Assembly (NCBI RefSeq): GCF_017355785.1
Contig: NZ_JAFEWE010000010.1
Coordinates: 124,001-188,000, forward strand
Direction: 5' to 3'
Source: Desertivirga arenae
GTDB taxonomy: Bacteria > Bacteroidota > Bacteroidia > Sphingobacteriales > Sphingobacteriaceae
DNA length: 64,000 bases
In this document: positions 1 through 64,000 of the stretch, in pieces
Position numbering within the stretch: the first letter of the stretch is position 1
Layout: every line of letters begins with the position of its first letter
Position numbers and translations under genes: made by a program
The notes under the pieces: model-generated
Told to the model about the DNA's origin: nothing
Database searches by the model: none
What the model saw: the letters and a program-made list of their open reading frames with translations, nothing else

Positions 1-1272
1 TGCCGATAAAATTCCTAAAAGAAAGATTCCTACGATACCACCCGAAAAAATTGCATAAAGAGTAAATACAATCCCCAATACTCCTTCACTACCAGCATTA
101 ATATAAATCGCTCCGATTGCTATCGCGAGTAGCCCTGAAAGAACTACAAAGACCCGGCTTACGAAGAGGTACTCCTTATCTGGCCGGTTCTTACGAATCT
201 TCTTATAGTAATCCTCCATCCCTACGGCAGCTAAGGAATTTAAATCGGCACTTAAACTGCAAATAGCAGCAGAGATCATGGCAGCCAGAATAAATCCTAC
301 CACTCCTGTTGGAAGTTTGGTCATGATAAAATAAGGAAAGACAGCATCTGCCCGCATTCCCTCTGGCAAAGGTTGTTGTTTATAATATACAAAAAGAGCG
401 GTTCCGATCAACATGAAGAGTGTCCAGACCGGAACTGTAAGCAGTATTCCCATTAATGAGGCTCTTATAGCGGCTTTATCAGTCTTTGCAGTCAGATACC
501 GCTGAATTACCGTTTGATCTGTTCCATATTTTTGGATAGCATAAAAAGCACCGTTTATTGCCATCACTATAAAAGTCAATCGCTTAAAATCAATATCATA
601 AGGCCCGAAACCGGTCCTGCCATTTGCCTGAGCAATATTCCAAACTTCCATTGGGCCACCGTCTACGGAAAAAAGAATAACGCCGAAACAAAGAATCCCT
701 GAGGCAAACAACATAAAACCCTGAAACACATCCAGCCAAATAACCGCTTCAATCCCACCCATCAGGTTTACTACAATAATTATTAAACCCACCACACTTA
801 TAATAGCGAAGGTGTTACCACCAGTCATATTGGTAAGAGCAATAGCTAACAGAAAGAACACTGTACCCATGCCAGAAAATTGGCGAAGAACAAATGCGAT
901 CGAACTATAATACCGGGCAAACAAGCCAAAGCGTTTTTCGAAATACTCGTAAGTACTTAAACCGATAACCTTTCTATATAGTGGTACAATGAACCAGATT
1001 GTGCCTAACAAGACAATGGGTACCATAAGTCCCTGAACAAGTAATATCCAGTTGGAGGAATAGCCCTCTCCCGGGTAACCCAGAAATGTTACGCTGCTAA
1101 TCAATGTGGCCAGCAAAGACATTCCAATGGCCCAAGCAGGTACCCGACCGTGTGCGGCGAAATATGTTTTTGTAGAAGTTTGATTCCTTGAAAATCGAAA
1201 ACCAAAATACAGCGTGACAAGCAGCACGATAATGATGATCGAATAATCAATAACGTTTAATATAGGTTTCAT
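1..1272 (-). CDS. Sodium:solute symporter (SSS family), C-terminus cut by window edge
   Basis: Inner-membrane sodium-coupled transporter, probably bringing an acidic sugar released from pectin into the cytoplasm. The visible 424 residues start at an ATG at 1272 and read open to base 1, so the C-terminal part is missing. Many hydrophobic helices are visible, with SSS-type stretches such as AAHGRVPAWAIGMSLLAT near residue 40 and a GGIEAVIWLDVFQG motif around residue 170. It is the last visible gene of the long minus-strand operon, 20 bp after the DUF1537 kinase gene. The neighbours (aldolase, dehydrogenase, kinase, PdxA2) suggest that its substrate feeds that pathway; DHA is my candidate. It resembles the second symporter at 43267-44820, which is also linked to an aldolase gene. 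The family call is firm and the substrate is inferred. Confidence 0.9.
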   Translation of the reverse strand, partial: MKPILNVIDYSIIIIVLLVTLYFGFRFSRNQTSTKTYFAAHGRVPAWAIGMSLLATLISSVTFLGYPGEGYSSNWILLVQGLMVPIVLLGTIWFIVPLYRKVIGLSTYEYFEKRFGLFARYYSSIAFVLRQFSGMGTVFFLLAIALTNMTGGNTFAIISVVGLIIIVVNLMGGIEAVIWLDVFQGFMLFASGILCFGVILFSVDGGPMEVWNIAQANGRTGFGPYDIDFKRLTFIVMAINGAFYAIQKYGTDQTVIQRYLTAKTDKAAIRASLMGILLTVPVWTLFMLIGTALFVYYKQQPLPEGMRADAVFPYFIMTKLPTGVVGFILAAMISAAICSLSADLNSLAAVGMEDYYKKIRKNRPDKEYLFVSRVFVVLSGLLAIAIGAIYINAGSEGVLGIVFTLYAIFSGGIVGIFLLGILSA

Positions 1273-1292
1273 AACAACGGTCAGTTTTAATC

Positions 1293-2441
1293 TTACAACA
1301 GCCGCACTTCCTCTGGCCATTTATAGCTGCCAGGCTTAAGCGTAATGTGCAAGTTAGTAATTTCCTTCGCGCGACTGCGGACTACTCCTGTCGCAAATTC
1401 GTCAACGGGATAAAGTATTTTTATCCCCAGTTTGGCTAAAACAGAAAAAGCTGTAGATCCGCCTTCAATTAATAGCTCCGTAATAGTGGTCCGTTTAAAT
1501 AGCGCCTCTACAACCAGAGCCGTCCTTTCTCTAAGCTCCGGCGCTGCAATACCTTTCCCTAATGTACTTTCGGGATGAATAGCAATGATTGCAGTATTGT
1601 AGATGTTTAATTTATTTTCGATTTCAGTCGCCCATTCTTGTACCACATACTCCTCTGGCGATATATTATACAATGATGAAGGCATATAACTTACCAGTCC
1701 CTTATCATTTAATTGTTGAATTTCTAATGCTCTTTCTTTAAAGGCAGTACCTGAAATGAACAACTTTTTCGACATGCCCATTTCAGGTTCTTGTGGCAGG
1801 GCAGGCTTACTCTTATAAACCGTGTTTAAAAGAGCCTTAAAAAAGGCCGCTCCACCTGCTAAAAGAGCTTTAGAATTCGCAAATCCGGCCCAATGTTCGA
1901 TATCAACAAGAGTGGATGCTTCACCAATGTATATGCCTTTTTCCCCAACTTCTTCACCGTTTTTAAGAATATAAACATCAGAAACAGAGTTGTGAAGTAG
2001 ATCAGTAACCAAAGCTGTCTTAGCGGGAAACTCCGGATCTTCAGCAAATCCTGTTAAATGAATAGGCCTTCCATTAATAAAATATTCTCCATTTTCAATC
2101 GTCCTCCCTAAAGATGGATTAGCTGGCACCAACAGTGCCCTTTCAATACCTGTCGTTTCCATCTGCGCGCGCAACTCCGCTACCACATGACCTCTAAGAA
2201 CTGAGTCAACTTTCTTGAATAACAGCGATGGTTTTAGTTGAATTAAGGCTTTACTTACCCTATTAATATCACCAATAGCCTGTTTTTCTGGCTTAGAACG
2301 CGTATCTGTAGCAATCACGAGCAAATCAACTGGTGCAGACTCAGCAGAATCAAGACAGACTTCGACCCTCAATCCATAATTCAAGCCAATGCCTGCCAGT
2401 TCTACTGCCCCCGTTAAATCATCTGCAATTACTACGATCAT
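1293..2441 (-). CDS. dtnK: Four-carbon acid sugar kinase (DUF1537 family), candidate D-threonate kinase
   Basis: Cytoplasmic ATP-dependent kinase of the DUF1537 family, which phosphorylates four-carbon sugar acids at O4. The N-terminal sugar-binding domain opens with IVVIADDLTGAVELAG, the family's ADD-TGA signature, and the C-terminal nucleotide-binding domain carries LLIEGGSTAF near residue 325. The length of 382 residues is usual for the family. The next gene upstream in the operon is a PdxA2-type dehydrogenase. In characterised systems a DUF1537 kinase beside PdxA2 turns D-threonate into D-threonate 4-phosphate, which PdxA2 oxidises to dihydroxyacetone phosphate and CO2. The gene symbol rests on that pairing. 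L-threonate, erythronate and 3-oxo-isoapionate kinases belong to the same family, so substrate specificity is not proven. Confidence 0.8.
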   Translation of the reverse strand: MIVVIADDLTGAVELAGIGLNYGLRVEVCLDSAESAPVDLLVIATDTRSKPEKQAIGDINRVSKALIQLKPSLLFKKVDSVLRGHVVAELRAQMETTGIERALLVPANPSLGRTIENGEYFINGRPIHLTGFAEDPEFPAKTALVTDLLHNSVSDVYILKNGEEVGEKGIYIGEASTLVDIEHWAGFANSKALLAGGAAFFKALLNTVYKSKPALPQEPEMGMSKKLFISGTAFKERALEIQQLNDKGLVSYMPSSLYNISPEEYVVQEWATEIENKLNIYNTAIIAIHPESTLGKGIAAPELRERTALVVEALFKRTTITELLIEGGSTAFSVLAKLGIKILYPVDEFATGVVRSRAKEITNLHITLKPGSYKWPEEVRLL

Positions 2442-2503
2442 TCTGCTTTCTTGAGTCTGATTTTTGTTTGAAACTGCTTCCCTTACCTCAACTGAACTCC
2501 AGT

Positions 2504-3541
2504 TTATGACGTTTTTCTATTCTTTGCCAATTGAACTGCTGATTCTATTGCTAAAATCATTGCATCGGGACTAGCCACTCCTTTTCCTGCAATCTCGAAA
2601 GCAGTACCATGGTCTACTGAAGTTCTGATAATAGGCAGTCCCATAGTGATATTTACTCCTTTTACACTGTCCATCTGCTGCTTTTCCGCATTCCATTTGA
2701 AACCAGTCAACTTAAATGGTATATGTCCCTGATCGTGATACATTGCTACAACTCCACCAAAGTAACCGGTTGCCGCTTTTGAAAACATCGTATCAGCAGG
2801 TACCGGACCTTCTACATCGTAGCCTCTTCGTTTCGCCTCCTCTACAGCTGGCAGGATCTCTTCGTCGTCCTCTGTACCAAATAAACCGGAGTCCCCGGCG
2901 TGAGGGTTTAATCCAGCAATACCTATTTTAAGATTTGGTTCCCCAAGACTGATAAGACCGTTGTGAAGCAGTTCCACTACTTCCAGAATTCTTTCTTTTT
3001 TAACAAGGTCACAAGCCTGACGAAGAGAAACGTGCGTAGAAACATGAATCACTTTCATATTCTCTTCCACCAGTAGCATTGCATACTTCTTTGTATTGGT
3101 ATAGTGAGCATATATTTCAGTATGTCCAGCAAAGTGATGTCCAGCCTCGTTTATCGACTTTTTATTAATCGGTCCGGTCACCGTTGCATCAACCTGCCCT
3201 TCAAGAGCCAGCTCAATAACCCTCTTTACAGCATCAAAAGATGCAGCACCTGCCATTGCAGATATCTCTCCGAATTTCAGTTCAGACAAATTAACGTTCT
3301 TCAGATCATAAACGTCGACAGTCCCAACTTCGAACTTGGCATCCTTTACTGATGATACCGGGTTTAATTTAGCATTCAGACTTAGTCTTTCAATGATATC
3401 CTGAAATACACCCGCATCTCCTATCAAAACTGGCTGGCAGATGGAATAAATTGATTCATTTAAAAGGGCTTTAATAGCGATTTCCGGACCTATACTAGCC
3501 GGATCGCCCATTGTAATACCTATGATCGGTTTTTCAGACAT
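2504..3541 (-). CDS. pdxA2: PdxA2-type 4-phospho-D-threonate dehydrogenase
   Basis: Metal- and NAD-dependent dehydrogenase of the PdxA family, 345 residues. MGDPASIGPE at residues 11-20 matches the conserved GDPAGIGPE region, and the metal-binding histidines appear as H170 (STH), H214 (NPHAG) and H269 (YHDQGH). Classical PdxA acts on 4-phosphohydroxy-L-threonine in vitamin B6 synthesis. PdxA2 paralogues next to DUF1537 kinases instead oxidise D-threonate 4-phosphate (or D-erythronate 4-phosphate) to dihydroxyacetone phosphate with loss of CO2. The kinase gene follows 62 bp downstream and the stop of the aldolase gene overlaps its start by 8 bp, so the catabolic role is preferred. No other B6 gene is nearby. 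Confidence 0.87.
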   Translation of the reverse strand: MSEKPIIGITMGDPASIGPEIAIKALLNESIYSICQPVLIGDAGVFQDIIERLSLNAKLNPVSSVKDAKFEVGTVDVYDLKNVNLSELKFGEISAMAGAASFDAVKRVIELALEGQVDATVTGPINKKSINEAGHHFAGHTEIYAHYTNTKKYAMLLVEENMKVIHVSTHVSLRQACDLVKKERILEVVELLHNGLISLGEPNLKIGIAGLNPHAGDSGLFGTEDDEEILPAVEEAKRRGYDVEGPVPADTMFSKAATGYFGGVVAMYHDQGHIPFKLTGFKWNAEKQQMDSVKGVNITMGLPIIRTSVDHGTAFEIAGKGVASPDAMILAIESAVQLAKNRKTS

Positions 3542-4472
3542 TTGATGATACGTTAAGTTGAATATTTTCTTTTTTGAAGAAGTCGGATAAAGTGTTTAAT
3601 AGTTTCACTTCAACATCTGCTGAAAGTGAAGTTAAAGGAGGCATAGCTACAGGTTGACATAGGCCGTACTGGTGCATAAGGACCTTCAAGGCCCAGAGCG
3701 ATTCGCCTAATGTCCCAATTCCTTGGTAGATCTTACCTAATTCATCCGACAGTTGTTGGTAATAATAAGCTTTCTCGTGGTTTCCTGCAGATACAGCTGC
3801 AGCCATATCGGTATATAAGCCCGGATGAAGGTTACCAGTACTTGGAATGAGCCCGTCACTACCATTGATCAAAGCGTGTGCTGACTTCGCAGCCCAACCA
3901 AGAAAATGGCTAAAATCAGCACGGCCGGACCATAGTCTCAAAGACTCATTTAACCTTTCTTCGCTTCGTTCCGAATCTTTTGTTCCTACAATGTACTCAT
4001 TGTGGCTAAGCTCGTCAATAAGAGAGAGCGGGATAGACATATGAGTAGTCCCGGGAATATTATAAATAATAACCGGAGCTTTGATCTGTTCCGCTAGCGT
4101 AAGGAAGTATGTTCTCATCTGCCCCTCGGTGAGAGCATAATAAGATGGAAGCGTTGCTGCAACCGCGTCAACCCCGGAATCGAAACAAAACTTTGCAAAA
4201 TCTATAGATTCTTCCACACAGTTGGAAGAGATCCCTGCGTAAAGCTTAGTTCCTGGCTTCTTATTTCTTACAGCTTCCCTCACATAGGCTTGTTTTACTG
4301 GTAAAGAAATGGAAGATGATTCTCCTGTTGTTCCTAATATAAATGGAAGAACATCATTTGAATACATATGAGAAAAAATATTCTCTACCCCTTGAGCGTC
4401 CAACTGATAACTGTCTGTAAGAGGGGTAACAAGAGGAACAATAATGCCCTGGTATTCTTTTAGTCTCGTCAT
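3534..4472 (-). CDS. DapA/NanA-family class I aldolase, candidate DHA aldolase
   Basis: Cytoplasmic TIM-barrel enzyme of the dihydrodipicolinate synthase/N-acetylneuraminate lyase superfamily, 312 residues. The GTTGES motif lies at residues 48-53, the catalytic tyrosine is Y137 in YNIPG and the Schiff-base lysine is K165 in GTKDS, so the active-site set is complete. Members reversibly split 2-keto-3-deoxy acids into pyruvate and an aldehyde. It overlaps pdxA2 by 8 bp and lies 1 bp after the iron alcohol dehydrogenase gene, so these steps are probably coupled. Cleaving 3-deoxy-D-lyxo-heptulosarate (DHA) would give pyruvate and D-threuronate, which the dehydrogenase could reduce to D-threonate. 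Lysine synthesis is unlikely in this context. The exact substrate is inferred. Confidence 0.85.
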   Translation of the reverse strand: MTRLKEYQGIIVPLVTPLTDSYQLDAQGVENIFSHMYSNDVLPFILGTTGESSSISLPVKQAYVREAVRNKKPGTKLYAGISSNCVEESIDFAKFCFDSGVDAVAATLPSYYALTEGQMRTYFLTLAEQIKAPVIIYNIPGTTHMSIPLSLIDELSHNEYIVGTKDSERSEERLNESLRLWSGRADFSHFLGWAAKSAHALINGSDGLIPSTGNLHPGLYTDMAAAVSAGNHEKAYYYQQLSDELGKIYQGIGTLGESLWALKVLMHQYGLCQPVAMPPLTSLSADVEVKLLNTLSDFFKKENIQLNVSSNV

Positions 4473-4473
4473 T

Positions 4474-5622
4474 TTAATAAGCTGACTTGTAAATTTCTAT
4501 TGCGTCTGATAGAGTGATCTCTCTCGGATTATTTTTCAACAAACGTTGCACCTTCATAGCATCTTCTGCCATTTGAGGAATAGAATCTTCAGGTATGTCT
4601 AATTCAGAAAGCTTTGCCGGGATACCACATTCCCTGATTATCTCCCTTATTTTCTCAATGCCTTTTAAAGCTGTTTTTTCAGGTGTTTCTTCCGGTGAAC
4701 AGCCTAAAGCGATAGCCACCTCTGCATATTTCTTCGGAGCGGCGATCATATTATATTGCATTACATAGGGTAGTAGCAAAGCATTAGATAAGCCATGTGC
4801 AAGGTGGAACATACTACCGAGCGGATAGGAAAGAGCATGGACGCCTGCAGTATTAACCGGACCAAGACAAAATCCTCCAAGTAAGCTACCCATTGCTACA
4901 TGAGTACGAGCTTCTTCATTCGTACCTTCTTTTACAGCAGTTACTATATTAGCCGCAATTAAACGCATTCCTTCAAATGCATACATATCTATAAATGGTT
5001 GAGAAAACTTATTAGTGTAAGCTTCCAAACAATGGGTCAAGGCATCAAGACCAGTAGCTGCAGTGATTGCCGGAGGAACCGAAATAGTTAATAAAGGATC
5101 AACATACACAGCATCGGGAACCAGAAAAGGACTGATGATACCTTTTTTCTGATTATCCGAGTCATCAACCAGAATTGCATTAGGGGATGCCTCACTACCT
5201 GTTCCAGCAGTGGCCGGTGCACAAATCAGTTTCTTATTCCTTTGCTTAAGATTTCCAATCCCAACAATTTCATTTAAAGACTGTGCATTATCTACTTGGG
5301 CGGCAAGAAGTTTTGCAATATCAAGCACGCTTCCTCCCCCTATACCGATAACTGTATCAGGATTAAAGCCCTTAACCTTCTCAAGCAAACTGTTAAAGTC
5401 GCTGAAAGAGGGCTCGGCAACAATACTTGTATCTAATTGCACCTCAAAACCCTTTTCCTCCAGCTTGTTTGTAAACTGACTTAACGAAGAAAGTAAGGGA
5501 TCAATAGTAACAATAAGGATTTTACTGGGACCAGTCTCAATAAGGTCATCACAAAGGATGTCCAAAGCTCCCTTTGAGAATATAAGCTTACCAGGGAAAT
5601 GTATTTTCAGTGCCTGCTCCAT
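4474..5622 (-). CDS. Iron-containing alcohol dehydrogenase (group III)
   Basis: Cytoplasmic NAD(P)-dependent oxidoreductase of the Fe-ADH family (FucO, GldA and relatives), 382 residues. The nucleotide-binding motif GIGGGSVLDIAK starts at residue 93, PATAGTGSE at 136-143 is the second family signature, and the metal ligands D193, H197, H262 and H276 are all present. The gene is packed 1 bp from both the aldolase gene and the sialidase-like gene. The neighbouring aldolase should release an aldehyde, so a reductase here fits conversion of a four-carbon aldehyde acid (D-threuronate) to the sugar acid used by the DUF1537 kinase. Lactaldehyde or another aldehyde substrate is possible, because the family is broad. 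Confidence 0.87.
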   Translation of the reverse strand: MEQALKIHFPGKLIFSKGALDILCDDLIETGPSKILIVTIDPLLSSLSQFTNKLEEKGFEVQLDTSIVAEPSFSDFNSLLEKVKGFNPDTVIGIGGGSVLDIAKLLAAQVDNAQSLNEIVGIGNLKQRNKKLICAPATAGTGSEASPNAILVDDSDNQKKGIISPFLVPDAVYVDPLLTISVPPAITAATGLDALTHCLEAYTNKFSQPFIDMYAFEGMRLIAANIVTAVKEGTNEEARTHVAMGSLLGGFCLGPVNTAGVHALSYPLGSMFHLAHGLSNALLLPYVMQYNMIAAPKKYAEVAIALGCSPEETPEKTALKGIEKIREIIRECGIPAKLSELDIPEDSIPQMAEDAMKVQRLLKNNPREITLSDAIEIYKSAY

Positions 5623-5623
5623 A

Positions 5624-6763
5624 TTAATCTTGAGTTATTTCTCCATTTACAGGAGCCGTATAACCTTTCACCTTTGGCCAACCCCCCTTCTTTATTTTCT
5701 TCAATTTAAGCTGCGAAGGATCAATAACTGCATGCTTGATCTTCTGGCGGCGCCAGGTATACACAGCATGAAGCATTCCGTCTTTGGTCTGAATAATAGA
5801 AGGATATGAGTATTGACTTATTGGAGAGTCTTCGAAGATTGCAGCAGCATACCATTTTTTACCATCTTTAGAGATAGAAAGATTTAAAGGCGTACGTGGT
5901 CCTTTTGCTTCAGTTCCCGGAGGCAATACATGATTGTAGATCAGAGCAAAACGACCATCTTTCATTGCAACTGCATCAGTTCCGGAGTTGTTGTTAGGTA
6001 AAGTGGTTTTAGTAAGAGGCCACCAGGTTTCGCCATTATCATATGACCAGGACTCAAGAATTGCTCTGTTGCGACTTCTTGCGAGGATCTGCAATCTGCC
6101 ATTACCATGATCTAACACGCTTGGTTGTATTCCATTAATGTCTTTTCCTGCGTTAAGAGGACCAACCTTTCTCCAGGTCTTACCAAAATCAGGAGTGATT
6201 TCAAAATGGATCTGCCAGCTATTACCAGTTTTATTCCCTTCGGTGCTGGTAGGACAAATTAAATTCCCATTACTTAATAGAACGGGTTTATTCTTAACAG
6301 GACCAGTAAATCCTTCAGGTAAAGCCTTCTGCTCTGACCATGTTTTTCCATTATCAGCGGATGTACGCATATATCCTTTCCAGGTACCAGGACTTGCACC
6401 TATTTTATAGAATAATAAAAGTTCACCATTAGGAACCTGAAAAAGAACAGGATTCCATGTTGGATAACGTTTATCAGGCATAATGCCATCAGCTACTTTT
6501 TCTGGAGCAGTCCATTTTCCATTCTCCATACGGCAAACCCAGATGCAAACATCCGGATTTCGTTCCTTGGTTCCTCCAAAGAAAGAGGTAACCAACCCCG
6601 CCGGCGTCTCTGCAATAGTTGCAGAATGGCATTCCGGAAAAGGTGCTTTCTCATACAAAAATTCATCTACCAAAATTCCTTTTTTCCATGGCCTTGTTTG
6701 AGCATTCAGGGAAAGCGAACCGATAGAGATAGCTACAAAAGTTAGTATAGTTTTTAGTTTCAT
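5624..6763 (-). CDS. Secreted sialidase-like (BNR_2) beta-propeller hydrolase
   Basis: Exported 379-residue protein with an N-terminal signal peptide ending near LNAQ (about residue 22). Four Asp-box-like turns mark a sialidase-type six-bladed propeller: SADNGKTW, TPDFGKTW, SYDNGETW and SKDGKKW. The classical sialidase F/YRIP motif is absent; the equivalent region reads FPECHSATIAE, typical of the BNR_2 branch. True sialic acid is unexpected in a pectin locus. Kdo and DHA, the ketosidic 2-keto-3-deoxy acids of RG-II, are the nearest chemical relatives, and the genes for an aldolase, dehydrogenase, PdxA2 and kinase follow at once. I therefore suggest an RG-II ketosidase. A 111-bp gap separates it from the DUF3826 gene; I see no box or clear terminator there. 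Confidence 0.72.
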   Translation of the reverse strand: MKLKTILTFVAISIGSLSLNAQTRPWKKGILVDEFLYEKAPFPECHSATIAETPAGLVTSFFGGTKERNPDVCIWVCRMENGKWTAPEKVADGIMPDKRYPTWNPVLFQVPNGELLLFYKIGASPGTWKGYMRTSADNGKTWSEQKALPEGFTGPVKNKPVLLSNGNLICPTSTEGNKTGNSWQIHFEITPDFGKTWRKVGPLNAGKDINGIQPSVLDHGNGRLQILARSRNRAILESWSYDNGETWWPLTKTTLPNNNSGTDAVAMKDGRFALIYNHVLPPGTEAKGPRTPLNLSISKDGKKWYAAAIFEDSPISQYSYPSIIQTKDGMLHAVYTWRRQKIKHAVIDPSQLKLKKIKKGGWPKVKGYTAPVNGEITQD

Positions 6764-6874
6764 TGTTCTTAGTTGTTCGACCTATCCTTTTTGTCGTCTC
6801 GACTGAAGGAGAGATCTTATGGCGCTTGATTTTGTTTCTGCTACGACCGCACTCAGGGTTGAAAGCCGGAAGCT

Positions 6875-7585
6875 TTAGTTCTTCTTCTCGGCAGCTGCAG
6901 CAGCTTTCTTAGCTTTTAGTGCCGCTGTATAATCTTTGTACATCTGCTTCCAACTTCTCCCGTTGGCATTCAAAAACTGCTCGTTCTTTGTTTTGTAGAT
7001 CTCAAAGATTGCTGAGATCTCTGTCATATTCTTGAAATCTACCGCTTGCTCTCTAGCTTGCTTCAGGTTCTTAAGAATAGTTTCTTCTTCCTGAGCTGTC
7101 ATATTTGGAACGATCTCCTTATAAGCCTTCATAGTAAAAGCAACTTTCCCTATGGTATATTTATCAAGAATATCCTCAACCTGCTGTTCGGAAAGATCAG
7201 CCTTTAACCCTGTCATCAAGTCCTGATGCACGTTCTTTGGGATTGCTGAATCCGCAATCACTTGCCTTTCTAATTCTGACAGCTTATTTCCGCTGGCAAG
7301 ATTAATTCCAGGAGGAACATCTGCAGCAGAATGAGAGTTATGCCAGTCGCGCACAGCCTTAAGATGTATAGCAATAACTTGCTTTAAACGAGCTTCCTTT
7401 GCAGCATCATTTAAATTTAAAGATGATACCCATTCCGCAGCCTTACTCTCTACATCAGCATCTGACTTAGCTTTTGCCTCTGCACTCATAGGAGCTGTCT
7501 GCTTAGCCTGAGAAAATGCTGGAGACGACAATCCTGCTGCAGCAACAATTACAGCAGCAGTAAAAATTCCTTTTATAGTATTCAT
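6875..7585 (-). CDS. DUF3826 protein, secreted or periplasmic
   Basis: A 236-residue protein with a clear signal peptide (hydrophobic stretch about residues 8-22, cleavage near SPAFSQ). The rest is mostly helical, with a lysine-rich C-terminus ending KKAAAAAEKKN. It matches the DUF3826 family by recall: helical Bacteroidota proteins found in PULs and without a firm function. Its gene lies 21 bp downstream of the GH78 gene. A second member is at 38328-39023 beside the isomerase gene. Visible shared stretches include the AEEE/EEQ-Ile-Leu-x3-Leu-x-x-Ala-Arg-Glu region (TILKNLKQAREQA here, QILAWLTEAREHA there). No catalytic motif is evident. Confidence 0.7.
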   Translation of the reverse strand: MNTIKGIFTAAVIVAAAGLSSPAFSQAKQTAPMSAEAKAKSDADVESKAAEWVSSLNLNDAAKEARLKQVIAIHLKAVRDWHNSHSAADVPPGINLASGNKLSELERQVIADSAIPKNVHQDLMTGLKADLSEQQVEDILDKYTIGKVAFTMKAYKEIVPNMTAQEEETILKNLKQAREQAVDFKNMTEISAIFEIYKTKNEQFLNANGRSWKQMYKDYTAALKAKKAAAAAEKKN

Positions 7586-7606
7586 AATTCGAATGATTAG
7601 TTTGAT

Positions 7607-10342
7607 TTACATTTCTGAATTGAACGAGTAATCGCCTGATCCAACTTCCAGAACAACTCTGTTAGCTTCAGTTCTTAGCAGCTTAACTCCGTCAACCGTG
7701 CTTACCTTTTTATTTCCTTCTTTAACTTTATTTGCACCACCTGCGGGTATATAAACAATAGCTTTTGAGTTGGCTGGTATGGTTATATTCCAGGTAAATG
7801 TCTTACCTGATTTCTTCCAATCGCTCCTGATCTCACCTCGAACAGAGTTATAGCTGGCCTTAACATAGCTCAGGTCATTGATCATCTCCGGTCTCATAAT
7901 GATCTTCTTGTACCCTGCCTCCTCCAGATCGGATTTAATACCTGCCAAATTCTCATAATACCAAATCAACAGGTCACCCAACATCATCACGTGGTTCTGT
8001 GAATTCATTTTCGGATTTGCGGTATTACCATTCCAAAGCTCCCAGATGGCCGTGGCGCCATTCTCTATCATGTATCCCCAGGAGGGATAAGTTTTTTTGG
8101 AGGCAATGGTATAGGCAAGATCTGCTCTGCCGATTTCAGAAAGAGTTCTCATGAGCCACTGCACACCTATTAATCCGGTACTCAGGTGACCGTTATTTTT
8201 ATTAATAATGGAAGCTATCTGTGCAACCACCTTATCCTTATTTTCATCCTCAACAATTCCAAATGCTACCGGAAGGATATTATCAGTAAGCGTATTTTCA
8301 CCGTAAAACCCATCCTTATGATAGAACCTCTTGTTGAAGACTTCTTTTGATCTGGCAGCCATTGCTGTAAAACCAACAATATCCTGGTCCTGACCTGCAA
8401 GCTTAGCAAAACGTATCATCAGGTTATTTACATAATAGTCATAAGCCGTGGCAATCAGTGCACTTGGATGTTTCTGATCCGCATTAACACCTCTTCCTGC
8501 TTCCGCACTTACCGGAGGCACACACCAGTCGCCATAACTATCTTTAGTCATAACCCCATCAGCATCCAGATAGCGCGACTCCATATATTGAAGCCACTTC
8601 TTCATTGCAGGGTAGTTGTTTCGGATCACTTCCTTATCTCCTGTCTGGCGGTAAAGCATATCAACAACCAGATGAAGAGTTGAAGGCCAGGTCATATTAT
8701 CACTGTAGTAACGCCAAAAGGCGGGTGCAACATCAGGAATGGCTCCGTCCGCCTTTTGAGAGTACCTTATATCGTCAGCCCATTTATTATATAAGGCAGT
8801 ATTATTAAAAAGGAAACTTTCTCCATAAGATACCGTCGAGCGATCTCCTAGCCATGGCTGACGTTCATTCCGTTGCGGGCAATCAATCGGCATTCCTTTA
8901 TAGTTTGAGGCAATACCCCACCAGGAGTTACGGTGTATTTGATTGAGAAGAGCATTCGAAGATTCAAATTTTCCTACAGTTGCCAAGTCATCATACACAA
9001 AGCGGGCAGTAAAGTCTTTTTGAGTAGGTGTTCCGGGATAACCGCTAACTTCAACATATCTAAATCCATGAAACGTAAACCGTGGTTCCCATGCCTCATT
9101 CCCCTCGCCTCTTAGTATATAAGTATCGGTAGTTTTAGCATCCCGAAGGTTTTGAATAAAAAGGCTTCCATCAGCATTCAAAGATTCAGCGAATTTCAAG
9201 GTAAGCTTTCGGCCTTTCTCTCCCTTTACCTGAAGTTTAACCCATCCGGCCATATTTTGACCGAAGTCAATTATATAATTACCATTGCTTCTTTTTTTGA
9301 TAGATACGGGAGCAATACTTTGCATCACCTTCATGAACTCATTTTCCTGAGGCTCGTAAGTCCCCCCTGGTTCCTGAACGTATTCTGCAGGCAGCCAATT
9401 CTTTTCGTCGAAACCAGGCTTGTCCCAACCAGAAAATTCTTTCCGCGCATCATACTCCTCGCCATCGTACTCATTATTCGCTAAAATTGGTCCCTCAGCT
9501 GTTCCTTTCCATGATTCGTCCGTTTTAATGATTGCAGAGGTTCCATCTTTATATTCGATATTAATTTGCATTAACATCTTCGGAAAACCGAAAGTCTTTA
9601 TTTTATAAGGCTTGGCCTGACGCATTGCAAAAAAACGTCCGTTTCCTAAGATAACTCCAATTGCATGCTTTCCTTGTTTAATAAGAGGAGTGACATCAAA
9701 CGCATTGTATTTAACATTTTGGGTATAGTCTGTAGGTGCCGGAGCAAGTACCTGGTCGCCTATTTTCCTACCATTGATTGAGAGCTCATAAAGTCCTAAT
9801 CCAATGATATATGCTGTTGCCGACTTTACTTCTTTATTTACAGCAAATTCTTTTCTGAAGTACCTTGCTGATAAGCGATTTTGATCCTCATTATCCCATG
9901 GAAAATACCGATCAAAACCTATCCACCGACCTTCCCAATCTTTATAGTTCAGTAAGCCCGTTCCGAACGAGGCTGTGCGACTCCAGGCCGATCCGCCTTT
10001 GTTCGTCCAAACCCTAACCTTCCAGTAATATTTGCTTTTCGTCTTAAGTGGCTTACCTGCATAGGTAATATTTGAGGTAGCATCAGAATTTACTTTTCCC
10101 CTTGACCAAAGATCTCCCTGACCATCGGCAAGTTTAAGAGAATCAGAAGAAACTGATATCTCGTAAGCCTCCTGCATAATTCCCCTTCCTTTAGCTACAA
10201 CCTGCCAGCTAAATCTTGGCGTATTACTAGAAAGAGCGAGAGGATTTGCCATCAGGTTACACCGCAGATTTTCTACGGAAACCTGTGCTTTAGTCGCAAC
10301 AAAAGACGAAGCAAGGAACACTAAAAGAATAAGCTTCTTCAT
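7607..10342 (-). CDS. GH78 alpha-L-rhamnosidase
   Basis: Exported glycosidase of 911 residues, with a signal peptide ending around VATKAQ. The domain order is typical of GH78: N-terminal Fn3-like domain (SVENLRCNLMANPLAL), rhamnosidase N-domain (YIIGLGLYELSINGRKIGD), an (alpha/alpha)6 barrel, and a C-terminal beta domain. The active-site region shows IDCPQRNERQPWLGDR, containing the general-acid glutamate, followed later by GYMIENGATAIWELW. It would remove terminal alpha-L-rhamnose from RG-II side chains. The gene lies 4 bp downstream of the GH2 gene and 21 bp before the DUF3826 gene. The family call is firm; which rhamnosyl linkage it cuts cannot be read from the sequence. Confidence 0.93.
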   Translation of the reverse strand: MKKLILLVFLASSFVATKAQVSVENLRCNLMANPLALSSNTPRFSWQVVAKGRGIMQEAYEISVSSDSLKLADGQGDLWSRGKVNSDATSNITYAGKPLKTKSKYYWKVRVWTNKGGSAWSRTASFGTGLLNYKDWEGRWIGFDRYFPWDNEDQNRLSARYFRKEFAVNKEVKSATAYIIGLGLYELSINGRKIGDQVLAPAPTDYTQNVKYNAFDVTPLIKQGKHAIGVILGNGRFFAMRQAKPYKIKTFGFPKMLMQINIEYKDGTSAIIKTDESWKGTAEGPILANNEYDGEEYDARKEFSGWDKPGFDEKNWLPAEYVQEPGGTYEPQENEFMKVMQSIAPVSIKKRSNGNYIIDFGQNMAGWVKLQVKGEKGRKLTLKFAESLNADGSLFIQNLRDAKTTDTYILRGEGNEAWEPRFTFHGFRYVEVSGYPGTPTQKDFTARFVYDDLATVGKFESSNALLNQIHRNSWWGIASNYKGMPIDCPQRNERQPWLGDRSTVSYGESFLFNNTALYNKWADDIRYSQKADGAIPDVAPAFWRYYSDNMTWPSTLHLVVDMLYRQTGDKEVIRNNYPAMKKWLQYMESRYLDADGVMTKDSYGDWCVPPVSAEAGRGVNADQKHPSALIATAYDYYVNNLMIRFAKLAGQDQDIVGFTAMAARSKEVFNKRFYHKDGFYGENTLTDNILPVAFGIVEDENKDKVVAQIASIINKNNGHLSTGLIGVQWLMRTLSEIGRADLAYTIASKKTYPSWGYMIENGATAIWELWNGNTANPKMNSQNHVMMLGDLLIWYYENLAGIKSDLEEAGYKKIIMRPEMINDLSYVKASYNSVRGEIRSDWKKSGKTFTWNITIPANSKAIVYIPAGGANKVKEGNKKVSTVDGVKLLRTEANRVVLEVGSGDYSFNSEM

Positions 10343-10346
10343 TTAA

Positions 10347-13190
10347 TTATTTAGCTAAAAAATCAAAATACAATGTTAGATCTAATGCACGAGCAGGCTC
10401 TTTTTCATAGTCGTAAAAAATATTTTGCATAGACATTGGACCTGTACGGTCTGCCCGTTGTGTTTTTGTACCAATTGCCTGAATGCCTTGCAAGAAAGAA
10501 ATATCACCTGACGGGAAATTGATAACATAGTTGCCCCACTGATCGGTCTTTGGAGAAGGAGAAAACAAACGGAAGAAAAGATCTTCATTTTCTGTAACCA
10601 CAGTAAAGGGCTGCAACTTGGTTATGAATTTGCACCAGTACATGTTAGAGTGATATCCTTTAAACTCAGGATAAACCCATTGTTCTCCAGTTTCTGTGTT
10701 GTTGTAATCCTTCTTCCACACTCCGAAAGAATTACCTTTCAAACGATTTTTCCATACCCGGTATGGACCGTTGCCCATGTACTCGATCCCTTTGATCTCT
10801 GATTCCGGAAAAGAAAAATTAACTCCAATAAAATCTGTGAGATACTGTGCAGGGAAATACTTCACGTTCAATTTAATCCATCCCGAAGGATAAATTGTCC
10901 ACTGCAATTTATTGTAGGCAGCTTTTCTGTCAAACGTAGATTCGATTACTACATTTCCGCCCTCATTTTTATAAGTGATGTTGGAAAAATTAGTCGCACC
11001 CTGCTGTATTATAGGTCCATTATTAAAAGGAATTGAACCTTTTGAATTTTTAACTGATCTTAGAATTCCAGTCTTTTTACTGAAACCAACTACCAGGTCC
11101 CCTACTGTAACCGTAAGCAAACTATCTTTTTCTTCTATTTTAACCCGTTTTTCGCCCCCCTTTTGAACAAGAGTATTAGCTTCTTTACCCGGTAGAGTTA
11201 TAGGAAAGCTCCAGGTAAAAAGCTCCTTCTGTGATGGGTCCTTTGCTGTGATGTATAATACATCAAAGCTTCTCCAATCTTCAGGAAAGTCAACCTTAAA
11301 TGTCCCCTTAAATCCTGGCTTTAAGTCCGGGGACTTAGATATGCCTGTCCTGTTTTGACCATTCTTTAGGTTACTGAGCTTCCAATTGAAGCTGCATTGG
11401 TTGAGGTTTGTATAGTGATATCTGTTCTCTACATTAAAAACCCCATCAAAGCCTGCAGTCATCTCCCTTGCTTCAAAGAAAACAGGGCTCCAAACCTCTT
11501 TAATGGTATAGAAACTTCCTTCTTTTTCATGGTAAGGACCAACTATCCCATCCGCGCCGCGATTTCCATCTGTATCAAGTACACCATTTTTATCTGTACG
11601 CACGACGCCTTGATCTGCAAAATCCCACAAGAAGCCGCCTGCAGACATTGGATTTTTTAGCATTGCATTCCAATAGTCCTCAAGACCTGCTCCATGTCCA
11701 CCATCGTACAGACCATGCAGAAATTCCGTCGGCATTACTATGCTGTGGCCGTGATTATAATTGGAGATCCCATAGTTATATTCACGGTAATGCTGTGTAT
11801 CGAAACCATTGAAGTCCTCCCAGGGGTGAAGAACAATTCTCTTCTGAATATCTTCTTGTGCAAATAAATGATCAAGCTCGCGATTATGTCCCCCTTCATT
11901 TCCGTTAGACCAGAAGATGATTGAAGGATGGTTAACATCATGTTCTATCATTTCCTTTACCAGCTTAGTCCCAGTTGGAGTATCATAGTTTCCATGCCAT
12001 CCAGCCAGCTCGTCCATCACAAATAGACCAAGGGAGTCACAAACATCCAGGAAATGATCATCTGGTGGGTAATGAGACATTCTCACCGCGTTCATATTCA
12101 TTTCCTTCATTATGTTTACATCTGCGATGCTTATTTTCTTACTTGCGGTTCTTCCTGATGTTGGATAGAAAGAGTGCCTGTTGACACCCTTCATCTTGAT
12201 CTTTACACCATTCACATAAACACCGTCACGTTCTTTAATCTCTACGGTTCTAAAGCCAAATTTCTGCTGGACAGTATGCGTTGCTTTTCCTCCCGAGTAA
12301 AGAGTAAATACAGCCTTATACAAATTGGGAAATTCAGATGACCACAGCTTTGGTGATGAGAAAGATCCACTAAGTGCCGCTGTACCATTATTTCCAGACA
12401 ACTTTTTTGATATCAACCCGCCAAACTTAGTTCCTTTGGCATCGAATAGCTGCACAGTTACTCTATCCGCATTTCCTTCAAAATCAATATTAGTAGAGAA
12501 TTGCCCGTTTGCTTTTGCATCAATTGCCAGATGACGGATATTTACCAGGGGCAGATTTTCAAGGTATACAGGTCTGAAAATTCCACCAAAGATCCAAAAA
12601 TCTGCTTTTCTTTCCGCCTCATTTACAGAAGGGTTAGCTGAATGCTTTGCAACCCTTACTTCAAGTAAATTGGAACTTCCATAATTTAACTGATTACTTA
12701 TATCATATCTAAAGGCATAGAACGCTCCCTGGTGAACCGGTCCGGCTGATTTGCCGTTTATTTTCACTTCGGTGTCCGTCATCGATCCCTCGAAAACAAT
12801 ATTTATCTTTCTGTTTTTCCAATCTGCAGGGACATTAAAAGAATACTTATAAAGCCCTTCTTCCTTTCCTCTTACAGTGTCCTTCGCAAATCCGTAATCA
12901 TATTTCCCGTAACCCTGTAGTTCCCAGTTGGAAGGCACAGGAATCTTACCCCACTTACCAGAGTTCCTACCTGCAGTACAAAAGAAGTCCCAGGAAACAG
13001 TATTATCATTGCCTGTTCCTGACAGGTAAAGCTTCTGTGTTTGCTGAGCATGGGTGGAAGTAGTAGCTAAAAGCAGAAAGCTAAAAGCAGAAAGCAGAAA
13101 GCATATAACGCGATAAGACATCCTTCCAGGCCTTATACAACTAAAACTAGGAAAGTGGTTTTTCAATCTAAATGAATTATAAGCCCTCAT
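10347..13190 (-). CDS. GH2 family beta-glycosidase (beta-galactosidase-like)
   Basis: Exported GH2 enzyme of 947 residues from the longest start. The jelly-roll N-domain, Ig-like domain and TIM barrel are evident: RMSHYPPDDHFLDVCD, then IIFWSNGNEGGH with the acid/base glutamate, and PTEFLHG with the likely nucleophile. The ATG at 13188-13190 overlaps the acetylesterase stop as ATGA, favouring coupled translation. However, the methionine at residue 24 (start 13121) gives a more normal signal peptide, so the start is uncertain. The signal-peptide coding region holds a 14-bp tandem repeat. GH2 enzymes in characterised RG-II loci include beta-glucuronidases and an alpha-L-arabinopyranosidase; activity here cannot be chosen by reading. 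Confidence 0.9.
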   Translation of the reverse strand: MRAYNSFRLKNHFPSFSCIRPGRMSYRVICFLLSAFSFLLLATTSTHAQQTQKLYLSGTGNDNTVSWDFFCTAGRNSGKWGKIPVPSNWELQGYGKYDYGFAKDTVRGKEEGLYKYSFNVPADWKNRKINIVFEGSMTDTEVKINGKSAGPVHQGAFYAFRYDISNQLNYGSSNLLEVRVAKHSANPSVNEAERKADFWIFGGIFRPVYLENLPLVNIRHLAIDAKANGQFSTNIDFEGNADRVTVQLFDAKGTKFGGLISKKLSGNNGTAALSGSFSSPKLWSSEFPNLYKAVFTLYSGGKATHTVQQKFGFRTVEIKERDGVYVNGVKIKMKGVNRHSFYPTSGRTASKKISIADVNIMKEMNMNAVRMSHYPPDDHFLDVCDSLGLFVMDELAGWHGNYDTPTGTKLVKEMIEHDVNHPSIIFWSNGNEGGHNRELDHLFAQEDIQKRIVLHPWEDFNGFDTQHYREYNYGISNYNHGHSIVMPTEFLHGLYDGGHGAGLEDYWNAMLKNPMSAGGFLWDFADQGVVRTDKNGVLDTDGNRGADGIVGPYHEKEGSFYTIKEVWSPVFFEAREMTAGFDGVFNVENRYHYTNLNQCSFNWKLSNLKNGQNRTGISKSPDLKPGFKGTFKVDFPEDWRSFDVLYITAKDPSQKELFTWSFPITLPGKEANTLVQKGGEKRVKIEEKDSLLTVTVGDLVVGFSKKTGILRSVKNSKGSIPFNNGPIIQQGATNFSNITYKNEGGNVVIESTFDRKAAYNKLQWTIYPSGWIKLNVKYFPAQYLTDFIGVNFSFPESEIKGIEYMGNGPYRVWKNRLKGNSFGVWKKDYNNTETGEQWVYPEFKGYHSNMYWCKFITKLQPFTVVTENEDLFFRLFSPSPKTDQWGNYVINFPSGDISFLQGIQAIGTKTQRADRTGPMSMQNIFYDYEKEPARALDLTLYFDFLAK
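13067..13101. repeat. 14-bp tandem repeat inside a signal-peptide coding region
   Basis: The plus strand reads CTAAAAGCAGAAAG at 13067-13080, again at 13081-13094, then a partial CAGAAAG. It codes the hydrophobic core of the GH2 signal peptide (SAFSFLLLA on the minus strand). Because 14 is not a multiple of three, loss or gain of one unit would shift the reading frame. Confidence 0.85.
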
Positions 13191-14629
13191 TTTGCACTTA
13201 CTTTAAATTGTGCAACAATTGGATTATCTGATCTGAATGGCATCGCCGGGTATCCTTCTTTATTATATAAGTTTGCTTTCCCTCCCTCGTTCCAACCAAA
13301 TCTCACATTGGCCGGCTTCTTTACAGCGTCTGAACTCACGATTACTTTTTTTCCTTTTATAATAGCTTTCGCCGGATGATACACACCATCTGCCCCTGCT
13401 ATTTCAAATTGAGTTAATTCTTTTCCATCATGACTTAAAAGTCCATTAGAAGCATAATTGTAAGAAACTACTACCGAATTCGCTTTTACTTTTTTCGACT
13501 TGAAGAAGGGTCCGGTTGGTGTTACTTTCTTACGATAATCTACCGCTAAGGGCCATTGAGCAAGCCTTCTTCCTATTTCCCATTTGAAGCTAGGGTGCAA
13601 ATCATCAGGTGTTACTATGAGATCTGTTGTAGTGATCATTCCCGTATGCGGAACTTTCATAACAGCCTGTTGTGCTTCCCAGAATTTAGGCAAGGTCTCC
13701 TTTGTCAAAGGATATTTATCCGTGCTTTTTGAATAATAGAAAGGAGCTATCTGTGTATAGTAAAAAGGAAGGCTTTTATCATTCCATTGAGCTCTCCAGC
13801 TATTGATCAAAGTCTCTAATTTATAGGAATACTCAAGAGTTTCATTTTGGAAACAGTTAGTTTCTCCTTGGTACCAAATAAAACCCTTTACCCCAAAAGG
13901 AGCAAGAGGACGGATCATGGATTCAAAGAAACTTGTGCCACCAGTACTTACTTTATAGGTCTTGAAAAATTCTGAAGTATAAGCATTAGCAGGGATCCAT
14001 GGTTCTATAGCACTTCCAGGAATCGCTGCAGATATCATTCCGACAGGAACGCCTAATTTTGACTGAAGTTCCTTTGCGAAAAAATATCCAGGGGCAGAAA
14101 ATACTCTGAGAGCTGAATCCTGGGCGATATTCCAACCCTTATGCTGAGGATCTGGCTTAACTTGTTCTTTTCTATTTACCAAAAAGATACGAATAAGAGG
14201 ATTGTGTGCTCTATCCAACTCATCTATCGGGGAATTAGCAGTACTAGTATCAGGCTTTGCCATCTTACTGTTCTTCCTCATGGTAAACTCCATATTAGAT
14301 TGACCAGAGCATATCCATACCTCTCCTACCAGAATGTTCTCCAGCTTTATAGTATTAGATCCACTAATAATCATTGCAGAAGGACTGGCGGATGCTTTCA
14401 TTGGTGATAAAATAATCTCCCATTTCCCGTCCCGGTCTCCGGTCGCTTTCAAATGCTGACCCTTAAACTCCACAGACACTTGTTCTCCTACAGCTGCCGT
14501 TCCCCAGATCTTCACTGGCTTTTCTCTTTGAAGAACCATGTTATGGCCCAAAATTCTTGGCAATACAACTTCAGCCTTCGCTACTATCGAAAAAAGAACA
14601 ACGACTATAATGCTAAAAAGCTTCTTCAT
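13187..14629 (-). CDS. SGNH-type acetylesterase (sialate O-acetylesterase family)
   Basis: Exported 480-residue esterase with a short N-terminal signal peptide. The SASA/SGNH motifs are clear: VWICSGQSNMEF with the catalytic serine, FIWYQGETNC in the oxyanion region, and DLHPSFKWEIG carrying the catalytic Asp and His. Members remove O-acetyl groups from sugars; the family name comes from sialic acid, but many PUL members act on plant polysaccharides. Acetylated aceric acid and methylfucose in RG-II are plausible targets. Its start directly abuts the stop of the BNR-propeller gene and its stop overlaps the GH2 start, so it sits tightly inside the operon. Confidence 0.88.
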   Translation of the reverse strand: MKKLFSIIVVVLFSIVAKAEVVLPRILGHNMVLQREKPVKIWGTAAVGEQVSVEFKGQHLKATGDRDGKWEIILSPMKASASPSAMIISGSNTIKLENILVGEVWICSGQSNMEFTMRKNSKMAKPDTSTANSPIDELDRAHNPLIRIFLVNRKEQVKPDPQHKGWNIAQDSALRVFSAPGYFFAKELQSKLGVPVGMISAAIPGSAIEPWIPANAYTSEFFKTYKVSTGGTSFFESMIRPLAPFGVKGFIWYQGETNCFQNETLEYSYKLETLINSWRAQWNDKSLPFYYTQIAPFYYSKSTDKYPLTKETLPKFWEAQQAVMKVPHTGMITTTDLIVTPDDLHPSFKWEIGRRLAQWPLAVDYRKKVTPTGPFFKSKKVKANSVVVSYNYASNGLLSHDGKELTQFEIAGADGVYHPAKAIIKGKKVIVSSDAVKKPANVRFGWNEGGKANLYNKEGYPAMPFRSDNPIVAQFKVSAK

Positions 14630-16474
14630 CTAATTTCCCTTTGTAACTAAAGATTTGATAAAGAATGAAGCACCATCTGCTGGATCTCCTGCCTGTGGCA
14701 AGGATTCGTGCATAGGATCTGTTGGTGTATCCGCATCCGGGAATCTTCTGGTATCTCCAGTTCTGAAGCTAATCCTTGAAATTTCAGCAACAGGTGCAAA
14801 GAAAATACCTGGCATTTTCTTTCCATTTATATCCAGATTATAGAATCGCCTGTCTGTATCAAGATCAACTTTAATAGTATAGCTCTCACCTGCCTTATAC
14901 TGAATAACATTTCTATTCCTATATCCTGCTTTAGTTGTAAAGTTTGCAGTTGAGTCAAACTGAAGTCTTATGGCAGGTGTACCTTTTGAGTCGAGGAACT
15001 CTATATCCAATTGCCCTTTGTTATTTTGCTGAGGCACGACTGTGATCTCAGCAATTAATCTTTTGCCTGATGGAACAACACGTTCAGCTTTTGCATATTC
15101 GTAACGATCCTTATCAGAAAGCAGCAGTGCTTTCGCACCGTCATTCATTTTGCTGATACTAACAGGTGCCCATTTAGGACTATACGTGTTCCAAAGATCA
15201 AGTTCTTTTCCTGCCGGCATCTGAGCAAATACTTCATTTGGATAAGTTGTTACCTTATCAGTAACAGGAACCGGTACGGAGCTCACCCATATGTCTTCCT
15301 TATTCATACTGTACGTAAGCCAAAGCTTTCCATCTGATGGAGATCCATTTCCCTCTTCCATACCACGTACATATTGAGGGCCATAAGATTTATAGTTACC
15401 TCCGTAACGCATCGGACTGATTTCGCCGTTCACCAATAACAAATTGTTGTAGTTCAAACCATCCTGACTAACAGATATAGCTAATGGCCAACGAAATTCT
15501 GAAGGGTTGTATACTGTTGCATATTTCCCGTCAGACGTTTTTTGTCCCCAGATTTTTGCATTGCTATTTACAAATTTAGGAGCCCTTGTAGGGTTGTACT
15601 CCCAGGTTTTACCGTTGTCTTTGCTAATGCTTGTTAAAGCATTCTTCCACAAACCAACTACCCTCCCATCAGGCAAATGATAATAGCTAAACGCCTTAAC
15701 CTCTTTCTTTAGAGGAATCAAAGGGTCATTTCTGTCAGCCTCTTCAACCCATTGCTGCATCATCAGAGGCGTAGCAAGTAGTTCATTACAAGCTTCTACG
15801 AAGCCCTTATCTTTACTTTTCGTGTAGAAAGGAAACTCTGATTTACTTTTATCCCAACTACTGTTGTACCTGATGAAATAAATAGGACCGAAACTCCCGT
15901 CCTTTTTGATTTCGCGTACAGCCCGCCCCATCCCCTTCCCGTCATTCGGATCATCCTTCTGATCCATGGCAATACCATAATACGCTAAGACCAGAAGTCT
16001 GTTTTTCTTTGAAGTAAAGAAGCCCATCCGTTGATGCATCACTGCATAAAGATCTTTAGCAACTCCAGGATAACCTTCTTTTTTCCATCCATCTGGTACT
16101 TTTACTACAGGAAAGATTACAACAGGCTTAGACCAGTTATATCCGTCCTTAGACGTGTGCAGAAGAGATTGGCTCGGAGGAATATGTTCACCTACAGGGT
16201 CACTAAGGTATTCCAGATAAAAAGTATTATTCCAATGAGCGATCATTGGAGCATGATTGTATGTCCAGCTAAATCCATCCGCCAGTTCTGGATGCTGGCG
16301 GTTTGCTCTGAAAACCTGAATACTATGTACACCTACCGCAGGACTTAATTGCCCATGATGGTAATCAACATTAGATAGTGTAGTTCCTGTATATCGAACA
16401 GTATCTTGTGCATTCGCTGCAACAAAAGCTGCTGCTAATCCTAAACTTAAACCTATTCTATTAACTAAATTCAT
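14630..16474 (-). CDS. Secreted BNR-type beta-propeller protein, likely glycoside hydrolase
   Basis: Exported 614-residue protein with a signal peptide ending near FVAANAQ. Several propeller-type turns are visible: LLHTSKDGYNW, SISKDNGKTW and SVSQDGLNY, spread over about residues 60-420. The C-terminal 170 residues look like a jelly-roll or LamG-like beta domain (LIAEITVVPQQNNKGQLDIEF). I do not recognise the exact family. Sialidase-like propeller proteins in pectin loci include hydrolases and lyases. Its position between the GH43-like and acetylesterase genes, with spacings of 1 and 0 bp, makes a role in RG-II side-chain removal likely. It differs clearly from the shorter sialidase-like protein at 5624-6763. 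Confidence 0.65.
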   Translation of the reverse strand: MNLVNRIGLSLGLAAAFVAANAQDTVRYTGTTLSNVDYHHGQLSPAVGVHSIQVFRANRQHPELADGFSWTYNHAPMIAHWNNTFYLEYLSDPVGEHIPPSQSLLHTSKDGYNWSKPVVIFPVVKVPDGWKKEGYPGVAKDLYAVMHQRMGFFTSKKNRLLVLAYYGIAMDQKDDPNDGKGMGRAVREIKKDGSFGPIYFIRYNSSWDKSKSEFPFYTKSKDKGFVEACNELLATPLMMQQWVEEADRNDPLIPLKKEVKAFSYYHLPDGRVVGLWKNALTSISKDNGKTWEYNPTRAPKFVNSNAKIWGQKTSDGKYATVYNPSEFRWPLAISVSQDGLNYNNLLLVNGEISPMRYGGNYKSYGPQYVRGMEEGNGSPSDGKLWLTYSMNKEDIWVSSVPVPVTDKVTTYPNEVFAQMPAGKELDLWNTYSPKWAPVSISKMNDGAKALLLSDKDRYEYAKAERVVPSGKRLIAEITVVPQQNNKGQLDIEFLDSKGTPAIRLQFDSTANFTTKAGYRNRNVIQYKAGESYTIKVDLDTDRRFYNLDINGKKMPGIFFAPVAEISRISFRTGDTRRFPDADTPTDPMHESLPQAGDPADGASFFIKSLVTKGN

Positions 16475-16475
16475 T

Positions 16476-17411
16476 CTAATTAATCTTTGCAGTATCTATA
16501 CCTGCACTTTTTTGTAATCCCTTAAGGACCTTTCTACTTGCTTTAAATACAGTTCCGTGCTTATGTCCTTCCGGAACGCTTGTTTCTTTCTCAGCATCAC
16601 TAAAGTGGATAAAGTCTTTAGTCTTTAATCTACCGTATTTCTTTTCCCGGTAAGAGTCGAAGTAAACGATGTACTCGTCGCCAATTTTCGCCACAGCTGG
16701 CCCTTCAGTAAAGTTTGGTGAAAATGGAGCTGAGATGTCCGGATAAGGACCTAAGGGTGAATTTGAAAAACCAATCTTAATATTACGATTTGGACGAGTA
16801 TTATCTTTCACCACCAACACATAATCATTGGCTTTTCTTTTTACAATTACGGCATCAATTGCACTAAAACCAGGGTCAAGAAATAATTTGGAAGGACTAA
16901 AAGTTTTGAAGTCTTTCGTTGTAGTATAGTATAAACGATGATTATTGTCCTCATCCTCCTGCCCTTTTGGAAAACGGAAAGGAATGCATGATGCCCAAAC
17001 AATGATATACTGCTTAGCTACATCGTCATAGAAAAGCTCAGGAGCCCACACATTTACCGTAGTTGGCTCATTTTCCATTACTGGTATGAACTTCTGCTCT
17101 GACCAGTGAACAAGGTCCTTTGAGCTCGCATAACCAAAACCTCTGTCACCTTTCCAGCTACTGGTCCAGACAAAGTGAAATGTCCCGTCAGGTCCTTTAA
17201 CAATAGAAGGGTCCCTCATCACTTTCTGTTGCCCCACTGCGGGCTTCAAATAGGTTTTATTCAAGTCCTTCCAGTGTTTACCATCATTACTATACAGAAA
17301 ACGTAACCCCTGATTCGCTGGCTCATGGAAGGACGTAAACATGTAAACTTCCTTCGAGCAGGAAGCCAGAGATATTACTATTACTAATAAAAGCCAGATG
17401 CCTTTTTTCAT
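16476..17411 (-). CDS. GH43-like five-bladed propeller lipoprotein, possible DHA- or arabinose-releasing hydrolase
   Basis: Lipoprotein of 311 residues; the lipobox LASC at about residues 16-19 suggests anchoring in the outer membrane. The fold signature of a GH43/GH117-like five-bladed propeller is visible: VMRDPSIVKGPDGTFHFVW near residue 65 with the candidate base Asp, NVWAPELFYDD near 120, and FTEGPAVAKIGDEYIVYF near 235 with a candidate acid Glu. In the RG-II enzyme BT1020, a DHA hydrolase domain (GH143) is fused to a GH142 arabinofuranosidase domain. The GH142-like partner here is a separate gene at 53843-55381, so this propeller could be a free GH143-type counterpart. That assignment is speculative; a plain arabinosidase is the alternative. 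Confidence 0.65.
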   Translation of the reverse strand: MKKGIWLLLVIVISLASCSKEVYMFTSFHEPANQGLRFLYSNDGKHWKDLNKTYLKPAVGQQKVMRDPSIVKGPDGTFHFVWTSSWKGDRGFGYASSKDLVHWSEQKFIPVMENEPTTVNVWAPELFYDDVAKQYIIVWASCIPFRFPKGQEDEDNNHRLYYTTTKDFKTFSPSKLFLDPGFSAIDAVIVKRKANDYVLVVKDNTRPNRNIKIGFSNSPLGPYPDISAPFSPNFTEGPAVAKIGDEYIVYFDSYREKKYGRLKTKDFIHFSDAEKETSVPEGHKHGTVFKASRKVLKGLQKSAGIDTAKIN

Positions 17412-17432
17412 TAATGGAAATATTAATATGAA

Positions 17433-18830
17433 TTACAAACTATCTAATATCAACACCCAGTCATTCCCATCCTTCTCCTGGCCGGGAGGATTAAATTCCT
17501 GCACACCTTTATTTGAAAAGTTACCGATAAGGCTAGTTTGTCCGTTCCTTGGATTATACCAGGAGGCCTTAACTTTTGATCCGGAAATCTTACCCATGTT
17601 TACAGGAATATTCCTCCCATTATAGGTGTAGACGAAAGCATAATTCTTGCCTCTGGTAGCAAATAAACGGTTGTATTTTTCCCCTTGAGTTCCAGCAATT
17701 AAATTCTGGTCAGGAACGCGCTCGAAGAAAGGTCTGGATAACATTAGTTTCTTAAGATAGATCATTTGCTGAGCTCCTGGATTATTAATAGCAGTTTCCC
17801 ACAATTCCTTAGCACCATATGCACTTCCTTTATCAGATGATTTAAGGAACTGCATAACAGAATTATTACCGTACGTATAGCCAAAAGCACCTGCAAAAAC
17901 AGACCAGTATCCGTAGCGACGAACATCGTAGTCTTTCCACCTGATTTCCAGCGTATCATGCAAACCTTGAGGAATACCTTCGTAAGAAGGCTCAGAATCT
18001 ATAGTTGGTTTAGTAGGTTTAAGCTTATAATCAGCTTCCACAAACTTCCAGTTATCTTCACCATAATGGTACTTCTCTTTAGCTGTAGTATCCTGATCAT
18101 ATCGGCGATGTCCGGATTGGAAAGAGTTAAAGTCTAACCACTTTTCATTATGAAACCATTCAGAAGAAGGAGTACGGCCACGAGGGTGGTAAGTAATCAA
18201 ATGGCTATTGTCCAGGTTATTAATTGTATTTCCAATTGTATTCCAAACAGCAGTTGAATCACTTCCGGAGATATCTCCCCCATTCATCCAGATAATATTA
18301 GATTTTGCCTTGTAGCGATTGGTAAGGAATGTTGCATAAGCTTTTGCCTGCTTGGAATTAACATGGCCTTCCTTCACAACAGATCCCCACACCGGTACCA
18401 TTGCCATGTATAAACCTTTCTTTTCAGCGAGGTTAACAATGTAATCCACATGATCCCAGTAATCGTATTGTTTAGGATCAGCAGCATTAGCGCCTGTGGT
18501 AATGTTTGGACGTGTTATATCTTTCCTGATCAAAGCTGAATCTCCGTAAGCATTTACTTCAGCAATGTCATGGATCACCATTACCTGTATCACATTGAAC
18601 CCTTGTTCTTTGCGCACTTGCAAAAACTTCTCTGCCTCAGCACGGGTTAGTTTGCTGAACAATAGCCAACCCGTATCCCCTAGCCAAAAGAATGGTTTAG
18701 TACCCTGTTGGATGTACCTTTTATTTGCCGATACTTTTAATGGCCCAGTTTGCTGCGCTTTTAAACTTACTGTACTTAAAACAGCTGCTGCTGCCAATAG
18801 AACGTATTTACTTAAAATTTTCAATTTCAA
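17433..18830 (-). CDS. GH140-type apiosidase (DUF4038 family)
   Basis: Exported 465-residue enzyme, signal peptide ending near VSLKAQQ. The DUF4038 barrel is typical: KPFFWLGDTGWLLFSKLTR at 45-63, IIWMNGGDISG around 179-189 with candidate catalytic Asp186, and PTIDSEPSYEG around 275-285 carrying the candidate catalytic Glu. The C-terminal 90 residues form the usual small beta domain (KASWYNPRNGQTSLIG). The best characterised member, BT1012 of Bacteroides thetaiotaomicron, is an endo-apiosidase that cuts the apiose link attaching side chains A or B to the RG-II backbone. Apiose occurs mainly in RG-II and apiogalacturonan, so this gene is the strongest sign of the locus's substrate. It lies in the operon with gaps of 21 and 3 bp. 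Confidence 0.85.
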   Translation of the reverse strand: MKLKILSKYVLLAAAAVLSTVSLKAQQTGPLKVSANKRYIQQGTKPFFWLGDTGWLLFSKLTRAEAEKFLQVRKEQGFNVIQVMVIHDIAEVNAYGDSALIRKDITRPNITTGANAADPKQYDYWDHVDYIVNLAEKKGLYMAMVPVWGSVVKEGHVNSKQAKAYATFLTNRYKAKSNIIWMNGGDISGSDSTAVWNTIGNTINNLDNSHLITYHPRGRTPSSEWFHNEKWLDFNSFQSGHRRYDQDTTAKEKYHYGEDNWKFVEADYKLKPTKPTIDSEPSYEGIPQGLHDTLEIRWKDYDVRRYGYWSVFAGAFGYTYGNNSVMQFLKSSDKGSAYGAKELWETAINNPGAQQMIYLKKLMLSRPFFERVPDQNLIAGTQGEKYNRLFATRGKNYAFVYTYNGRNIPVNMGKISGSKVKASWYNPRNGQTSLIGNFSNKGVQEFNPPGQEKDGNDWVLILDSL

Positions 18831-18833
18831 AAT

Positions 18834-21800
18834 TTATTTAGTCAACCATAACACAGCACCTGCTTTAGGGCTGTTAATAACTGTATTTGCGGCTCCTTTA
18901 ATTTTGCCAGCCTTTCCTATTTCAAGACCTGTTTTCGAATCGATCCAATGAATCGCGTATGTTGCATTTGCAAGATCAAGCTTAACTGGTTCGGAAGAAG
19001 TATTATAAACGATATATCCGTTATTTTCTGAAGCAAGAACGTATTGCTGAGATCCTTTGGCAGGCTTAACCGGTGTCATGATGGAAGCATCCTTTAGAAA
19101 AGCCTGAGGGGTTTTAGGTATAGCGGGTAAAGAACCACCCGCAATAAAAACAGCCCAACCATAAGCATCTGCTCCATCTCCACCATAGATCACAGCTTTT
19201 CCTGGATTCTGTAAGCGATATTCAGAAACTGCCCGGTAAACCTGATCAAAAGAACTTGCTTTTGGTTTAAGCAAGCGAGCATGCTGACGGGGAGCAAGAT
19301 TCTGACCTCCTTTAGGTTCGTACGTTTTTTGATCAGCCTGATAATGCCAGTATTTAATATCTATTACATCTATAACAGATGCTCTGTCTTTATCTGCAAG
19401 AATGGCGTCTTGTACATCTTTAGTTGTACTTAAACCCACAATAGCCTTTTTACCTGTTTCTTTCTCCCATTCTTTAATGACGTCTACCCAGAATTGGACA
19501 AATTGAAGCGGACCAGTATATTCAGCACTGACAAGCTGGATCACGCCACTGTTTCCTGAAAAATTATAAAGGCATTTTCTAATGTAAGCCCTGTGCAATT
19601 CTCTTCGTACAGGATTATTTATGTCATAAAACTGCTCTGCCATAAACACACGTTTGTCGCCTGCATACGGAACAGGCTCAGGGAAGCCTGTATTATTAAT
19701 GTTATTTACAGGACGCCATGGAAAATCAGCATAATGAGCTCCAGCTTCTATAATATTATGTTGGAAATAATTCTCGTGCAATAGTACCAGTCCCTTCTGA
19801 TCAGCAAGATCTGCGTACTGCTTCAAACGATTCCAATACCAGTGATTGTACTTTGTAAGATCATATTTACTTAATCCATCCCAGGCAGTTTCCTTTCCGC
19901 TTCTGGCAAAAGGAAGTTCGTAAAATGGAGGCCAAACCTCGCCATCCATTCTTCTGATACGTTCATGGTCATCTCGGCGACGCTCATACCATAATCCATA
20001 ATTGTGATCTAAGGCAACAACATTCCCAGCTCTCAAGCTGTCCGTCATTTCATTTAAATCGTCAGTCAAGCCTTCACCCACCTTGCCCGGAACAAACCTT
20101 GTAATATGAGGTTTGGTATTCACTAAACCATAAGGGCGGGAAGAACCATTCCACCAGGGCACTTCTCTTCTTCTTCCGGAAACAACTTCATCCCCTCTAA
20201 CTAACCACCCATTTTGTATGTGGAAGTATCCAGCTTTCGCTGGTTGGGCTGGTTGTTCCACTCCTATCTGATCAATCGTCTTTACTTTACCATAGGTAAC
20301 AGGGATGGGTTGTCGTTTTGCAGCTTCATCAACAAAACTGGTTAAGGTAATAGCAGGAGTTACAGAAAGTGCTGTTAAAGCCATTGCAACGTCAACTGGA
20401 GGACTACTTGATGCTTCTGTTCCCATCGGTATAACGATGGCTCTATTTCCAAGCTTATCTCCTATCCTTTCTTTAAGCTGCGCATAATACAAACTCCGTG
20501 GCTGTATCTGCTCGTTAGACATGGTCCAATAACCATTTCCGGCAAATTGAGCCCATGTACCGAAGGCCCAGTTATGAGCTGTGGGAGGTTCATAGTTGTC
20601 TACCCTTGACGCAGAACACTGCCAGAAAACACTGTTAGCAGCATTCCATCCAGCACCTTGTCCGTCTTGTTCAAGATTCTTATAAGTCAGCGCTTGTCCG
20701 TCAACATTGACAATATCAAATAAAACGCCTGAGGCCCAACTATCAACCGGTCCGCTAAAGCTATAAGGCAAGTGAGATTCACATTGTACGAAAGCATTAG
20801 GCCCAGGAGCACAATATCCTATAGCAAAATCATGGTACCCCGCTTCTGCATAACATCTTTGGAAAAGCGATTGCTGACCAGAGGTCAGGAAAGTATATCT
20901 TCTTTGTCCGCCTATTTCAGATACCGGGGCCAAAGACTTACAGTCTTCAACCGTAACTCTTTTTACAGTTTCGAGAATATTAACTGCAGATCCTGCAAAA
21001 TGCTCAAAAGTAACCTGGCGAATCCAGGAATCAACTGCATTCTCCATTACAACAGCCATCCACCTATGATCCTCATCCTTTGGATTAGTAGCATCAAAAG
21101 AAGAACGAAGAAGTAAATTTTCTACGCCAACATTACTGATTCGGCCAGACCAGGTGTACTTTGTTACAATACCAGGACCGTAAGCGCTGTCTAATGACGT
21201 AGTTAAAGGGGCGTCCAAAGTAATTACAGCACCATTAACAGCCACGACTTTCCTGTCAAAGAAAATATCCCTCTGACCAGGTTTCCATCCTAAGGCAGAA
21301 AGACCACCGCCAAATGATTGGGTACCTAAAACGTCTATCCAGGCCTTAGTAGAAGCTCTTTGAATTTGAATATCGTCACCAACTTTAAAAGCCTTCGCAT
21401 TTGCTACTGTTAATTTTGTAGAATTAACAGGAACATAGGCATCAGAAACGTTTACCTTTTCTCCGAAAATCCGATTGTCTTTTCCTGAAATAGTGATCAG
21501 GTTTTGGCGATCGTAACCCGTACCCAGCAATATAGTTCCGTTGGTCACTCCACTTCCTCGCAAAACCACACCTGATGCCTTTATTTTTAAAGCACCATTA
21601 ACTTCGTAGGTTCCTTTCTCCAATAACACCGCACCTCTGAACCCGCTCTTGTCGATGGGTAAAGACGATACATAATCGAGAGCGGACTGAATCCTTAGCG
21701 TTGCATCTCCAGTTTTTACAGGTACTAAAACCTTGACTGCTACATTCGGAATTGCCTCCTCGCCTGCTTTGTATCCCGCATAGGAAAAATCAGGAATACG

Positions 21801-21962
21801 GTCTCCATTCGGGTAAGTTGAATATACCAGTTTTCCTCCTTCTGTAGTCAAAGGTTCGAACGGTTTGGGTTTAGGTTGCTTCTGAGCAAAAACAGGACTG
21901 GCCAGCACTTGAATGCCAACTAGTCCTGCAATAAAAATCCTTGTAATATTTATAGAACGCAT
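18834..21962 (-). CDS. Large bimodular protein: pectate-lyase-like beta-helix plus DUF6298-like domain
   Basis: Exported 1042-residue protein, signal peptide ending near VFAQ. Residues about 85-530 look like a right-handed parallel beta-helix (GAVLLEKGTYEVNGALKI, GVVLRGSGVTNGTILLGTG, VTVEDCKSLAPVSEIGG). Residues about 580-1042 form a second domain that appears barrel-like: GNVVALDHNYGLWYERRRDD, VLLHENYFQHN, VIQLVSAEYTGPLQF and AVIYGGDGADAYGW. I associate this combination with the DUF6298 annotation; no activity is known to me. Conserved acidic residues in LLHEN and SAEYTG are candidate catalytic glutamates. It is second in the operon, 4 bp after the PL1 gene and 3 bp before the GH140 gene, so it probably attacks RG-II. 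Confidence 0.65.
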   Translation of the reverse strand: MRSINITRIFIAGLVGIQVLASPVFAQKQPKPKPFEPLTTEGGKLVYSTYPNGDRIPDFSYAGYKAGEEAIPNVAVKVLVPVKTGDATLRIQSALDYVSSLPIDKSGFRGAVLLEKGTYEVNGALKIKASGVVLRGSGVTNGTILLGTGYDRQNLITISGKDNRIFGEKVNVSDAYVPVNSTKLTVANAKAFKVGDDIQIQRASTKAWIDVLGTQSFGGGLSALGWKPGQRDIFFDRKVVAVNGAVITLDAPLTTSLDSAYGPGIVTKYTWSGRISNVGVENLLLRSSFDATNPKDEDHRWMAVVMENAVDSWIRQVTFEHFAGSAVNILETVKRVTVEDCKSLAPVSEIGGQRRYTFLTSGQQSLFQRCYAEAGYHDFAIGYCAPGPNAFVQCESHLPYSFSGPVDSWASGVLFDIVNVDGQALTYKNLEQDGQGAGWNAANSVFWQCSASRVDNYEPPTAHNWAFGTWAQFAGNGYWTMSNEQIQPRSLYYAQLKERIGDKLGNRAIVIPMGTEASSSPPVDVAMALTALSVTPAITLTSFVDEAAKRQPIPVTYGKVKTIDQIGVEQPAQPAKAGYFHIQNGWLVRGDEVVSGRRREVPWWNGSSRPYGLVNTKPHITRFVPGKVGEGLTDDLNEMTDSLRAGNVVALDHNYGLWYERRRDDHERIRRMDGEVWPPFYELPFARSGKETAWDGLSKYDLTKYNHWYWNRLKQYADLADQKGLVLLHENYFQHNIIEAGAHYADFPWRPVNNINNTGFPEPVPYAGDKRVFMAEQFYDINNPVRRELHRAYIRKCLYNFSGNSGVIQLVSAEYTGPLQFVQFWVDVIKEWEKETGKKAIVGLSTTKDVQDAILADKDRASVIDVIDIKYWHYQADQKTYEPKGGQNLAPRQHARLLKPKASSFDQVYRAVSEYRLQNPGKAVIYGGDGADAYGWAVFIAGGSLPAIPKTPQAFLKDASIMTPVKPAKGSQQYVLASENNGYIVYNTSSEPVKLDLANATYAIHWIDSKTGLEIGKAGKIKGAANTVINSPKAGAVLWLTK

Positions 21963-21966
21963 CTTG

Positions 21967-23607
21967 CTATTTTGAGGAAGGAGTTACCGCTGCTAAAGGT
22001 ACAACGCTGTTTAAATACTCTTCGATGTTAGTATATCCATCTTTATTTCTATCCGCAACGGCATCTGCTGCATTTTTAGGATTCAGACCATGTTTCATCT
22101 CCCAGGAATCTGGAATACCATCGTTATCCGTATCTTTATAAGCTGTACCCTTATACTCCGGATAACCGCCAACCTGACTGATATCACTGATAATTCCTTG
22201 CTTATAGCTGTCTGCCGGCAAACGTCTCTTAATAAATTCAGCACCTACCGGAGGCTTAGCATTATCGCTATATTCTATTTTACCCGTTTTCACTTCACGT
22301 ATAATCCGTTCATCAACCGGATCTCTTTTAGGTAAAGTTGCACCTACGTTTGAAAGCACATAAGAGTAAGCATCTTGAGCAGGAATAATAGCCAGTTTCG
22401 CAATCGGAAACGGTTTATTCGCCTTGATGCTATCCGTGTACCTGCCAGCATCTGCCATATCACCGATCTGAATACCGCCATCCCAATTATTCCTGGTTAC
22501 ACGCTCATTCCCGTCGACGATATTACCGCTTGCATAAACTCTACCAAATAACGTACTCTTGTCAGCAGAACGGCCGGATTCTGGTTTAAGGATACGGTGT
22601 CCAATCGGTTTATCGAGAGGTGTTATAGGACCTGGTTTATAGTAATTATTGATGAAGTTAAACAAGGAATTGTTGTCTCCGCCATCGGCAGATCTATTCC
22701 ACCAGTTAAAAACTACGTTGTTCACAAAACCGAAATCGCCATACATTCCCACGGAAGGATTACGACTAATATTGTTAGCCCAAAGGTTACGCATAAAAGT
22801 GCTGTTCAAACCACCGATAGTACTTCCGAAAGAGTGATTATAGGTATCCAGACATTCAGAGAATATAGAATTTTGAATGGTAACATTAACTGTAGGAAGC
22901 TTTTGCGGCTTATCAGTATTCCTTTCATAAACGTGGCGATACATCGACATGTTCTCATCCAAGCCCCAACTTGCCGAAACGTGATCGATGATTATATTTC
23001 CAACAGGGTTCCCGCCAAGAGCATCGTCGCGACGGGTTACAATAGTTTCTCCCCTTCGAAAGCGCATAAACCTTACCACTACATCATGCGTGTCAATCCA
23101 AACTGATTCACCAGCAATACAAACGCCATCACCGGGAGCAGTCTGACCAGCAATTGTTATGTAAGGAGCACGAATAATAACAGGACTTTTTAAGCGGATG
23201 ATACCGGCAGTGTTAAATACCACGATCCTGGCACCACCTTGCTCACAGGCTTGGCGAAAGGAACCTGGGCCGCTATCATTAAGGTTAGTAACAACAAAAA
23301 CTTTCCCACCACGTCCGCCAGCGGTGAAAGCTCCTCCTCCTTCCGCCCCCGGAAAAGCAGGAATTTTAGCTTGTGGAAGATCCGATGGTTTGGAAGCCCC
23401 AGGAACATAAGGTTTACCATTTTTAATATCACGTTCGATAATTGGTAATGCTTTCTGCCAGGCGATATCCGACTGTCGTTTCACTGCATTTAACGCAGAA
23501 TCTGCCTTTGCTTCCATAGCTGGAGGGATTGTAGGATATTGCGCGAATACAGATTTTGAACAAATGAATGTTAATGCAACAAGCGAAGTACTTAAAGCTT
23601 TGTTCAT
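21967..23607 (-). CDS. PL1-family pectate lyase A (operon leader)
   Basis: Exported pectate lyase of 546 residues, signal peptide ending near SVFAQ. The beta-helix starts with IPAFPGAEGGGAFTAGGRGG near residue 82 and holds the PL1 core NIIIDHVSASWGLDENMSMY near 205-225, with acidic residues expected to bind calcium. The C-terminus has a thrombospondin-3/EF-type calcium repeat (DTDNDGIPDSWE, DRNKDGYTNIEEYL). It would cleave de-esterified homogalacturonan linked to RG-II. It is the first gene of the 22-kb operon and has the regulon box and -7 element 77-141 bp upstream. It is a close paralogue of the lyase at 23914-25569. Confidence 0.9.
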   Translation of the reverse strand: MNKALSTSLVALTFICSKSVFAQYPTIPPAMEAKADSALNAVKRQSDIAWQKALPIIERDIKNGKPYVPGASKPSDLPQAKIPAFPGAEGGGAFTAGGRGGKVFVVTNLNDSGPGSFRQACEQGGARIVVFNTAGIIRLKSPVIIRAPYITIAGQTAPGDGVCIAGESVWIDTHDVVVRFMRFRRGETIVTRRDDALGGNPVGNIIIDHVSASWGLDENMSMYRHVYERNTDKPQKLPTVNVTIQNSIFSECLDTYNHSFGSTIGGLNSTFMRNLWANNISRNPSVGMYGDFGFVNNVVFNWWNRSADGGDNNSLFNFINNYYKPGPITPLDKPIGHRILKPESGRSADKSTLFGRVYASGNIVDGNERVTRNNWDGGIQIGDMADAGRYTDSIKANKPFPIAKLAIIPAQDAYSYVLSNVGATLPKRDPVDERIIREVKTGKIEYSDNAKPPVGAEFIKRRLPADSYKQGIISDISQVGGYPEYKGTAYKDTDNDGIPDSWEMKHGLNPKNAADAVADRNKDGYTNIEEYLNSVVPLAAVTPSSK

Positions 23608-23683
23608 TATGAAGTTTTTTAAGTGTGTTTAATTTTTGGCTATCAAAACAGGTTACCCTATCTCATCTGGCTAGAACCTAAAA

Positions 23684-23748
23684 CAAAAATACCCTGACTT
23701 TATTTCTTCGTTCTATATCATTTTCTCAAGGTATTGTAGCTTCTTAGC
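23684..23748 (-). promoter_or_regulatory. Regulon box and -7 element for the 22-kb operon
   Basis: In gene orientation the box is half-site GCTAAGAAGCTACA, a 7-bp linker, then half-site GAGAAAATGATATA (23748 down to 23714). After exactly 22 bp comes TATTTTTG at 23691-23684, a perfect TAnnTTTG -7 element. The remaining 23608-23913 intergenic sequence holds only this promoter and the terminator of the next gene. Confidence 0.85.
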
Positions 23749-23844
23749 ATGAGTGGTAAGTACTTTGTTACCTTTCTTTACTAAAACCTACATAATTAAT
23801 AATTCCTGAAGTATTAGTCCCCAAAACCAAAAATCTTCAAAAAC

Positions 23845-23871
23845 AAAAGGAGGGCCGGGCGGCCCTCACAA
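23845..23871 (-). terminator. Rho-independent terminator of PL1 gene B
   Basis: The minus strand reads GAGGGCC, loop GCCC, GGCCCTC (23867-23850) followed by CTTTTGTTTTTG. A strong GC-rich stem with a T-rich tail directly downstream of the 23914-25569 gene. Confidence 0.88.
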
Positions 23872-23913
23872 TTCAACCAATTATATTTACTAAATTAAGA
23901 AAGGAATAACAAA

Positions 23914-25569
23914 TTAAGGTTTAACAGTACTTACAGTAACTAAGCTGTTTAAATACTCTTCGATGTTGCTGTATCCGTCGTTATTACGATCTTTAGCAGA
24001 ATCTGACGCATCTTTAGGGTTTAAACCATTTTTAGTTTCCCACTCATCTGGAAGACCATCTTTATCTGAATCTTTGTAAGCTTTACCCTTATACTCAGGA
24101 TATCCACCAACCTGACTAGGATCAGTGATAATACCTAACTTATAAGAATCTATCGGAAGCTTACGATGTTTAAATTGAGTTTCAGGAAGTTTAACTCCTT
24201 CTTTGTAGGTGATTTTACCTGTTCTAACTTGTTCAACTACACGAGCATCAACAGCATCTCTTTTAGGGAGGATAGCACCTGCATTTTGAAGCACGTAGCT
24301 ATAAGCGTCTTTTGTAGGAATAATCGAAATCGGAGCCATTGGGAAAGGCTTGTCTGTTTTCATTGCAGCGAAGTACGGTTTTGCCTCCTCGAAGCTCATC
24401 AGATCCCCTTTTTTATTCTCCAACTGTATACCACCATCCCAGTTATCTTTAGTTACTTTATCATTACCTTCAATGATATTACCAGTTACATAAGCTCTTC
24501 CGAATACTACATACTTCAACTTACTTCTGCCAGACTCAGGCTTCAAGATCCTGTAGCTGATAGGTTCTTTTAAATCAGTAACCGGTCCTGGTTTGTAATA
24601 GTTATTGATAATATTGTAGCTTGCTTTATAGTCGCCACCATCTGTAGACCGGTGGTTCCAATTAAAAACAACGTTATTAGCAAAGTTAAAAATACCGTTC
24701 CAACCAATTGAAGGATTACGTGCTGCGTTATCAGCCCAAAGGTTACGCATGAAGGTACAGTTTTCACCACCTAAGGTACTACCGAATGCATGGTTCCAGG
24801 TATCTAAAGCTTCTGCGAAAATGGAGTTCTGAATAGTGATATTAACAGTTCCTAATTTCTCTTCAGCTTTCCCGGTACTGTCGTTATACATGTGACGGTA
24901 CATAGACATGTTTTCGTCCAATCCCCAGCTTGCAGAAACGTGGTCGATCATGATGTTCCCTACTGGATTACCACCAATAGCATCATCTCTCCTACCAACA
25001 AAAGTCTCACCTCTGCGGAAACGCATAAAGCGAATAACAACGTCGTGCGTATTGATCCAAACAGACTCACCAGCAACACATACCCCATCTCCAGGCGCTG
25101 ACTGACCAGCTATTGTAATATATGGAGCACGGATAATTAAAGGAGTTTTTAAGCGGATAATACCGGAAACGTTAAATACAACGATACGCGCGCCACCCTG
25201 CTCACAAGCCTCACGTAAAGTACCAGGACCATTATCTGCCAGGCTAGTAACAACGTATACTTTACCACCACGACCACCGAAAGAGTAAGCACCACCACCT
25301 TCAGCTCCAGGAAATGCAGGAATAGAAGACTGAGGCAAATCACTTGGACGACCCGCCCATGGAATATAAGGTTTTCCCTCCTTTGCTTCCTTATCGATAA
25401 TAGGAAGCGCCCTCTGCCAGGCAATATCAGATTGACGATAAGCTTCCTTAAGCAGATCATCACTTGCTTTCTTAACATCCGCCGGTATATCAGGATACTG
25501 AGCCAGCGACCTTTCTGAATTCATCACCATCGCCCCTGCAATCAGAAAAGGAATAAAAATCTTTCTCAT
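23914..25569 (-). CDS. PL1-family pectate lyase B
   Basis: Exported pectate lyase of 551 residues and a paralogue of the neighbouring PL1 over its whole length. The shared core includes FPGAEGGGAYSFGGRGGKVY near residue 85, NIMIDHVSASWGLDENMSMY and a C-terminal calcium-type repeat (DSDKDGLPDEWE, DRNNDGYSNIEEYL). The signal peptide ends near SLAQ. It forms a transcription unit of its own, with the regulon box and -7 element upstream and a strong terminator downstream. Together with lyase A it probably opens homogalacturonan around RG-II; differences between the two (an extra NKKGDLMSFEEAKPY segment here) may alter substrate choice. Confidence 0.9.
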   Translation of the reverse strand: MRKIFIPFLIAGAMVMNSERSLAQYPDIPADVKKASDDLLKEAYRQSDIAWQRALPIIDKEAKEGKPYIPWAGRPSDLPQSSIPAFPGAEGGGAYSFGGRGGKVYVVTSLADNGPGTLREACEQGGARIVVFNVSGIIRLKTPLIIRAPYITIAGQSAPGDGVCVAGESVWINTHDVVIRFMRFRRGETFVGRRDDAIGGNPVGNIMIDHVSASWGLDENMSMYRHMYNDSTGKAEEKLGTVNITIQNSIFAEALDTWNHAFGSTLGGENCTFMRNLWADNAARNPSIGWNGIFNFANNVVFNWNHRSTDGGDYKASYNIINNYYKPGPVTDLKEPISYRILKPESGRSKLKYVVFGRAYVTGNIIEGNDKVTKDNWDGGIQLENKKGDLMSFEEAKPYFAAMKTDKPFPMAPISIIPTKDAYSYVLQNAGAILPKRDAVDARVVEQVRTGKITYKEGVKLPETQFKHRKLPIDSYKLGIITDPSQVGGYPEYKGKAYKDSDKDGLPDEWETKNGLNPKDASDSAKDRNNDGYSNIEEYLNSLVTVSTVKP

Positions 25570-25647
25570 CTAAAAAAATGTGTGTGCGTGTTGTTTAATT
25601 TATTCGGTTACAATTAATAACTTTTGGTTAGAAAGTATATTATAATT

Positions 25648-25712
25648 CAAAGATAAATCGATTTCTATGTTTAGGAGTATAGAATTTTGACTTGTTGTTG
25701 TAGGATATTAGC
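25648..25712 (-). promoter_or_regulatory. Regulon box and -7 element for PL1 gene B
   Basis: Half-site GCTAATATCCTACA, 7-bp linker, half-site GTCAAAATTCTATA in gene orientation (25712-25678). The -7 element TATCTTTG lies exactly 22 bp further at 25655-25648. The gene starts 78 bp downstream at 25569. Confidence 0.85.
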
Positions 25713-25801
25713 AGAGGGATATTTGTAGTGGGTTTGTTACAGGATTAAGTAAAATTACAAAGAGAGTATGGGTAATAATCTTACAAGCAATCGGTGGATA
25801 T

Positions 25802-25843
25802 AAAACTCAAAAGGACAGCCTCTGGCTGTCCTTTTGAGTTTTA
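25802..25843 (-). terminator. Terminator after the SusC1-SusD1-lipoprotein operon
   Basis: A perfect inverted repeat: AAAACTCAAAAGGACAGCC, loop TCT, and the exact complement. The stem of 19 bp lies 6 bp after the lipoprotein stop. The stem has its own T-rich end on either strand, so it may act in both directions. Confidence 0.85.
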
Positions 25844-25848
25844 ACTTA

Positions 25849-27105
25849 CTATTTCTGCACTTTTATACTTATACTTAAATAAGGTCTTCCGTTATAATCT
25901 ACACTTAGAGCGTTTACAAAGATACAACCATATTTTCCCTCTGGTGTAACAAAATACACAAGGGTATTAGGAGCTAATCCATTCGATTGCTGAGTTCCTT
26001 CAAGTAATGAACGAGTTAGAGTTTCAGCCTTTGCCCTTGTCTCTATTTCACTACTGGATGACAAATTATAGTTAAATACGTTTCCAGAGCTTGTTATAAA
26101 ATTGCTAAACTTTAACGCCCTCTTCTGCCAATCAGTAATATTGTAATCGGGATTGGGATTGGTAGGATTGCTTAGGGAGTATAAATTATAGATAAGTTGA
26201 CCTATACGCTGGGGATTTTGATCAACTTTCGTATAGATTCCAAAGTCTATGTCGACGGAATTTGCTTTCCCTTCATTATAACTATAGGATTTATCCTTAG
26301 ATATTGAGTAGAAGGTCTGTGAATTACCATCCGCAGTTGGAGCATAAATTCTTCTATTGTGTAATAAAATAAAATTCACCTCGGGAACATCAATAGTTAC
26401 CTGCTTATACCCATCACCTATGTACACATTTGTCGAGTTTTGAGCATATATTCTATAACTAGTCTTTCCTACACGATTAGCAACTACTTTAATTAATCCC
26501 GAGTAACTCCTCCTTTTAGATGCATCTAGAACATTCGTTACAACACGATCAACCTGACTATTACCTGTTCCAGGATATTTTTCTACAGTAACATAAAAAA
26601 TATCCTCTTTACCAGAGTTCAAAGAATAATCGATATAAGCTACCTGTCCATCAACTAGCTTTGTATCTCCAGACACAAGGACGGGATTAGCTACCGGATT
26701 TCCTCCATTAAAAACAACTGTAGCGGCAGCTATTTGACTCCCACTTGAGCTAACAGCCCAAACTCTATAAGTACCTGGGCTGGTACTTGTTTTCTTAAGT
26801 TTTACAACACCTGCAAATTTGTTTCTTTCTGCCGCATTTACCGGCAAAGTAACGATTGGAGTGTTACTTCCGGTTTCTGCAATATTAATAGAAAACATTT
26901 GATTAAGTGTTGGATTCGTAGTTGGAGTGCTTACCTCAAAATCTAAAATTACTTCATCATTGTTTAAAGCCGATTTATAATTAACATCGACATCCGTAAA
27001 CCTGTTATAAATATTTTCCGACTCTTTCTTACAGGAGGCTACAAAAATTGCCCCTGCAGTAAGAAACGATATTAGGCTATATCTTATATTCTTCATTTCA
27101 ATCAT
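25849..27105 (-). CDS. Surface lipoprotein, candidate glycan-binding protein (SusE/F position)
   Basis: A 418-residue lipoprotein (lipobox VASC near residue 25 followed by KKESENIY) in third place of a SusC-SusD operon, 21 bp after susD1. I do not recognise the family. The middle shows beta-rich repeats of 80-100 residues (VKLKKTSTSPGTYRVWAVSS, LIKVVANRVGKTSYRIYAQN) that look like tandem Ig-like domains, and a distinct C-terminal domain ending GRPYLSISIKVQK. Third genes at this position often code surface glycan-binding proteins (SusE/SusF/SGBP), so a role in capturing pectin fragments is the best guess. A second methionine at residue 4 is an equally good start. Confidence 0.6.
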   Translation of the reverse strand: MIEMKNIRYSLISFLTAGAIFVASCKKESENIYNRFTDVDVNYKSALNNDEVILDFEVSTPTTNPTLNQMFSINIAETGSNTPIVTLPVNAAERNKFAGVVKLKKTSTSPGTYRVWAVSSSGSQIAAATVVFNGGNPVANPVLVSGDTKLVDGQVAYIDYSLNSGKEDIFYVTVEKYPGTGNSQVDRVVTNVLDASKRRSYSGLIKVVANRVGKTSYRIYAQNSTNVYIGDGYKQVTIDVPEVNFILLHNRRIYAPTADGNSQTFYSISKDKSYSYNEGKANSVDIDFGIYTKVDQNPQRIGQLIYNLYSLSNPTNPNPDYNITDWQKRALKFSNFITSSGNVFNYNLSSSSEIETRAKAETLTRSLLEGTQQSNGLAPNTLVYFVTPEGKYGCIFVNALSVDYNGRPYLSISIKVQK

Positions 27106-27126
27106 TTTTATGAGATTCTCAATACA

Positions 27127-29010
27127 CTATTCAGCCAATGGGTCAAAAGTCCCTCCAGCCCACCCAATAGTAGGTTGAATATTGACTCCTCTATTTACAA
27201 AGTCATCATTGAATGTATAAAAATAATGCTCTTGTGGTACACTAAAAGGTAATAAAGCTCCAACACCTGAAACAGTAAACTTAACTCTTGCAGGCGGATT
27301 AAAATACTGAAGATAGGTGGCTTTATCATTAAGGTTGAGGCCTTCTCTGAAGCGGGTTGTGCTTCCTGCTTCCAAAGCAGTTTTGGCCGCAGCATCTTTA
27401 ACCGTAAATTCAATACTTTCTAAATCTCCTGAAAGTAAGTGCATTCTTCGGGTTCTTCTGAGATCAGAATTACGCTTATTTTCAAAAGCAAACTCCACCA
27501 TGCGCTCATTTAAAATCAAATCACGCATTTCGCTAACCGATGTAACTCTTCCCAATCCGTAGTCATTAGCTGCTGTACCTTGTTCAATACCCGCTCTTAC
27601 TCTAATTTGCCTTACCATGTCCTTTGCCAAATTCATGTCCCCTGTTTCATTGGCACAATCTGCCAGGTTGAGCATCACCTCCGCCAATCTCAGTTCAATC
27701 CAGTCCATACCGTTTCCTCCAAGATTATTTTGATATCTTACACTACCTGCCGCTAAACCAGGTTTGGTGAACCTTTTACAATAAAGGCCCATTATATTGG
27801 TTTCATCAGCTGCGCCATTATAAGTCCACTGTCTTCTTGTAGTTTTTCCACTTAGTGGCCAAACACTTCCATTGTAAGCAATAGTAGCTTCAAAACGAGG
27901 ATCCCTGTTAACCCAGAATACCACAGGATCATAAGTATATTTACCGTTTGTTACTGAAATTGGATTTCCGTCCTTCATGGGATAGGCGTCAACAAGCTTC
28001 GTAGTAGCTCTATAACCAAGAATAGGACTTGCTCCTCCACTTTCCGAACTCGGCCGGGATCTAGCTTCCGCGTCCTGACCTCTTCTATCAATTGTTTCGC
28101 TATAAGGTCTTACTATAATTGCCTCTGAATTAGGCTCTACGCGAAAAATATCTTCATATTTCGTAACTAGTCTTTTTTGACCGTCTAAAGCCATTTGATA
28201 AGCTGCTTTATTTGCTTCTAAGGCAGTTGCCCACCTACTTTGATCATTTTGAGGGTTGAATTGAGGACTTGCCCAGTATAAAAGCGCCTTTGCTTTCAAA
28301 CAAGCTGCCGCAAGACGATCTAATCGTCCCCTACCTGTTCCATCATCCCAAGTCACATTTTTCAACTTAGACATTGCTGAATCTAAATCAGACACTATCA
28401 CTTTAAAACATTCTTTTGCACTAGCTCTACCTTGTGCAGTTACATTCTCAGGATCTTGTGGCTCCAAAACCAGCGGCACTCCTCCGTAAACTTTTACAAG
28501 GTCGAAATACACCATTGCCCGCAAGGCGTAATACTGCCCTAAGAATCTATCCTTAGTTGCTTGTAGAAGGGTCCCTTCGGGGATAAACTTGATTGCGTTG
28601 TTGCATCTCGAAATATCCATATACTTATTATTCCCCGCATTAACCGTGTAGACATTACCAGCAAACCTTACATCATTGTTATTTAATGGAGGAACTTGTA
28701 AACCAAGTGCCTTTCTTGCCATTTCATCTCCCACAGGGAAGCAATTTTCGTCACTAGCGTAATGGACTCCATAACGGCCATTCATGTTATTAGTGTTGAA
28801 ATTTTCATATAGGAACATTGGCATAATCACGTCATATGCGCGATTTAAATGCATATCCAATGCCCCTTCAGTACTCCATATCGCTGCATCTATTCCACCT
28901 CTGTCAGGTAGCATAAAAAATTCATCTTTATTAACACATGCAGATAAACCAGCGGAAATCGAAAAGACTAATAAAGATTTTTTTACTATATTTTTATATT
29001 GTTTTAACAT
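27127..29010 (-). CDS. SusD/RagB-family outer-membrane lipoprotein 1
   Basis: Surface lipoprotein that forms the lid of the SusC1 transporter and binds pectin oligosaccharides. An ATG at 29034 would add eight residues and overlap the susC1 stop; I prefer the ATG at 29010 because it gives a normal lipoprotein signal (MLKQYKNIVKK, then lipobox GLSAC). Typical SusD features are visible: RYYALRAMVYFDLVKVYGGVP-like sequence (ALRAMVYFDLVKVYGGVP), the RagB region NERMVEFAFENKR, and a tryptophan-rich C-terminus (TIGWAGGTFDPLAE). It lies directly after susC1 under the same promoter. The family call is firm. Confidence 0.92.
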   Translation of the reverse strand: MLKQYKNIVKKSLLVFSISAGLSACVNKDEFFMLPDRGGIDAAIWSTEGALDMHLNRAYDVIMPMFLYENFNTNNMNGRYGVHYASDENCFPVGDEMARKALGLQVPPLNNNDVRFAGNVYTVNAGNNKYMDISRCNNAIKFIPEGTLLQATKDRFLGQYYALRAMVYFDLVKVYGGVPLVLEPQDPENVTAQGRASAKECFKVIVSDLDSAMSKLKNVTWDDGTGRGRLDRLAAACLKAKALLYWASPQFNPQNDQSRWATALEANKAAYQMALDGQKRLVTKYEDIFRVEPNSEAIIVRPYSETIDRRGQDAEARSRPSSESGGASPILGYRATTKLVDAYPMKDGNPISVTNGKYTYDPVVFWVNRDPRFEATIAYNGSVWPLSGKTTRRQWTYNGAADETNIMGLYCKRFTKPGLAAGSVRYQNNLGGNGMDWIELRLAEVMLNLADCANETGDMNLAKDMVRQIRVRAGIEQGTAANDYGLGRVTSVSEMRDLILNERMVEFAFENKRNSDLRRTRRMHLLSGDLESIEFTVKDAAAKTALEAGSTTRFREGLNLNDKATYLQYFNPPARVKFTVSGVGALLPFSVPQEHYFYTFNDDFVNRGVNIQPTIGWAGGTFDPLAE

Positions 29011-29020
29011 TGCCCAGATT

Positions 29021-32000
29021 TTATAAATTAACACTTAAACCCATTGAGATTGTCCTTAACATAGGATAATCATAACCACTTGAGGTATACGGGTCCTTAT
29101 AAGGAAGTGGATTTACGATTGTCCATAAGTTATTTCCAGTTGCAAGGAGACGTAAATTGCTCATACCTAACTTACTTGCAAACTTTGCGGGAACACGATA
29201 ACTCAATGTCATATTGTTGATCCTAATCATAGTACCATCAACTGCCCAGAAATCGGAGTTCTTTGCAATCGTTGGATCATCAAATCTTGGATAGAAGCCA
29301 TTTGGATTTTCAGGAGTCCAACGATCCTTCCAAATTGTTAGCACATTTCTTGTTCTCGACGGTGCGTTCCGGGCTTTACTGTCGTAAAATACTTTTCCGC
29401 CCAACCGTGCATTAAGGTTTGTACTGAGACTTAGAGATTTATAATTAAGATTTACACTAATACCTGAAGAGAAGAATGAATTCGTATTTTTAAATAAAGG
29501 CACCATATCCAAATCTGAAATGACACCATCTTCATTCGTATCTTCGTAATAGGACCATCCTACTTCCGGAATTCTGTTGTAAACTTTATAGTTAGGATTT
29601 GCTTGTCTGAAAGCCTCCGCTTCTGCTTCTGTTCTTAAAATACCTTTATATCTTAATCCGAAGTTTGAACCGTTGTATACCCTTGGATCAGTACCAACAA
29701 GAACAGGATCATCTCCAACGCGATTTTTATAAAGATCTCCGGGAGTGTAAATGGCTTTATCCACAACAGAATTGCCCCAACCAAAATTTATACTAGTGCT
29801 CAAATTCAGGTCCCTGGCCAATTTAGCTTTGTAACCGACCGTAAATTCCGAGCCCCAATTATAATATTCTCTATAATTTACCACAGGAGGGGTGAAACCT
29901 GCGTAGAGCGGGTATAAATTACTTGCACCTCTGTCAAACCCATCAAAAGTTTTATTTCTGAAAAACTCAACCCCTAAATCAACTTTGCTGTTAAGGAATG
30001 AAGCTTCAAAACCGGCATTAAAGGTTTTTTTCTTTTCCCATGTAATTAAAGGATTAGGAAAACTTGATGGATTCAGACCGTTTCCATTATTGGCTGTTCC
30101 GAAAAGGTAGCCATTCGTCGCATCTACAGCATACCTTTCTTGCCACAGTCTTGGATTATTTGCATCACCGACCCGGTCATCTCCCGTTATTCCATAATTA
30201 ACTTTGAATTTTAAGAAATTGATAAAGGATATATTGTCTTTAAAGAAATTTTCATTGCTGGCTATCCAACCAAGACCAATACTAGGCGACACTCCCCATC
30301 TGTTTCCACGAGCAAAGTTTGAAGAAGCATCAATACGTGCAACCGCCTCCAATAAATACTTTTTACTAAAATCATAACTTAAACGGCCAAAAAATGAACG
30401 TTTGGTCGTTTCTAAAATAGCCGAGCTTTCCCTCGTCAAAGTACTAGGATTAAAAGCCCACCAATCCGATTTTTCCGGAATCAGCTGATTCGAAAATTTG
30501 ACTGAAAGATTTTCCCAATAGGAAACAGTTTGTTCACCACCTGCAGTTGCATCAATAGTGTGGGCGCCAAAAGTATTGGCATACTTAAGGGTAAAGAAAC
30601 CCTGATAACTATTGGAACCCGAGAGCGCTGGAATCATTGTAGCAGCTTGTGGAGCCACAATATCAACAAACGGTGAAGTTGCAGGAATTTCATTGCTCCA
30701 GAATTGGTTATTACTACCTGTCCTTACGAAATTATATAATCTGTATGGAGCATTATATTGACGTGAGTTAGATTGATTACTACCTTGGGAAACTTGTAGC
30801 CTTGCAGTAAAACCTTTTAAGTAAGCAGGCTCATAACTTAAGCTTGCATTTATTCTATAGCCAGCATTTTTCCTATTGTCGAAGTAGCCAGATTCAATTT
30901 GCCCGAGCGGATTTCTTAAATTATTAGCAACATGGTTTACAGGTTTGCCATCGATGCTAATAGGTATCCATTGCGGTGTTACAATTATGGATTCAAAAAA
31001 AGTTGCATCATTATCAGAAAAATTATGATTTGTGAGTTGAACATTGTGATCGACGTTAAATGCAATATCTGCTTTAAGCCCCTTAACCATTGTAGCGGCT
31101 AAACCACTTCTGAAAGAATACCTATCATATTGGGCACCTGCGTAATTTGCATTCTCATTTGAATAGCTTCCTCCTGCAAAAAATGTCACTTTATCACTGC
31201 CACCTGAAACACTTAAATTATGTCTTTGAGTTAATGAGGACTGCCACAACTCCTCGTACCAACTTTTGTAGTTAAGTGTTTTAATGTATTCTAAATCAGC
31301 TTCAGTAAAGAAATCTGAAGTAGCGGCATTACTAATTTTATAAGTCTCATTTAACAAGGCTGCATGATCATAAGCAGAAAGCATTTCTGGTGTTTTTGAT
31401 GCATCTGACACCCCAACATAACCATTATAACTTATCCCTATCTTCCCTGCCTTTCCTCTCTTTGTAGTTATTAAGACTACCCCTTTGGCACCGGAAGCTC
31501 CATAAATAGCAGCCGAAGCATCTTTGAGGATAGTCATATTCTCAACCATTGAAGGATCAAGGTTGTCGAAAGCATCCTTATTCACTGTTATACCATCGAT
31601 AATATATAATGGCTCCGCAGTCGCGCCAGCAACAGAACCAGAAGCAGTAGCGTTACGAATATTTAAGGTTATGGAACTCCCAGGTCTACCAGAACTTTGT
31701 GTAACACCAAGTCCGGCAATCCTTCCTCTTAAGGCAGCAGCTACGTTCGGAGCAGGAATATCTTGAATTTCTTCACCAGAAATTGTTGCAACAGAGCCAA
31801 TAATCTCAGATTTCTTCTTAGTTCCGTAACCGGTTACAACAACGGCATTTAATTCACTTGCAGATTCATCCAAACTCACATTAATGGTTGTCTGCCCATT
31901 TGCCTTTACCTCTCGCGCCTTGAAACCTAAGAAAGTAAACACCAATGTTTCATTACCCGTTGGTAAATTCAGTCTGTAAATACCATTAACATCAGTGGTT

Positions 32001-32242
32001 GTACCTGTATTCGTCCCCTTGATTCTTACAGTAACACCAGGCAGAGGCTGACCTTTCGTGTCTTTTACAGTTCCTGTGACATTTACCCTGGATGCCTCTC
32101 TTAGCTCCGTATCTGCACCTTCAAAATTGCCCTCCCCCGCACGAGCTGTTGCAGATAGCAACATCGCTGCAATCAGGGGAACACAAGCTAGTCGTGCCAT
32201 CCTTATTGGAGAGAATCGCTGACTTTGTAGTTGTACACTCAT
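29021..32242 (-). CDS. SusC/RagA-family TonB-dependent transporter 1
   Basis: Outer-membrane TonB-dependent importer of 1073 residues for oligosaccharides, working with SusD1. Order: signal peptide (LACVPLIAAMLLSATARAG, about residues 18-36), a carboxypeptidase-regulatory-like domain (VTGTVKDTKGQPLPGVTVRI, about 52-130), a plug (AVVVTGYGTKKKSEIIGSV near 135) and a long beta-barrel ending in GLSVNL. No STN domain is present, so regulation through an anti-sigma factor is not expected. Its gene has the regulon box with a 232-bp leader. The signal peptide is nearly the same as that of SusC2, so the two pairs are probably related by duplication. Confidence 0.94.
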   Translation of the reverse strand: MSVQLQSQRFSPIRMARLACVPLIAAMLLSATARAGEGNFEGADTELREASRVNVTGTVKDTKGQPLPGVTVRIKGTNTGTTTDVNGIYRLNLPTGNETLVFTFLGFKAREVKANGQTTINVSLDESASELNAVVVTGYGTKKKSEIIGSVATISGEEIQDIPAPNVAAALRGRIAGLGVTQSSGRPGSSITLNIRNATASGSVAGATAEPLYIIDGITVNKDAFDNLDPSMVENMTILKDASAAIYGASGAKGVVLITTKRGKAGKIGISYNGYVGVSDASKTPEMLSAYDHAALLNETYKISNAATSDFFTEADLEYIKTLNYKSWYEELWQSSLTQRHNLSVSGGSDKVTFFAGGSYSNENANYAGAQYDRYSFRSGLAATMVKGLKADIAFNVDHNVQLTNHNFSDNDATFFESIIVTPQWIPISIDGKPVNHVANNLRNPLGQIESGYFDNRKNAGYRINASLSYEPAYLKGFTARLQVSQGSNQSNSRQYNAPYRLYNFVRTGSNNQFWSNEIPATSPFVDIVAPQAATMIPALSGSNSYQGFFTLKYANTFGAHTIDATAGGEQTVSYWENLSVKFSNQLIPEKSDWWAFNPSTLTRESSAILETTKRSFFGRLSYDFSKKYLLEAVARIDASSNFARGNRWGVSPSIGLGWIASNENFFKDNISFINFLKFKVNYGITGDDRVGDANNPRLWQERYAVDATNGYLFGTANNGNGLNPSSFPNPLITWEKKKTFNAGFEASFLNSKVDLGVEFFRNKTFDGFDRGASNLYPLYAGFTPPVVNYREYYNWGSEFTVGYKAKLARDLNLSTSINFGWGNSVVDKAIYTPGDLYKNRVGDDPVLVGTDPRVYNGSNFGLRYKGILRTEAEAEAFRQANPNYKVYNRIPEVGWSYYEDTNEDGVISDLDMVPLFKNTNSFFSSGISVNLNYKSLSLSTNLNARLGGKVFYDSKARNAPSRTRNVLTIWKDRWTPENPNGFYPRFDDPTIAKNSDFWAVDGTMIRINNMTLSYRVPAKFASKLGMSNLRLLATGNNLWTIVNPLPYKDPYTSSGYDYPMLRTISMGLSVNL

Positions 32243-32474
32243 ATTTTATTGTTAGTTTGTTTATTGGTTAGAAGTCAAGGGCAGCTGATATAGATACAAA
32301 ACATAACAATCATTTGCACTAATTGAATAGTTGACAATGAGAGTAAGATGTTGTATTAATACCAATATAGCATCAAAACGTCAGCAGCTCAGAAAATCTC
32401 TTAATAGTTTTTATTGGTTACGCTAAAAGTGACAAAACACACTCTTAACCTCTTTTATTAGTTAGTTATTATCT
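32243..32474 (-). other. Long 5' leader of susC1
   Basis: The stretch between the predicted -7 element and the susC1 start codon is about 230 bp and contains no gene that I can support. Just before the ATG it reads AAACTAACAATAAAAT, which shares AAACTAACAATAA with the end of the susC2 leader. A post-transcriptional control element is possible but no fold is evident by eye. Confidence 0.5.
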
Positions 32475-32539
32475 CAAACTTAAGGTGTTGGAACACAATT
32501 TTAGTATAGAATTTTCTCAATGTTTTGTAGGATGTTAGC
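32475..32539 (-). promoter_or_regulatory. Regulon box and -7 element for susC1-susD1-lipoprotein
   Basis: Half-site GCTAACATCCTACA, 7-bp linker, half-site GAGAAAATTCTATA in gene orientation (32539-32505). The -7 element TAAGTTTG lies exactly 22 bp on at 32482-32475. It is the copy closest to the overall consensus. Confidence 0.88.
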
Positions 32540-32625
32540 AAACAACAGAATTCTTTACTCTTTTCCACGCCATCCGATATATAAGAGAAATTCTTTGGAT
32601 AGTGAGTAAGGAAAGGTTCATGAAT

Positions 32626-32660
32626 TAAACAAAAACGGCCGGATCAAATGATCCGGCCGT
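32626..32660 (-). terminator. Terminator after susC2-susD2
   Basis: The minus strand gives ACGGCCGGATCA, short loop, TGATCCGGCCGT (32660-32635), then TTTTTGTTT. A perfect 11-12 bp stem with a T-rich tail, 22 bp beyond the susD2 stop. Confidence 0.92.
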
Positions 32661-32681
32661 GAAAAAAATTTATAGCATGAT

Positions 32682-34682
32682 TTATTTTAAAGGATCGAAG
32701 GTACCAGCTCCATTCAAGCTGTTCCAACCTTGAGTTTGTTCAAGGTAAGGAGATCCAGTAAGGATATTTTGATGTAATCCGAAGAAGTAATACTCTTTAT
32801 ACCAGGTAAACTTCCAATTTGCCGGATTAGTCTTATCCAAATCATCTTTAATCGAAACCTTAAAGTATTTGTCGTACAACTCATCTATAGGAGTAGTACT
32901 ACGATCAGCTAATGGAGCATTTCCTGTAGCAGGCTTAATTAAAGGATCTGCATTTCCTACGTAGTCTGTTCCATCTAATTTCTTTACTGAAATAGTATAA
33001 CCTGTTCTTCTTGTTCCGTTAAGAGGTGAAAAACCCAAACGAGAAACAGTACCATAGGTATCATCAAATAGCATCCATCTTCTTAAATCCCAGAAACGCT
33101 TTCCTTCGTAAGCAAATTCTACTTTTCTTTCATCTAGAGCAGCTGCAAATAATTTATTTCTGTTTCCAACCGCTGCGGTCAATCCGTAGTGACCATCTTT
33201 GTTTTCAACGCCCGCTCTTTGCCTAATAGACTCTATAAGTGTTAGACCTTCATCAAGCTTACCAGCTCCGATGGCTGATTCTGCCAGATTCAAAACAACT
33301 TCAGCAAATCGTAACTCCATGAAATCTGTTCCGCTTTGATTGAAATTTCCATTATTACCTGTAGAGGCTGTTGGACTGCTTGCTTTACATAAATAAATAC
33401 CACTACTATTTGCACCTAGAGTTTCAGTAGTACCATTATAAGAAGTTGCAGAGGCAGTTTTCTTCCAAACATAGGTCCAGTGTCTATATGTAGCATTAGC
33501 TCCATGTGCCCAAGTTGCTCCGTTATAGACGAAGGTCTTATAAAACCTTGGGTCTCTGTCCTTGTAAAACTTATTCATGGAATAGACATATGTGGAAGTT
33601 AAATCTTCTTTTTTCTTTCCATCTTTCATAGGGAAGGCGTCTACCATTTCCCTAGTCGGAGAAACTGATCCACTTCCCAGTAAATCTCTCGGTCTAATAG
33701 CTTGCTCCCAACCATTATTCTTTGTTGTAGTACCACCAATAGCTCCATTGTTAAAACCAAACACTATTACGGCTTCTGGATTATTTACTTCTTGGAACCA
33801 CATATTTCCCCAGGCTTCAGCATTAGCCAGATTTCCAGTCTTATACAATCCGAAGGAATTATCTTCAAGTAATTTCTTTGCGGCTGCATTAGCATTGTAA
33901 GCCCGTTCCCAACGAGTCACATCATCATTCCGGTTAAACAATGGACTGGCCCAAGTTAATAAAGCTCTACCTTTTAAAGCAGCTGCCGCACCGCTGGTAA
34001 TACGTCCCCAATCAGTCGTAGAAGCCCATTTTCCAGGTAACAATTGCGTAGCTAGATCTAAATCCGCACATATTTGCTCAAGTGTAGCAGAGGAAGAACT
34101 ACGGGGAACACTATTAGCATCGCTCTCACCAGAGATAGGATTTTGAGGCGTGAGAACTAATGGTACTCCTCCATAAAGGCGCCATAACTCAAAGTATTGC
34201 CAGGCTCTCCAGAAATACATCTGTCCTTTCAACTGATTTCTTGTGGCTTCATCTATACCATACTTGTCAATTTCAGCTAAAAACAGATTGATTTGCTTTA
34301 ACCTTGTCCAAGTATTATTGGCGATTCCATCTGTCATACGCTGACCAAAATATTGATTAGCATGACTATTAAGATAAGAGATCTGCGCCCATTCTTTGTT
34401 CCAATCTGTTTCACCAGCTAATTCCTCAGTTGTTTGAGTAAAAAGAGAATTGTAAACGCCATTTGCGGTTGCTGCCTGGCTGATAATAAAAGATTGAGCA
34501 TTATTTGCGGGTAAAAACAGACCATAGACGTAATCGACATAAGCTTTAGCTAAGGTAGGGTCCTTAAAAACCTGCTCATTTACCCCATTATAATCTTTCT
34601 TTTCTTCAAGAAAGTCATCTTTGCAGCTTGTTACTACTAAAGAAGCAGCAAGAAGCATATATATAATTTTACGAGTTTTCAT
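32682..34682 (-). CDS. SusD/RagB-family outer-membrane lipoprotein 2
   Basis: Surface glycan-binding lipoprotein of 666 residues paired with SusC2; the lipobox VVTSC is near residue 20. SusD hallmarks are QMYFWRAWQYFELWRLYGGVP near residue 150, a helical TPR-like core (AAALKGRALLTWASPLFNR), the RagB region LDERKVEFAYEGKRFWDLRR, and the C-terminal SLNGAGTFDPLK. It starts 20 bp after the susC2 stop and ends in a strong terminator, so susC2-susD2 is a two-gene operon. Its length is above average for the family, as expected for lids of transporters for large branched substrates. Confidence 0.93.
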   Translation of the reverse strand: MKTRKIIYMLLAASLVVTSCKDDFLEEKKDYNGVNEQVFKDPTLAKAYVDYVYGLFLPANNAQSFIISQAATANGVYNSLFTQTTEELAGETDWNKEWAQISYLNSHANQYFGQRMTDGIANNTWTRLKQINLFLAEIDKYGIDEATRNQLKGQMYFWRAWQYFELWRLYGGVPLVLTPQNPISGESDANSVPRSSSSATLEQICADLDLATQLLPGKWASTTDWGRITSGAAAALKGRALLTWASPLFNRNDDVTRWERAYNANAAAKKLLEDNSFGLYKTGNLANAEAWGNMWFQEVNNPEAVIVFGFNNGAIGGTTTKNNGWEQAIRPRDLLGSGSVSPTREMVDAFPMKDGKKKEDLTSTYVYSMNKFYKDRDPRFYKTFVYNGATWAHGANATYRHWTYVWKKTASATSYNGTTETLGANSSGIYLCKASSPTASTGNNGNFNQSGTDFMELRFAEVVLNLAESAIGAGKLDEGLTLIESIRQRAGVENKDGHYGLTAAVGNRNKLFAAALDERKVEFAYEGKRFWDLRRWMLFDDTYGTVSRLGFSPLNGTRRTGYTISVKKLDGTDYVGNADPLIKPATGNAPLADRSTTPIDELYDKYFKVSIKDDLDKTNPANWKFTWYKEYYFFGLHQNILTGSPYLEQTQGWNSLNGAGTFDPLK

Positions 34683-34702
34683 TTTTATTCTGTAAACAGC
34701 TA

Positions 34703-37700
34703 TTACAAAGTTAAATTCATTCCGAATGAATAAGTTTTTAGATTAGGATATGCATCCCACGCCGCAGATGGATCCTTGTAACTATAAGGGTTGTACAAAT
34801 TAAAAGGATTCAGTCCACTTAAGTAGAAACGTGCGTTACTAACACGCAATTTTTCTGCTACCTTTTTTGGTAAGCTATAGTTCAAATTAAAGCTGGTCAT
34901 TCTCATTCTAAACGAGCTTACTCTCCAAAATTCTGATGGAACATCGTAGATACTACTCCAGTTAGGATTTGGCATTGTACCAGAAGGATTCAGCACTGGA
35001 TCATAGATATTACCCCAAATTTCAGGAAGACTTGCAAAGACTCTGCTAATATCATTGTTAAGCTTCTTTCTTTCTGAGATTTCAGACCAGCCTCCGAAGC
35101 TACCAGCAAGAACGCAATCGAAGCTTAAATTCTTATATCCAGCCTTTAAAGTTAAGCCATAGCCATAATGGTTGCTAGCTTTTTTTGCTAATTGAATTTG
35201 ATCATTAGCGTCAATAATTCCGTCAGGTCCTGCAAACGTTCCATCAGACTGTAGAGCGCCTCTCACATCTCTGTAGTACAGCATCCCTGGTCTGAATTCC
35301 CGTGCTAACACTGTAGTATTATTTAAATTAACTGAAGTGATGTTATATTGGCTAACGTAATTGTCAATATCCTCCTGGGTCTTAAACATTCCAAGATAAT
35401 CATATCCCCACTTTCCGTTATCATCAGATTGGTTTGGTTGTGCATTCCATGGGTACATTATATCAGTAGGATTGAAATTCATCTGTTTAACTTTATTATC
35501 AGCCCAATTCAATCTTGCACTTATGCCATAATTAAAGTTTCTTCCTACTTTTTCATTCCAACCAAGTTCCAGCTCCCATCCAAACTGATCAACTTTACCA
35601 TAATTCTCTGATGCTACCGAACCTCCTACTGTAACGGGTATAAGGGCTGTCCTAGCAATAAGAACATCTGATGCTTTATTATAATATCCGTCAACAGTTG
35701 CGGATAATCTATCACGCAAAAATCTAGCATCAATACCTAAGTTATTTTTGAACTCCTTAGACCATTGGGCATTCCGATTAGGAGACTGCTCCATCTTCAT
35801 ACCAGTGGAGGTGTTGGTATTACCGCCAAAAACCCCACCTTTGCCCTCTTGGAATGTGTATCTCTGGCGCCAGAGCCAAGCTGTAAACTGATCATTTCCT
35901 AAGAGACCAGTTGAATAACGAACCTTTAGGTAATTAACCGCGGGAATTTTAAAGAAATCTTCCTCGGAAACTACCCATCCTAGTGAACCAGAATAAAATC
36001 TTCCCCAATAATTTTCAGGAGCAAATTTAGTTGAAGCATCAGATCTGAATAAAAATTCGGCAAGATATTTATTTGCATAAGCATAATTAACACGACCGAT
36101 ATAACCTAAGGAACCAGATTCATTAAATGATGTTCTAGCATCTAATGCCCCAAAAGCTGTATTAAACTGACCATTGGTTTGCTGAAGGGGATCAGCTTTC
36201 CATACATCTTCCTGTTCATTTTCGGCTTCACCTCGCTCAACAGTTACAAGTCCACTAACAGAGTGTTTACCAAACGTCTTATCATAATTTAATAAGAAGT
36301 TAAACTGAGTATTTTTCTGATTAAAATTAGAATAATAAATCCTGTTACCGTTACTTGCTGAAATTTCGCGAGCAACAGTAGCATTTTCATCATAAATGTG
36401 CTCATGCTCACCAGTTCCTTTAAATTGGTAAATAGTGTACTTAGTTCCAACTTGTGATGCTACAGAACTTGAAGAATTTCTTGCAAACATCGCCCGTGCT
36501 TTCAATCCATCCACAAAAGGAATTTTGTATTCTGCTGTTACATTAAATGTGTAGAACTTTGTATCAGTAACAGCTAAATTCCCTAGACGCTGTAACTCAT
36601 AAAAATGGAACATGGATAAATCGTTATTTGTTCCAGGAATTTTGGCAGGCATTCCGTTTATGTACATTGGAACATAAGTTGGAGTCAAAAGGAGATTTTT
36701 ATAATCATCCTCTACACCCTCACCAGATACCTTATTAAAAGTTTTGCTTAGATTATCCTCATTACCAGAAACCTGCAGTCCCACTTTTAGATTAGATGCA
36801 ACCTGTACATCAGTTCCTGCTCTAAAGTTCCACCTATTGTAGTCAGTCGTTCCAATATTACCATCTTGCTTGCTATAACCAACGCTACCAAAGTAGGTGG
36901 CTTTGTCAGCTCCCCCACTTAGACTTAAAGTATGTCTTGTTAAGTAGCTGGAAGACCAGGCATCACTCAACCAATCATTATTAATTCCTTTAAAATATTC
37001 TAACTCGTCATTAGTGAATATATTATTTTTGTATGTATTACTAGTTGGTAAGGAATTCGCCCCATTAACACCATTCATGATATTGAAATACTGACCAAAC
37101 TGATAAGCATTCATCATCTTCGTTCTATAGGCTTCATCATTTAAAGCGTACGAACCGTTGTAACTAATTCTCGGTTTACCGCTTTTTCCTCTTTTAGTCG
37201 TAACTAAAATAACACCGTTAGCTCCTCTTGAACCATAAATTGCAGCTGAAGCATCCTTCAAAACGGAAATACTTTCGATTTCAACAGGATCTAGGTTGTT
37301 GAACAAAGTGGCATCAGGAGAATTTTTACCATCTACCTGAATTACTCCATCTATAACATATAAAGGTTGCGGGCTACCAGCATCTTTACCATAAGACCCT
37401 ACAGGGTTCCTAACAGTAATTGTTGCTTTAGAACCAGGACGTGATATACCACCGGAAACTCCCACGCCTTGAAGCCGACCTGCCAAGGTTGCGCCGATGT
37501 TTGTCGACGGCAACTCCTCTACTTCATTCGCGTTAATACTTACGACAGAAGATGTTACATGAATCTTCTTTTGGGTTCCATAACCAACCACAACTACCTC
37601 ATTTAACTCTGAAGTACTTTCAGCCAGTGAAACGTTGATAGTTGTTTGTCCGTTTACTGCAACCTCTCTTGTTTTAAAACCTATAAAACTAAATACAAGA

Positions 37701-37993
37701 GTTTCATTGCCTGTAGGTAGGTTGATTCTAAAAGTACCATTAACATCTGTTGATGTGCCAGTAGTAGTACCTTTAATCTTCACGCTTACTCCCGGTAACG
37801 GCTGACCTTTATCATCCTTTACCGTTCCAGTTACGTTGACCCTTGCGGATTCTTTTACTGTTGAAATTCTTTCAACTGGTTGTGCTGGACCTGCATATGC
37901 CGTTGCAGAGAGAAGCATCGCCGCTAATAACGGAGTACAGGCCAATCTTGACCTCCTACCCAAGTAGTGCTGCGTTTGAAGCAAAATGTTCAT
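34703..37993 (-). CDS. SusC/RagA-family TonB-dependent transporter 2
   Basis: Outer-membrane importer of 1096 residues. It has a signal peptide (LACTPLLAAMLLSATAYAG) nearly identical to that of SusC1, then a carboxypeptidase-regulatory-like domain (VTGTVKDDKGQPLPGVSVKI), a plug (EVVVVGYGTQKKIHVTSSVV) and a barrel ending FGMNLTL. No STN domain. It carries the regulon box and a leader of about 260 bp. With SusD2 it probably takes up RG-II or large fragments of it. The two box-controlled SusC/D pairs may import different products; sequence reading cannot tell which. Confidence 0.94.
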   Translation of the reverse strand: MNILLQTQHYLGRRSRLACTPLLAAMLLSATAYAGPAQPVERISTVKESARVNVTGTVKDDKGQPLPGVSVKIKGTTTGTSTDVNGTFRINLPTGNETLVFSFIGFKTREVAVNGQTTINVSLAESTSELNEVVVVGYGTQKKIHVTSSVVSINANEVEELPSTNIGATLAGRLQGVGVSGGISRPGSKATITVRNPVGSYGKDAGSPQPLYVIDGVIQVDGKNSPDATLFNNLDPVEIESISVLKDASAAIYGSRGANGVILVTTKRGKSGKPRISYNGSYALNDEAYRTKMMNAYQFGQYFNIMNGVNGANSLPTSNTYKNNIFTNDELEYFKGINNDWLSDAWSSSYLTRHTLSLSGGADKATYFGSVGYSKQDGNIGTTDYNRWNFRAGTDVQVASNLKVGLQVSGNEDNLSKTFNKVSGEGVEDDYKNLLLTPTYVPMYINGMPAKIPGTNNDLSMFHFYELQRLGNLAVTDTKFYTFNVTAEYKIPFVDGLKARAMFARNSSSSVASQVGTKYTIYQFKGTGEHEHIYDENATVAREISASNGNRIYYSNFNQKNTQFNFLLNYDKTFGKHSVSGLVTVERGEAENEQEDVWKADPLQQTNGQFNTAFGALDARTSFNESGSLGYIGRVNYAYANKYLAEFLFRSDASTKFAPENYWGRFYSGSLGWVVSEEDFFKIPAVNYLKVRYSTGLLGNDQFTAWLWRQRYTFQEGKGGVFGGNTNTSTGMKMEQSPNRNAQWSKEFKNNLGIDARFLRDRLSATVDGYYNKASDVLIARTALIPVTVGGSVASENYGKVDQFGWELELGWNEKVGRNFNYGISARLNWADNKVKQMNFNPTDIMYPWNAQPNQSDDNGKWGYDYLGMFKTQEDIDNYVSQYNITSVNLNNTTVLAREFRPGMLYYRDVRGALQSDGTFAGPDGIIDANDQIQLAKKASNHYGYGLTLKAGYKNLSFDCVLAGSFGGWSEISERKKLNNDISRVFASLPEIWGNIYDPVLNPSGTMPNPNWSSIYDVPSEFWRVSSFRMRMTSFNLNYSLPKKVAEKLRVSNARFYLSGLNPFNLYNPYSYKDPSAAWDAYPNLKTYSFGMNLTL

Positions 37994-38256
37994 AAATTAT
38001 TGTTAGTTTATTACTTTTAAAAAAATAGCTATCCCATCACCATCGTTTCGGGCGATCATAACGGGTATTAAAAAATCTAAAACCAAGAAAATTTGCTAAT
38101 TCAGGCGGAGGAGAGTACAAATAAATTCATAATTATTAGAGCGTGTTGTTTATTAATCGGCTAGTAAAAATTCTTACTAGTGTTTATCGTTCCCGCAGTT
38201 CGCTGTACTTCTAAACTCAAGAAGATCCTTCTCACTTTGGCTTTCTACTACATTAT
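37994..38256 (-). other. Long 5' leader of susC2
   Basis: About 260 bp between the -7 element and the susC2 ATG with no supportable gene. It ends in AAACTAACAATAATTT before the ATG, sharing 13 bases with the susC1 leader end. The rest of the two leaders does not align by eye. Confidence 0.5.
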
Positions 38257-38321
38257 CAAAAATAGCGGCTTGTAACAGCTATTTTATATAGTATTTTCTC
38301 CTACTCTTATAGGATCTTAAC
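38257..38321 (-). promoter_or_regulatory. Regulon box and -7 element for susC2-susD2
   Basis: Half-site GTTAAGATCCTATA, 7-bp linker, half-site GAGAAAATACTATA in gene orientation (38321-38287). The -7 element TATTTTTG follows after exactly 22 bp at 38264-38257. The box lies only 6 bp beyond the stop codon of the DUF3826 gene. Confidence 0.87.
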
Positions 38322-38327
38322 ATCAAC

Positions 38328-39023
38328 CTAGTTGACGTTAGTTTGCTGAGCTTTTTGTGCCTTAATTCTTTCCTGCCATGCCTTTCCCTCCTTATTCATA
38401 TCAATTCCTGCTGCAGAAAGGTAATTATTGATCCTTCCCTTATATTTTCCAAACCAGGCGTGTTTCTTTTCAGAAGATTCTGCATCCATTGCATGCTCTC
38501 TTGCTTCGGTAAGCCATGCTAATATCTGCTTCTTTTGCTCTTCTGTTAAATTAGGTAACATCTCCTGATAAGCCCTGTACGTATTCGGTAATACATTGTA
38601 GGTCAAGCCGTTTTTAACTCCTTCTACTTCTTGAGCAGAAAGTTGCTTGGATAACTTTTTAATAAACGATTTGTGAACCTTTGCCAACTTCTTATCAGCC
38701 TTTAACTCCACTGCTTTCACTTCTGAAGCTGACTTTTCTTTATTGTCTTTATTAGCTTCCTTTACTTCTTTAATCTTAGCATTTCGGGCATCATGTATAG
38801 TACTGAGATTAACGTATTGATCTGCTATTATTTCACGAACTTTAAAATATTTTGTAGAATCTGCTAAACTCAAGCCTTTTACAATCTTATCTGCACGTCC
38901 TGTTACAACCTGTCTATATTCTGCCACAGAAGGTTTAGACTGTGCAAAAACAAAACTGGAAGTTGAAGCGGTGAGTGCTAGTGCTACTAATAATGGTTTA
39001 ATTGTTGATTTCATCTTAATCAC
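38328..39023 (-). CDS. DUF3826 protein, second copy
   Basis: Exported 231-residue helical protein; signal peptide with cleavage near SFVFAQ. Long charged helices (IKEVKEANKDNKEKSASEVK) could form a coiled coil. It resembles the DUF3826 protein at 6875-7585 in length, signal peptide and the C-terminal helical region (ILAWLTEAREHAMDAE versus ILKNLKQAREQAVDFK). No function is established. The gene follows the isomerase gene by 110 bp with a hairpin between them, so it may rely on read-through or on an unseen promoter; I found no regulon box directly upstream. A methionine at residue 4 is an alternative start. Confidence 0.7.
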   Translation of the reverse strand: MIKMKSTIKPLLVALALTASTSSFVFAQSKPSVAEYRQVVTGRADKIVKGLSLADSTKYFKVREIIADQYVNLSTIHDARNAKIKEVKEANKDNKEKSASEVKAVELKADKKLAKVHKSFIKKLSKQLSAQEVEGVKNGLTYNVLPNTYRAYQEMLPNLTEEQKKQILAWLTEAREHAMDAESSEKKHAWFGKYKGRINNYLSAAGIDMNKEGKAWQERIKAQKAQQTNVN

Positions 39024-39058
39024 GAATCCGGAATATTAAATAATTGATATAATGGTAT

Positions 39059-39123
39059 TACAAAAATTAAAATGAGATCATTGAGTAATTGGTTAGTCCT
39101 TTTACTGCAATAGATCTCATTTT
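39059..39123 (-). terminator. Candidate terminator after the isomerase gene
   Basis: An 11-bp perfect inverted repeat, AAAATGAGATC (39123-39113) and GATCTCATTTT (39079-39069), with a 33-nt loop, followed on the minus strand by AATTTTTG. The loop is long, so termination may be partial and allow read-through into the DUF3826 gene. Confidence 0.55.
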
Positions 39124-39133
39124 GTTATGTTTT

Positions 39134-40738
39134 TTATACTAATTCTACGTCACCACAGAAATGGACTTCAATTCCTAATTCTGCAAGAGCAGCCGCTTTT
39201 ACGCGACAAGCCTGGTGCGCTGATGCTTCGTCATTTGCATACACTACTTGTATATGATTAGCCTGATGCCTCGCCATCATCTGGTCGCGACTAACACCTT
39301 TTAATACAGCATGCATGATAGGCCATTGAGGAGTTGTTTCATTCCAGCGCCTTTGTGTTTCCTGCTCTGGCAGTTGTACTGCCTCCCCTACCCCTAAATC
39401 GCATTGTAGTTTACTGTCCTTAACGTAAACTCTGCTCCAAACAATATGACCAGGTCTACTTATTCCTTTTAAAGTACCACCGCCTAAGCGGAAGTACATC
39501 GGCGGCTGACGATCACTGCTGGCGCCCTGGTACCCATCAATGAAATGAGCTGCCGGGGCTGCACCTGATATAAGGAACACCCATACAAAATCGCCGTTAT
39601 AGTTTTCACCCCAGCGGATATCATGAAGCGTGTTTTCGCCCGGTAGGCCTAGCTTCTTCCATAAATGATAGGTCACGAAGGCATCGATACCCGCGCATTC
39701 ATCTACTTCATTAAAATGAGGTAATGCATCATTTGCATATAATTCATTACCATTCTCTGAATAAACCGGAGGTCTATCCTGGTTATTTAATAACCCTTCC
39801 ACAAGGTCGCTGGCTACGGTAAGATCTTTTAAACCTTGCTGATATTGGATACCTATAGTGGAACAGCCAAACTCGTCTGCTATCCGGGTAGCTGCAATGT
39901 ACATCTTACACTGCTCAAGGGTTTGTGCTTCTGTCAGCTCTGTAGCTTCATCAGTACCCCAGCTAAACTTCATTCCTTTTTGTAGTAACCAATCAAGAAC
40001 AGCTTTAGCCTCTTCGTCCTTTACGTTCCGCATTGCTGCATATAGGCCAGACTGACTTAATCTTTCTTTAAAAATTCCAGTTTTATGAAGAAGCTCATCA
40101 GGAACTATAGCGTTATACATACCCATACAGCCTTCATCAAAAACCCCCATAATGGCCTTATTCTGTTTGATTTCACGACCAAAATCACGACCTAACTTTT
40201 CATCATTAAAAGGAATTTTAACCAGGTCGAAACTTTTCACATGACTTTTATCATGCTTTATTTTCCCTGTAGTCAGCCATTCTTCCAGTGCAGTTTTAAA
40301 GAAATCATCATTGAAGTTTTCACTCCACAAAGTACTGTACTCTACTTCAGCTTTTGTAAGGCAGCCATTCAGATTCAACATTCCAACTAGTCCTGGCCAT
40401 TGACCGCTCCAATTGGCGACAGTCAGGATTGGACCTTTGTGAGTAGTTAAGCCAGCAAGAACATGGTGAGAATATTGCCACACACTTTCAGCAACAATCA
40501 GAGGCTGTGAAGGATCAATTGAACGGAAAACATCTATTCCCATTTTTTGGGAATCAATAAAACCATGCTTTTTAACCTCATCGTAAGGATGCGCACGCTT
40601 TACTTTCCAGCCTTGCTTTTCGACTGCAGCGGTTAGTAATGCCTCCATTTCTGCCTGGGCAGCCCAACAGCTTTGATTAGCTGAAAGTCTTAAATCACCA
40701 CTGGCAACAAGTAGAACTTCTTTCGTTTCTGTGTTCAT
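39134..40738 (-). CDS. L-fucose/D-arabinose isomerase-family protein
   Basis: Cytoplasmic protein of 534 residues from the L-fucose/L-arabinose isomerase family. Family-like regions include LIVAESVWQYSHHVLAGL near residue 80, MGVFDEGCMGMYNAIV near 195, EVDECAGIDAFVTYHLWKKLG near 345 and HFIDGYQGASSDRQP near 400. Enzymes of this group interconvert aldoses and ketoses using Mn2+, and L-fucose isomerases also accept D-arabinose. The gene lies divergent to the araC-type regulator and has the regulon box. RG-II contains L-fucose, L-galactose and L-arabinose, and Kdo cleavage would release D-arabinose, so several sugars are possible. Given the aldolase-symporter pair two genes away I favour D-arabinose, as inference. 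Confidence 0.75.
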   Translation of the reverse strand: MNTETKEVLLVASGDLRLSANQSCWAAQAEMEALLTAAVEKQGWKVKRAHPYDEVKKHGFIDSQKMGIDVFRSIDPSQPLIVAESVWQYSHHVLAGLTTHKGPILTVANWSGQWPGLVGMLNLNGCLTKAEVEYSTLWSENFNDDFFKTALEEWLTTGKIKHDKSHVKSFDLVKIPFNDEKLGRDFGREIKQNKAIMGVFDEGCMGMYNAIVPDELLHKTGIFKERLSQSGLYAAMRNVKDEEAKAVLDWLLQKGMKFSWGTDEATELTEAQTLEQCKMYIAATRIADEFGCSTIGIQYQQGLKDLTVASDLVEGLLNNQDRPPVYSENGNELYANDALPHFNEVDECAGIDAFVTYHLWKKLGLPGENTLHDIRWGENYNGDFVWVFLISGAAPAAHFIDGYQGASSDRQPPMYFRLGGGTLKGISRPGHIVWSRVYVKDSKLQCDLGVGEAVQLPEQETQRRWNETTPQWPIMHAVLKGVSRDQMMARHQANHIQVVYANDEASAHQACRVKAAALAELGIEVHFCGDVELV

Positions 40739-40846
40739 AATTTCTTTAAAACTACGCTCCTTTGTAACACTTTGGTTGCATTAGATCGTACAATAAAACG
40801 GTTGAGTGTAAGTTTATAATTTTGCGTTGTTATCCTATTAACTCAA

Positions 40847-40911
40847 CAAAGTTGCAGAAACAGCCGACCGGAAATCTGTTGTTTTTTATCAATTTAGTGT
40901 AGGATTTTAGC
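40847..40911 (-). promoter_or_regulatory. Regulon box and -7-like element for the isomerase gene
   Basis: Half-site GCTAAAATCCTACA, 7-bp linker, weaker half-site GATAAAAAACAACA in gene orientation (40911-40877). CAACTTTG, one mismatch from TAnnTTTG, lies exactly 22 bp on at 40854-40847. The box sits between the divergent isomerase and regulator genes. Confidence 0.78.
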
Positions 40912-40930
40912 ATGAGTAAGATTCTTTTTT

Positions 40931-40938
40931 TACATTTG
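40931..40938 (+). promoter_or_regulatory. Candidate -7 element of the araC-type gene
   Basis: TACATTTG matches TAnnTTTG on the plus strand, 81 bp before the regulator start. Its expected -33 region would fall at about 40905-40912 and overlap the upstream half-site of the isomerase box. A regulator bound there could therefore affect its own transcription. Confidence 0.45.
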
Positions 40939-41018
40939 AATCTGTAGCCAATAAAAGTATACTGTTTTTGATTTTGTATTATCTTTTCACAGATAGTCTA
41001 TGTTAGATTATATCAACT

Positions 41019-41909
41019 ATGAAGCCTCTATTTCATAAAGTTCCAGTAAAACTTGAGAGTTCTTTTAGCATTCGGCATGATACCAAACCAAACTTTGGTA
41101 CTATCTGGCACTATCATCCCGAATTGGAGTTACATTATATCATACGTGGTGAAGGTGTGCGTTTCATCGGAGATAATATCAGCAACTTTTCGCCCGGGGA
41201 GATTGTCCTTTTAGGAGAGAATCTGCCACATACCTGGAGATGTAAGGAAGAATATTTTCAAAATAACCCTGAAATGGAGGTAGAAGCAATGGTCCTTCAC
41301 TTCCTTCCAGACTGTCTCGGTAAATTCCTATGGACTTTGCCTGAAGCTTATATGATCCCAAAACTTTATGAAAAGGCTAAAAGCGGATTAATCATTCAGG
41401 GCCCAGCAAAAGAAAAGATCATTCAATTAATGTACTCTGCTCTTGATGCCACCAATATGGACCGGATTATTATTCTCCTATCTATCTTGAAGACGTTAGC
41501 AGAGAGTGATGATCACAAAACCATTGTAAACGGTCAGAGTGCATTTTATCAATCGAACGAATCTGATACCCTTAGATTAAATAAAGTTTGTAATTACACA
41601 CTCGCTCATTATAAAAAGGATATTACATTGGAAGAAATTGCTGCAATAAGCAATTTGAGCGTTACCTCCTTCTGCCGGTATTTTAAGCTAATGACGAAAA
41701 AGACTTATTACGATTTCTTAATTGAGATCAGGATTAGTCATGCATGTAGGTCTTTGATCGAAGACAAGCTTCCAACAGAAGTAATATGCTTCGATTGTGG
41801 TTTCAATAATGTATCAAACTTCTACCGGCACTTTAAGAAAGTTACAGGTATTACTCCTTTGGAGTACAAAAGAAAGTATTTGAATAAAGTCAAGCATCAT
41901 GCTGCTTAA
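41019..41909 (+). CDS. AraC-family transcriptional regulator, candidate regulator of the locus
   Basis: The only sizeable plus-strand gene in the window, 296 residues. The N-terminal cupin-type sensor is visible as WHYHPELELHYIIRGEG and PGEIVLLGENLPHTWR (residues about 27-75). The C-terminal AraC DNA-binding domain spans about 190-290, with both helix-turn-helices: ITLEEIAAISNLSVTSFCRY and the recognition region CFDCGFNNVSNFYRHFKKV. Such regulators bind direct repeats with 21-bp spacing, as AraC does at araI1-I2, and this is the spacing of the boxes at seven promoters here. It lies in the middle of the regulon next to one of the boxes. The effector may be a released monosaccharide. A hybrid two-component regulator elsewhere remains possible. 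Confidence 0.9.
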   Translation: MKPLFHKVPVKLESSFSIRHDTKPNFGTIWHYHPELELHYIIRGEGVRFIGDNISNFSPGEIVLLGENLPHTWRCKEEYFQNNPEMEVEAMVLHFLPDCLGKFLWTLPEAYMIPKLYEKAKSGLIIQGPAKEKIIQLMYSALDATNMDRIIILLSILKTLAESDDHKTIVNGQSAFYQSNESDTLRLNKVCNYTLAHYKKDITLEEIAAISNLSVTSFCRYFKLMTKKTYYDFLIEIRISHACRSLIEDKLPTEVICFDCGFNNVSNFYRHFKKVTGITPLEYKRKYLNKVKHHAA

Positions 41910-41957
41910 CCAGGCTGCATGAAATTTTTCCGAGAATCCAAATCGATAAGGAAGTTA

Positions 41958-42125
41958 ACGATATACCAAAGGGATACCAACGGTATACTCGCCATGTCTC
42001 CCCCATCTCTCTGGGTTGTATCGGGGATCTCTCTGCTTGTTAATTTCAGCAAGGAGATAGCTAGCAGATAGCAAGGTGATAGTAATAAGATATACCCGGG
42101 GTATCGTCATCGCTAATCCCCGGTT
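41958..42125. repeat. Repeat-rich intergenic segment
   Basis: Between the regulator gene and the terminator at 42189. It holds short direct repeats (ATCTCTCTG twice; GATAG three times) and inverted motifs (GATACCAACGGTATAC; ATACCCGGGGTAT). No supportable gene. It resembles a dispersed intergenic repeat, but copy number cannot be judged from one window. Confidence 0.4.
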
Positions 42126-42186
42126 TGATGTTCCCTTAACTTCTTCAATGGAAATTTTTTATAAGAACCATCATAACCAAAAGAGC

Positions 42187-42230
42187 ACAAAAAGCCCCCG
42201 GAAGTTAAACACTTACCGGGGGCTTTTTAA
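42187..42230. terminator. Strong bidirectional terminator
   Basis: A perfect 13-bp stem, AAAAAGCCCCCGG (42189-42201) with CCGGGGGCTTTTT (42216-42228) and a 14-nt loop. T-runs exist on both strands, so it can end the aldolase transcript from the right and the regulator transcript from the left. Confidence 0.93.
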
Positions 42231-42256
42231 TTTTATCGCGTCGGATGGCCCGGCTA

Positions 42257-43189
42257 TTAGATAGCTACTCTTAAATCCAAATCGTTCTGCAGGCGATTGT
42301 AATTCGTGTAAAGCACTTCAATCTCATTAGTGATCGCTGGTGTGAAAGTACCTACTTTTCTCCGCGTAAAAGTTGAAATATTTAGTCCCCTTTTTTGTAA
42401 AAAATACTTCGAAACAATTGGGTAAACGTTGTGCATCACATCCATGTTTTCGATAAGGAACTCCTGCACCCGTTGCACTTCATTTGCCAAGCCGGGTTCG
42501 TTATAATTATCGCATAACCAGACAATCAATTCCGGGAAATAATTGCCCTGTATGCAGGAAAGACCAGCAGAACCAGCTTTAAGGGAATCAACTGCATGAA
42601 CCATATAAGCATCGTAAAGGCCAAACTTATGCCCTTCGGTCAAAGCTAGTTTCTCTTTAATTTGATTGATATCAAGACTTGTATCTTTATGATAAATCAC
42701 CCGGCCCGTAGATACAAAGCTCTGTAATTGAGTTGGAGATAGTAATCTTTTATAAGGCACCGGACACTCATAGAAACCAACAGGAACGTCATCCGTTGCA
42801 TTCAACAAATCAAACACCCTTTCATTAAACACCTCATCAGGTTCATTTTCGGCAGCTAATAAGCTGGTAATTAAAATTACAGCTTCGGTGCCCTGATCAT
42901 TTACTTTCTTAACAAAGTCTGCCTGCTCAGCAATAGGCCCACCAAAGGTTCCTGTAGCAACCACAGGCACTGCACCATCTACAACATTTATTACGTGCTT
43001 AATTGCATCAATTCGTTCTTTATCAGTCAACTCAAACATCTCGCTCGAGAGACAATTCGCAAATAGCCCTTTTGACCCTGCCTCAAGATACACTTCAGTG
43101 AGCTTGGTAAGTGCATCAAAATCAATACTTCCATCATTATTAAAGGGCGTGAGCATCACCGGGATGAACCCTTTTTGTGAGTTTTCCAT
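42257..43189 (-). CDS. DapA/NanA-family class I aldolase 2, candidate Kdo aldolase
   Basis: Cytoplasmic aldolase of 310 residues from the same superfamily as the protein at 3534-4472 but of another branch. The usual GTTGE motif is replaced by ANCLSSEMF (residues 44-52). The catalytic tyrosine (Y140, FYECPVP) and the Schiff-base lysine (K168, YHKDTS) are kept, so aldolase chemistry is expected. The gene follows the symporter gene by 77 bp and shares its box-controlled promoter. Transporter-plus-NanA-type pairs usually handle 2-keto-3-deoxy acids. RG-II holds two of these, Kdo and DHA. With an isomerase able in principle to use D-arabinose nearby, Kdo (giving pyruvate and D-arabinose) is my preferred substrate, as inference only. 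Confidence 0.83.
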   Translation of the reverse strand: MENSQKGFIPVMLTPFNNDGSIDFDALTKLTEVYLEAGSKGLFANCLSSEMFELTDKERIDAIKHVINVVDGAVPVVATGTFGGPIAEQADFVKKVNDQGTEAVILITSLLAAENEPDEVFNERVFDLLNATDDVPVGFYECPVPYKRLLSPTQLQSFVSTGRVIYHKDTSLDINQIKEKLALTEGHKFGLYDAYMVHAVDSLKAGSAGLSCIQGNYFPELIVWLCDNYNEPGLANEVQRVQEFLIENMDVMHNVYPIVSKYFLQKRGLNISTFTRRKVGTFTPAITNEIEVLYTNYNRLQNDLDLRVAI

Positions 43190-43266
43190 TCTTATTTTTA
43201 TAATAATATTTTACAATAGAGAGATTTAGCGGTTATCTTTCTTTTTTAGAGTGTATTCTTATTCTT

Positions 43267-44820
43267 TCAGGCCCTTCTCCGGATCCTGGTGAAGAATACA
43301 CCTGCCAGGAAAATTGTAAGAGTGCCTATTACTATGATCATGTTTTTGTGAAGCGGACTTTTCAAGTAATCATAATCCGCGGGAATACTATTTGAGAACG
43401 TCATCCAGATGATAACCAATATTCCGATAATCGTAGCTATTAAAGCTTCATGATTTTTACTTTGTTTACTAATAATTCCCAAAAGGAACAAACCCAGCAT
43501 ACCGGCCGCAAATATTCCAGACAGCTCCCACCAAACATCCAATATACTTTTAACACCTATCATTGCTATTCCTGCTGCTAATCCTAAAAATCCAAATACT
43601 ACGGTAGCAAGGTGTAAAAGCCTGAGATTAGCTTTCTCATTAAGATCATGCTTTAAGTATCTTTTATAGATGTCTACAGAAAATACGGTAGCAGAAGCAT
43701 TCATTCCTGAGCTAATAGTGCTCATTGCTGCAGATAATATGGCGGAAACGATCAATCCGACCAGACCTGCGGGAATTTTAGTGACCATAAAATGAGGCAT
43801 GATCTTATCTCCGTAATCGCCAGGCTGTAAACCCGCAGCAATTGTAGCAATATCCGCCTTCGAAGCTCCTATGCCAGCTCTTTCAACGGCCACTTGCTGC
43901 CTTATTGCTTCGATAAATTCAGGATGCTGCTGATAGTAGGCAAACAGGCAAGATCCTATAATGAAAAACAACAAAGATGCAGGAACATATAACCAGACAC
44001 AAAGCCAGATAGACTTTGCCGCTGCTCCTGATGACTCGGCTGTATGATACCGCTGAATATAGTTCTGATCCATCCCGAAGTTATTCAGGTTGATAAAGAA
44101 TCCATAAAGAAGAATCACCCAAAAGGAAGATTCAGTGAAGTTCATCGAGAAACTTCCCAAGCTGAACTTATCATTTGCCTTTCCGATTTCAACGATTTTA
44201 GAAACGCCGCCCGGCATCTCTGTAATAATGATATACAGAATCAGAATAGCCCCAAGGGTTTTAATCACTGCCTGGACAACTTCCGTCCAGATGACTGCTT
44301 CAATCCCACCTAGTACAGTATAAATTATTATTACGATGCCCATAATGATCATGATCAACTGCATTGAATAGCCCGTAAGTGCTTGTAAGCTAAGAGCAAT
44401 ACCGAAGAAAATAGATCCCATGCGCGCTAGTTGGGTCAGAAGGAAACAGACTACTGCATAAGTACGGGCCCATGCACCGAAACGGTGTTCAAGGTGTGTA
44501 TAAGCAGAGATCTCACCCGTGCTACGATAAAATGGTACAAAATATTTTGAAGCAACCCAGGCCGCCAAAGGCATCGATATACTAAAGACAAAGGCATTCC
44601 AATTACCTCCGAAGGCTTTACCCGGAACCCCGAGGAAAGTATTACTACTTAAAAATGTAGCGTAGATTGACATTCCAATTGCCCATCCCGGTATAAGTCC
44701 CGACGCTTTGGTAAATTGTTCAGCATTTTTATTTTTTCTTGAAAAGTAGATTCCTACCAATACCATCGCTACGAGGTACAGAAGTATAACTATTAGATCG
44801 AAAACTGGCAGGCTTTTCAT
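43267..44820 (-). CDS. Sodium:solute symporter (SSS family) 2
   Basis: Inner-membrane transporter of 517 residues with about 13-14 predicted hydrophobic helices and the SSS patterns GLIPGWAIGMSIYATFLSSNTF near residue 40 (split here: GLIPGWAIGM, SIYATFLSSNTF) and GGIEAVIWTEVVQAVIK near 170. It heads a two-gene operon with aldolase 2 and carries the regulon box only 38 bp before its start. By analogy with sialic acid transporter-NanA pairs it should import the aldolase substrate. It is related to the incomplete symporter at 1-1272, which is linked to another aldolase, so the locus seems to hold two parallel import-and-cleave modules. Confidence 0.92.
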   Translation of the reverse strand: MKSLPVFDLIVILLYLVAMVLVGIYFSRKNKNAEQFTKASGLIPGWAIGMSIYATFLSSNTFLGVPGKAFGGNWNAFVFSISMPLAAWVASKYFVPFYRSTGEISAYTHLEHRFGAWARTYAVVCFLLTQLARMGSIFFGIALSLQALTGYSMQLIMIIMGIVIIIYTVLGGIEAVIWTEVVQAVIKTLGAILILYIIITEMPGGVSKIVEIGKANDKFSLGSFSMNFTESSFWVILLYGFFINLNNFGMDQNYIQRYHTAESSGAAAKSIWLCVWLYVPASLLFFIIGSCLFAYYQQHPEFIEAIRQQVAVERAGIGASKADIATIAAGLQPGDYGDKIMPHFMVTKIPAGLVGLIVSAILSAAMSTISSGMNASATVFSVDIYKRYLKHDLNEKANLRLLHLATVVFGFLGLAAGIAMIGVKSILDVWWELSGIFAAGMLGLFLLGIISKQSKNHEALIATIIGILVIIWMTFSNSIPADYDYLKSPLHKNMIIVIGTLTIFLAGVFFTRIRRRA

Positions 44821-44857
44821 TGTTTAATACAATTCTTAACTGGCTAACTTAGTTAAA

Positions 44858-44922
44858 CAAATATCAATTGGTAACTAGGAGCTTTTATATAGCATTTTTT
44901 CTATATACTATACGATATTATC
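44858..44922 (-). promoter_or_regulatory. Regulon box and -7-like element for symporter 2-aldolase 2
   Basis: Half-site GATAATATCGTATA, 7-bp linker, half-site GAAAAAATGCTATA in gene orientation (44922-44888). GATATTTG, one mismatch from TAnnTTTG, lies exactly 22 bp on at 44865-44858. This is the most A/T-rich copy. Confidence 0.78.
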
Positions 44923-44963
44923 TTAACCAATTTTAATATTAGAAATGAAAAATTCAGGTTGAA

Positions 44964-45210
44964 GCAGGATGATCGTAAATGGGACAGAACCCTACCAAGT
45001 TATACCCAAGACTGAGACAGGGCCGTGGCAGGTTCGAAAAGGCTTCGAGGATTTCCGAAGAAGGTACCCCCCTTTCTCGAACAATCTCCGAAGAAAGTAC
45101 TGTTCCTTCCGCAACTCTCCGCAAAAGCCCGCAAATAGCCGCAAAACGCCGCAGAGAGCGGTAAAGCGGCTGCAACTTATGCCAATAGCTGTATTTTTGT
45201 GTCATCCTGC
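44964..45210. repeat. MITE-like element with 10-bp periodic CCGCA units
   Basis: A 247-bp block bounded by the inverted repeat GCAGGATGA (44964-44972) and TCATCCTGC (45202-45210). Inside are CCGAAGAA twice (with GGTAC or AGTAC after) and five consecutive 10-bp units starting CCGCA at 45109, 45119, 45129, 45139 and 45149. It is richer in G+C than its surroundings. Overlapping reading frames on both strands look accidental. A mobile or dispersed element is suspected, not shown. Confidence 0.45.
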
Positions 45211-45236
45211 TGATGCATGAATGGCAGCAGAAAAGA

Positions 45237-45614
45237 TTAATCTAAGTTCTTTGACATGCGAGAATTTTTCAGCTCTTCGACTCTGAATTGTACCATTTCC
45301 TCAATGAGCTCAAAAGGAATAGGTTTATTGAGAGGAAATTGGATAGAGCCCTTCCCCACTTTGTAACCCTTCAGTTTTTCGGCAAAGGCTATATTTCCTT
45401 CGGGAAGAGCGTAAAACCCGATATGATTTTTAAACGCTGCAAAATGCACAAGAGGTTTGTTATCCCGTTTGAAAGTAGGAATTCCATAACTTATGGTTTG
45501 GATAGCATCAGGTGCAATGGTCTGTATGCAAATTTGTATCTTTCTTAGGATAGTTTGAACCTCTTCAGAAAAACAACTAATATACTCTTCTATCGATTCC
45601 GCCTTACGATCCAT
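45237..45614 (-). CDS. DUF1801 domain protein (YdhG-like)
   Basis: A small cytoplasmic protein of 125 residues with the DUF1801 pattern: SIEEYISCFSEEVQTILRKI at the N-terminus, QTISYGIPTFKRDNKPLVHFAAFKNHIGFY in the middle (in parts QTISYGIPTF and FAAFKNHIGFY) and a C-terminal KGSIQFPLNKPIP. Members are sometimes named iron chaperones; the biochemical role is unclear. It has no regulon box and no evident link to pectin use, and sits between a GH operon and the symporter operon. It may be a passenger that arrived with the neighbouring repeat element. Confidence 0.83.
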   Translation of the reverse strand: MDRKAESIEEYISCFSEEVQTILRKIQICIQTIAPDAIQTISYGIPTFKRDNKPLVHFAAFKNHIGFYALPEGNIAFAEKLKGYKVGKGSIQFPLNKPIPFELIEEMVQFRVEELKNSRMSKNLD

Positions 45615-45739
45615 AATTGATTCTTGATTGATGAATAAAAATATGGGTTTAAGAGTTAAGGAATGAGGTGGAAATACGACTAATTAAGGTAAGATTGCGG
45701 CTATAAATAACGTAAGGGAGCCTGGATCTAAGTATCTGA

Positions 45740-45783
45740 ACAAAAAAGCCCGGCTAAATTGCTTTACAATTCAGCCAGGCCCG
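45740..45783 (-). terminator. Terminator after the GH operon
   Basis: Imperfect hairpin on the minus strand: GCCTGGCTGAATTG, loop, CAATTTAGCCGGGC, then TTTTTTG. It lies about 20 bp after the GH2 stop at 45802 and closes the five-gene operon. Confidence 0.85.
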
Positions 45784-45801
45784 CCTTTGGCATTAACTAA
45801 T

Positions 45802-48800
45802 TTATTGAACGTCGAGCTGATCCACGTAGATCCCTTCGGTATCGACTGCGATCATTCTAACTTTATACGATCCTGCATTAATCATAGTACCTGTATTCGT
45901 GGTCACATAGTTCCACTTACCCTCCTTAGTAGAAGCCAACTCTATAATCTCTGGTTTCTTTAAGACTGTTCCATCTTGCGCTATCAGCTCAATTTGTGCC
46001 TTAAGGGCTCTTTGATATGGGTTATGATATTTTACAGTTAAAGAGTACGTATCCCCTACCCCTGTTTGAATGGTCCATTCAAGAACATCACCAGATGCTT
46101 TCGTGAATTTTGCTCGCTCCTTACCAAGGAAATCTATCTTACCAAGACCGCTTCCTATAAATTGAGCATCAGTAGCTTTATACGAAATAACTTTTTTTAG
46201 ATCATGGGCAGGTTCAAGCATTGTTGCGGGTAACACAGCAACAATTAAAGATCCAGCACTTGGCTGGGCATCTAGTGTCACTGTCTGCGCCTTTTTGAAT
46301 CTTTTTCTAAATACATTATAGCTTTTGTCGCTTTCAGCTGTTCGAACTATTTGTGCTCCAGTTGCCTCATAATCCTTTAACCAGACTGGTGTTGGTATAC
46401 CAGTATCCCATCCAACAAAAACATCTGCTTCTTCGCCTACCTTAAATGTAAAAGCATCACCAGCTTTGCTGCTTGTTTTAATCCATTCTGCTCCATACAA
46501 GTTAGATGGCAGTGACACAAATTGAGATTGATCATCGGTAAAAACTTTATCTCCTGTGTCCATCCAGCCTTGTTGAACTGCGTTTTTAGCCGACAAACTT
46601 TGTATAACAGTAGCCGAAGCCGGAGCGGATTTAGATGAAGGATTTGTTGATGCTATGGCAATTGCAGAAAGAACAGCCTGCCCTGATTTAACTTCCGGGA
46701 ATGATATTAGCAATTGTCCGCCACTTACCTTTACCTTAAAGGTCTTTTTTAATGCTCCATCGTGCCCGGCTTCTTTCCAAATATCTAAGTCATTCAATAC
46801 AACATTTCCATTGATCGCTACATCGAATAGTCGCATACCTGAACAATCCATTCCTCCTCCAGTTCCCCACCATGGTTCTGTGAAGTACAATTCGACCAGA
46901 TATTCGCCATCCTCCACAGGGAAGCCGAAATTTAACTTCTCACGTCCGTAACGGAAGTCCTGGAACAAAGGCCAATCTTTGCTACCTTTTATGGGATCAT
47001 GAACCCTTCTCTGACTTGCAAAAAAGTCTGGAGTACCTGGAAAATCTTTTGTCCATGAGGTGGAACCCCAGGTGCCGGTATTTTTTCGTGCCCGGTCGGC
47101 CATCCAAATATTTCCATTTTCATCCTTATAATCGCCCCCCCCACAATTCACCCGGTATAAATAGTTATAGCCCTTTTGAGGAGCAGTCAATGGTTGACTA
47201 GCTTTATAAAGATCAGCAAAGTTTGGCGAAGCAGGTAAATGATGAAGTACTACCAGATCGCTGGCTACTTCTTTTCCATTAACATAACCTTTAGCCTGCA
47301 GAACATTATAGTTAATCTCCACACCGTCCCACTGAAAATGGGTTCCTACTCCGCTGCGTTTTCTTTTTCCAAGAGAACTTTTATCTATATCGTTAAACAA
47401 CTCAACCTCGTCACAATTGGAATAAATAACAATGCTATCTTTCTTTCCGGGCTTAGTCCAACGATCTGGCCAGGTATGAGAAACAATATAGACCATTGGC
47501 TCGGTAGCCTTAGGAGCATAGTTTGCTCTAAACATGTAATAAACATCTAAAGGCTCTTCCCAAGGGGTCATAAGTCCCTTATAGTTTACGGGTCCTACCC
47601 TATCGAGTTCTCTTAGCCCTTCACCTCCTTGCACCCTACCCGGATTATCGTGGGAATTTAATAACCAGAAGAAATGTCCTGTTGTCTTAGCCTTCGCAGC
47701 TTCTGCCAGTTTCACTTTCATTTCCATTAACTGTGTCATCCGGTCTTCGCTAAATATTTCATTCTGAACAAAAGGGCCCTCTGTATGAAGATCGAGCGTT
47801 CTCCAAGCACCGTACTCGCCAATAAGCACCTGCCGCTCTACATCCTGATCGTAGATCTTTGGATCACCACCATATGTGCCAGTCCAATTTTGGGGGACAT
47901 CCCAATCTGTTCCTTTTCCTCCATTACACGTAGTTACTAAACGTTGAGATGAAGCTGTTGGATCAAGCTTGCGTATGAGTTCTGTACATTCACGCGCGAA
48001 GTCCTCAGGCAGCGTACTTTCATTTTCTAATCCCCACAATACAATAGAAGGACTGTTCCGGCGCTCTTTAACCCAGTCGGTCAGCAGATCCTTGAAGTTT
48101 TTACGGAAGGCAGGAGTATCATACCAAACGTGAGCAGCTAATTGTGTCCACCAAAGGATTCCCATCTTATCCCAATATTCATGATACCGTAAGTTATGCG
48201 GTTGATGAGCATCCCTGAACGCATTGAATCCGGCACTCTTAATCTGCATCACTCTACTTTTCACCTGCTCGGCAGTAAAGGCGTGACTGTTGCCTATAAG
48301 ATGTTCATATTCGGCAATACCATTAATGAATACAGGTTTACCGTTAAGGAAAAATTGTTTTTGATCTTTCTTCCCGATTGGCCAACTGATCCAGCGTATC
48401 CCGTATGGCGTTACCTGTTCATCAAGGAGTTTTCCATTTTCCTGAACCCGGGTTACAATAGTATATAGGTAAGGGTTCTCAATAGACCAAAGGGTTACAC
48501 CGTTAAGTTGGGTTTGATCATTGATGATCAAGGTTTTCCCAGGATCGATGTATTGAGTTTTGGCGCCTTCAAAAACTGCCTTACCATTCTTATCTACAAT
48601 GCTTGTTATGACTTTAAGATTCCTCTTCTTAGTACTGTAGTTCTTTATTTCAGTGCTAAAATTGATCTTAGCTGATTTCTCTGAGACAGTTATATCGTTC
48701 CAGGCATGGACACCGAAAGGCTCGATACGAACCTCATTCGTTATTACCAGATGTACCGGGCGAAAAATTCCCATAGGTTGAGAACCTTCTGAAAATCCGC

Positions 48801-49317
48801 GCTCGGCAGAACATCCTCCACACACCCATGGAAGGTCCTGGATATTTGCGGGATGGTCTGCCCTTACTGCTAAAAGATTCGGCCTGTTATCAGTCAGAAT
48901 CACATTGGTAACGTCAACAGTGAAAGTTGTTCTTCCTCCCGGGTGATACGCAACTTTCTTCCCATTTAAAAATACCGTTGCATAAGAACCTACCCCCTCG
49001 AAGAATAGAAAGAATCTCTTGCCTTCTTTCAATTTTTGAACCTTGAAATTCTTGCGGTACCATGCATAACCGTGACGGTTACCATGCATCAGTCTCCGAT
49101 AGCCATCATACTGGTCCCAATTATGAGGTACATTAACCTGTTTCCAATTCCTTGTATTATACCCAGCTTTTTCAAAACCATTATGGGCAGCTGGGTTCTT
49201 ATCAAGAGCAGTGGTTATCCAGTTATTATCAAGGGAGATATCAACACGGGTTTGAGAAAATGCAGTAGAAACAAGAAATATTAATAGTGTCGAAAGTGCG
49301 TGTTTGATGTTTCTCAT
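45802..49317 (-). CDS. GH2 family enzyme with malectin-like domain
   Basis: Exported enzyme of 1171 residues; signal peptide ending near TAFSQ. GH2 domains: jelly-roll (HGYAWYRKNFKV, about 80-200), Ig-like region, and TIM barrel with FRDAHQPHNLRYHEYWDKMG near 370, IVLWGLENEST with the acid/base Glu near 432, and VLIGEYGAW carrying a likely nucleophile near 510. A malectin-like carbohydrate-binding domain follows (YRVNCGGGDYKDENGN, about residues 735-905), and then a C-terminal beta domain. The extra domains make it longer than ordinary GH2 enzymes. It is the last gene of the operon that starts at 58247. Beta-glucuronidase or a related activity on RG-II is plausible but not readable. Confidence 0.88.
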   Translation of the reverse strand: MRNIKHALSTLLIFLVSTAFSQTRVDISLDNNWITTALDKNPAAHNGFEKAGYNTRNWKQVNVPHNWDQYDGYRRLMHGNRHGYAWYRKNFKVQKLKEGKRFFLFFEGVGSYATVFLNGKKVAYHPGGRTTFTVDVTNVILTDNRPNLLAVRADHPANIQDLPWVCGGCSAERGFSEGSQPMGIFRPVHLVITNEVRIEPFGVHAWNDITVSEKSAKINFSTEIKNYSTKKRNLKVITSIVDKNGKAVFEGAKTQYIDPGKTLIINDQTQLNGVTLWSIENPYLYTIVTRVQENGKLLDEQVTPYGIRWISWPIGKKDQKQFFLNGKPVFINGIAEYEHLIGNSHAFTAEQVKSRVMQIKSAGFNAFRDAHQPHNLRYHEYWDKMGILWWTQLAAHVWYDTPAFRKNFKDLLTDWVKERRNSPSIVLWGLENESTLPEDFARECTELIRKLDPTASSQRLVTTCNGGKGTDWDVPQNWTGTYGGDPKIYDQDVERQVLIGEYGAWRTLDLHTEGPFVQNEIFSEDRMTQLMEMKVKLAEAAKAKTTGHFFWLLNSHDNPGRVQGGEGLRELDRVGPVNYKGLMTPWEEPLDVYYMFRANYAPKATEPMVYIVSHTWPDRWTKPGKKDSIVIYSNCDEVELFNDIDKSSLGKRKRSGVGTHFQWDGVEINYNVLQAKGYVNGKEVASDLVVLHHLPASPNFADLYKASQPLTAPQKGYNYLYRVNCGGGDYKDENGNIWMADRARKNTGTWGSTSWTKDFPGTPDFFASQRRVHDPIKGSKDWPLFQDFRYGREKLNFGFPVEDGEYLVELYFTEPWWGTGGGMDCSGMRLFDVAINGNVVLNDLDIWKEAGHDGALKKTFKVKVSGGQLLISFPEVKSGQAVLSAIAIASTNPSSKSAPASATVIQSLSAKNAVQQGWMDTGDKVFTDDQSQFVSLPSNLYGAEWIKTSSKAGDAFTFKVGEEADVFVGWDTGIPTPVWLKDYEATGAQIVRTAESDKSYNVFRKRFKKAQTVTLDAQPSAGSLIVAVLPATMLEPAHDLKKVISYKATDAQFIGSGLGKIDFLGKERAKFTKASGDVLEWTIQTGVGDTYSLTVKYHNPYQRALKAQIELIAQDGTVLKKPEIIELASTKEGKWNYVTTNTGTMINAGSYKVRMIAVDTEGIYVDQLDVQ

Positions 49318-49428
49318 TTTATTGAAATCCTGTTATACTAAGTCTGAAGACTCCTGTTCATTATACCATCCATAGAGACGCTGCGCTTAACTCTACGGAC
49401 AGAATCTAATTTTGATCTTAAAGCTTTT

Positions 49429-52257
49429 TTATTTTGACTTTAGACTTCCGTTAAAATTATATTTCTTCCCTTTTTTCGTTTTAAAGCTTACTTCTTTTCC
49501 GCTGTATTTCAATGTGCACTTATTGCCAGCAGCAGAAACTACCTGAACCTTGCTAAGCTTTCCATTCTTCCAGTTCATGGACAATTCAAAACCACCACGA
49601 GCTTTGATACCCTTAATACTGCCATCAGCAAGATCAGAGGACAGAGCAGGCAGTAGTTCAATGTATCCTTCATGACTTTGAACCAGCATTTCTGCAACTC
49701 CGGCAGGTGCGCCAAAATTCCCGTCTATCTGGAAAGGAGGATGGGCATCAAACAAATTAGTATAAGAACCGGCATTACCCGTTGCTGGTCTTAATAAAAG
49801 TTTGATCATATTCATGGCATGATCTCCGTCTTTAAAACGTGCCCAAAAGTTTATCTTCCAAGCGAGACTCCAGCCAGTGGCTTCGTCGCCCCGATAGATC
49901 AGTGATTGCCTTGCAGCGGTCATTAATTCCGGACTTTTTTCCCAGGTAACATCATCACCAGGATGTACACCCCAAAGGTGCGAAACATGGCGGTGCTTGT
50001 TGGTTGTATCGTCTTTGTCTTCCAACCACTCCTGCAGCTGACCGTATTTACCGATCTGATTTGGAGCAATTTGAGATAGCTTACTTTGAAGATCTTTCGA
50101 GAAATCCACATCCACATTAAGCAATTTAGAAGCTTCGATAGTATTCCTAAAAAGTGTTCTAATGATCTGGTGGTCCATTGCTGGGCCAGCCACCAAACCT
50201 CCATTTTCCGGAGAATTTCCAGGGGTACTAATCAGCCAACCAGTTTTGGGATCCTTAACAAGAAAATCCACAAAAAAAGAGGCGGCAGACTTCATAATAG
50301 GATAAGCCTCGTTGCGGAGAAATTCCTTATCCTGCGTATACTGGTAATGTTCCCACAAGTGCTGACTTAACCAGCCTCCACCTCCAACCCAGATACCATG
50401 AGTAGAGGAATTTATTGGTGCAGTACCTCTCCAGATATCTGTATTATGATGCACCAACCATCCAGAGGCATTGTAATACTCTTTTGCCGTTTCTTTTCCT
50501 GCTTCAGAAAGATCTTTAATCATCGAAAAGAGAGCCTGATGCATCGGTGATAAATTCAATACTTCGGCCGGCCAGTAATTCATTTCTGCATTGATATTGG
50601 TTGTGTACTTGCTTCCCCAGGGAGGAGAAAGCAGGTCATTCCATATACCTTGCAAATTTGCAGGCCTTGTTCCAGGACGGGAACTGGATATCAAAAGATA
50701 CCGCCCGTACTGCATGTATAGCGCAACAAAGGAAGGATCTTTTGAAGTAGCAAAGTTTGCCAGCCGCTGGTCGGTAGGCAAAGCTTCGTTATTACTGCTT
50801 CCAAAGTTTACAGAAAATGTATTATAGTATTGTTGATATTCTTTAATATGCTCTTTCCTAATCTTGTCATACGACATTCCTTTCAGAGCACTTAGGTCAT
50901 TCTGTGCCTTCGCTACTGCATTGCCGGAGACGTCTTTATAACTTACGTAATTTGTTGCGGCTGTAAGGAAAAGTGTTGCGTCGTCCGCGTTGCTTACACT
51001 TATACCATTATCACTTACAGAAACATTTCCATTGCTGGTTTCTATCCTTAGAAAACTTTCGCCCCTCAACACACCATTTCTAACTTGCAGAGAAAGTGCT
51101 AACGTATTATTGTCAATTTTCTTGACAGAATATTTTTTGTGAGGACTTCCTAAAACTGCCTCAAAGGAAATGCTTGCTCCCTTATTTGCACTAAGATGAA
51201 CTACGAGTGACTGCTGAGGCTGACTTACCAGGTATTCCCTGGTATAATCGACACCACCCGAGGTATAAGACGTTTTAGCAATGGCTGTACTAAGATCTAA
51301 CTCTCTGCGGTAATTGGTTGCAGAAGCTGTGTTTTTGAAATTCAGGAACAGGTCTCCAAAAGGCTGGTAATCTGCCTGATATTTCCCTACAGCAGGAGGT
51401 TCATCATTTTGGATCTTATACTTCCACAACCCGTTCAAAGAAATACCTTTTGCTGCATCCATCCCCTCCGGATAAACTGCAATATGTCTCGTGGTATCCT
51501 TATACCCTGCAATTCCTCCTTTATCATTATAGTTGAGAACCTGAATAGATATAACATTCTTTCCCGCCTTCAAAGACTCTTTGGGGATAACATATTTCCT
51601 TCCTTCAGGATTACTGGTATGCCCGATAAGAGTTCCATTAACATAGGTAAAGTCCTCATCCCGGATCCGGTTTAGATCAAGAACGATATTTTTTCCTACC
51701 CATTTAGCTGGAAGATTAAAAGATGTTCTAAACCATACAGCTCCGTCCATTCCTTCCCATCCCGCACTCTCCCAACCTTCATAGGTTGGAACCTGAAAGG
51801 TTTGCCATTTGCTATCGTCGAAATTAGGAAGAGCAGGGTTACCTTCCATCCCCTTCAAGCCACGCATATCATTCAACCAGCCTTCTCGTTTCCCCTCATT
51901 GCTCTTCTGACCCATGAACTGCTCTTCAGCAAGTTTCTCAGCCTCCTTTTGCTTTCCTTCCGCAAGAAGTTGACGTATCTGTGGAAGATACTGATATGCC
52001 CCCTGCCGATTGTAATTCCTCGGCTCACCAGTCCAAAGCGTCTCTTCGTTAAACTGTATGCGGTCTTTATCCAGACCGCCAAACACCATTCCTCCGATCC
52101 TTCCATTGCCTATCGCTAAGGCATCTGTCCATTTTACAGCCGGTTGTTTATACCATAAGCTGTAGTTATCCTGTCCAAAAACAAAAGAACTGCTGGTTAA
52201 AAAAACAGCAGTTACTAAATAGGTTAATTTCTTTGTTAGGTTTTGCAAAACTTCCAT
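49429..52257 (-). CDS. GH95 family alpha-L-fucosidase/galactosidase with inserted domain
   Basis: Exported enzyme of 942 residues, signal peptide ending near FVFGQ. GH95 features: WTDALAIGNGRIGGMVFGG near residue 43, INAEMNYWPAEVLNL near 555, STPGNSPENGG, ATGWSLAWKINFWAR and DGNFGAPAGVAEML in the C-terminal part. Between residues about 117 and 296 there is an insert resembling the GH2 sugar-binding jelly-roll (WEGMDGAVWFRTSFNLP, VLNYNDKGGIAGYKD), after which the GH95 N-domain resumes at YQPFGDLFLNF. In the characterised RG-II system a GH95 enzyme removes L-galactose; alpha-L-fucose is the other family substrate. The gene lies 2 bp after the GH28 gene. Confidence 0.92.
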   Translation of the reverse strand: MEVLQNLTKKLTYLVTAVFLTSSSFVFGQDNYSLWYKQPAVKWTDALAIGNGRIGGMVFGGLDKDRIQFNEETLWTGEPRNYNRQGAYQYLPQIRQLLAEGKQKEAEKLAEEQFMGQKSNEGKREGWLNDMRGLKGMEGNPALPNFDDSKWQTFQVPTYEGWESAGWEGMDGAVWFRTSFNLPAKWVGKNIVLDLNRIRDEDFTYVNGTLIGHTSNPEGRKYVIPKESLKAGKNVISIQVLNYNDKGGIAGYKDTTRHIAVYPEGMDAAKGISLNGLWKYKIQNDEPPAVGKYQADYQPFGDLFLNFKNTASATNYRRELDLSTAIAKTSYTSGGVDYTREYLVSQPQQSLVVHLSANKGASISFEAVLGSPHKKYSVKKIDNNTLALSLQVRNGVLRGESFLRIETSNGNVSVSDNGISVSNADDATLFLTAATNYVSYKDVSGNAVAKAQNDLSALKGMSYDKIRKEHIKEYQQYYNTFSVNFGSSNNEALPTDQRLANFATSKDPSFVALYMQYGRYLLISSSRPGTRPANLQGIWNDLLSPPWGSKYTTNINAEMNYWPAEVLNLSPMHQALFSMIKDLSEAGKETAKEYYNASGWLVHHNTDIWRGTAPINSSTHGIWVGGGGWLSQHLWEHYQYTQDKEFLRNEAYPIMKSAASFFVDFLVKDPKTGWLISTPGNSPENGGLVAGPAMDHQIIRTLFRNTIEASKLLNVDVDFSKDLQSKLSQIAPNQIGKYGQLQEWLEDKDDTTNKHRHVSHLWGVHPGDDVTWEKSPELMTAARQSLIYRGDEATGWSLAWKINFWARFKDGDHAMNMIKLLLRPATGNAGSYTNLFDAHPPFQIDGNFGAPAGVAEMLVQSHEGYIELLPALSSDLADGSIKGIKARGGFELSMNWKNGKLSKVQVVSAAGNKCTLKYSGKEVSFKTKKGKKYNFNGSLKSK

Positions 52258-52259
52258 TT

Positions 52260-53825
52260 CTACTTTGCCTGGTTTAAGCTAATATTCTCTGCAATAGCCT
52301 TGTCTTTATCTAAAGGAGTTTTTACGTTCCTGAAATTATTTCCATTTAAAGTTATCCCTGAAGTTTTTTCACCCTTTAATTTAAGGTAAACATCTGTACC
52401 AATTACAGGGAAGGCATTGTAAACGAAAGCATCTTTAACATTGGTGAAATCAAGAATAGGTGTTCCTGCTAATGGCTTAAATGCTTTAACACCGTTTGCT
52501 ATCAGATAGCTCACATTTTCGGCTTTAATTACTGGCCCCATTTGAGTGCTTACCTCCACGTTATGGAATTCAATTTTTCTTGATTGCTTGATAACAAAGC
52601 CAGTCTTGGCTTCCATGTTAATATCATTGAATGTAATGTTCTCAATAGGCATTTCATCAAGGCCATTTAGATATCCTGCTTCGTTCGTTTGTGCAGTGAT
52701 ATTACTAAAATGAATATTCCTGAATGCAGGAGTACGCTCGGATACCGGTTCAACTTCTGTTTTCGCATACTGCATATCAAGAACAATAGCCTGCTCCCTG
52801 ATATTTTTCATGATAATATTATCCACTCGAATATCTTCAACAACTCCGCCTCTGCCCCTAGCTGTTTTGATTCTGATTCCACGATCCGTTCCGTCGAAAA
52901 TACAGTTGGAAATAGCGATCTTCTTTACTCCTCCAGACATTTCACTACCGATAACAACTCCACCATGACCCGAAAGCATAGTACAGTTAGTTATCGTATA
53001 ATTTTGAGCTGGCGTATTCATTGCTCTTCCAGGCTTGTCTTTTCCTGATTTGATAGTAATACAATCATCCCCAACGCTGATATGACAGTTGGAAATGTGT
53101 ACGTTGTTGCAAGACTCAGGATTTATCCCATCAGTGTTTGGAGAATGAGGATTATTTATGGTAACTCCATTAACTGTAACATTCTCGCAAAACTCAGGGT
53201 TCACCGTCCAGAATGGGGAATTGCGAATACTAATACCTTCTATCTGTACATTTTTACAATACATGGGCTGAATGAACGGAGGACGTAAAAAGCCTCTTTT
53301 CATTTGCTTTGCTTCGTCTGGTAAAAGTATATTCTTGTTGTTCTCGTCGAAGATCTTTTGCCATTTAGAACGTGGCTGTCCTTCTTTATAACCCTCTACA
53401 AAATCCCACCATTTTTTACCGTGACCATCAATGATCCCTCTTCCTTTGATAGCAATGTTCTCCGCCTTATAAGCATAGAACAATGGAGAAAAGCTGGTTA
53501 CATCAACGCCTTCATATCTGCTTTTCACCATTGGAAGATACTCATCAAAGTTGTCGCTGAAGTGCAGTTCTGCCCCGGCATCAATGAAAATGGTGATGTT
53601 ACTTTTTAAATGAATAGGACCGGTGAGATATTTTCCGGCAGGAAAGTATATAGTACCACCACCTGCTTTTGCAGCAGATTCAATGGCCTTTTTTATGGCT
53701 TGGGTGGCTATTTTAGAGCTATCATTTTTAGCTCCATATTTTAGAACATTGTACGTTTCCTGTGCTATGGCATTGGCAGAGAGAGAGCAGAGAGCAATTG
53801 CTGCCCAGAAGAATATTCTTATCAT
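52260..53825 (-). CDS. GH28 family polygalacturonase
   Basis: Exported enzyme of 521 residues; signal peptide ending near ANAIAQ. The beta-helix shows all GH28 active-site motifs: NTDGINPESC, GDDCITIKSG, GHGGVVIGSE and RGIRIKTARGRGG. It should hydrolyse alpha-1,4-galacturonic acid bonds, here probably in the RG-II backbone after side chains are removed. It is packed 2 bp before GH95 and 17 bp after the GH142-like gene. The C-terminal 100 residues carry further beta-strands without a separate recognised domain. The family call is firm; exo or endo action cannot be told. Confidence 0.93.
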   Translation of the reverse strand: MIRIFFWAAIALCSLSANAIAQETYNVLKYGAKNDSSKIATQAIKKAIESAAKAGGGTIYFPAGKYLTGPIHLKSNITIFIDAGAELHFSDNFDEYLPMVKSRYEGVDVTSFSPLFYAYKAENIAIKGRGIIDGHGKKWWDFVEGYKEGQPRSKWQKIFDENNKNILLPDEAKQMKRGFLRPPFIQPMYCKNVQIEGISIRNSPFWTVNPEFCENVTVNGVTINNPHSPNTDGINPESCNNVHISNCHISVGDDCITIKSGKDKPGRAMNTPAQNYTITNCTMLSGHGGVVIGSEMSGGVKKIAISNCIFDGTDRGIRIKTARGRGGVVEDIRVDNIIMKNIREQAIVLDMQYAKTEVEPVSERTPAFRNIHFSNITAQTNEAGYLNGLDEMPIENITFNDINMEAKTGFVIKQSRKIEFHNVEVSTQMGPVIKAENVSYLIANGVKAFKPLAGTPILDFTNVKDAFVYNAFPVIGTDVYLKLKGEKTSGITLNGNNFRNVKTPLDKDKAIAENISLNQAK

Positions 53826-53842
53826 GTAATGATTTTCGCTAA

Positions 53843-55381
53843 TTAGATTTTCGCTTTAATTTTCTTAAGTCCATTGCTTTTTGCGATTTCCTTTCCATCG
53901 GCAAAAACTCTGAATCCCTTACCTTTTCCGTATTTTTCTCCTGTTTTATCCCAAAGAATGGTCATGATCTTTCCATGGTAAAGAACTTTATCCAGACAGA
54001 ACCAATCCCACTGATTCTGAGGCAGCAGTGGATTAATTTCTAACTTATTATCAGGACGGGGTTTTAATCCAACCAAGTCACTGATGATAATGTCAGCAAA
54101 GGTTGAGTGATTATAAAACTTACTTCTAGGATTATCTCCTTTCAACCATTCTCCGGTTTTTTCATCCTGATATTCTCCCAGGTAGATCTTGCCATTCATT
54201 TGATGTGACATAGCGTATTTATGAACCTCATTATAAAATACCTGTCTGTTCATACCATCCTGATTTTTGTAGTTATTAAGCAGGTTGGACAAGCCCTTTA
54301 ATGTCTGACTGGTAGCGAAAGGCCAAACAGCACCGTCCCACTCGCAACCGTGACCGGAGCCATGTGTTCTGAATAAGGGGTGACGTCTTTCGGCTGTTGT
54401 AATACCCCATGGCGCATTAAAACCGGCAGTATCAGTTAAAGATTTCCATTGGTCAGCGTATTTCGCTTTATCTTTCGGAAGGTTGAAATACCATGGTATA
54501 AAACCGATTGCTTCGCGGGCATCACACAGACCACCTTTTTCATATTGTACTTTATAGAAAGAAGCTGTATCATCCCAAAGTTTGTCGTTCACAAAATCTC
54601 TGAGGAAAGATGCTTTTTTATCGTACTTTCTTTTTAAACTATCGTTGTTACATAGGGCAGCCATCGCCGACAAAGCCTTGGCATTGCCATACATATAACT
54701 ATTGATTGTAGGGCGAACATTCTTTTCCTTTCTGCCTCCACTGATAGATTCCTCCATCGCATCGCGAACATCGAATTGCCAGAAGGTATTATCCGGGTTC
54801 ATCTTTTCCTTCTCCCATTTAGAATAATCGGCATTAAGGGTCAAAAGATTTTTTTCAATAAAAGATTTGTCTTTATTTACTAAATACCGATTGTATACAG
54901 CATCGTCAATCCAACTGCTAAAAGCATGAAAGCGCTGAACTTTCCAGGCAGGATCGATATATAACCAGAAGTTGATATAGTCATTAATATACTGTTGATT
55001 TAACAACCAACGGCCCTCGTAGATATGGTGCCCCAAACCGCTGCTGATGGCGTTATACTTTCCGGCGTGGTTTGCCTGGGTAATAAATTCAGTAAAAATA
55101 AAACCTTCAGGTGTTTGCTTCAGGTGTTTTCGAACAGCCCACCAGCGATAATAATAAACCTCCTGAATAGCAGAATCAGGGCAATCAAACAATGGGATAT
55201 TTTGAGAAAGCCATTCCAGTGACTGAGCATTAGGCACATGGTTTTTCACAGCTTCGTCATCAATGGAATTGAAGTAGTTAACGTACTTGCTTAATTTTTC
55301 AGTGGTTAAAATATGAGCTTTTTGCGCCGAGAGTATCCCTGCATTTAGCATCAGCAAAAAACCTATAAGAATTCGTTTCAT
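53843..55381 (-). CDS. GH142-like (alpha/alpha)6-barrel glycosidase
   Basis: Exported enzyme of 512 residues, signal peptide ending near GILSAQ. It looks like an MGH1/GH142-type helical barrel: VYYYRWWAVRKHLKQT near residue 75, LGHHIYEGRWLLNQQYINDY near 115, SSWIDDAVYNRYLV near 155, and CEWDGAVWPFATSQTL near 345. The acidic residues D158-D159 in SSWIDDA and E349-D351 in CEWDGA are candidate catalytic positions. GH142 is known from the C-terminal domain of BT1020, a beta-L-arabinofuranosidase acting on RG-II. Here the domain stands alone, without a fused GH143 part. Family assignment is from recalled pattern and should be confirmed. Confidence 0.72.
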   Translation of the reverse strand: MKRILIGFLLMLNAGILSAQKAHILTTEKLSKYVNYFNSIDDEAVKNHVPNAQSLEWLSQNIPLFDCPDSAIQEVYYYRWWAVRKHLKQTPEGFIFTEFITQANHAGKYNAISSGLGHHIYEGRWLLNQQYINDYINFWLYIDPAWKVQRFHAFSSWIDDAVYNRYLVNKDKSFIEKNLLTLNADYSKWEKEKMNPDNTFWQFDVRDAMEESISGGRKEKNVRPTINSYMYGNAKALSAMAALCNNDSLKRKYDKKASFLRDFVNDKLWDDTASFYKVQYEKGGLCDAREAIGFIPWYFNLPKDKAKYADQWKSLTDTAGFNAPWGITTAERRHPLFRTHGSGHGCEWDGAVWPFATSQTLKGLSNLLNNYKNQDGMNRQVFYNEVHKYAMSHQMNGKIYLGEYQDEKTGEWLKGDNPRSKFYNHSTFADIIISDLVGLKPRPDNKLEINPLLPQNQWDWFCLDKVLYHGKIMTILWDKTGEKYGKGKGFRVFADGKEIAKSNGLKKIKAKI

Positions 55382-55411
55382 TTAAACTTATTTTCGATTT
55401 GAATTTTTTAG

Positions 55412-55432
55412 TTGCACTTCGGTGCAATTTTT
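55412..55432 (+). other. UUCG-loop hairpin in an operon gap
   Basis: TTGCAC, loop TTCG, GTGCAA, then TTTTT on the plus strand, within the 124-bp gap between two minus-strand genes. In the minus sense it keeps the stem but lacks a T-tail, so it is not a clear terminator for the operon; it could be an RNA-stability or processing hairpin. Confidence 0.5.
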
Positions 55433-55505
55433 CTATTTCAGGTTTGTAAACAGGAAGCAGTTAAGTTGAAGCTGCGTTTAAAGCCGTTGTTGACGAAAGG
55501 CTCTC

Positions 55506-58247
55506 CTATTCGAACAACCAGTCGATTTCCTTTCCGTGAGCTCCTAAACCTGCGTTATAAATCTGGATCTGCTGGTTACCATTTATAAAGCCAAGAACCA
55601 GCAAAGCACCCTTGGGTAAGTTTAAGGTATGTGTACCGGGTTTAAACGAGTAGGAATGAATATTAACGTATGGCATTCCTTCAACCACTATACTATTCGA
55701 AATTTTGATTTCACCCTGGCCATAGTCATCTGCACTTGCATCTATTTCTAACTGCGGAGCTGCTGCATAGGCATTGTCTACCTTATTAAAATATCCAACC
55801 AAAAGCTTTACTGGCTTGGTGGTAGAAAACTTAAGGCTCGTGCCTTGAGATATCTGCTTGGAGTTGGATAATTTAATTCCTTTAAGTCCTGCAATCTCAA
55901 CAGCCTGATCTTTAATTTTTAGTGTCGTATCAGAAAATACAGTCTGGCCTGGAGCCACGGTATAAAATCCTTCTGCACCTTCGATAATTTTAACCTCGGC
56001 ATTTTTAAAAGCAGCTTTCTTAATAGCTGTACCTTTTCTGGGGCTCTTTAATGAATCAATACTATGTCTGAAATTGTCCAGCTCTTTCTGGAATACTGGA
56101 AGCATTTCATACCAATTTTTATAGGTGGCATCTACACCGCGCATGGGAATCTTGCGTTGCTGAGTCTGCATACTATTTGCGTACAAGTATGAATCCTTTG
56201 TATATTTAACTAATTCAGCGTAATGCTTTACGCTACTTTCCAAATAAGGTAGAGCCTTTTCCAGATCAGCAACATTCTCCGAATACTTATATCGCAATAC
56301 AGCAACTGCTGCTTTAGCTTTTTCCGAATAAAAATTAGCCATAGCATTATAACAATACATGTCATTCTTCAAACGGTTAAATTCCTCTTTATTTTGTGCG
56401 ACACCTGAAGAAGCCTTTTCTATCGCTTCTACCGCCAGGCGACCGTGCACCACTACCTCTTCAGCAATTTGAATAGGTGTTTCTCCAACGTGCTTCTCAT
56501 TTTTCCATTCCTTTTCGGCATAATCAATGATCTTCTCCCCTTCTGGGGCTTCAGCATCGTATAATAGAGTAAATAAGCCGTACCGGAAAGGATTAATTAA
56601 TTGAGTCATTAACATCCCAAGTGTGAGGGTTTGCCGGTTTCCATCCGTGATGCCATAGCGTCTAAGAAGCTTAGGAGATATTTCTCCAGATTGTTCATAT
56701 GCTTCAAGGATCTGACGAGCCTTCTCTGTGTTGGTTCCAAAGGTATTTGCAAGACTGCCGGTCCAGTAGTTTATCTCCTCGGCTCTGTTCCTATCTGCCT
56801 TCCAGGCATATCTTGCCCAGGTTTTATACCACATCCAGTCGCGGTCAATTTGCAACTGCCTCTGACCACTTACTTTATCAGCTGTATAAGGCCAATCCCA
56901 ATAAGAAGCCTGTGGATACAAATGAAGTCCGTTTCCTTCCATTATTTTGTGCATTCCCTGAACAGACCTTTGAATAAAATCAGGCGAGCTATAGCGGAAA
57001 GGCTCAAGGTTGGCAAGAATATGAACGTTTTCAATTTGCACCGTTCCTATACGGGCAAGAGTTCTGTGCAGATCGGCCCAAGCCCCTCTTGGTTCGGGAG
57101 TTGTTAAAGCTTCACCATTAAATTTGGCTTCTGTATAAAGATTTTTATATAAAGGAAGAGCGGCCTTCATCACAGATGGAGCATCCGTATCATGGGCACG
57201 CAGCACGATTGGAGGCTCTTCTGTCTTACCTAAAGCCTTTAATCCGTCTTTGACCCCTGGAATAATTGTTTTGGTAAACCATTCTGTATCATCCTTACCA
57301 ACACCTTCCATAGCCTCGCCAAGGCATACCATTAGACCAACATTAGGATACTTCTCTACGAATGCAGCAATGGATTTTCGGGTGTAGTCTGACAATAAGG
57401 GAGTAATGGGACGATTCCTATCCTGGGTTTTTATATTATGCTTTTCCGCAAACGGCTTGGATACGATGATGTTATAAAACATTTGGATCACCCAGATGCC
57501 CCTTTTGTCTGCTTCCTCGGCAAGGAACTTGAACATTTCCTCGTTCTTTTTAAAGGTGGCATCGTCTACCTCTACAGCATATGGATAATCCTTTAATCTT
57601 ACCAATGAAGCGAATGGGTGACCATTCCATAAATAAAGGGAATTATAACGGTTCTCCACCATCATGTCCAGGTACTTTACCCAGTGTTCTTTATCGTAAA
57701 ACCATGGAAAAGTTTCAGGAGTGTAAGGATATTCGTACACCGTTCTGCCTGGTAGGTAATAGGTCTTTTGTACCCCAATACAAGTGCCTCTTAAAACCAT
57801 TTCCGGCTTATCTGTGAAATTGAAAGCTGAAGGCAAATTTCCGCTAGCTTTAATACGCTCAACCAACTCCATACAACCGTACAATGCCCCTGAAGCATCT
57901 GCTCCTGCAATAACTATATTGCCGGATGCAGCAATAGAGAAACCCTCTTTGCCGGGAGTACCGAGTGAAAGCTTAGCCGCGGTGGCTGCTTTTTCAACAA
58001 GGGAACTACCTTTTAAACCAATAACAATAAGCTGACCTTTAGAAGGTTTCGATTGTTCTGAGATACTTGCATTGTACCCAATGGCTTTAAGACTTTTGCT
58101 TAGTCGCTCAGCTCCAAACCGTATCCGGTTACTGCTTTGCGGAGCAATGACGATTTTGATCTCCTTTGCTACCTTTTCCGCCTTTATTTCAGTAAGGCCG
58201 AAAAGCAAAGAAGATAGAATCGTAAATAAGAAAATAATTTTTTTCAT
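55506..58247 (-). CDS. GH20/GH67-like large glycosidase, candidate alpha-uronidase
   Basis: Exported enzyme of 913 residues; signal peptide ending near EIKAEK. The N-terminal 130 residues form an alpha/beta domain like that of GH20, GH67 and GH115 (AKEIKIVIAPQSSNRIRFGAERL, read as short parts AKEIKIVIAP and RFGAERL; GNIVIAGADASGALYGCMELV as GNIVIAGADASGA). A TIM barrel follows (YLDMMVENRYNSLYLWNGHPF, here MMVENRYNSLYLWNG, near residue 190; VGLMVCLGEAMEGVG near 305, with a candidate catalytic Glu). The helical middle and C-terminal beta region resemble uronidases. I cannot name the GH family with certainty; an alpha-galacturonidase or alpha-glucuronidase of RG-II is the best guess. It heads the operon and has the regulon box. 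Confidence 0.62.
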   Translation of the reverse strand: MKKIIFLFTILSSLLFGLTEIKAEKVAKEIKIVIAPQSSNRIRFGAERLSKSLKAIGYNASISEQSKPSKGQLIVIGLKGSSLVEKAATAAKLSLGTPGKEGFSIAASGNIVIAGADASGALYGCMELVERIKASGNLPSAFNFTDKPEMVLRGTCIGVQKTYYLPGRTVYEYPYTPETFPWFYDKEHWVKYLDMMVENRYNSLYLWNGHPFASLVRLKDYPYAVEVDDATFKKNEEMFKFLAEEADKRGIWVIQMFYNIIVSKPFAEKHNIKTQDRNRPITPLLSDYTRKSIAAFVEKYPNVGLMVCLGEAMEGVGKDDTEWFTKTIIPGVKDGLKALGKTEEPPIVLRAHDTDAPSVMKAALPLYKNLYTEAKFNGEALTTPEPRGAWADLHRTLARIGTVQIENVHILANLEPFRYSSPDFIQRSVQGMHKIMEGNGLHLYPQASYWDWPYTADKVSGQRQLQIDRDWMWYKTWARYAWKADRNRAEEINYWTGSLANTFGTNTEKARQILEAYEQSGEISPKLLRRYGITDGNRQTLTLGMLMTQLINPFRYGLFTLLYDAEAPEGEKIIDYAEKEWKNEKHVGETPIQIAEEVVVHGRLAVEAIEKASSGVAQNKEEFNRLKNDMYCYNAMANFYSEKAKAAVAVLRYKYSENVADLEKALPYLESSVKHYAELVKYTKDSYLYANSMQTQQRKIPMRGVDATYKNWYEMLPVFQKELDNFRHSIDSLKSPRKGTAIKKAAFKNAEVKIIEGAEGFYTVAPGQTVFSDTTLKIKDQAVEIAGLKGIKLSNSKQISQGTSLKFSTTKPVKLLVGYFNKVDNAYAAAPQLEIDASADDYGQGEIKISNSIVVEGMPYVNIHSYSFKPGTHTLNLPKGALLVLGFINGNQQIQIYNAGLGAHGKEIDWLFE

Positions 58248-58306
58248 CTACCCTTTTGTGTGTGTGTTTAATATGAGGTAATGTCACTATTGGTTAGAAT
58301 AGCTTT

Positions 58307-58370
58307 CAAAAGTAGCTAATACAGCTACGGTGGGTTTGTAAGATTTTCTCTAGGTATTGTACGATCTTAG
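58307..58370 (-). promoter_or_regulatory. Regulon box and -7 element for the five-gene GH operon
   Basis: Half-site GCTAAGATCGTACA, 7-bp linker, half-site GAGAAAATCTTACA in gene orientation (58370-58336). The -7 element TACTTTTG lies 21 bp on at 58314-58307, one base closer than in the other six copies. The gene starts 60 bp further at 58247. Confidence 0.83.
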
Positions 58371-58410
58371 CGCCGTATGCAAATATAAAGTTACATAACG
58401 TATAACTTCA

Positions 58411-58442
58411 AATAAAGAACGGGAGGATCTCTCCCCCCGTTG
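58411..58442 (-). terminator. Probable terminator after susC3-susD3
   Basis: Hairpin AACGGGGGGAG, short loop, and AGGATCTCCCGTT-like partner on the minus strand (58442-58418), followed by CTTTATTTG. The stem is imperfect, with a bulge, but the position, 33 bp past the susD3 stop, is right. Confidence 0.6.
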
Positions 58443-58474
58443 AACCAATTTAATGTAACAAACTAACAAGAATT

Positions 58475-60280
58475 TTAATTGTAACCGGGGTTCTGCCCGA
58501 ACTCTGCACCGTTAGTAAGGGCATTTAGCTCTTCCTGCCTTATCGGCCTTAACCGATGGAAGGCTGCAACATCTTTTATATCAGGATTACGGTTTTTGAT
58601 AAATGTGGCAAAGTCTTCACCTTTGTTACCATATTTCACCCTTTTCAAGTCAAACCATCGCATATACTCGCCACAAAATTCTCTTGCCCTTTCTTCCAGG
58701 ATAAAATCAATACCGGCAGTTTGAAGTTGGTTTCCAGTAACTTGCATTTCAGTAATCTTTCCAGGAAGAGCTGCTCTTGTTCTAAGTACATTTATTAATG
58801 AAGCAGCTTCATTGTATCTACCTAATTGAAATTCGGCTTCCGCCGCTATCATATACATTTCAGCAAAGCGCATTACGATAATATCTCTCGTACCTACACG
58901 AGAAGTCGGATTCTCCCGGAATGGGTCCATAAACTTTTTAAAGTTTACAAAATCTCGAGTTCCATCTTTAATAGTGCCATTAGAGTTGTATATACTATCC
59001 CTATCAATCACTACGTAAGGTCTTTGAGCTTCATTAGTAATACTTTTCTTAGTAATTAATAAAGCTGTATCGACACCAGAACGTATAATTGTTCCTGTCA
59101 AAGAGGAGGATTTTCCGAACTTAGTAATATTTGCTGCAGTCCAACTGAAATTAGTAGGAACATTGCTACTGTTTACGGTATTTGCTATCCATACTTCCTG
59201 AAAAGATGCAGCATATCGAGCGTCGATCGACTCATTAAAGTAATCAAGCAGCGTTCTGGTTGGCATCAACCTCCTTTCGCTATCAAAACCGTAAATTAAG
59301 CTGTATTGCAAACCTGGCTTAAATTCGCCAGTATAGGGAGCTTGGAAAGTCATGAAGACCCGATTTGGTGTAGCTTCAATGTTCAAACCTATGTTAGAGG
59401 AAATACTTACAGTGTACATGGCCTCCTTATTACCATTTGTACCCGATTTATTGTTTGCCGGATTCCAGAGTTCTGCAGGAGAAGCCCAAAGGTCTACACC
59501 AAAATCTGCCTTTTTGTTGATTACTTCCTGAGCAACATCTCTTGCTCTCGTAAAATAAGTATCTGCCTCTGTTCTATTTCCTGCTTCTAAGGAATAATAA
59601 GCCCTAGACAACAATGCACGCGAAAGAAATCCGTAGGCTGACTTTTTACTCGCTCTACTATATTCGGCGCCCCACTCCCTCTGCTGAGGAAGGTTTATAG
59701 TTGCAAACTCAAGATCAGAAATAATAAGTTTATAGAAGTCATCAATTGAGCTTCGGGTAGCAGTTAACTCGGGTTCCTTCGTTTCTGTGGTACGTAACAT
59801 TACACCTCCCCAAGATTCTACAATATGCCAGTAATAGAATGCCCTTAGGAACCGTAACTCCGCCTCGCGTTTGTTCTTTTCAGTCTCGTTAGTAAAACCT
59901 GCTTCATTTATTCTGGAAATACCAGCGTTACAAAGGTTTATACCCTTCCAAAGATTAGTCCATGTCGCTCTATTTGGATTACCCGCCAAAGGAGTTAAGC
60001 CAACGTAACGGGTTAGTTGCTGGGCATAGGTATTTTTCTCCCTATTAAACCAAAGATCGGTTCCCGACTCTCCCATAAAAATGCCGTCTTCTTTTCCGTA
60101 CCAGTTTCTCTGGTCGGAATATGCCGCATTGACTAGAGTGACAAAGCCTTGAGGGGTATTCCAAACGGCATCTGCCGTAGCGCCAGAAGGATTATATTCA
60201 TCTAAATCTTTACATGATGTAAAACCTGCGGCTAAAATAAAACCTACACAGCCTATATATATATACTTAAGTCTTTTCAT
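58475..60280 (-). CDS. SusD/RagB-family outer-membrane lipoprotein 3
   Basis: Surface glycan-binding lipoprotein of 601 residues with lipobox AAGFTSC near residue 23. The SusD pattern includes AELRFLRAFYYWHIVESWGGV near 140 (short form: FLRAFYYWHIVESWGGV), MRFAEMYMIAAEAEFQLGRYNEA near 480, and EERAREFCGEYMRWFDLKR near 540. It starts 24 bp after the STN-type susC3. Unlike the other two pairs, no regulon box lies upstream of this operon, so its substrate or timing may differ. Confidence 0.93.
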   Translation of the reverse strand: MKRLKYIYIGCVGFILAAGFTSCKDLDEYNPSGATADAVWNTPQGFVTLVNAAYSDQRNWYGKEDGIFMGESGTDLWFNREKNTYAQQLTRYVGLTPLAGNPNRATWTNLWKGINLCNAGISRINEAGFTNETEKNKREAELRFLRAFYYWHIVESWGGVMLRTTETKEPELTATRSSIDDFYKLIISDLEFATINLPQQREWGAEYSRASKKSAYGFLSRALLSRAYYSLEAGNRTEADTYFTRARDVAQEVINKKADFGVDLWASPAELWNPANNKSGTNGNKEAMYTVSISSNIGLNIEATPNRVFMTFQAPYTGEFKPGLQYSLIYGFDSERRLMPTRTLLDYFNESIDARYAASFQEVWIANTVNSSNVPTNFSWTAANITKFGKSSSLTGTIIRSGVDTALLITKKSITNEAQRPYVVIDRDSIYNSNGTIKDGTRDFVNFKKFMDPFRENPTSRVGTRDIIVMRFAEMYMIAAEAEFQLGRYNEAASLINVLRTRAALPGKITEMQVTGNQLQTAGIDFILEERAREFCGEYMRWFDLKRVKYGNKGEDFATFIKNRNPDIKDVAAFHRLRPIRQEELNALTNGAEFGQNPGYN

Positions 60281-60304
60281 AATTTTAATTCCAATCGTTT
60301 AACA

Positions 60305-63300
60305 CTATAGATCAAAATTTAACCCCAGGACAAACTGTCTGCTTAAAGGATTAGATTCGGAACCTCCTCCTTCTGGATCATAATTTTTCAGTAAGTGACT
60401 TCTATTTATTGTAAATAAGTTTGAACCAGTTGCATAAACTCTGACCCGTCCAGCTTTGATTCGTTCAGTTACTCTTCGAGGAAGTGTATACCCTAAGGTT
60501 AGATTTCTTAGCTTTACATACGAACCGTCCACGTAGGTTAATGTCTGGTAACCAGCGTAGGAATTCAAGGTCCTCCCCCAGAAAGCGGCAGGAAAATCAT
60601 TTGTTGGATTTTCTGGTGTCCAATAGTTGATTGACGCAGGACTATTTCCTGTTCCAGAAGGATTATACCGACCCAAAAATTCGGCATCAATTGTTTGTCC
60701 AACTCTTGCTACAAAATAAAGATTCAGATCAAAGCTTTTATAAGTGAAGTTATTTTGGAAACCTCCAACCCATTTAGGAACTGTAGATCCCACGAAGGTT
60801 TGATCTTTTGAATCAATAATATTGTCGCCGTTAAGGTCGGCAACCTTAATATCTCCAGGCTTAAATGTAGTTGTACCTGTACGGTATTTCGCAGCTTCCT
60901 CGGCTTCATTTGTCTGCCAGATCCCAAGCTTTTTATACGTGTAGAACGAACTTATAGGACGGCCTAAAAGCCATGAATTTTCTTCTGTGTTTTGGCTTGC
61001 GTAGATATCGGTGCCTGTGAGTAATTCCGTAATCTTCTCTTTATTTCTATAGAAATTTAAAGTAGAGTTCCATCTAAAATCCTTTTTTGAAATATTGGTA
61101 GTATTCAAAGCGATTTCTATACCACGGTTGCTGGTTTCACCAATATTTTGAAACACCCGGGTAGCCCCTGAAGACCATGGTAGATCTCTCGGTAACAAAA
61201 TATCCGAAGTAATAGTGTTATAAAAATCTACTGTTCCGGTGATACGGCCTTTAAGTAGACCCAAATCAAGACCGATATTTGTTGAGGCTGATTTCTCCCA
61301 ACCAACGTTTGGATTTGCTACTGTACCTTCAAACATATAAGCTGGTGCAGGAACCTCTCCAAACCCTAGTTGATTATAAGCGGTAAGATTACTTTGGGTA
61401 CCATACACATCAAGATTATAATTACCTGACACACCATAACTGGCTCGAAGTTTCAGGTTAGATACAACCGGTCTGATCTTTTCAAAAAAGTCTTCATCAC
61501 TAACATTCCAGCCGAGTGCTGCAGATGGAAAGAAGTCCCATTTGTTTCCCGTCGATAACCTGGAAGCACCATCAAAGCGCCCGGAAACAGTCAAAAGATA
61601 CTTACCCTTATACGAATAATTACCACGCGCCGCATATGCCATATTATTCCATCCCTGGTAAGGACTTAAAATATTTCGGCCTTGTGTGCTTGTGCCTCCT
61701 AAATTGTAATAGAGTTGAGACGCCAACAATTGACCTATCCCTTCGGAAAACGTTTCATCTGCATCACTTTGCAGATAACTTGTTATTCCGGTTAAAGTGA
61801 AGGAGTGATCCTTTAAGGTTTTGCTATAGCTTAAAATATTATCCCAGTTTAAAAATCTGTTATAATTGTTTCTCACCGAAGCTTGAGATGAACCTTGTGT
61901 ATATCGTTGGATAGAGAACCTATCATTATAAATACCAGTCCTTCTAAAGGTAAAGTTAGTTCCAAGATTAGATCTGAAGGTAAGTCCTTTTATGGGAGCC
62001 AACTCAAGATATCCATTGGCAATGATGTTTGTATTTAGAGCGGTATTCTTTGCTATATTTTCACTTGCTTCGTCAGCCAGAGGACTAATATTAGCAGAAG
62101 TCAAACCAGGGCCCATCAAAGGGAATGGATCAACTTGCCCTGATTCGTCATAAGCTGTACCCATTGGAGCAACCACCATTGTTTGGGATAATGGATCTCT
62201 TCTTAAATCTTGACGGGAGTAGGTAATTTGAGTTTGAACACCTGTTTTCGCCCACTTATTAATATTTTGATCAAGGTTAAAACGTCCATTATAACGGTTA
62301 TAATCGCTATTTCTTAGCATACCCTTTTCCTGGAAATACCCTATTGATCCAACTATTTTAGTCTTTTCTGAACCTCCGTTTACTGTTATAGAGTGATTCT
62401 GCTGCATTCCATTTTTTAACAGAAGGTCTTGCCAGTCTATCCATTCACCATTTTGAAGCGCGTTGAATTCGCCATTTTCAGTGAACACTTTGCTATCATC
62501 AGCAGGGCTATTCCAGATTTTTGCATTCTTACCAGCATCTCTTCTTAACTGAAGATATGAATCACCTGTTCTTATTTCAGGGAAGATATAGTTACTAGCC
62601 CCGTAAAATGCATTATATGATACTTTTGTCTTTCCCGCAGTACCTTTCTTTGTTGTTACAATTACTACCCCATTGGCTCCTTGCGCTCCATAGATAGCAG
62701 TAGAGGAAGCATCTTTTAAAACCTCAATTGACTCCACATCATTTGGGTTAATTGCTGAGATATCACCTCCCTGGAACCCATCGATGATATAAAGAGGCCC
62801 GTTCCTATCTGCAAGTTTATCTCTGGCGGCGATTGATTTTGTTCCCCTGATCAAAACCGTTGATCCACTTCCTGGTACACCAGAAGTTCTTGTGATATCC
62901 GCTCCTGGAATCCTTCCCTGAATAGCGTCAATCACATTACCTGTAGGAACACGGGTAATATCCTCCGATTTGACTGAAGATACAGACCCAGTTAAATCTC
63001 TCTTTTTAACAGTTCCATACCCGATAACGACAACTTCATTCAGAGTTTCAGCATCCGCCGCTAGTTTAATTGTAACTGAAGATTGTCCTGAGTTAACATT
63101 GTATTCCTGAGACTTAAATCCGATATATTTAACAATAAGGATCACCGGCTGATCCCCTGCTACCCTGATCGTAAATTTACCGTTAACATCTGTTGAAGCT
63201 GCTCTGGTGGTTCCTTTGATCCCAACACTTGCTCCAATTAAAGGCTCTCCTTTTTCGTCGGTAACGATTCCGGAAATAGTGTAGTCTTTAGTTGCACTCT

Positions 63301-63676
63301 GATCTGTAACTGATTTAATTACAATCATATTCTCAACTAATTCAAATGTAAGTGGCTGATTTTGAAGCAACTGCTTCATTACATTTTCAACTGAACCGTT
63401 TTCTGCAAAGACACTTACTTTGCGATTCAAGTCAATTTGGTCGAGCCGGTAGAAAACTGTAAACGAACTTGTTTTTTCAATTTTCTTTAATACCTCCCTA
63501 ACCGTTGTGTTCCTTTCGTTTATATTAAACGTGCTCTGCGAATAAACCGCAGCGTGTATTTGCATCATTCCCGCAAATACCAAGATGGTGGTTAGTTTCA
63601 TTGTTCTCAAGATTTTTCGCCTCAATGGATTGGCGAATAGAGAATTTCTAGACAAAAAAATCATAAATTTGGTCAA
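60305..63676 (-). CDS. SusC/RagA-family TonB-dependent transporter 3 with STN signalling domain
   Basis: Outer-membrane importer of 1123 residues. After an extended signal peptide (MKLTTILVFAGMM at residue 26 on) it has an STN domain (about 50-120: VREVLKKIEKTSSFTVFYR, FELVENMIVIK), then a carboxypeptidase-regulatory-like domain (ISGIVTDEKGEPLIGASVGI), a plug (EVVVIGYGTVKKRDLTGSV) and a barrel ending LGLNFDL. The STN domain contacts a FecR-type anti-sigma factor, and the gene just upstream ends like one. Expression is therefore probably controlled by an ECF sigma factor and not by the AraC-type boxes seen elsewhere in the window. Confidence 0.95.
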   Translation of the reverse strand: MTKFMIFLSRNSLFANPLRRKILRTMKLTTILVFAGMMQIHAAVYSQSTFNINERNTTVREVLKKIEKTSSFTVFYRLDQIDLNRKVSVFAENGSVENVMKQLLQNQPLTFELVENMIVIKSVTDQSATKDYTISGIVTDEKGEPLIGASVGIKGTTRAASTDVNGKFTIRVAGDQPVILIVKYIGFKSQEYNVNSGQSSVTIKLAADAETLNEVVVIGYGTVKKRDLTGSVSSVKSEDITRVPTGNVIDAIQGRIPGADITRTSGVPGSGSTVLIRGTKSIAARDKLADRNGPLYIIDGFQGGDISAINPNDVESIEVLKDASSTAIYGAQGANGVVIVTTKKGTAGKTKVSYNAFYGASNYIFPEIRTGDSYLQLRRDAGKNAKIWNSPADDSKVFTENGEFNALQNGEWIDWQDLLLKNGMQQNHSITVNGGSEKTKIVGSIGYFQEKGMLRNSDYNRYNGRFNLDQNINKWAKTGVQTQITYSRQDLRRDPLSQTMVVAPMGTAYDESGQVDPFPLMGPGLTSANISPLADEASENIAKNTALNTNIIANGYLELAPIKGLTFRSNLGTNFTFRRTGIYNDRFSIQRYTQGSSQASVRNNYNRFLNWDNILSYSKTLKDHSFTLTGITSYLQSDADETFSEGIGQLLASQLYYNLGGTSTQGRNILSPYQGWNNMAYAARGNYSYKGKYLLTVSGRFDGASRLSTGNKWDFFPSAALGWNVSDEDFFEKIRPVVSNLKLRASYGVSGNYNLDVYGTQSNLTAYNQLGFGEVPAPAYMFEGTVANPNVGWEKSASTNIGLDLGLLKGRITGTVDFYNTITSDILLPRDLPWSSGATRVFQNIGETSNRGIEIALNTTNISKKDFRWNSTLNFYRNKEKITELLTGTDIYASQNTEENSWLLGRPISSFYTYKKLGIWQTNEAEEAAKYRTGTTTFKPGDIKVADLNGDNIIDSKDQTFVGSTVPKWVGGFQNNFTYKSFDLNLYFVARVGQTIDAEFLGRYNPSGTGNSPASINYWTPENPTNDFPAAFWGRTLNSYAGYQTLTYVDGSYVKLRNLTLGYTLPRRVTERIKAGRVRVYATGSNLFTINRSHLLKNYDPEGGGSESNPLSRQFVLGLNFDL

Positions 63677-63732
63677 TAACTAGTTAATACCGTGCTTCCC
63701 CAAGCCTTGGGTATTATCTAAAATTCAACAAT

Positions 63733-63762
63733 GACCGGGGTGTTGCAGCACTCCGGTTTTTT
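63733..63762 (+). other. GC-rich hairpin with T-run on the plus strand
   Basis: ACCGGGGTG, loop, GCACTCCGGT, then a run of seven T (plus strand), in the 240-bp gap between the FecR-like gene and susC3. It looks like a terminator facing right, but no plus-strand gene precedes it. No other gene is visible in 63677-63916. Confidence 0.55.
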
Positions 63763-63916
63763 TCTTGAAAGCCTAACTTGCCTTTTTTGGGTTCTAAAGT
63801 CCCGCAGTTACTTTCAAACCCTTTAGGAACTTTCGTTCGCATGGGTTTTTCTAAATCTCGATTTGGTTAAGTACTTCTTTATTTTATGTAACGCCCATTA
63901 TTTGTTTAATTGGTTC

Positions 63917-64000
63917 TTAGTTTTCTGATATAGTAATTTGCTGGTTTTGAACAGTATATTTTATTGGTGTAGTTTCTTTTATAACCTGGAGCACTTTAGA
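63917..64000 (-). CDS. FecR-like anti-sigma factor, C-terminal fragment
   Basis: The window edge cuts a minus-strand gene; only the last 27 codons and a TAA stop (63919-63917) are present. The translation ends KVLQVIKETTPIKYTV then QNQQITISEN, the usual end of the C-terminal domain (DUF4974) of Bacteroidota FecR proteins. Such proteins sit in the inner membrane, sense an STN-type SusC and release an ECF sigma factor. The next gene, susC3, carries the partner STN domain, which supports the call. The short length limits certainty. Confidence 0.72.
   Translation of the reverse strand, partial: SKVLQVIKETTPIKYTVQNQQITISEN

Follow-up and report, generated by a model that had tools for sequence, protein, structure and literature searches.

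A sialidase-fold protein partnered with GH78 in an RG-II locus of Desertivirga arenae as a probable chain-C Kdo exo-hydrolase

Rhamnogalacturonan II (RG-II) is a pectin glycan of plants with a highly complex structure, and nearly every bond in it calls for a dedicated enzyme in gut and soil bacteria. Chain C carries the pair Rha-Kdo and chain D the pair Araf-DHA. PMC12282258 gives Rha as the terminal sugar of chain C and Araf as that of chain D, with Kdo and Dha as the acids that bear them, and does not pair sugars and acids plainly. PMC11214529 counts 'Kdo hydrolase (GH33)' and 'rhamnosidases (GH78)' as enzymes of RG-II breakdown, and PMC9120202 gives Kdo hydrolase as a GH33 activity. Our literature search found no paper with the phrase GH78-GH33. 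The published RG-II Kdo hydrolase is presumably a GH33 module joined to GH78 in the RG-II loci of B. thetaiotaomicron. We take the structure 5mqr to be B. thetaiotaomicron BT1020, made of a GH143 half (DHA hydrolase) and a GH142 half (arabinofuranosidase); its N-terminal propeller, GH143, presumably acts on a 2-keto-3-deoxy acid of RG-II.

We analyzed a 64,000-nucleotide stretch of Desertivirga arenae DNA (the window). The window is an RG-II locus, with genes for a GH140 apiosidase, GH78, GH2, GH95 and GH28 enzymes, and SusC/SusD-type proteins. The apiosidase (17433..18830, minus strand; PF13204, 2.2e-112), which we take to be CAZy GH140, is an RG-II marker. The two halves of 5mqr are encoded by two separate genes, both on the minus strand. 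One is GH143, the DHA hydrolase half of BT1020 that acts on chain D (14630..16474; PF24067, 1e-125; residues 21-607 of 5mqr, 1.4e-223). The other is the GH142 half, the chain-D beta-L-arabinofuranosidase (53843..55381; residues 624-1100 of 5mqr, 6.1e-165). In two Bacteroidales genomes, the GH143 and GH142 halves are joined in a single ORF about 1,110 aa long.

The gene at 5624..6763 on the minus strand encodes a 379-aa sialidase-fold (BNR_2) protein with an ATG start. We propose that this protein is probably an exo-hydrolase of RG-II chain-C Kdo that works in partnership with GH78. Its only domain is BNR_2 (PF13088; 1.4e-87, 294 bits against a cut-off of 31.4). At E up to 0.001 it matched only itself within its own genome, and it matched no NCBIfam profile. 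An AlphaFold2 model (pLDDT 85, 24 sequences in the alignment) is predicted to be a six-bladed propeller like that of GH33 sialidases, and nearly the whole propeller superposes on solved sialidases. Comparison of the model with C. perfringens NanI (2bf6) gave a VIA Z of 36.9 and an rmsd of 2.2 over 311 aligned residues, with 17% identity. Foldseek returned 593 matches at E up to 0.001. The top match was 5hx0, a Dyadobacter protein of unknown function (E 1.0e-15), and sialidases came next.

The PF13088 match and the NanI-like predicted fold bear out the first-pass annotation of this gene as encoding a sialidase-like protein. That annotation also counted four Asp boxes, which is generous. Three strict boxes ([ST]xDxGx[ST]W) are present, at residues 135, 190 and 240, and the chance level is 0.001 per shuffled sequence (20,000 shuffles). 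The fourth, SKDGKKW at residue 298, is one residue short of the strict pattern.

We found that GH78 is the usual partner of close relatives of this protein. In the window, a GH78-type alpha-L-rhamnosidase (7607..10342, minus strand; 6i60 alpha-rhamnosidase, 4.2e-186) is encoded upstream of the BNR_2 gene, with a gene for a DUF3826 protein (6875..7585, minus strand; PF12875, 1.4e-64) between them. We defined close relatives as the best 80 of 595 confirmed loci, with flanks of up to 10 kb. In 19 of these 80, GH78 and BNR_2 are parts of one ORF, GH78 first, and the window GH78 is 49-54% identical to the GH78 domains in those fusions. A further 46/80 have a GH78 gene ahead of BNR_2 on the same strand, either overlapping it or no more than 1.5 kb away. 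GH78 was thus fused or just upstream in 65/80 close relatives, and the other 15 stretches had none that reached 45% identity, our threshold for a GH78 gene; tblastn with a length filter gave the same 65 and 15. The fusions include the Bacteroides and Dysgonomonas relatives (L072, L110 and L063), which are 56-64% identical. One ORF (L104:6233-11851) joins GH140, GH78, BNR_2 and a TIM barrel in 1873 aa; lengths given for ORFs in relatives are counted between stop codons and are hence upper bounds.

The GH78 counts are based on BLAST. Iterated neighbor profiles spread the GH78 label to every BNR_2 ORF, because fused ORFs had entered the profiles, and the SSF label likewise spread to GH28-like, MGH1-like and esterase-like ORFs. 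These profiles were used solely for the order of genes after BNR_2 and for the Fe-ADH label. DUF3826 genes occur twice in the window (6875-7585 and 38328-39023) and in 25/80 close-relative loci (best 80 of 595), and DUF3826 is fused N-terminally to BNR_2 in L102 and L103.

More divergent relatives had other neighbors. Neither GH78 nor GH143 was found in the 15-20 kb stretches around 20 divergent loci (0/20; repeated by tblastn), a selection picked for lower identity (35-50%). Two divergent BNR_2 genes with no GH78 nearby (L117 and L118) adjoin genes for a DHDPS-family aldolase and an SSF carrier, a hint that keto-acid sugars may be a theme of the wider BNR_2 family. In a tree made with IQ-TREE, the window protein and the 19 GH78 fusions fell in one clade of 88 rows (support 100/99). 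Sixteen of the 104 rows lie outside this clade, among them three of the 80 close loci (L105, L107 and L109). The alignment omits L001 (the window's own copy), the near-duplicates L007, L010 and L011, and L015, L022 and L026, which are partial or have internal stops. The tree therefore lacks four clade genomes (L007, L010, L011 and L026). Two BNR_2 relatives are broken by an in-frame stop (G238:C3:572489-573571 and G249:C1:3295295-3296326).

We compared the active-site positions with those of GH33 sialidases, in which a glutamate pairs with the nucleophile tyrosine. Two alignments were used, one of profiles against NanB and NanC, the other made with hhalign against a YRIP-bearing Bacteroides sialidase (L143). 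Conservation was scored over 104 sequences (the window protein, 80 close-relative loci and 23 others). His46, Glu67, Asp71, Asn104, Lys120, Glu175, Gln213, Arg229, Asn277, Arg290, Tyr320 and Arg339 were unchanged in 104/104. The F/YRIP motif, which holds the first triad arginine of GH33, had no match anywhere in the protein. As had been noted at first pass, FPECHSATIAE stands in its place (residues 42-52), and His46 occupies that spacing in 104/104. His46 lies 10 residues ahead of the turn glycine, the same spacing as that of the RIP arginine in the YRIP sialidase. It also lies 25 residues before Asp71, and according to PMC11525138 the acid/base of NanI is Asp291, 25 residues after Arg266. By this spacing Asp71 corresponds to the acid/base aspartate of GH33.

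The remaining positions aligned with varying agreement. The second triad arginine is Arg229 in both alignments. For the third, blade order and the alignment with the Bacteroides sialidase point to Arg290, but against NanB and NanC it lies four residues past their arginine, which makes this assignment less firm. Tyr320 falls at the nucleophile position in the NanB/NanC alignment (hhalign is off by one residue there) and is separated from the Asp-Gly turn by 8 residues, as in the Micromonospora sialidase. Gln213, 16 residues before Arg229, aligns with the Tyr-pairing Glu of NanB and NanC (hhalign has a gap there). The tyrosine is therefore kept and its glutamate partner replaced by Gln in 104/104. 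Because the site residues are invariant in all 104 sequences, absence of RIP is a trait of the sampled family and not decay. In this sialidase-fold site, two catalytic positions are replaced, and uniformly so over the 104 sequences.

Two features that define GH33, the RIP arginine and the glutamate partner, are missing from this protein, so we do not file it as a GH33 sialidase. We place it in the BNR_2 clade of RG-II loci and expect it to act in the manner of a GH33 ulosonidase. A true sialidase or a Kdn-ase would have the same fold, but neither of those two residues is present, and the gene lies in a plant pectin locus; we consider that reading extremely improbable. A propeller that only binds, aiding GH78 without catalysis, would account for the two altered positions and for the GH78 fusions. 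We think this very unlikely, since acidic, Tyr and Arg residues are invariant over the 104 sequences and copies unfused to GH78 are common (61/80 close relatives).

Replacement of two GH33-defining positions by His46 and Gln213 in all 104 sequences also means that the chemistry of the family may not be that of GH33. The altered site might act on a different acidic residue or a different linkage within RG-II, or it might work by a different chemistry, for example elimination. The same two replacements occur in divergent relatives that have varied neighbors and neither GH78 nor GH143 nearby, which is consistent with this idea. However, the protein retains the Tyr, the Asp and the second Arg of sialidases, and fusion to GH78 indicates a Rha-capped acid. 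We therefore regard an altered chemistry or substrate as unlikely, and a Kdo exo-hydrolase as the better reading. Two positions near the Tyr320 motif differ between groups of relatives. Residue 317 is Gln in 87/88 sequences of the RG-II clade and Glu in 15/16 divergent relatives; residue 338 is Arg in 85/88 of the clade and variable in divergent relatives. From these patterns, both are possible specificity positions.

We found that the clade occurs together with the RG-II gene set. Among 296 Bacteroidota genomes, GH143 was present in 15/15 clade genomes and in 2/281 others (Fisher p 2e-23). A clade genome was one with a BNR_2 relative at 55% identity or more, and GH143 was counted from matches above the family cut-off (17/296, with 3 weaker matches ignored). 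Counted by genus, which was the sole adjustment for kinship, GH143 occurred in 9/9 genera with the clade and 2/131 without it (p 1e-12). Two genomes just below the threshold were uncounted, G249 (53%, interrupted frame) and G162 (52%; its locus, L016, is outside the clade), and neither is among the GH143 genomes; with G249 included, 15/16 have GH143. In one Bacteroides genome (G297), PF13088 matched two places, namely the GH78 fusion and the GH143 region. Genome G298 has one additional BNR_2 protein, a weak one, and G296 has two, including the YRIP sialidase, so the GH78 fusion is not the sole candidate for the Kdo hydrolase in G296.

The BNR_2 gene directly precedes a putative DHA operon. It is followed on the same (minus) strand by genes for an Fe-dependent alcohol dehydrogenase (Fe-ADH; 4474..5622; PF00465/PF25137) of the proposed DHA pathway; a first DHDPS-family aldolase (3534..4472; PF00701, 5.2e-39; GTTGES and GTKDS motifs in the translation), the proposed DHA aldolase; a PdxA-type dehydrogenase (2504..3541; PF04166, 1.4e-103), proposed to act on 4-phospho-tetronate; and a DUF1537-type four-carbon acid kinase (1293..2441; PF07005, 3.5e-34; PF17042, 1.1e-06). 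Gaps after Fe-ADH are 1, -8 and 62 bp, and the gap of 1 bp reported earlier between the BNR_2 and Fe-ADH genes is correct. By pathway reasoning, the operon fits DHA chemically because retro-aldol cleavage of DHA leaves a four-carbon aldehyde acid.

The protein might then hydrolyze the DHA ketoside of chain D and feed the adjacent operon directly. Besides the 1-bp gap, two results speak for this. A DUF1537 gene lies within 10 kb in 15/80 close relatives (best 80 of 595), and a DUF1537 relative (E up to 1e-15) was found in 2/15 clade genomes compared to 4/281 others, a weak association (p 0.03). However, the remaining 13/15 clade genomes had no DUF1537 relative at that E value, and DUF1537 is more strongly tied to GH143 (3/17 compared to 3/279 genomes, p 0.003). 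In G033, 650 kb separate the BNR_2 gene, which is part of the RG-II cluster (L157), from the DHA operon and its SSF carrier (L156). G031 has the operon and GH143 together within 20 kb (L155), and a search at E up to 1e-20 found no relative of the BNR_2 gene in that genome. Chain D is already covered by GH143 and GH142 in the window, and the fusions that we found are to a rhamnosidase, with none seen to an arabinofuranosidase. We consider direct DHA release unlikely.

The first-pass annotation had taken adjacency to the DHA genes as a clue to the substrate, and this clue proved weak: Fe-ADH directly follows the BNR_2 gene in only 5/80 close relatives (L033, L038, L049, L051 and L053; best 80 of 595). 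With direct adjacency this rare and the operon accompanying GH143 in G031, we rejected as the main reading a DHA substrate deduced from adjacency. The more general proposal of that annotation, an exo-hydrolase for Kdo or DHA ketosides, is well supported overall. The GH78 fusions (19/80) and the separate GH143 and GH142 genes point to Kdo and not to DHA. We favor Kdo over DHA because the fused or adjoining GH78 fits chain C while GH142 and GH143 cover chain D.

Based on these results we suggest how chain C might be processed. The neighboring GH78 would first remove the terminal alpha-1,5-L-rhamnose. The BNR_2 exo-hydrolase, which may be exported given an N-terminus that looks signal-like by eye, would then cut alpha-D-Kdo from the chain. 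On the model of sialidases, Asp71 would serve as acid/base and Tyr320 as nucleophile, with Gln213 in place of the Tyr-pairing glutamate. Arg229, Arg290 and His46, perhaps joined by Arg339, would grip the ulosonate carboxylate.

Free Kdo may enter through an SSF sodium:solute symporter (43267..44820, minus strand; PF00474, 1.5e-42), and a second DHDPS-family aldolase (42257..43189, minus strand; PF00701, 3.4e-27) may split it. An SSF carrier 69-75% identical to this one follows the GH78-BNR_2 fusion in L066, L068, L074, L083 and L094. Homologs of the aldolase (39-44% identity) are found in 8/80 BNR_2 loci (best 80 of 595), and its possible role in Kdo cleavage is proposed from gene proximity and about 40% identity. 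A second SSF carrier, after DUF1537, runs outside the window. We infer an economical pairing of two ulosonic acids with two hydrolases, two aldolases and two SSF carriers. In the window, a match to the L-fucose isomerase C-terminal domain (39134-40738), an AraC regulator (41019-41909), and the second aldolase and SSF carrier (42257-44820) are clustered, and the cluster at 39134-44820 could handle Kdo and D-arabinose.

A TIM barrel often accompanies the BNR_2 gene. Of the 80 loci (best 80 of 595), 56 encode a xylose-isomerase-like TIM barrel (PF01261) no more than 10 kb away; in 21 it is directly downstream, and in 11 it is fused C-terminally to BNR_2 (L063, L077, L098, L100, L104 and 6 others). 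In the genome analyzed here, such a gene lies 1.8 kb outside the window (G000:C1:121389-122192). By eye, its product has a twin-arginine-type leader. Its fold is that of a ketose 3-epimerase (UlaE; Z 27.2, rmsd 2.6, 252 aligned), and phmmer against PDB sequences gave nothing up to E 1. A ketose epimerase-like domain joined to a glycosidase is unusual. We put forward, tentatively, that these BNR_2 proteins are a distinct branch of the sialidase superfamily, with a His-Arg-Arg triad and a Tyr/Gln pair adapted to ulosonic acids, such as Kdo, that present their carboxylate differently from sialic acid. In RG-II eaters, the protein could then be one station of an assembled periplasmic line in which an apiosidase, a rhamnosidase and the Kdo hydrolase are joined by an exported TIM barrel resembling ketose epimerases, which would convert the released keto-sugar acid before it is taken up.

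With Kdo as the proposed substrate of the clade and DHA as that of GH143, there are two clear, testable assignments across Bacteroidota. An annotation of these BNR_2 proteins as sialidases may mislead. The window protein shares with the GH33 sialidases NanI, NanB and NanC the six-bladed fold, Asp boxes, the Asp (by spacing), the Tyr and the second Arg, and, in one of the two alignments, the third Arg. It differs from them in having His for the RIP Arg and Gln for the Tyr-pairing Glu, and it is only 17% identical to NanI. Like GH143 of BT1020, it is a propeller that is elsewhere fused to the enzyme uncapping its substrate. However, GH143 is a separate family (PF24067), which was absent among the profile matches of the BNR_2 protein; the one PF24067 match of the genome is another gene, and the window GH143 gene matches BNR_2 weakly (2.3e-08). 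The closest likeness is to the 'Kdo hydrolase (GH33)' of RG-II breakdown, for which the Bacteroides GH78-BNR_2 fusion is the natural candidate. The two are alike in fold family, RG-II gene set and partnership with GH78. The window protein differs in being unfused to GH78, with DUF3826 between them and the DHA operon downstream. The Kdo hydrolase step is already assigned to GH33 in print, and the window protein would be a further member of that known kind.
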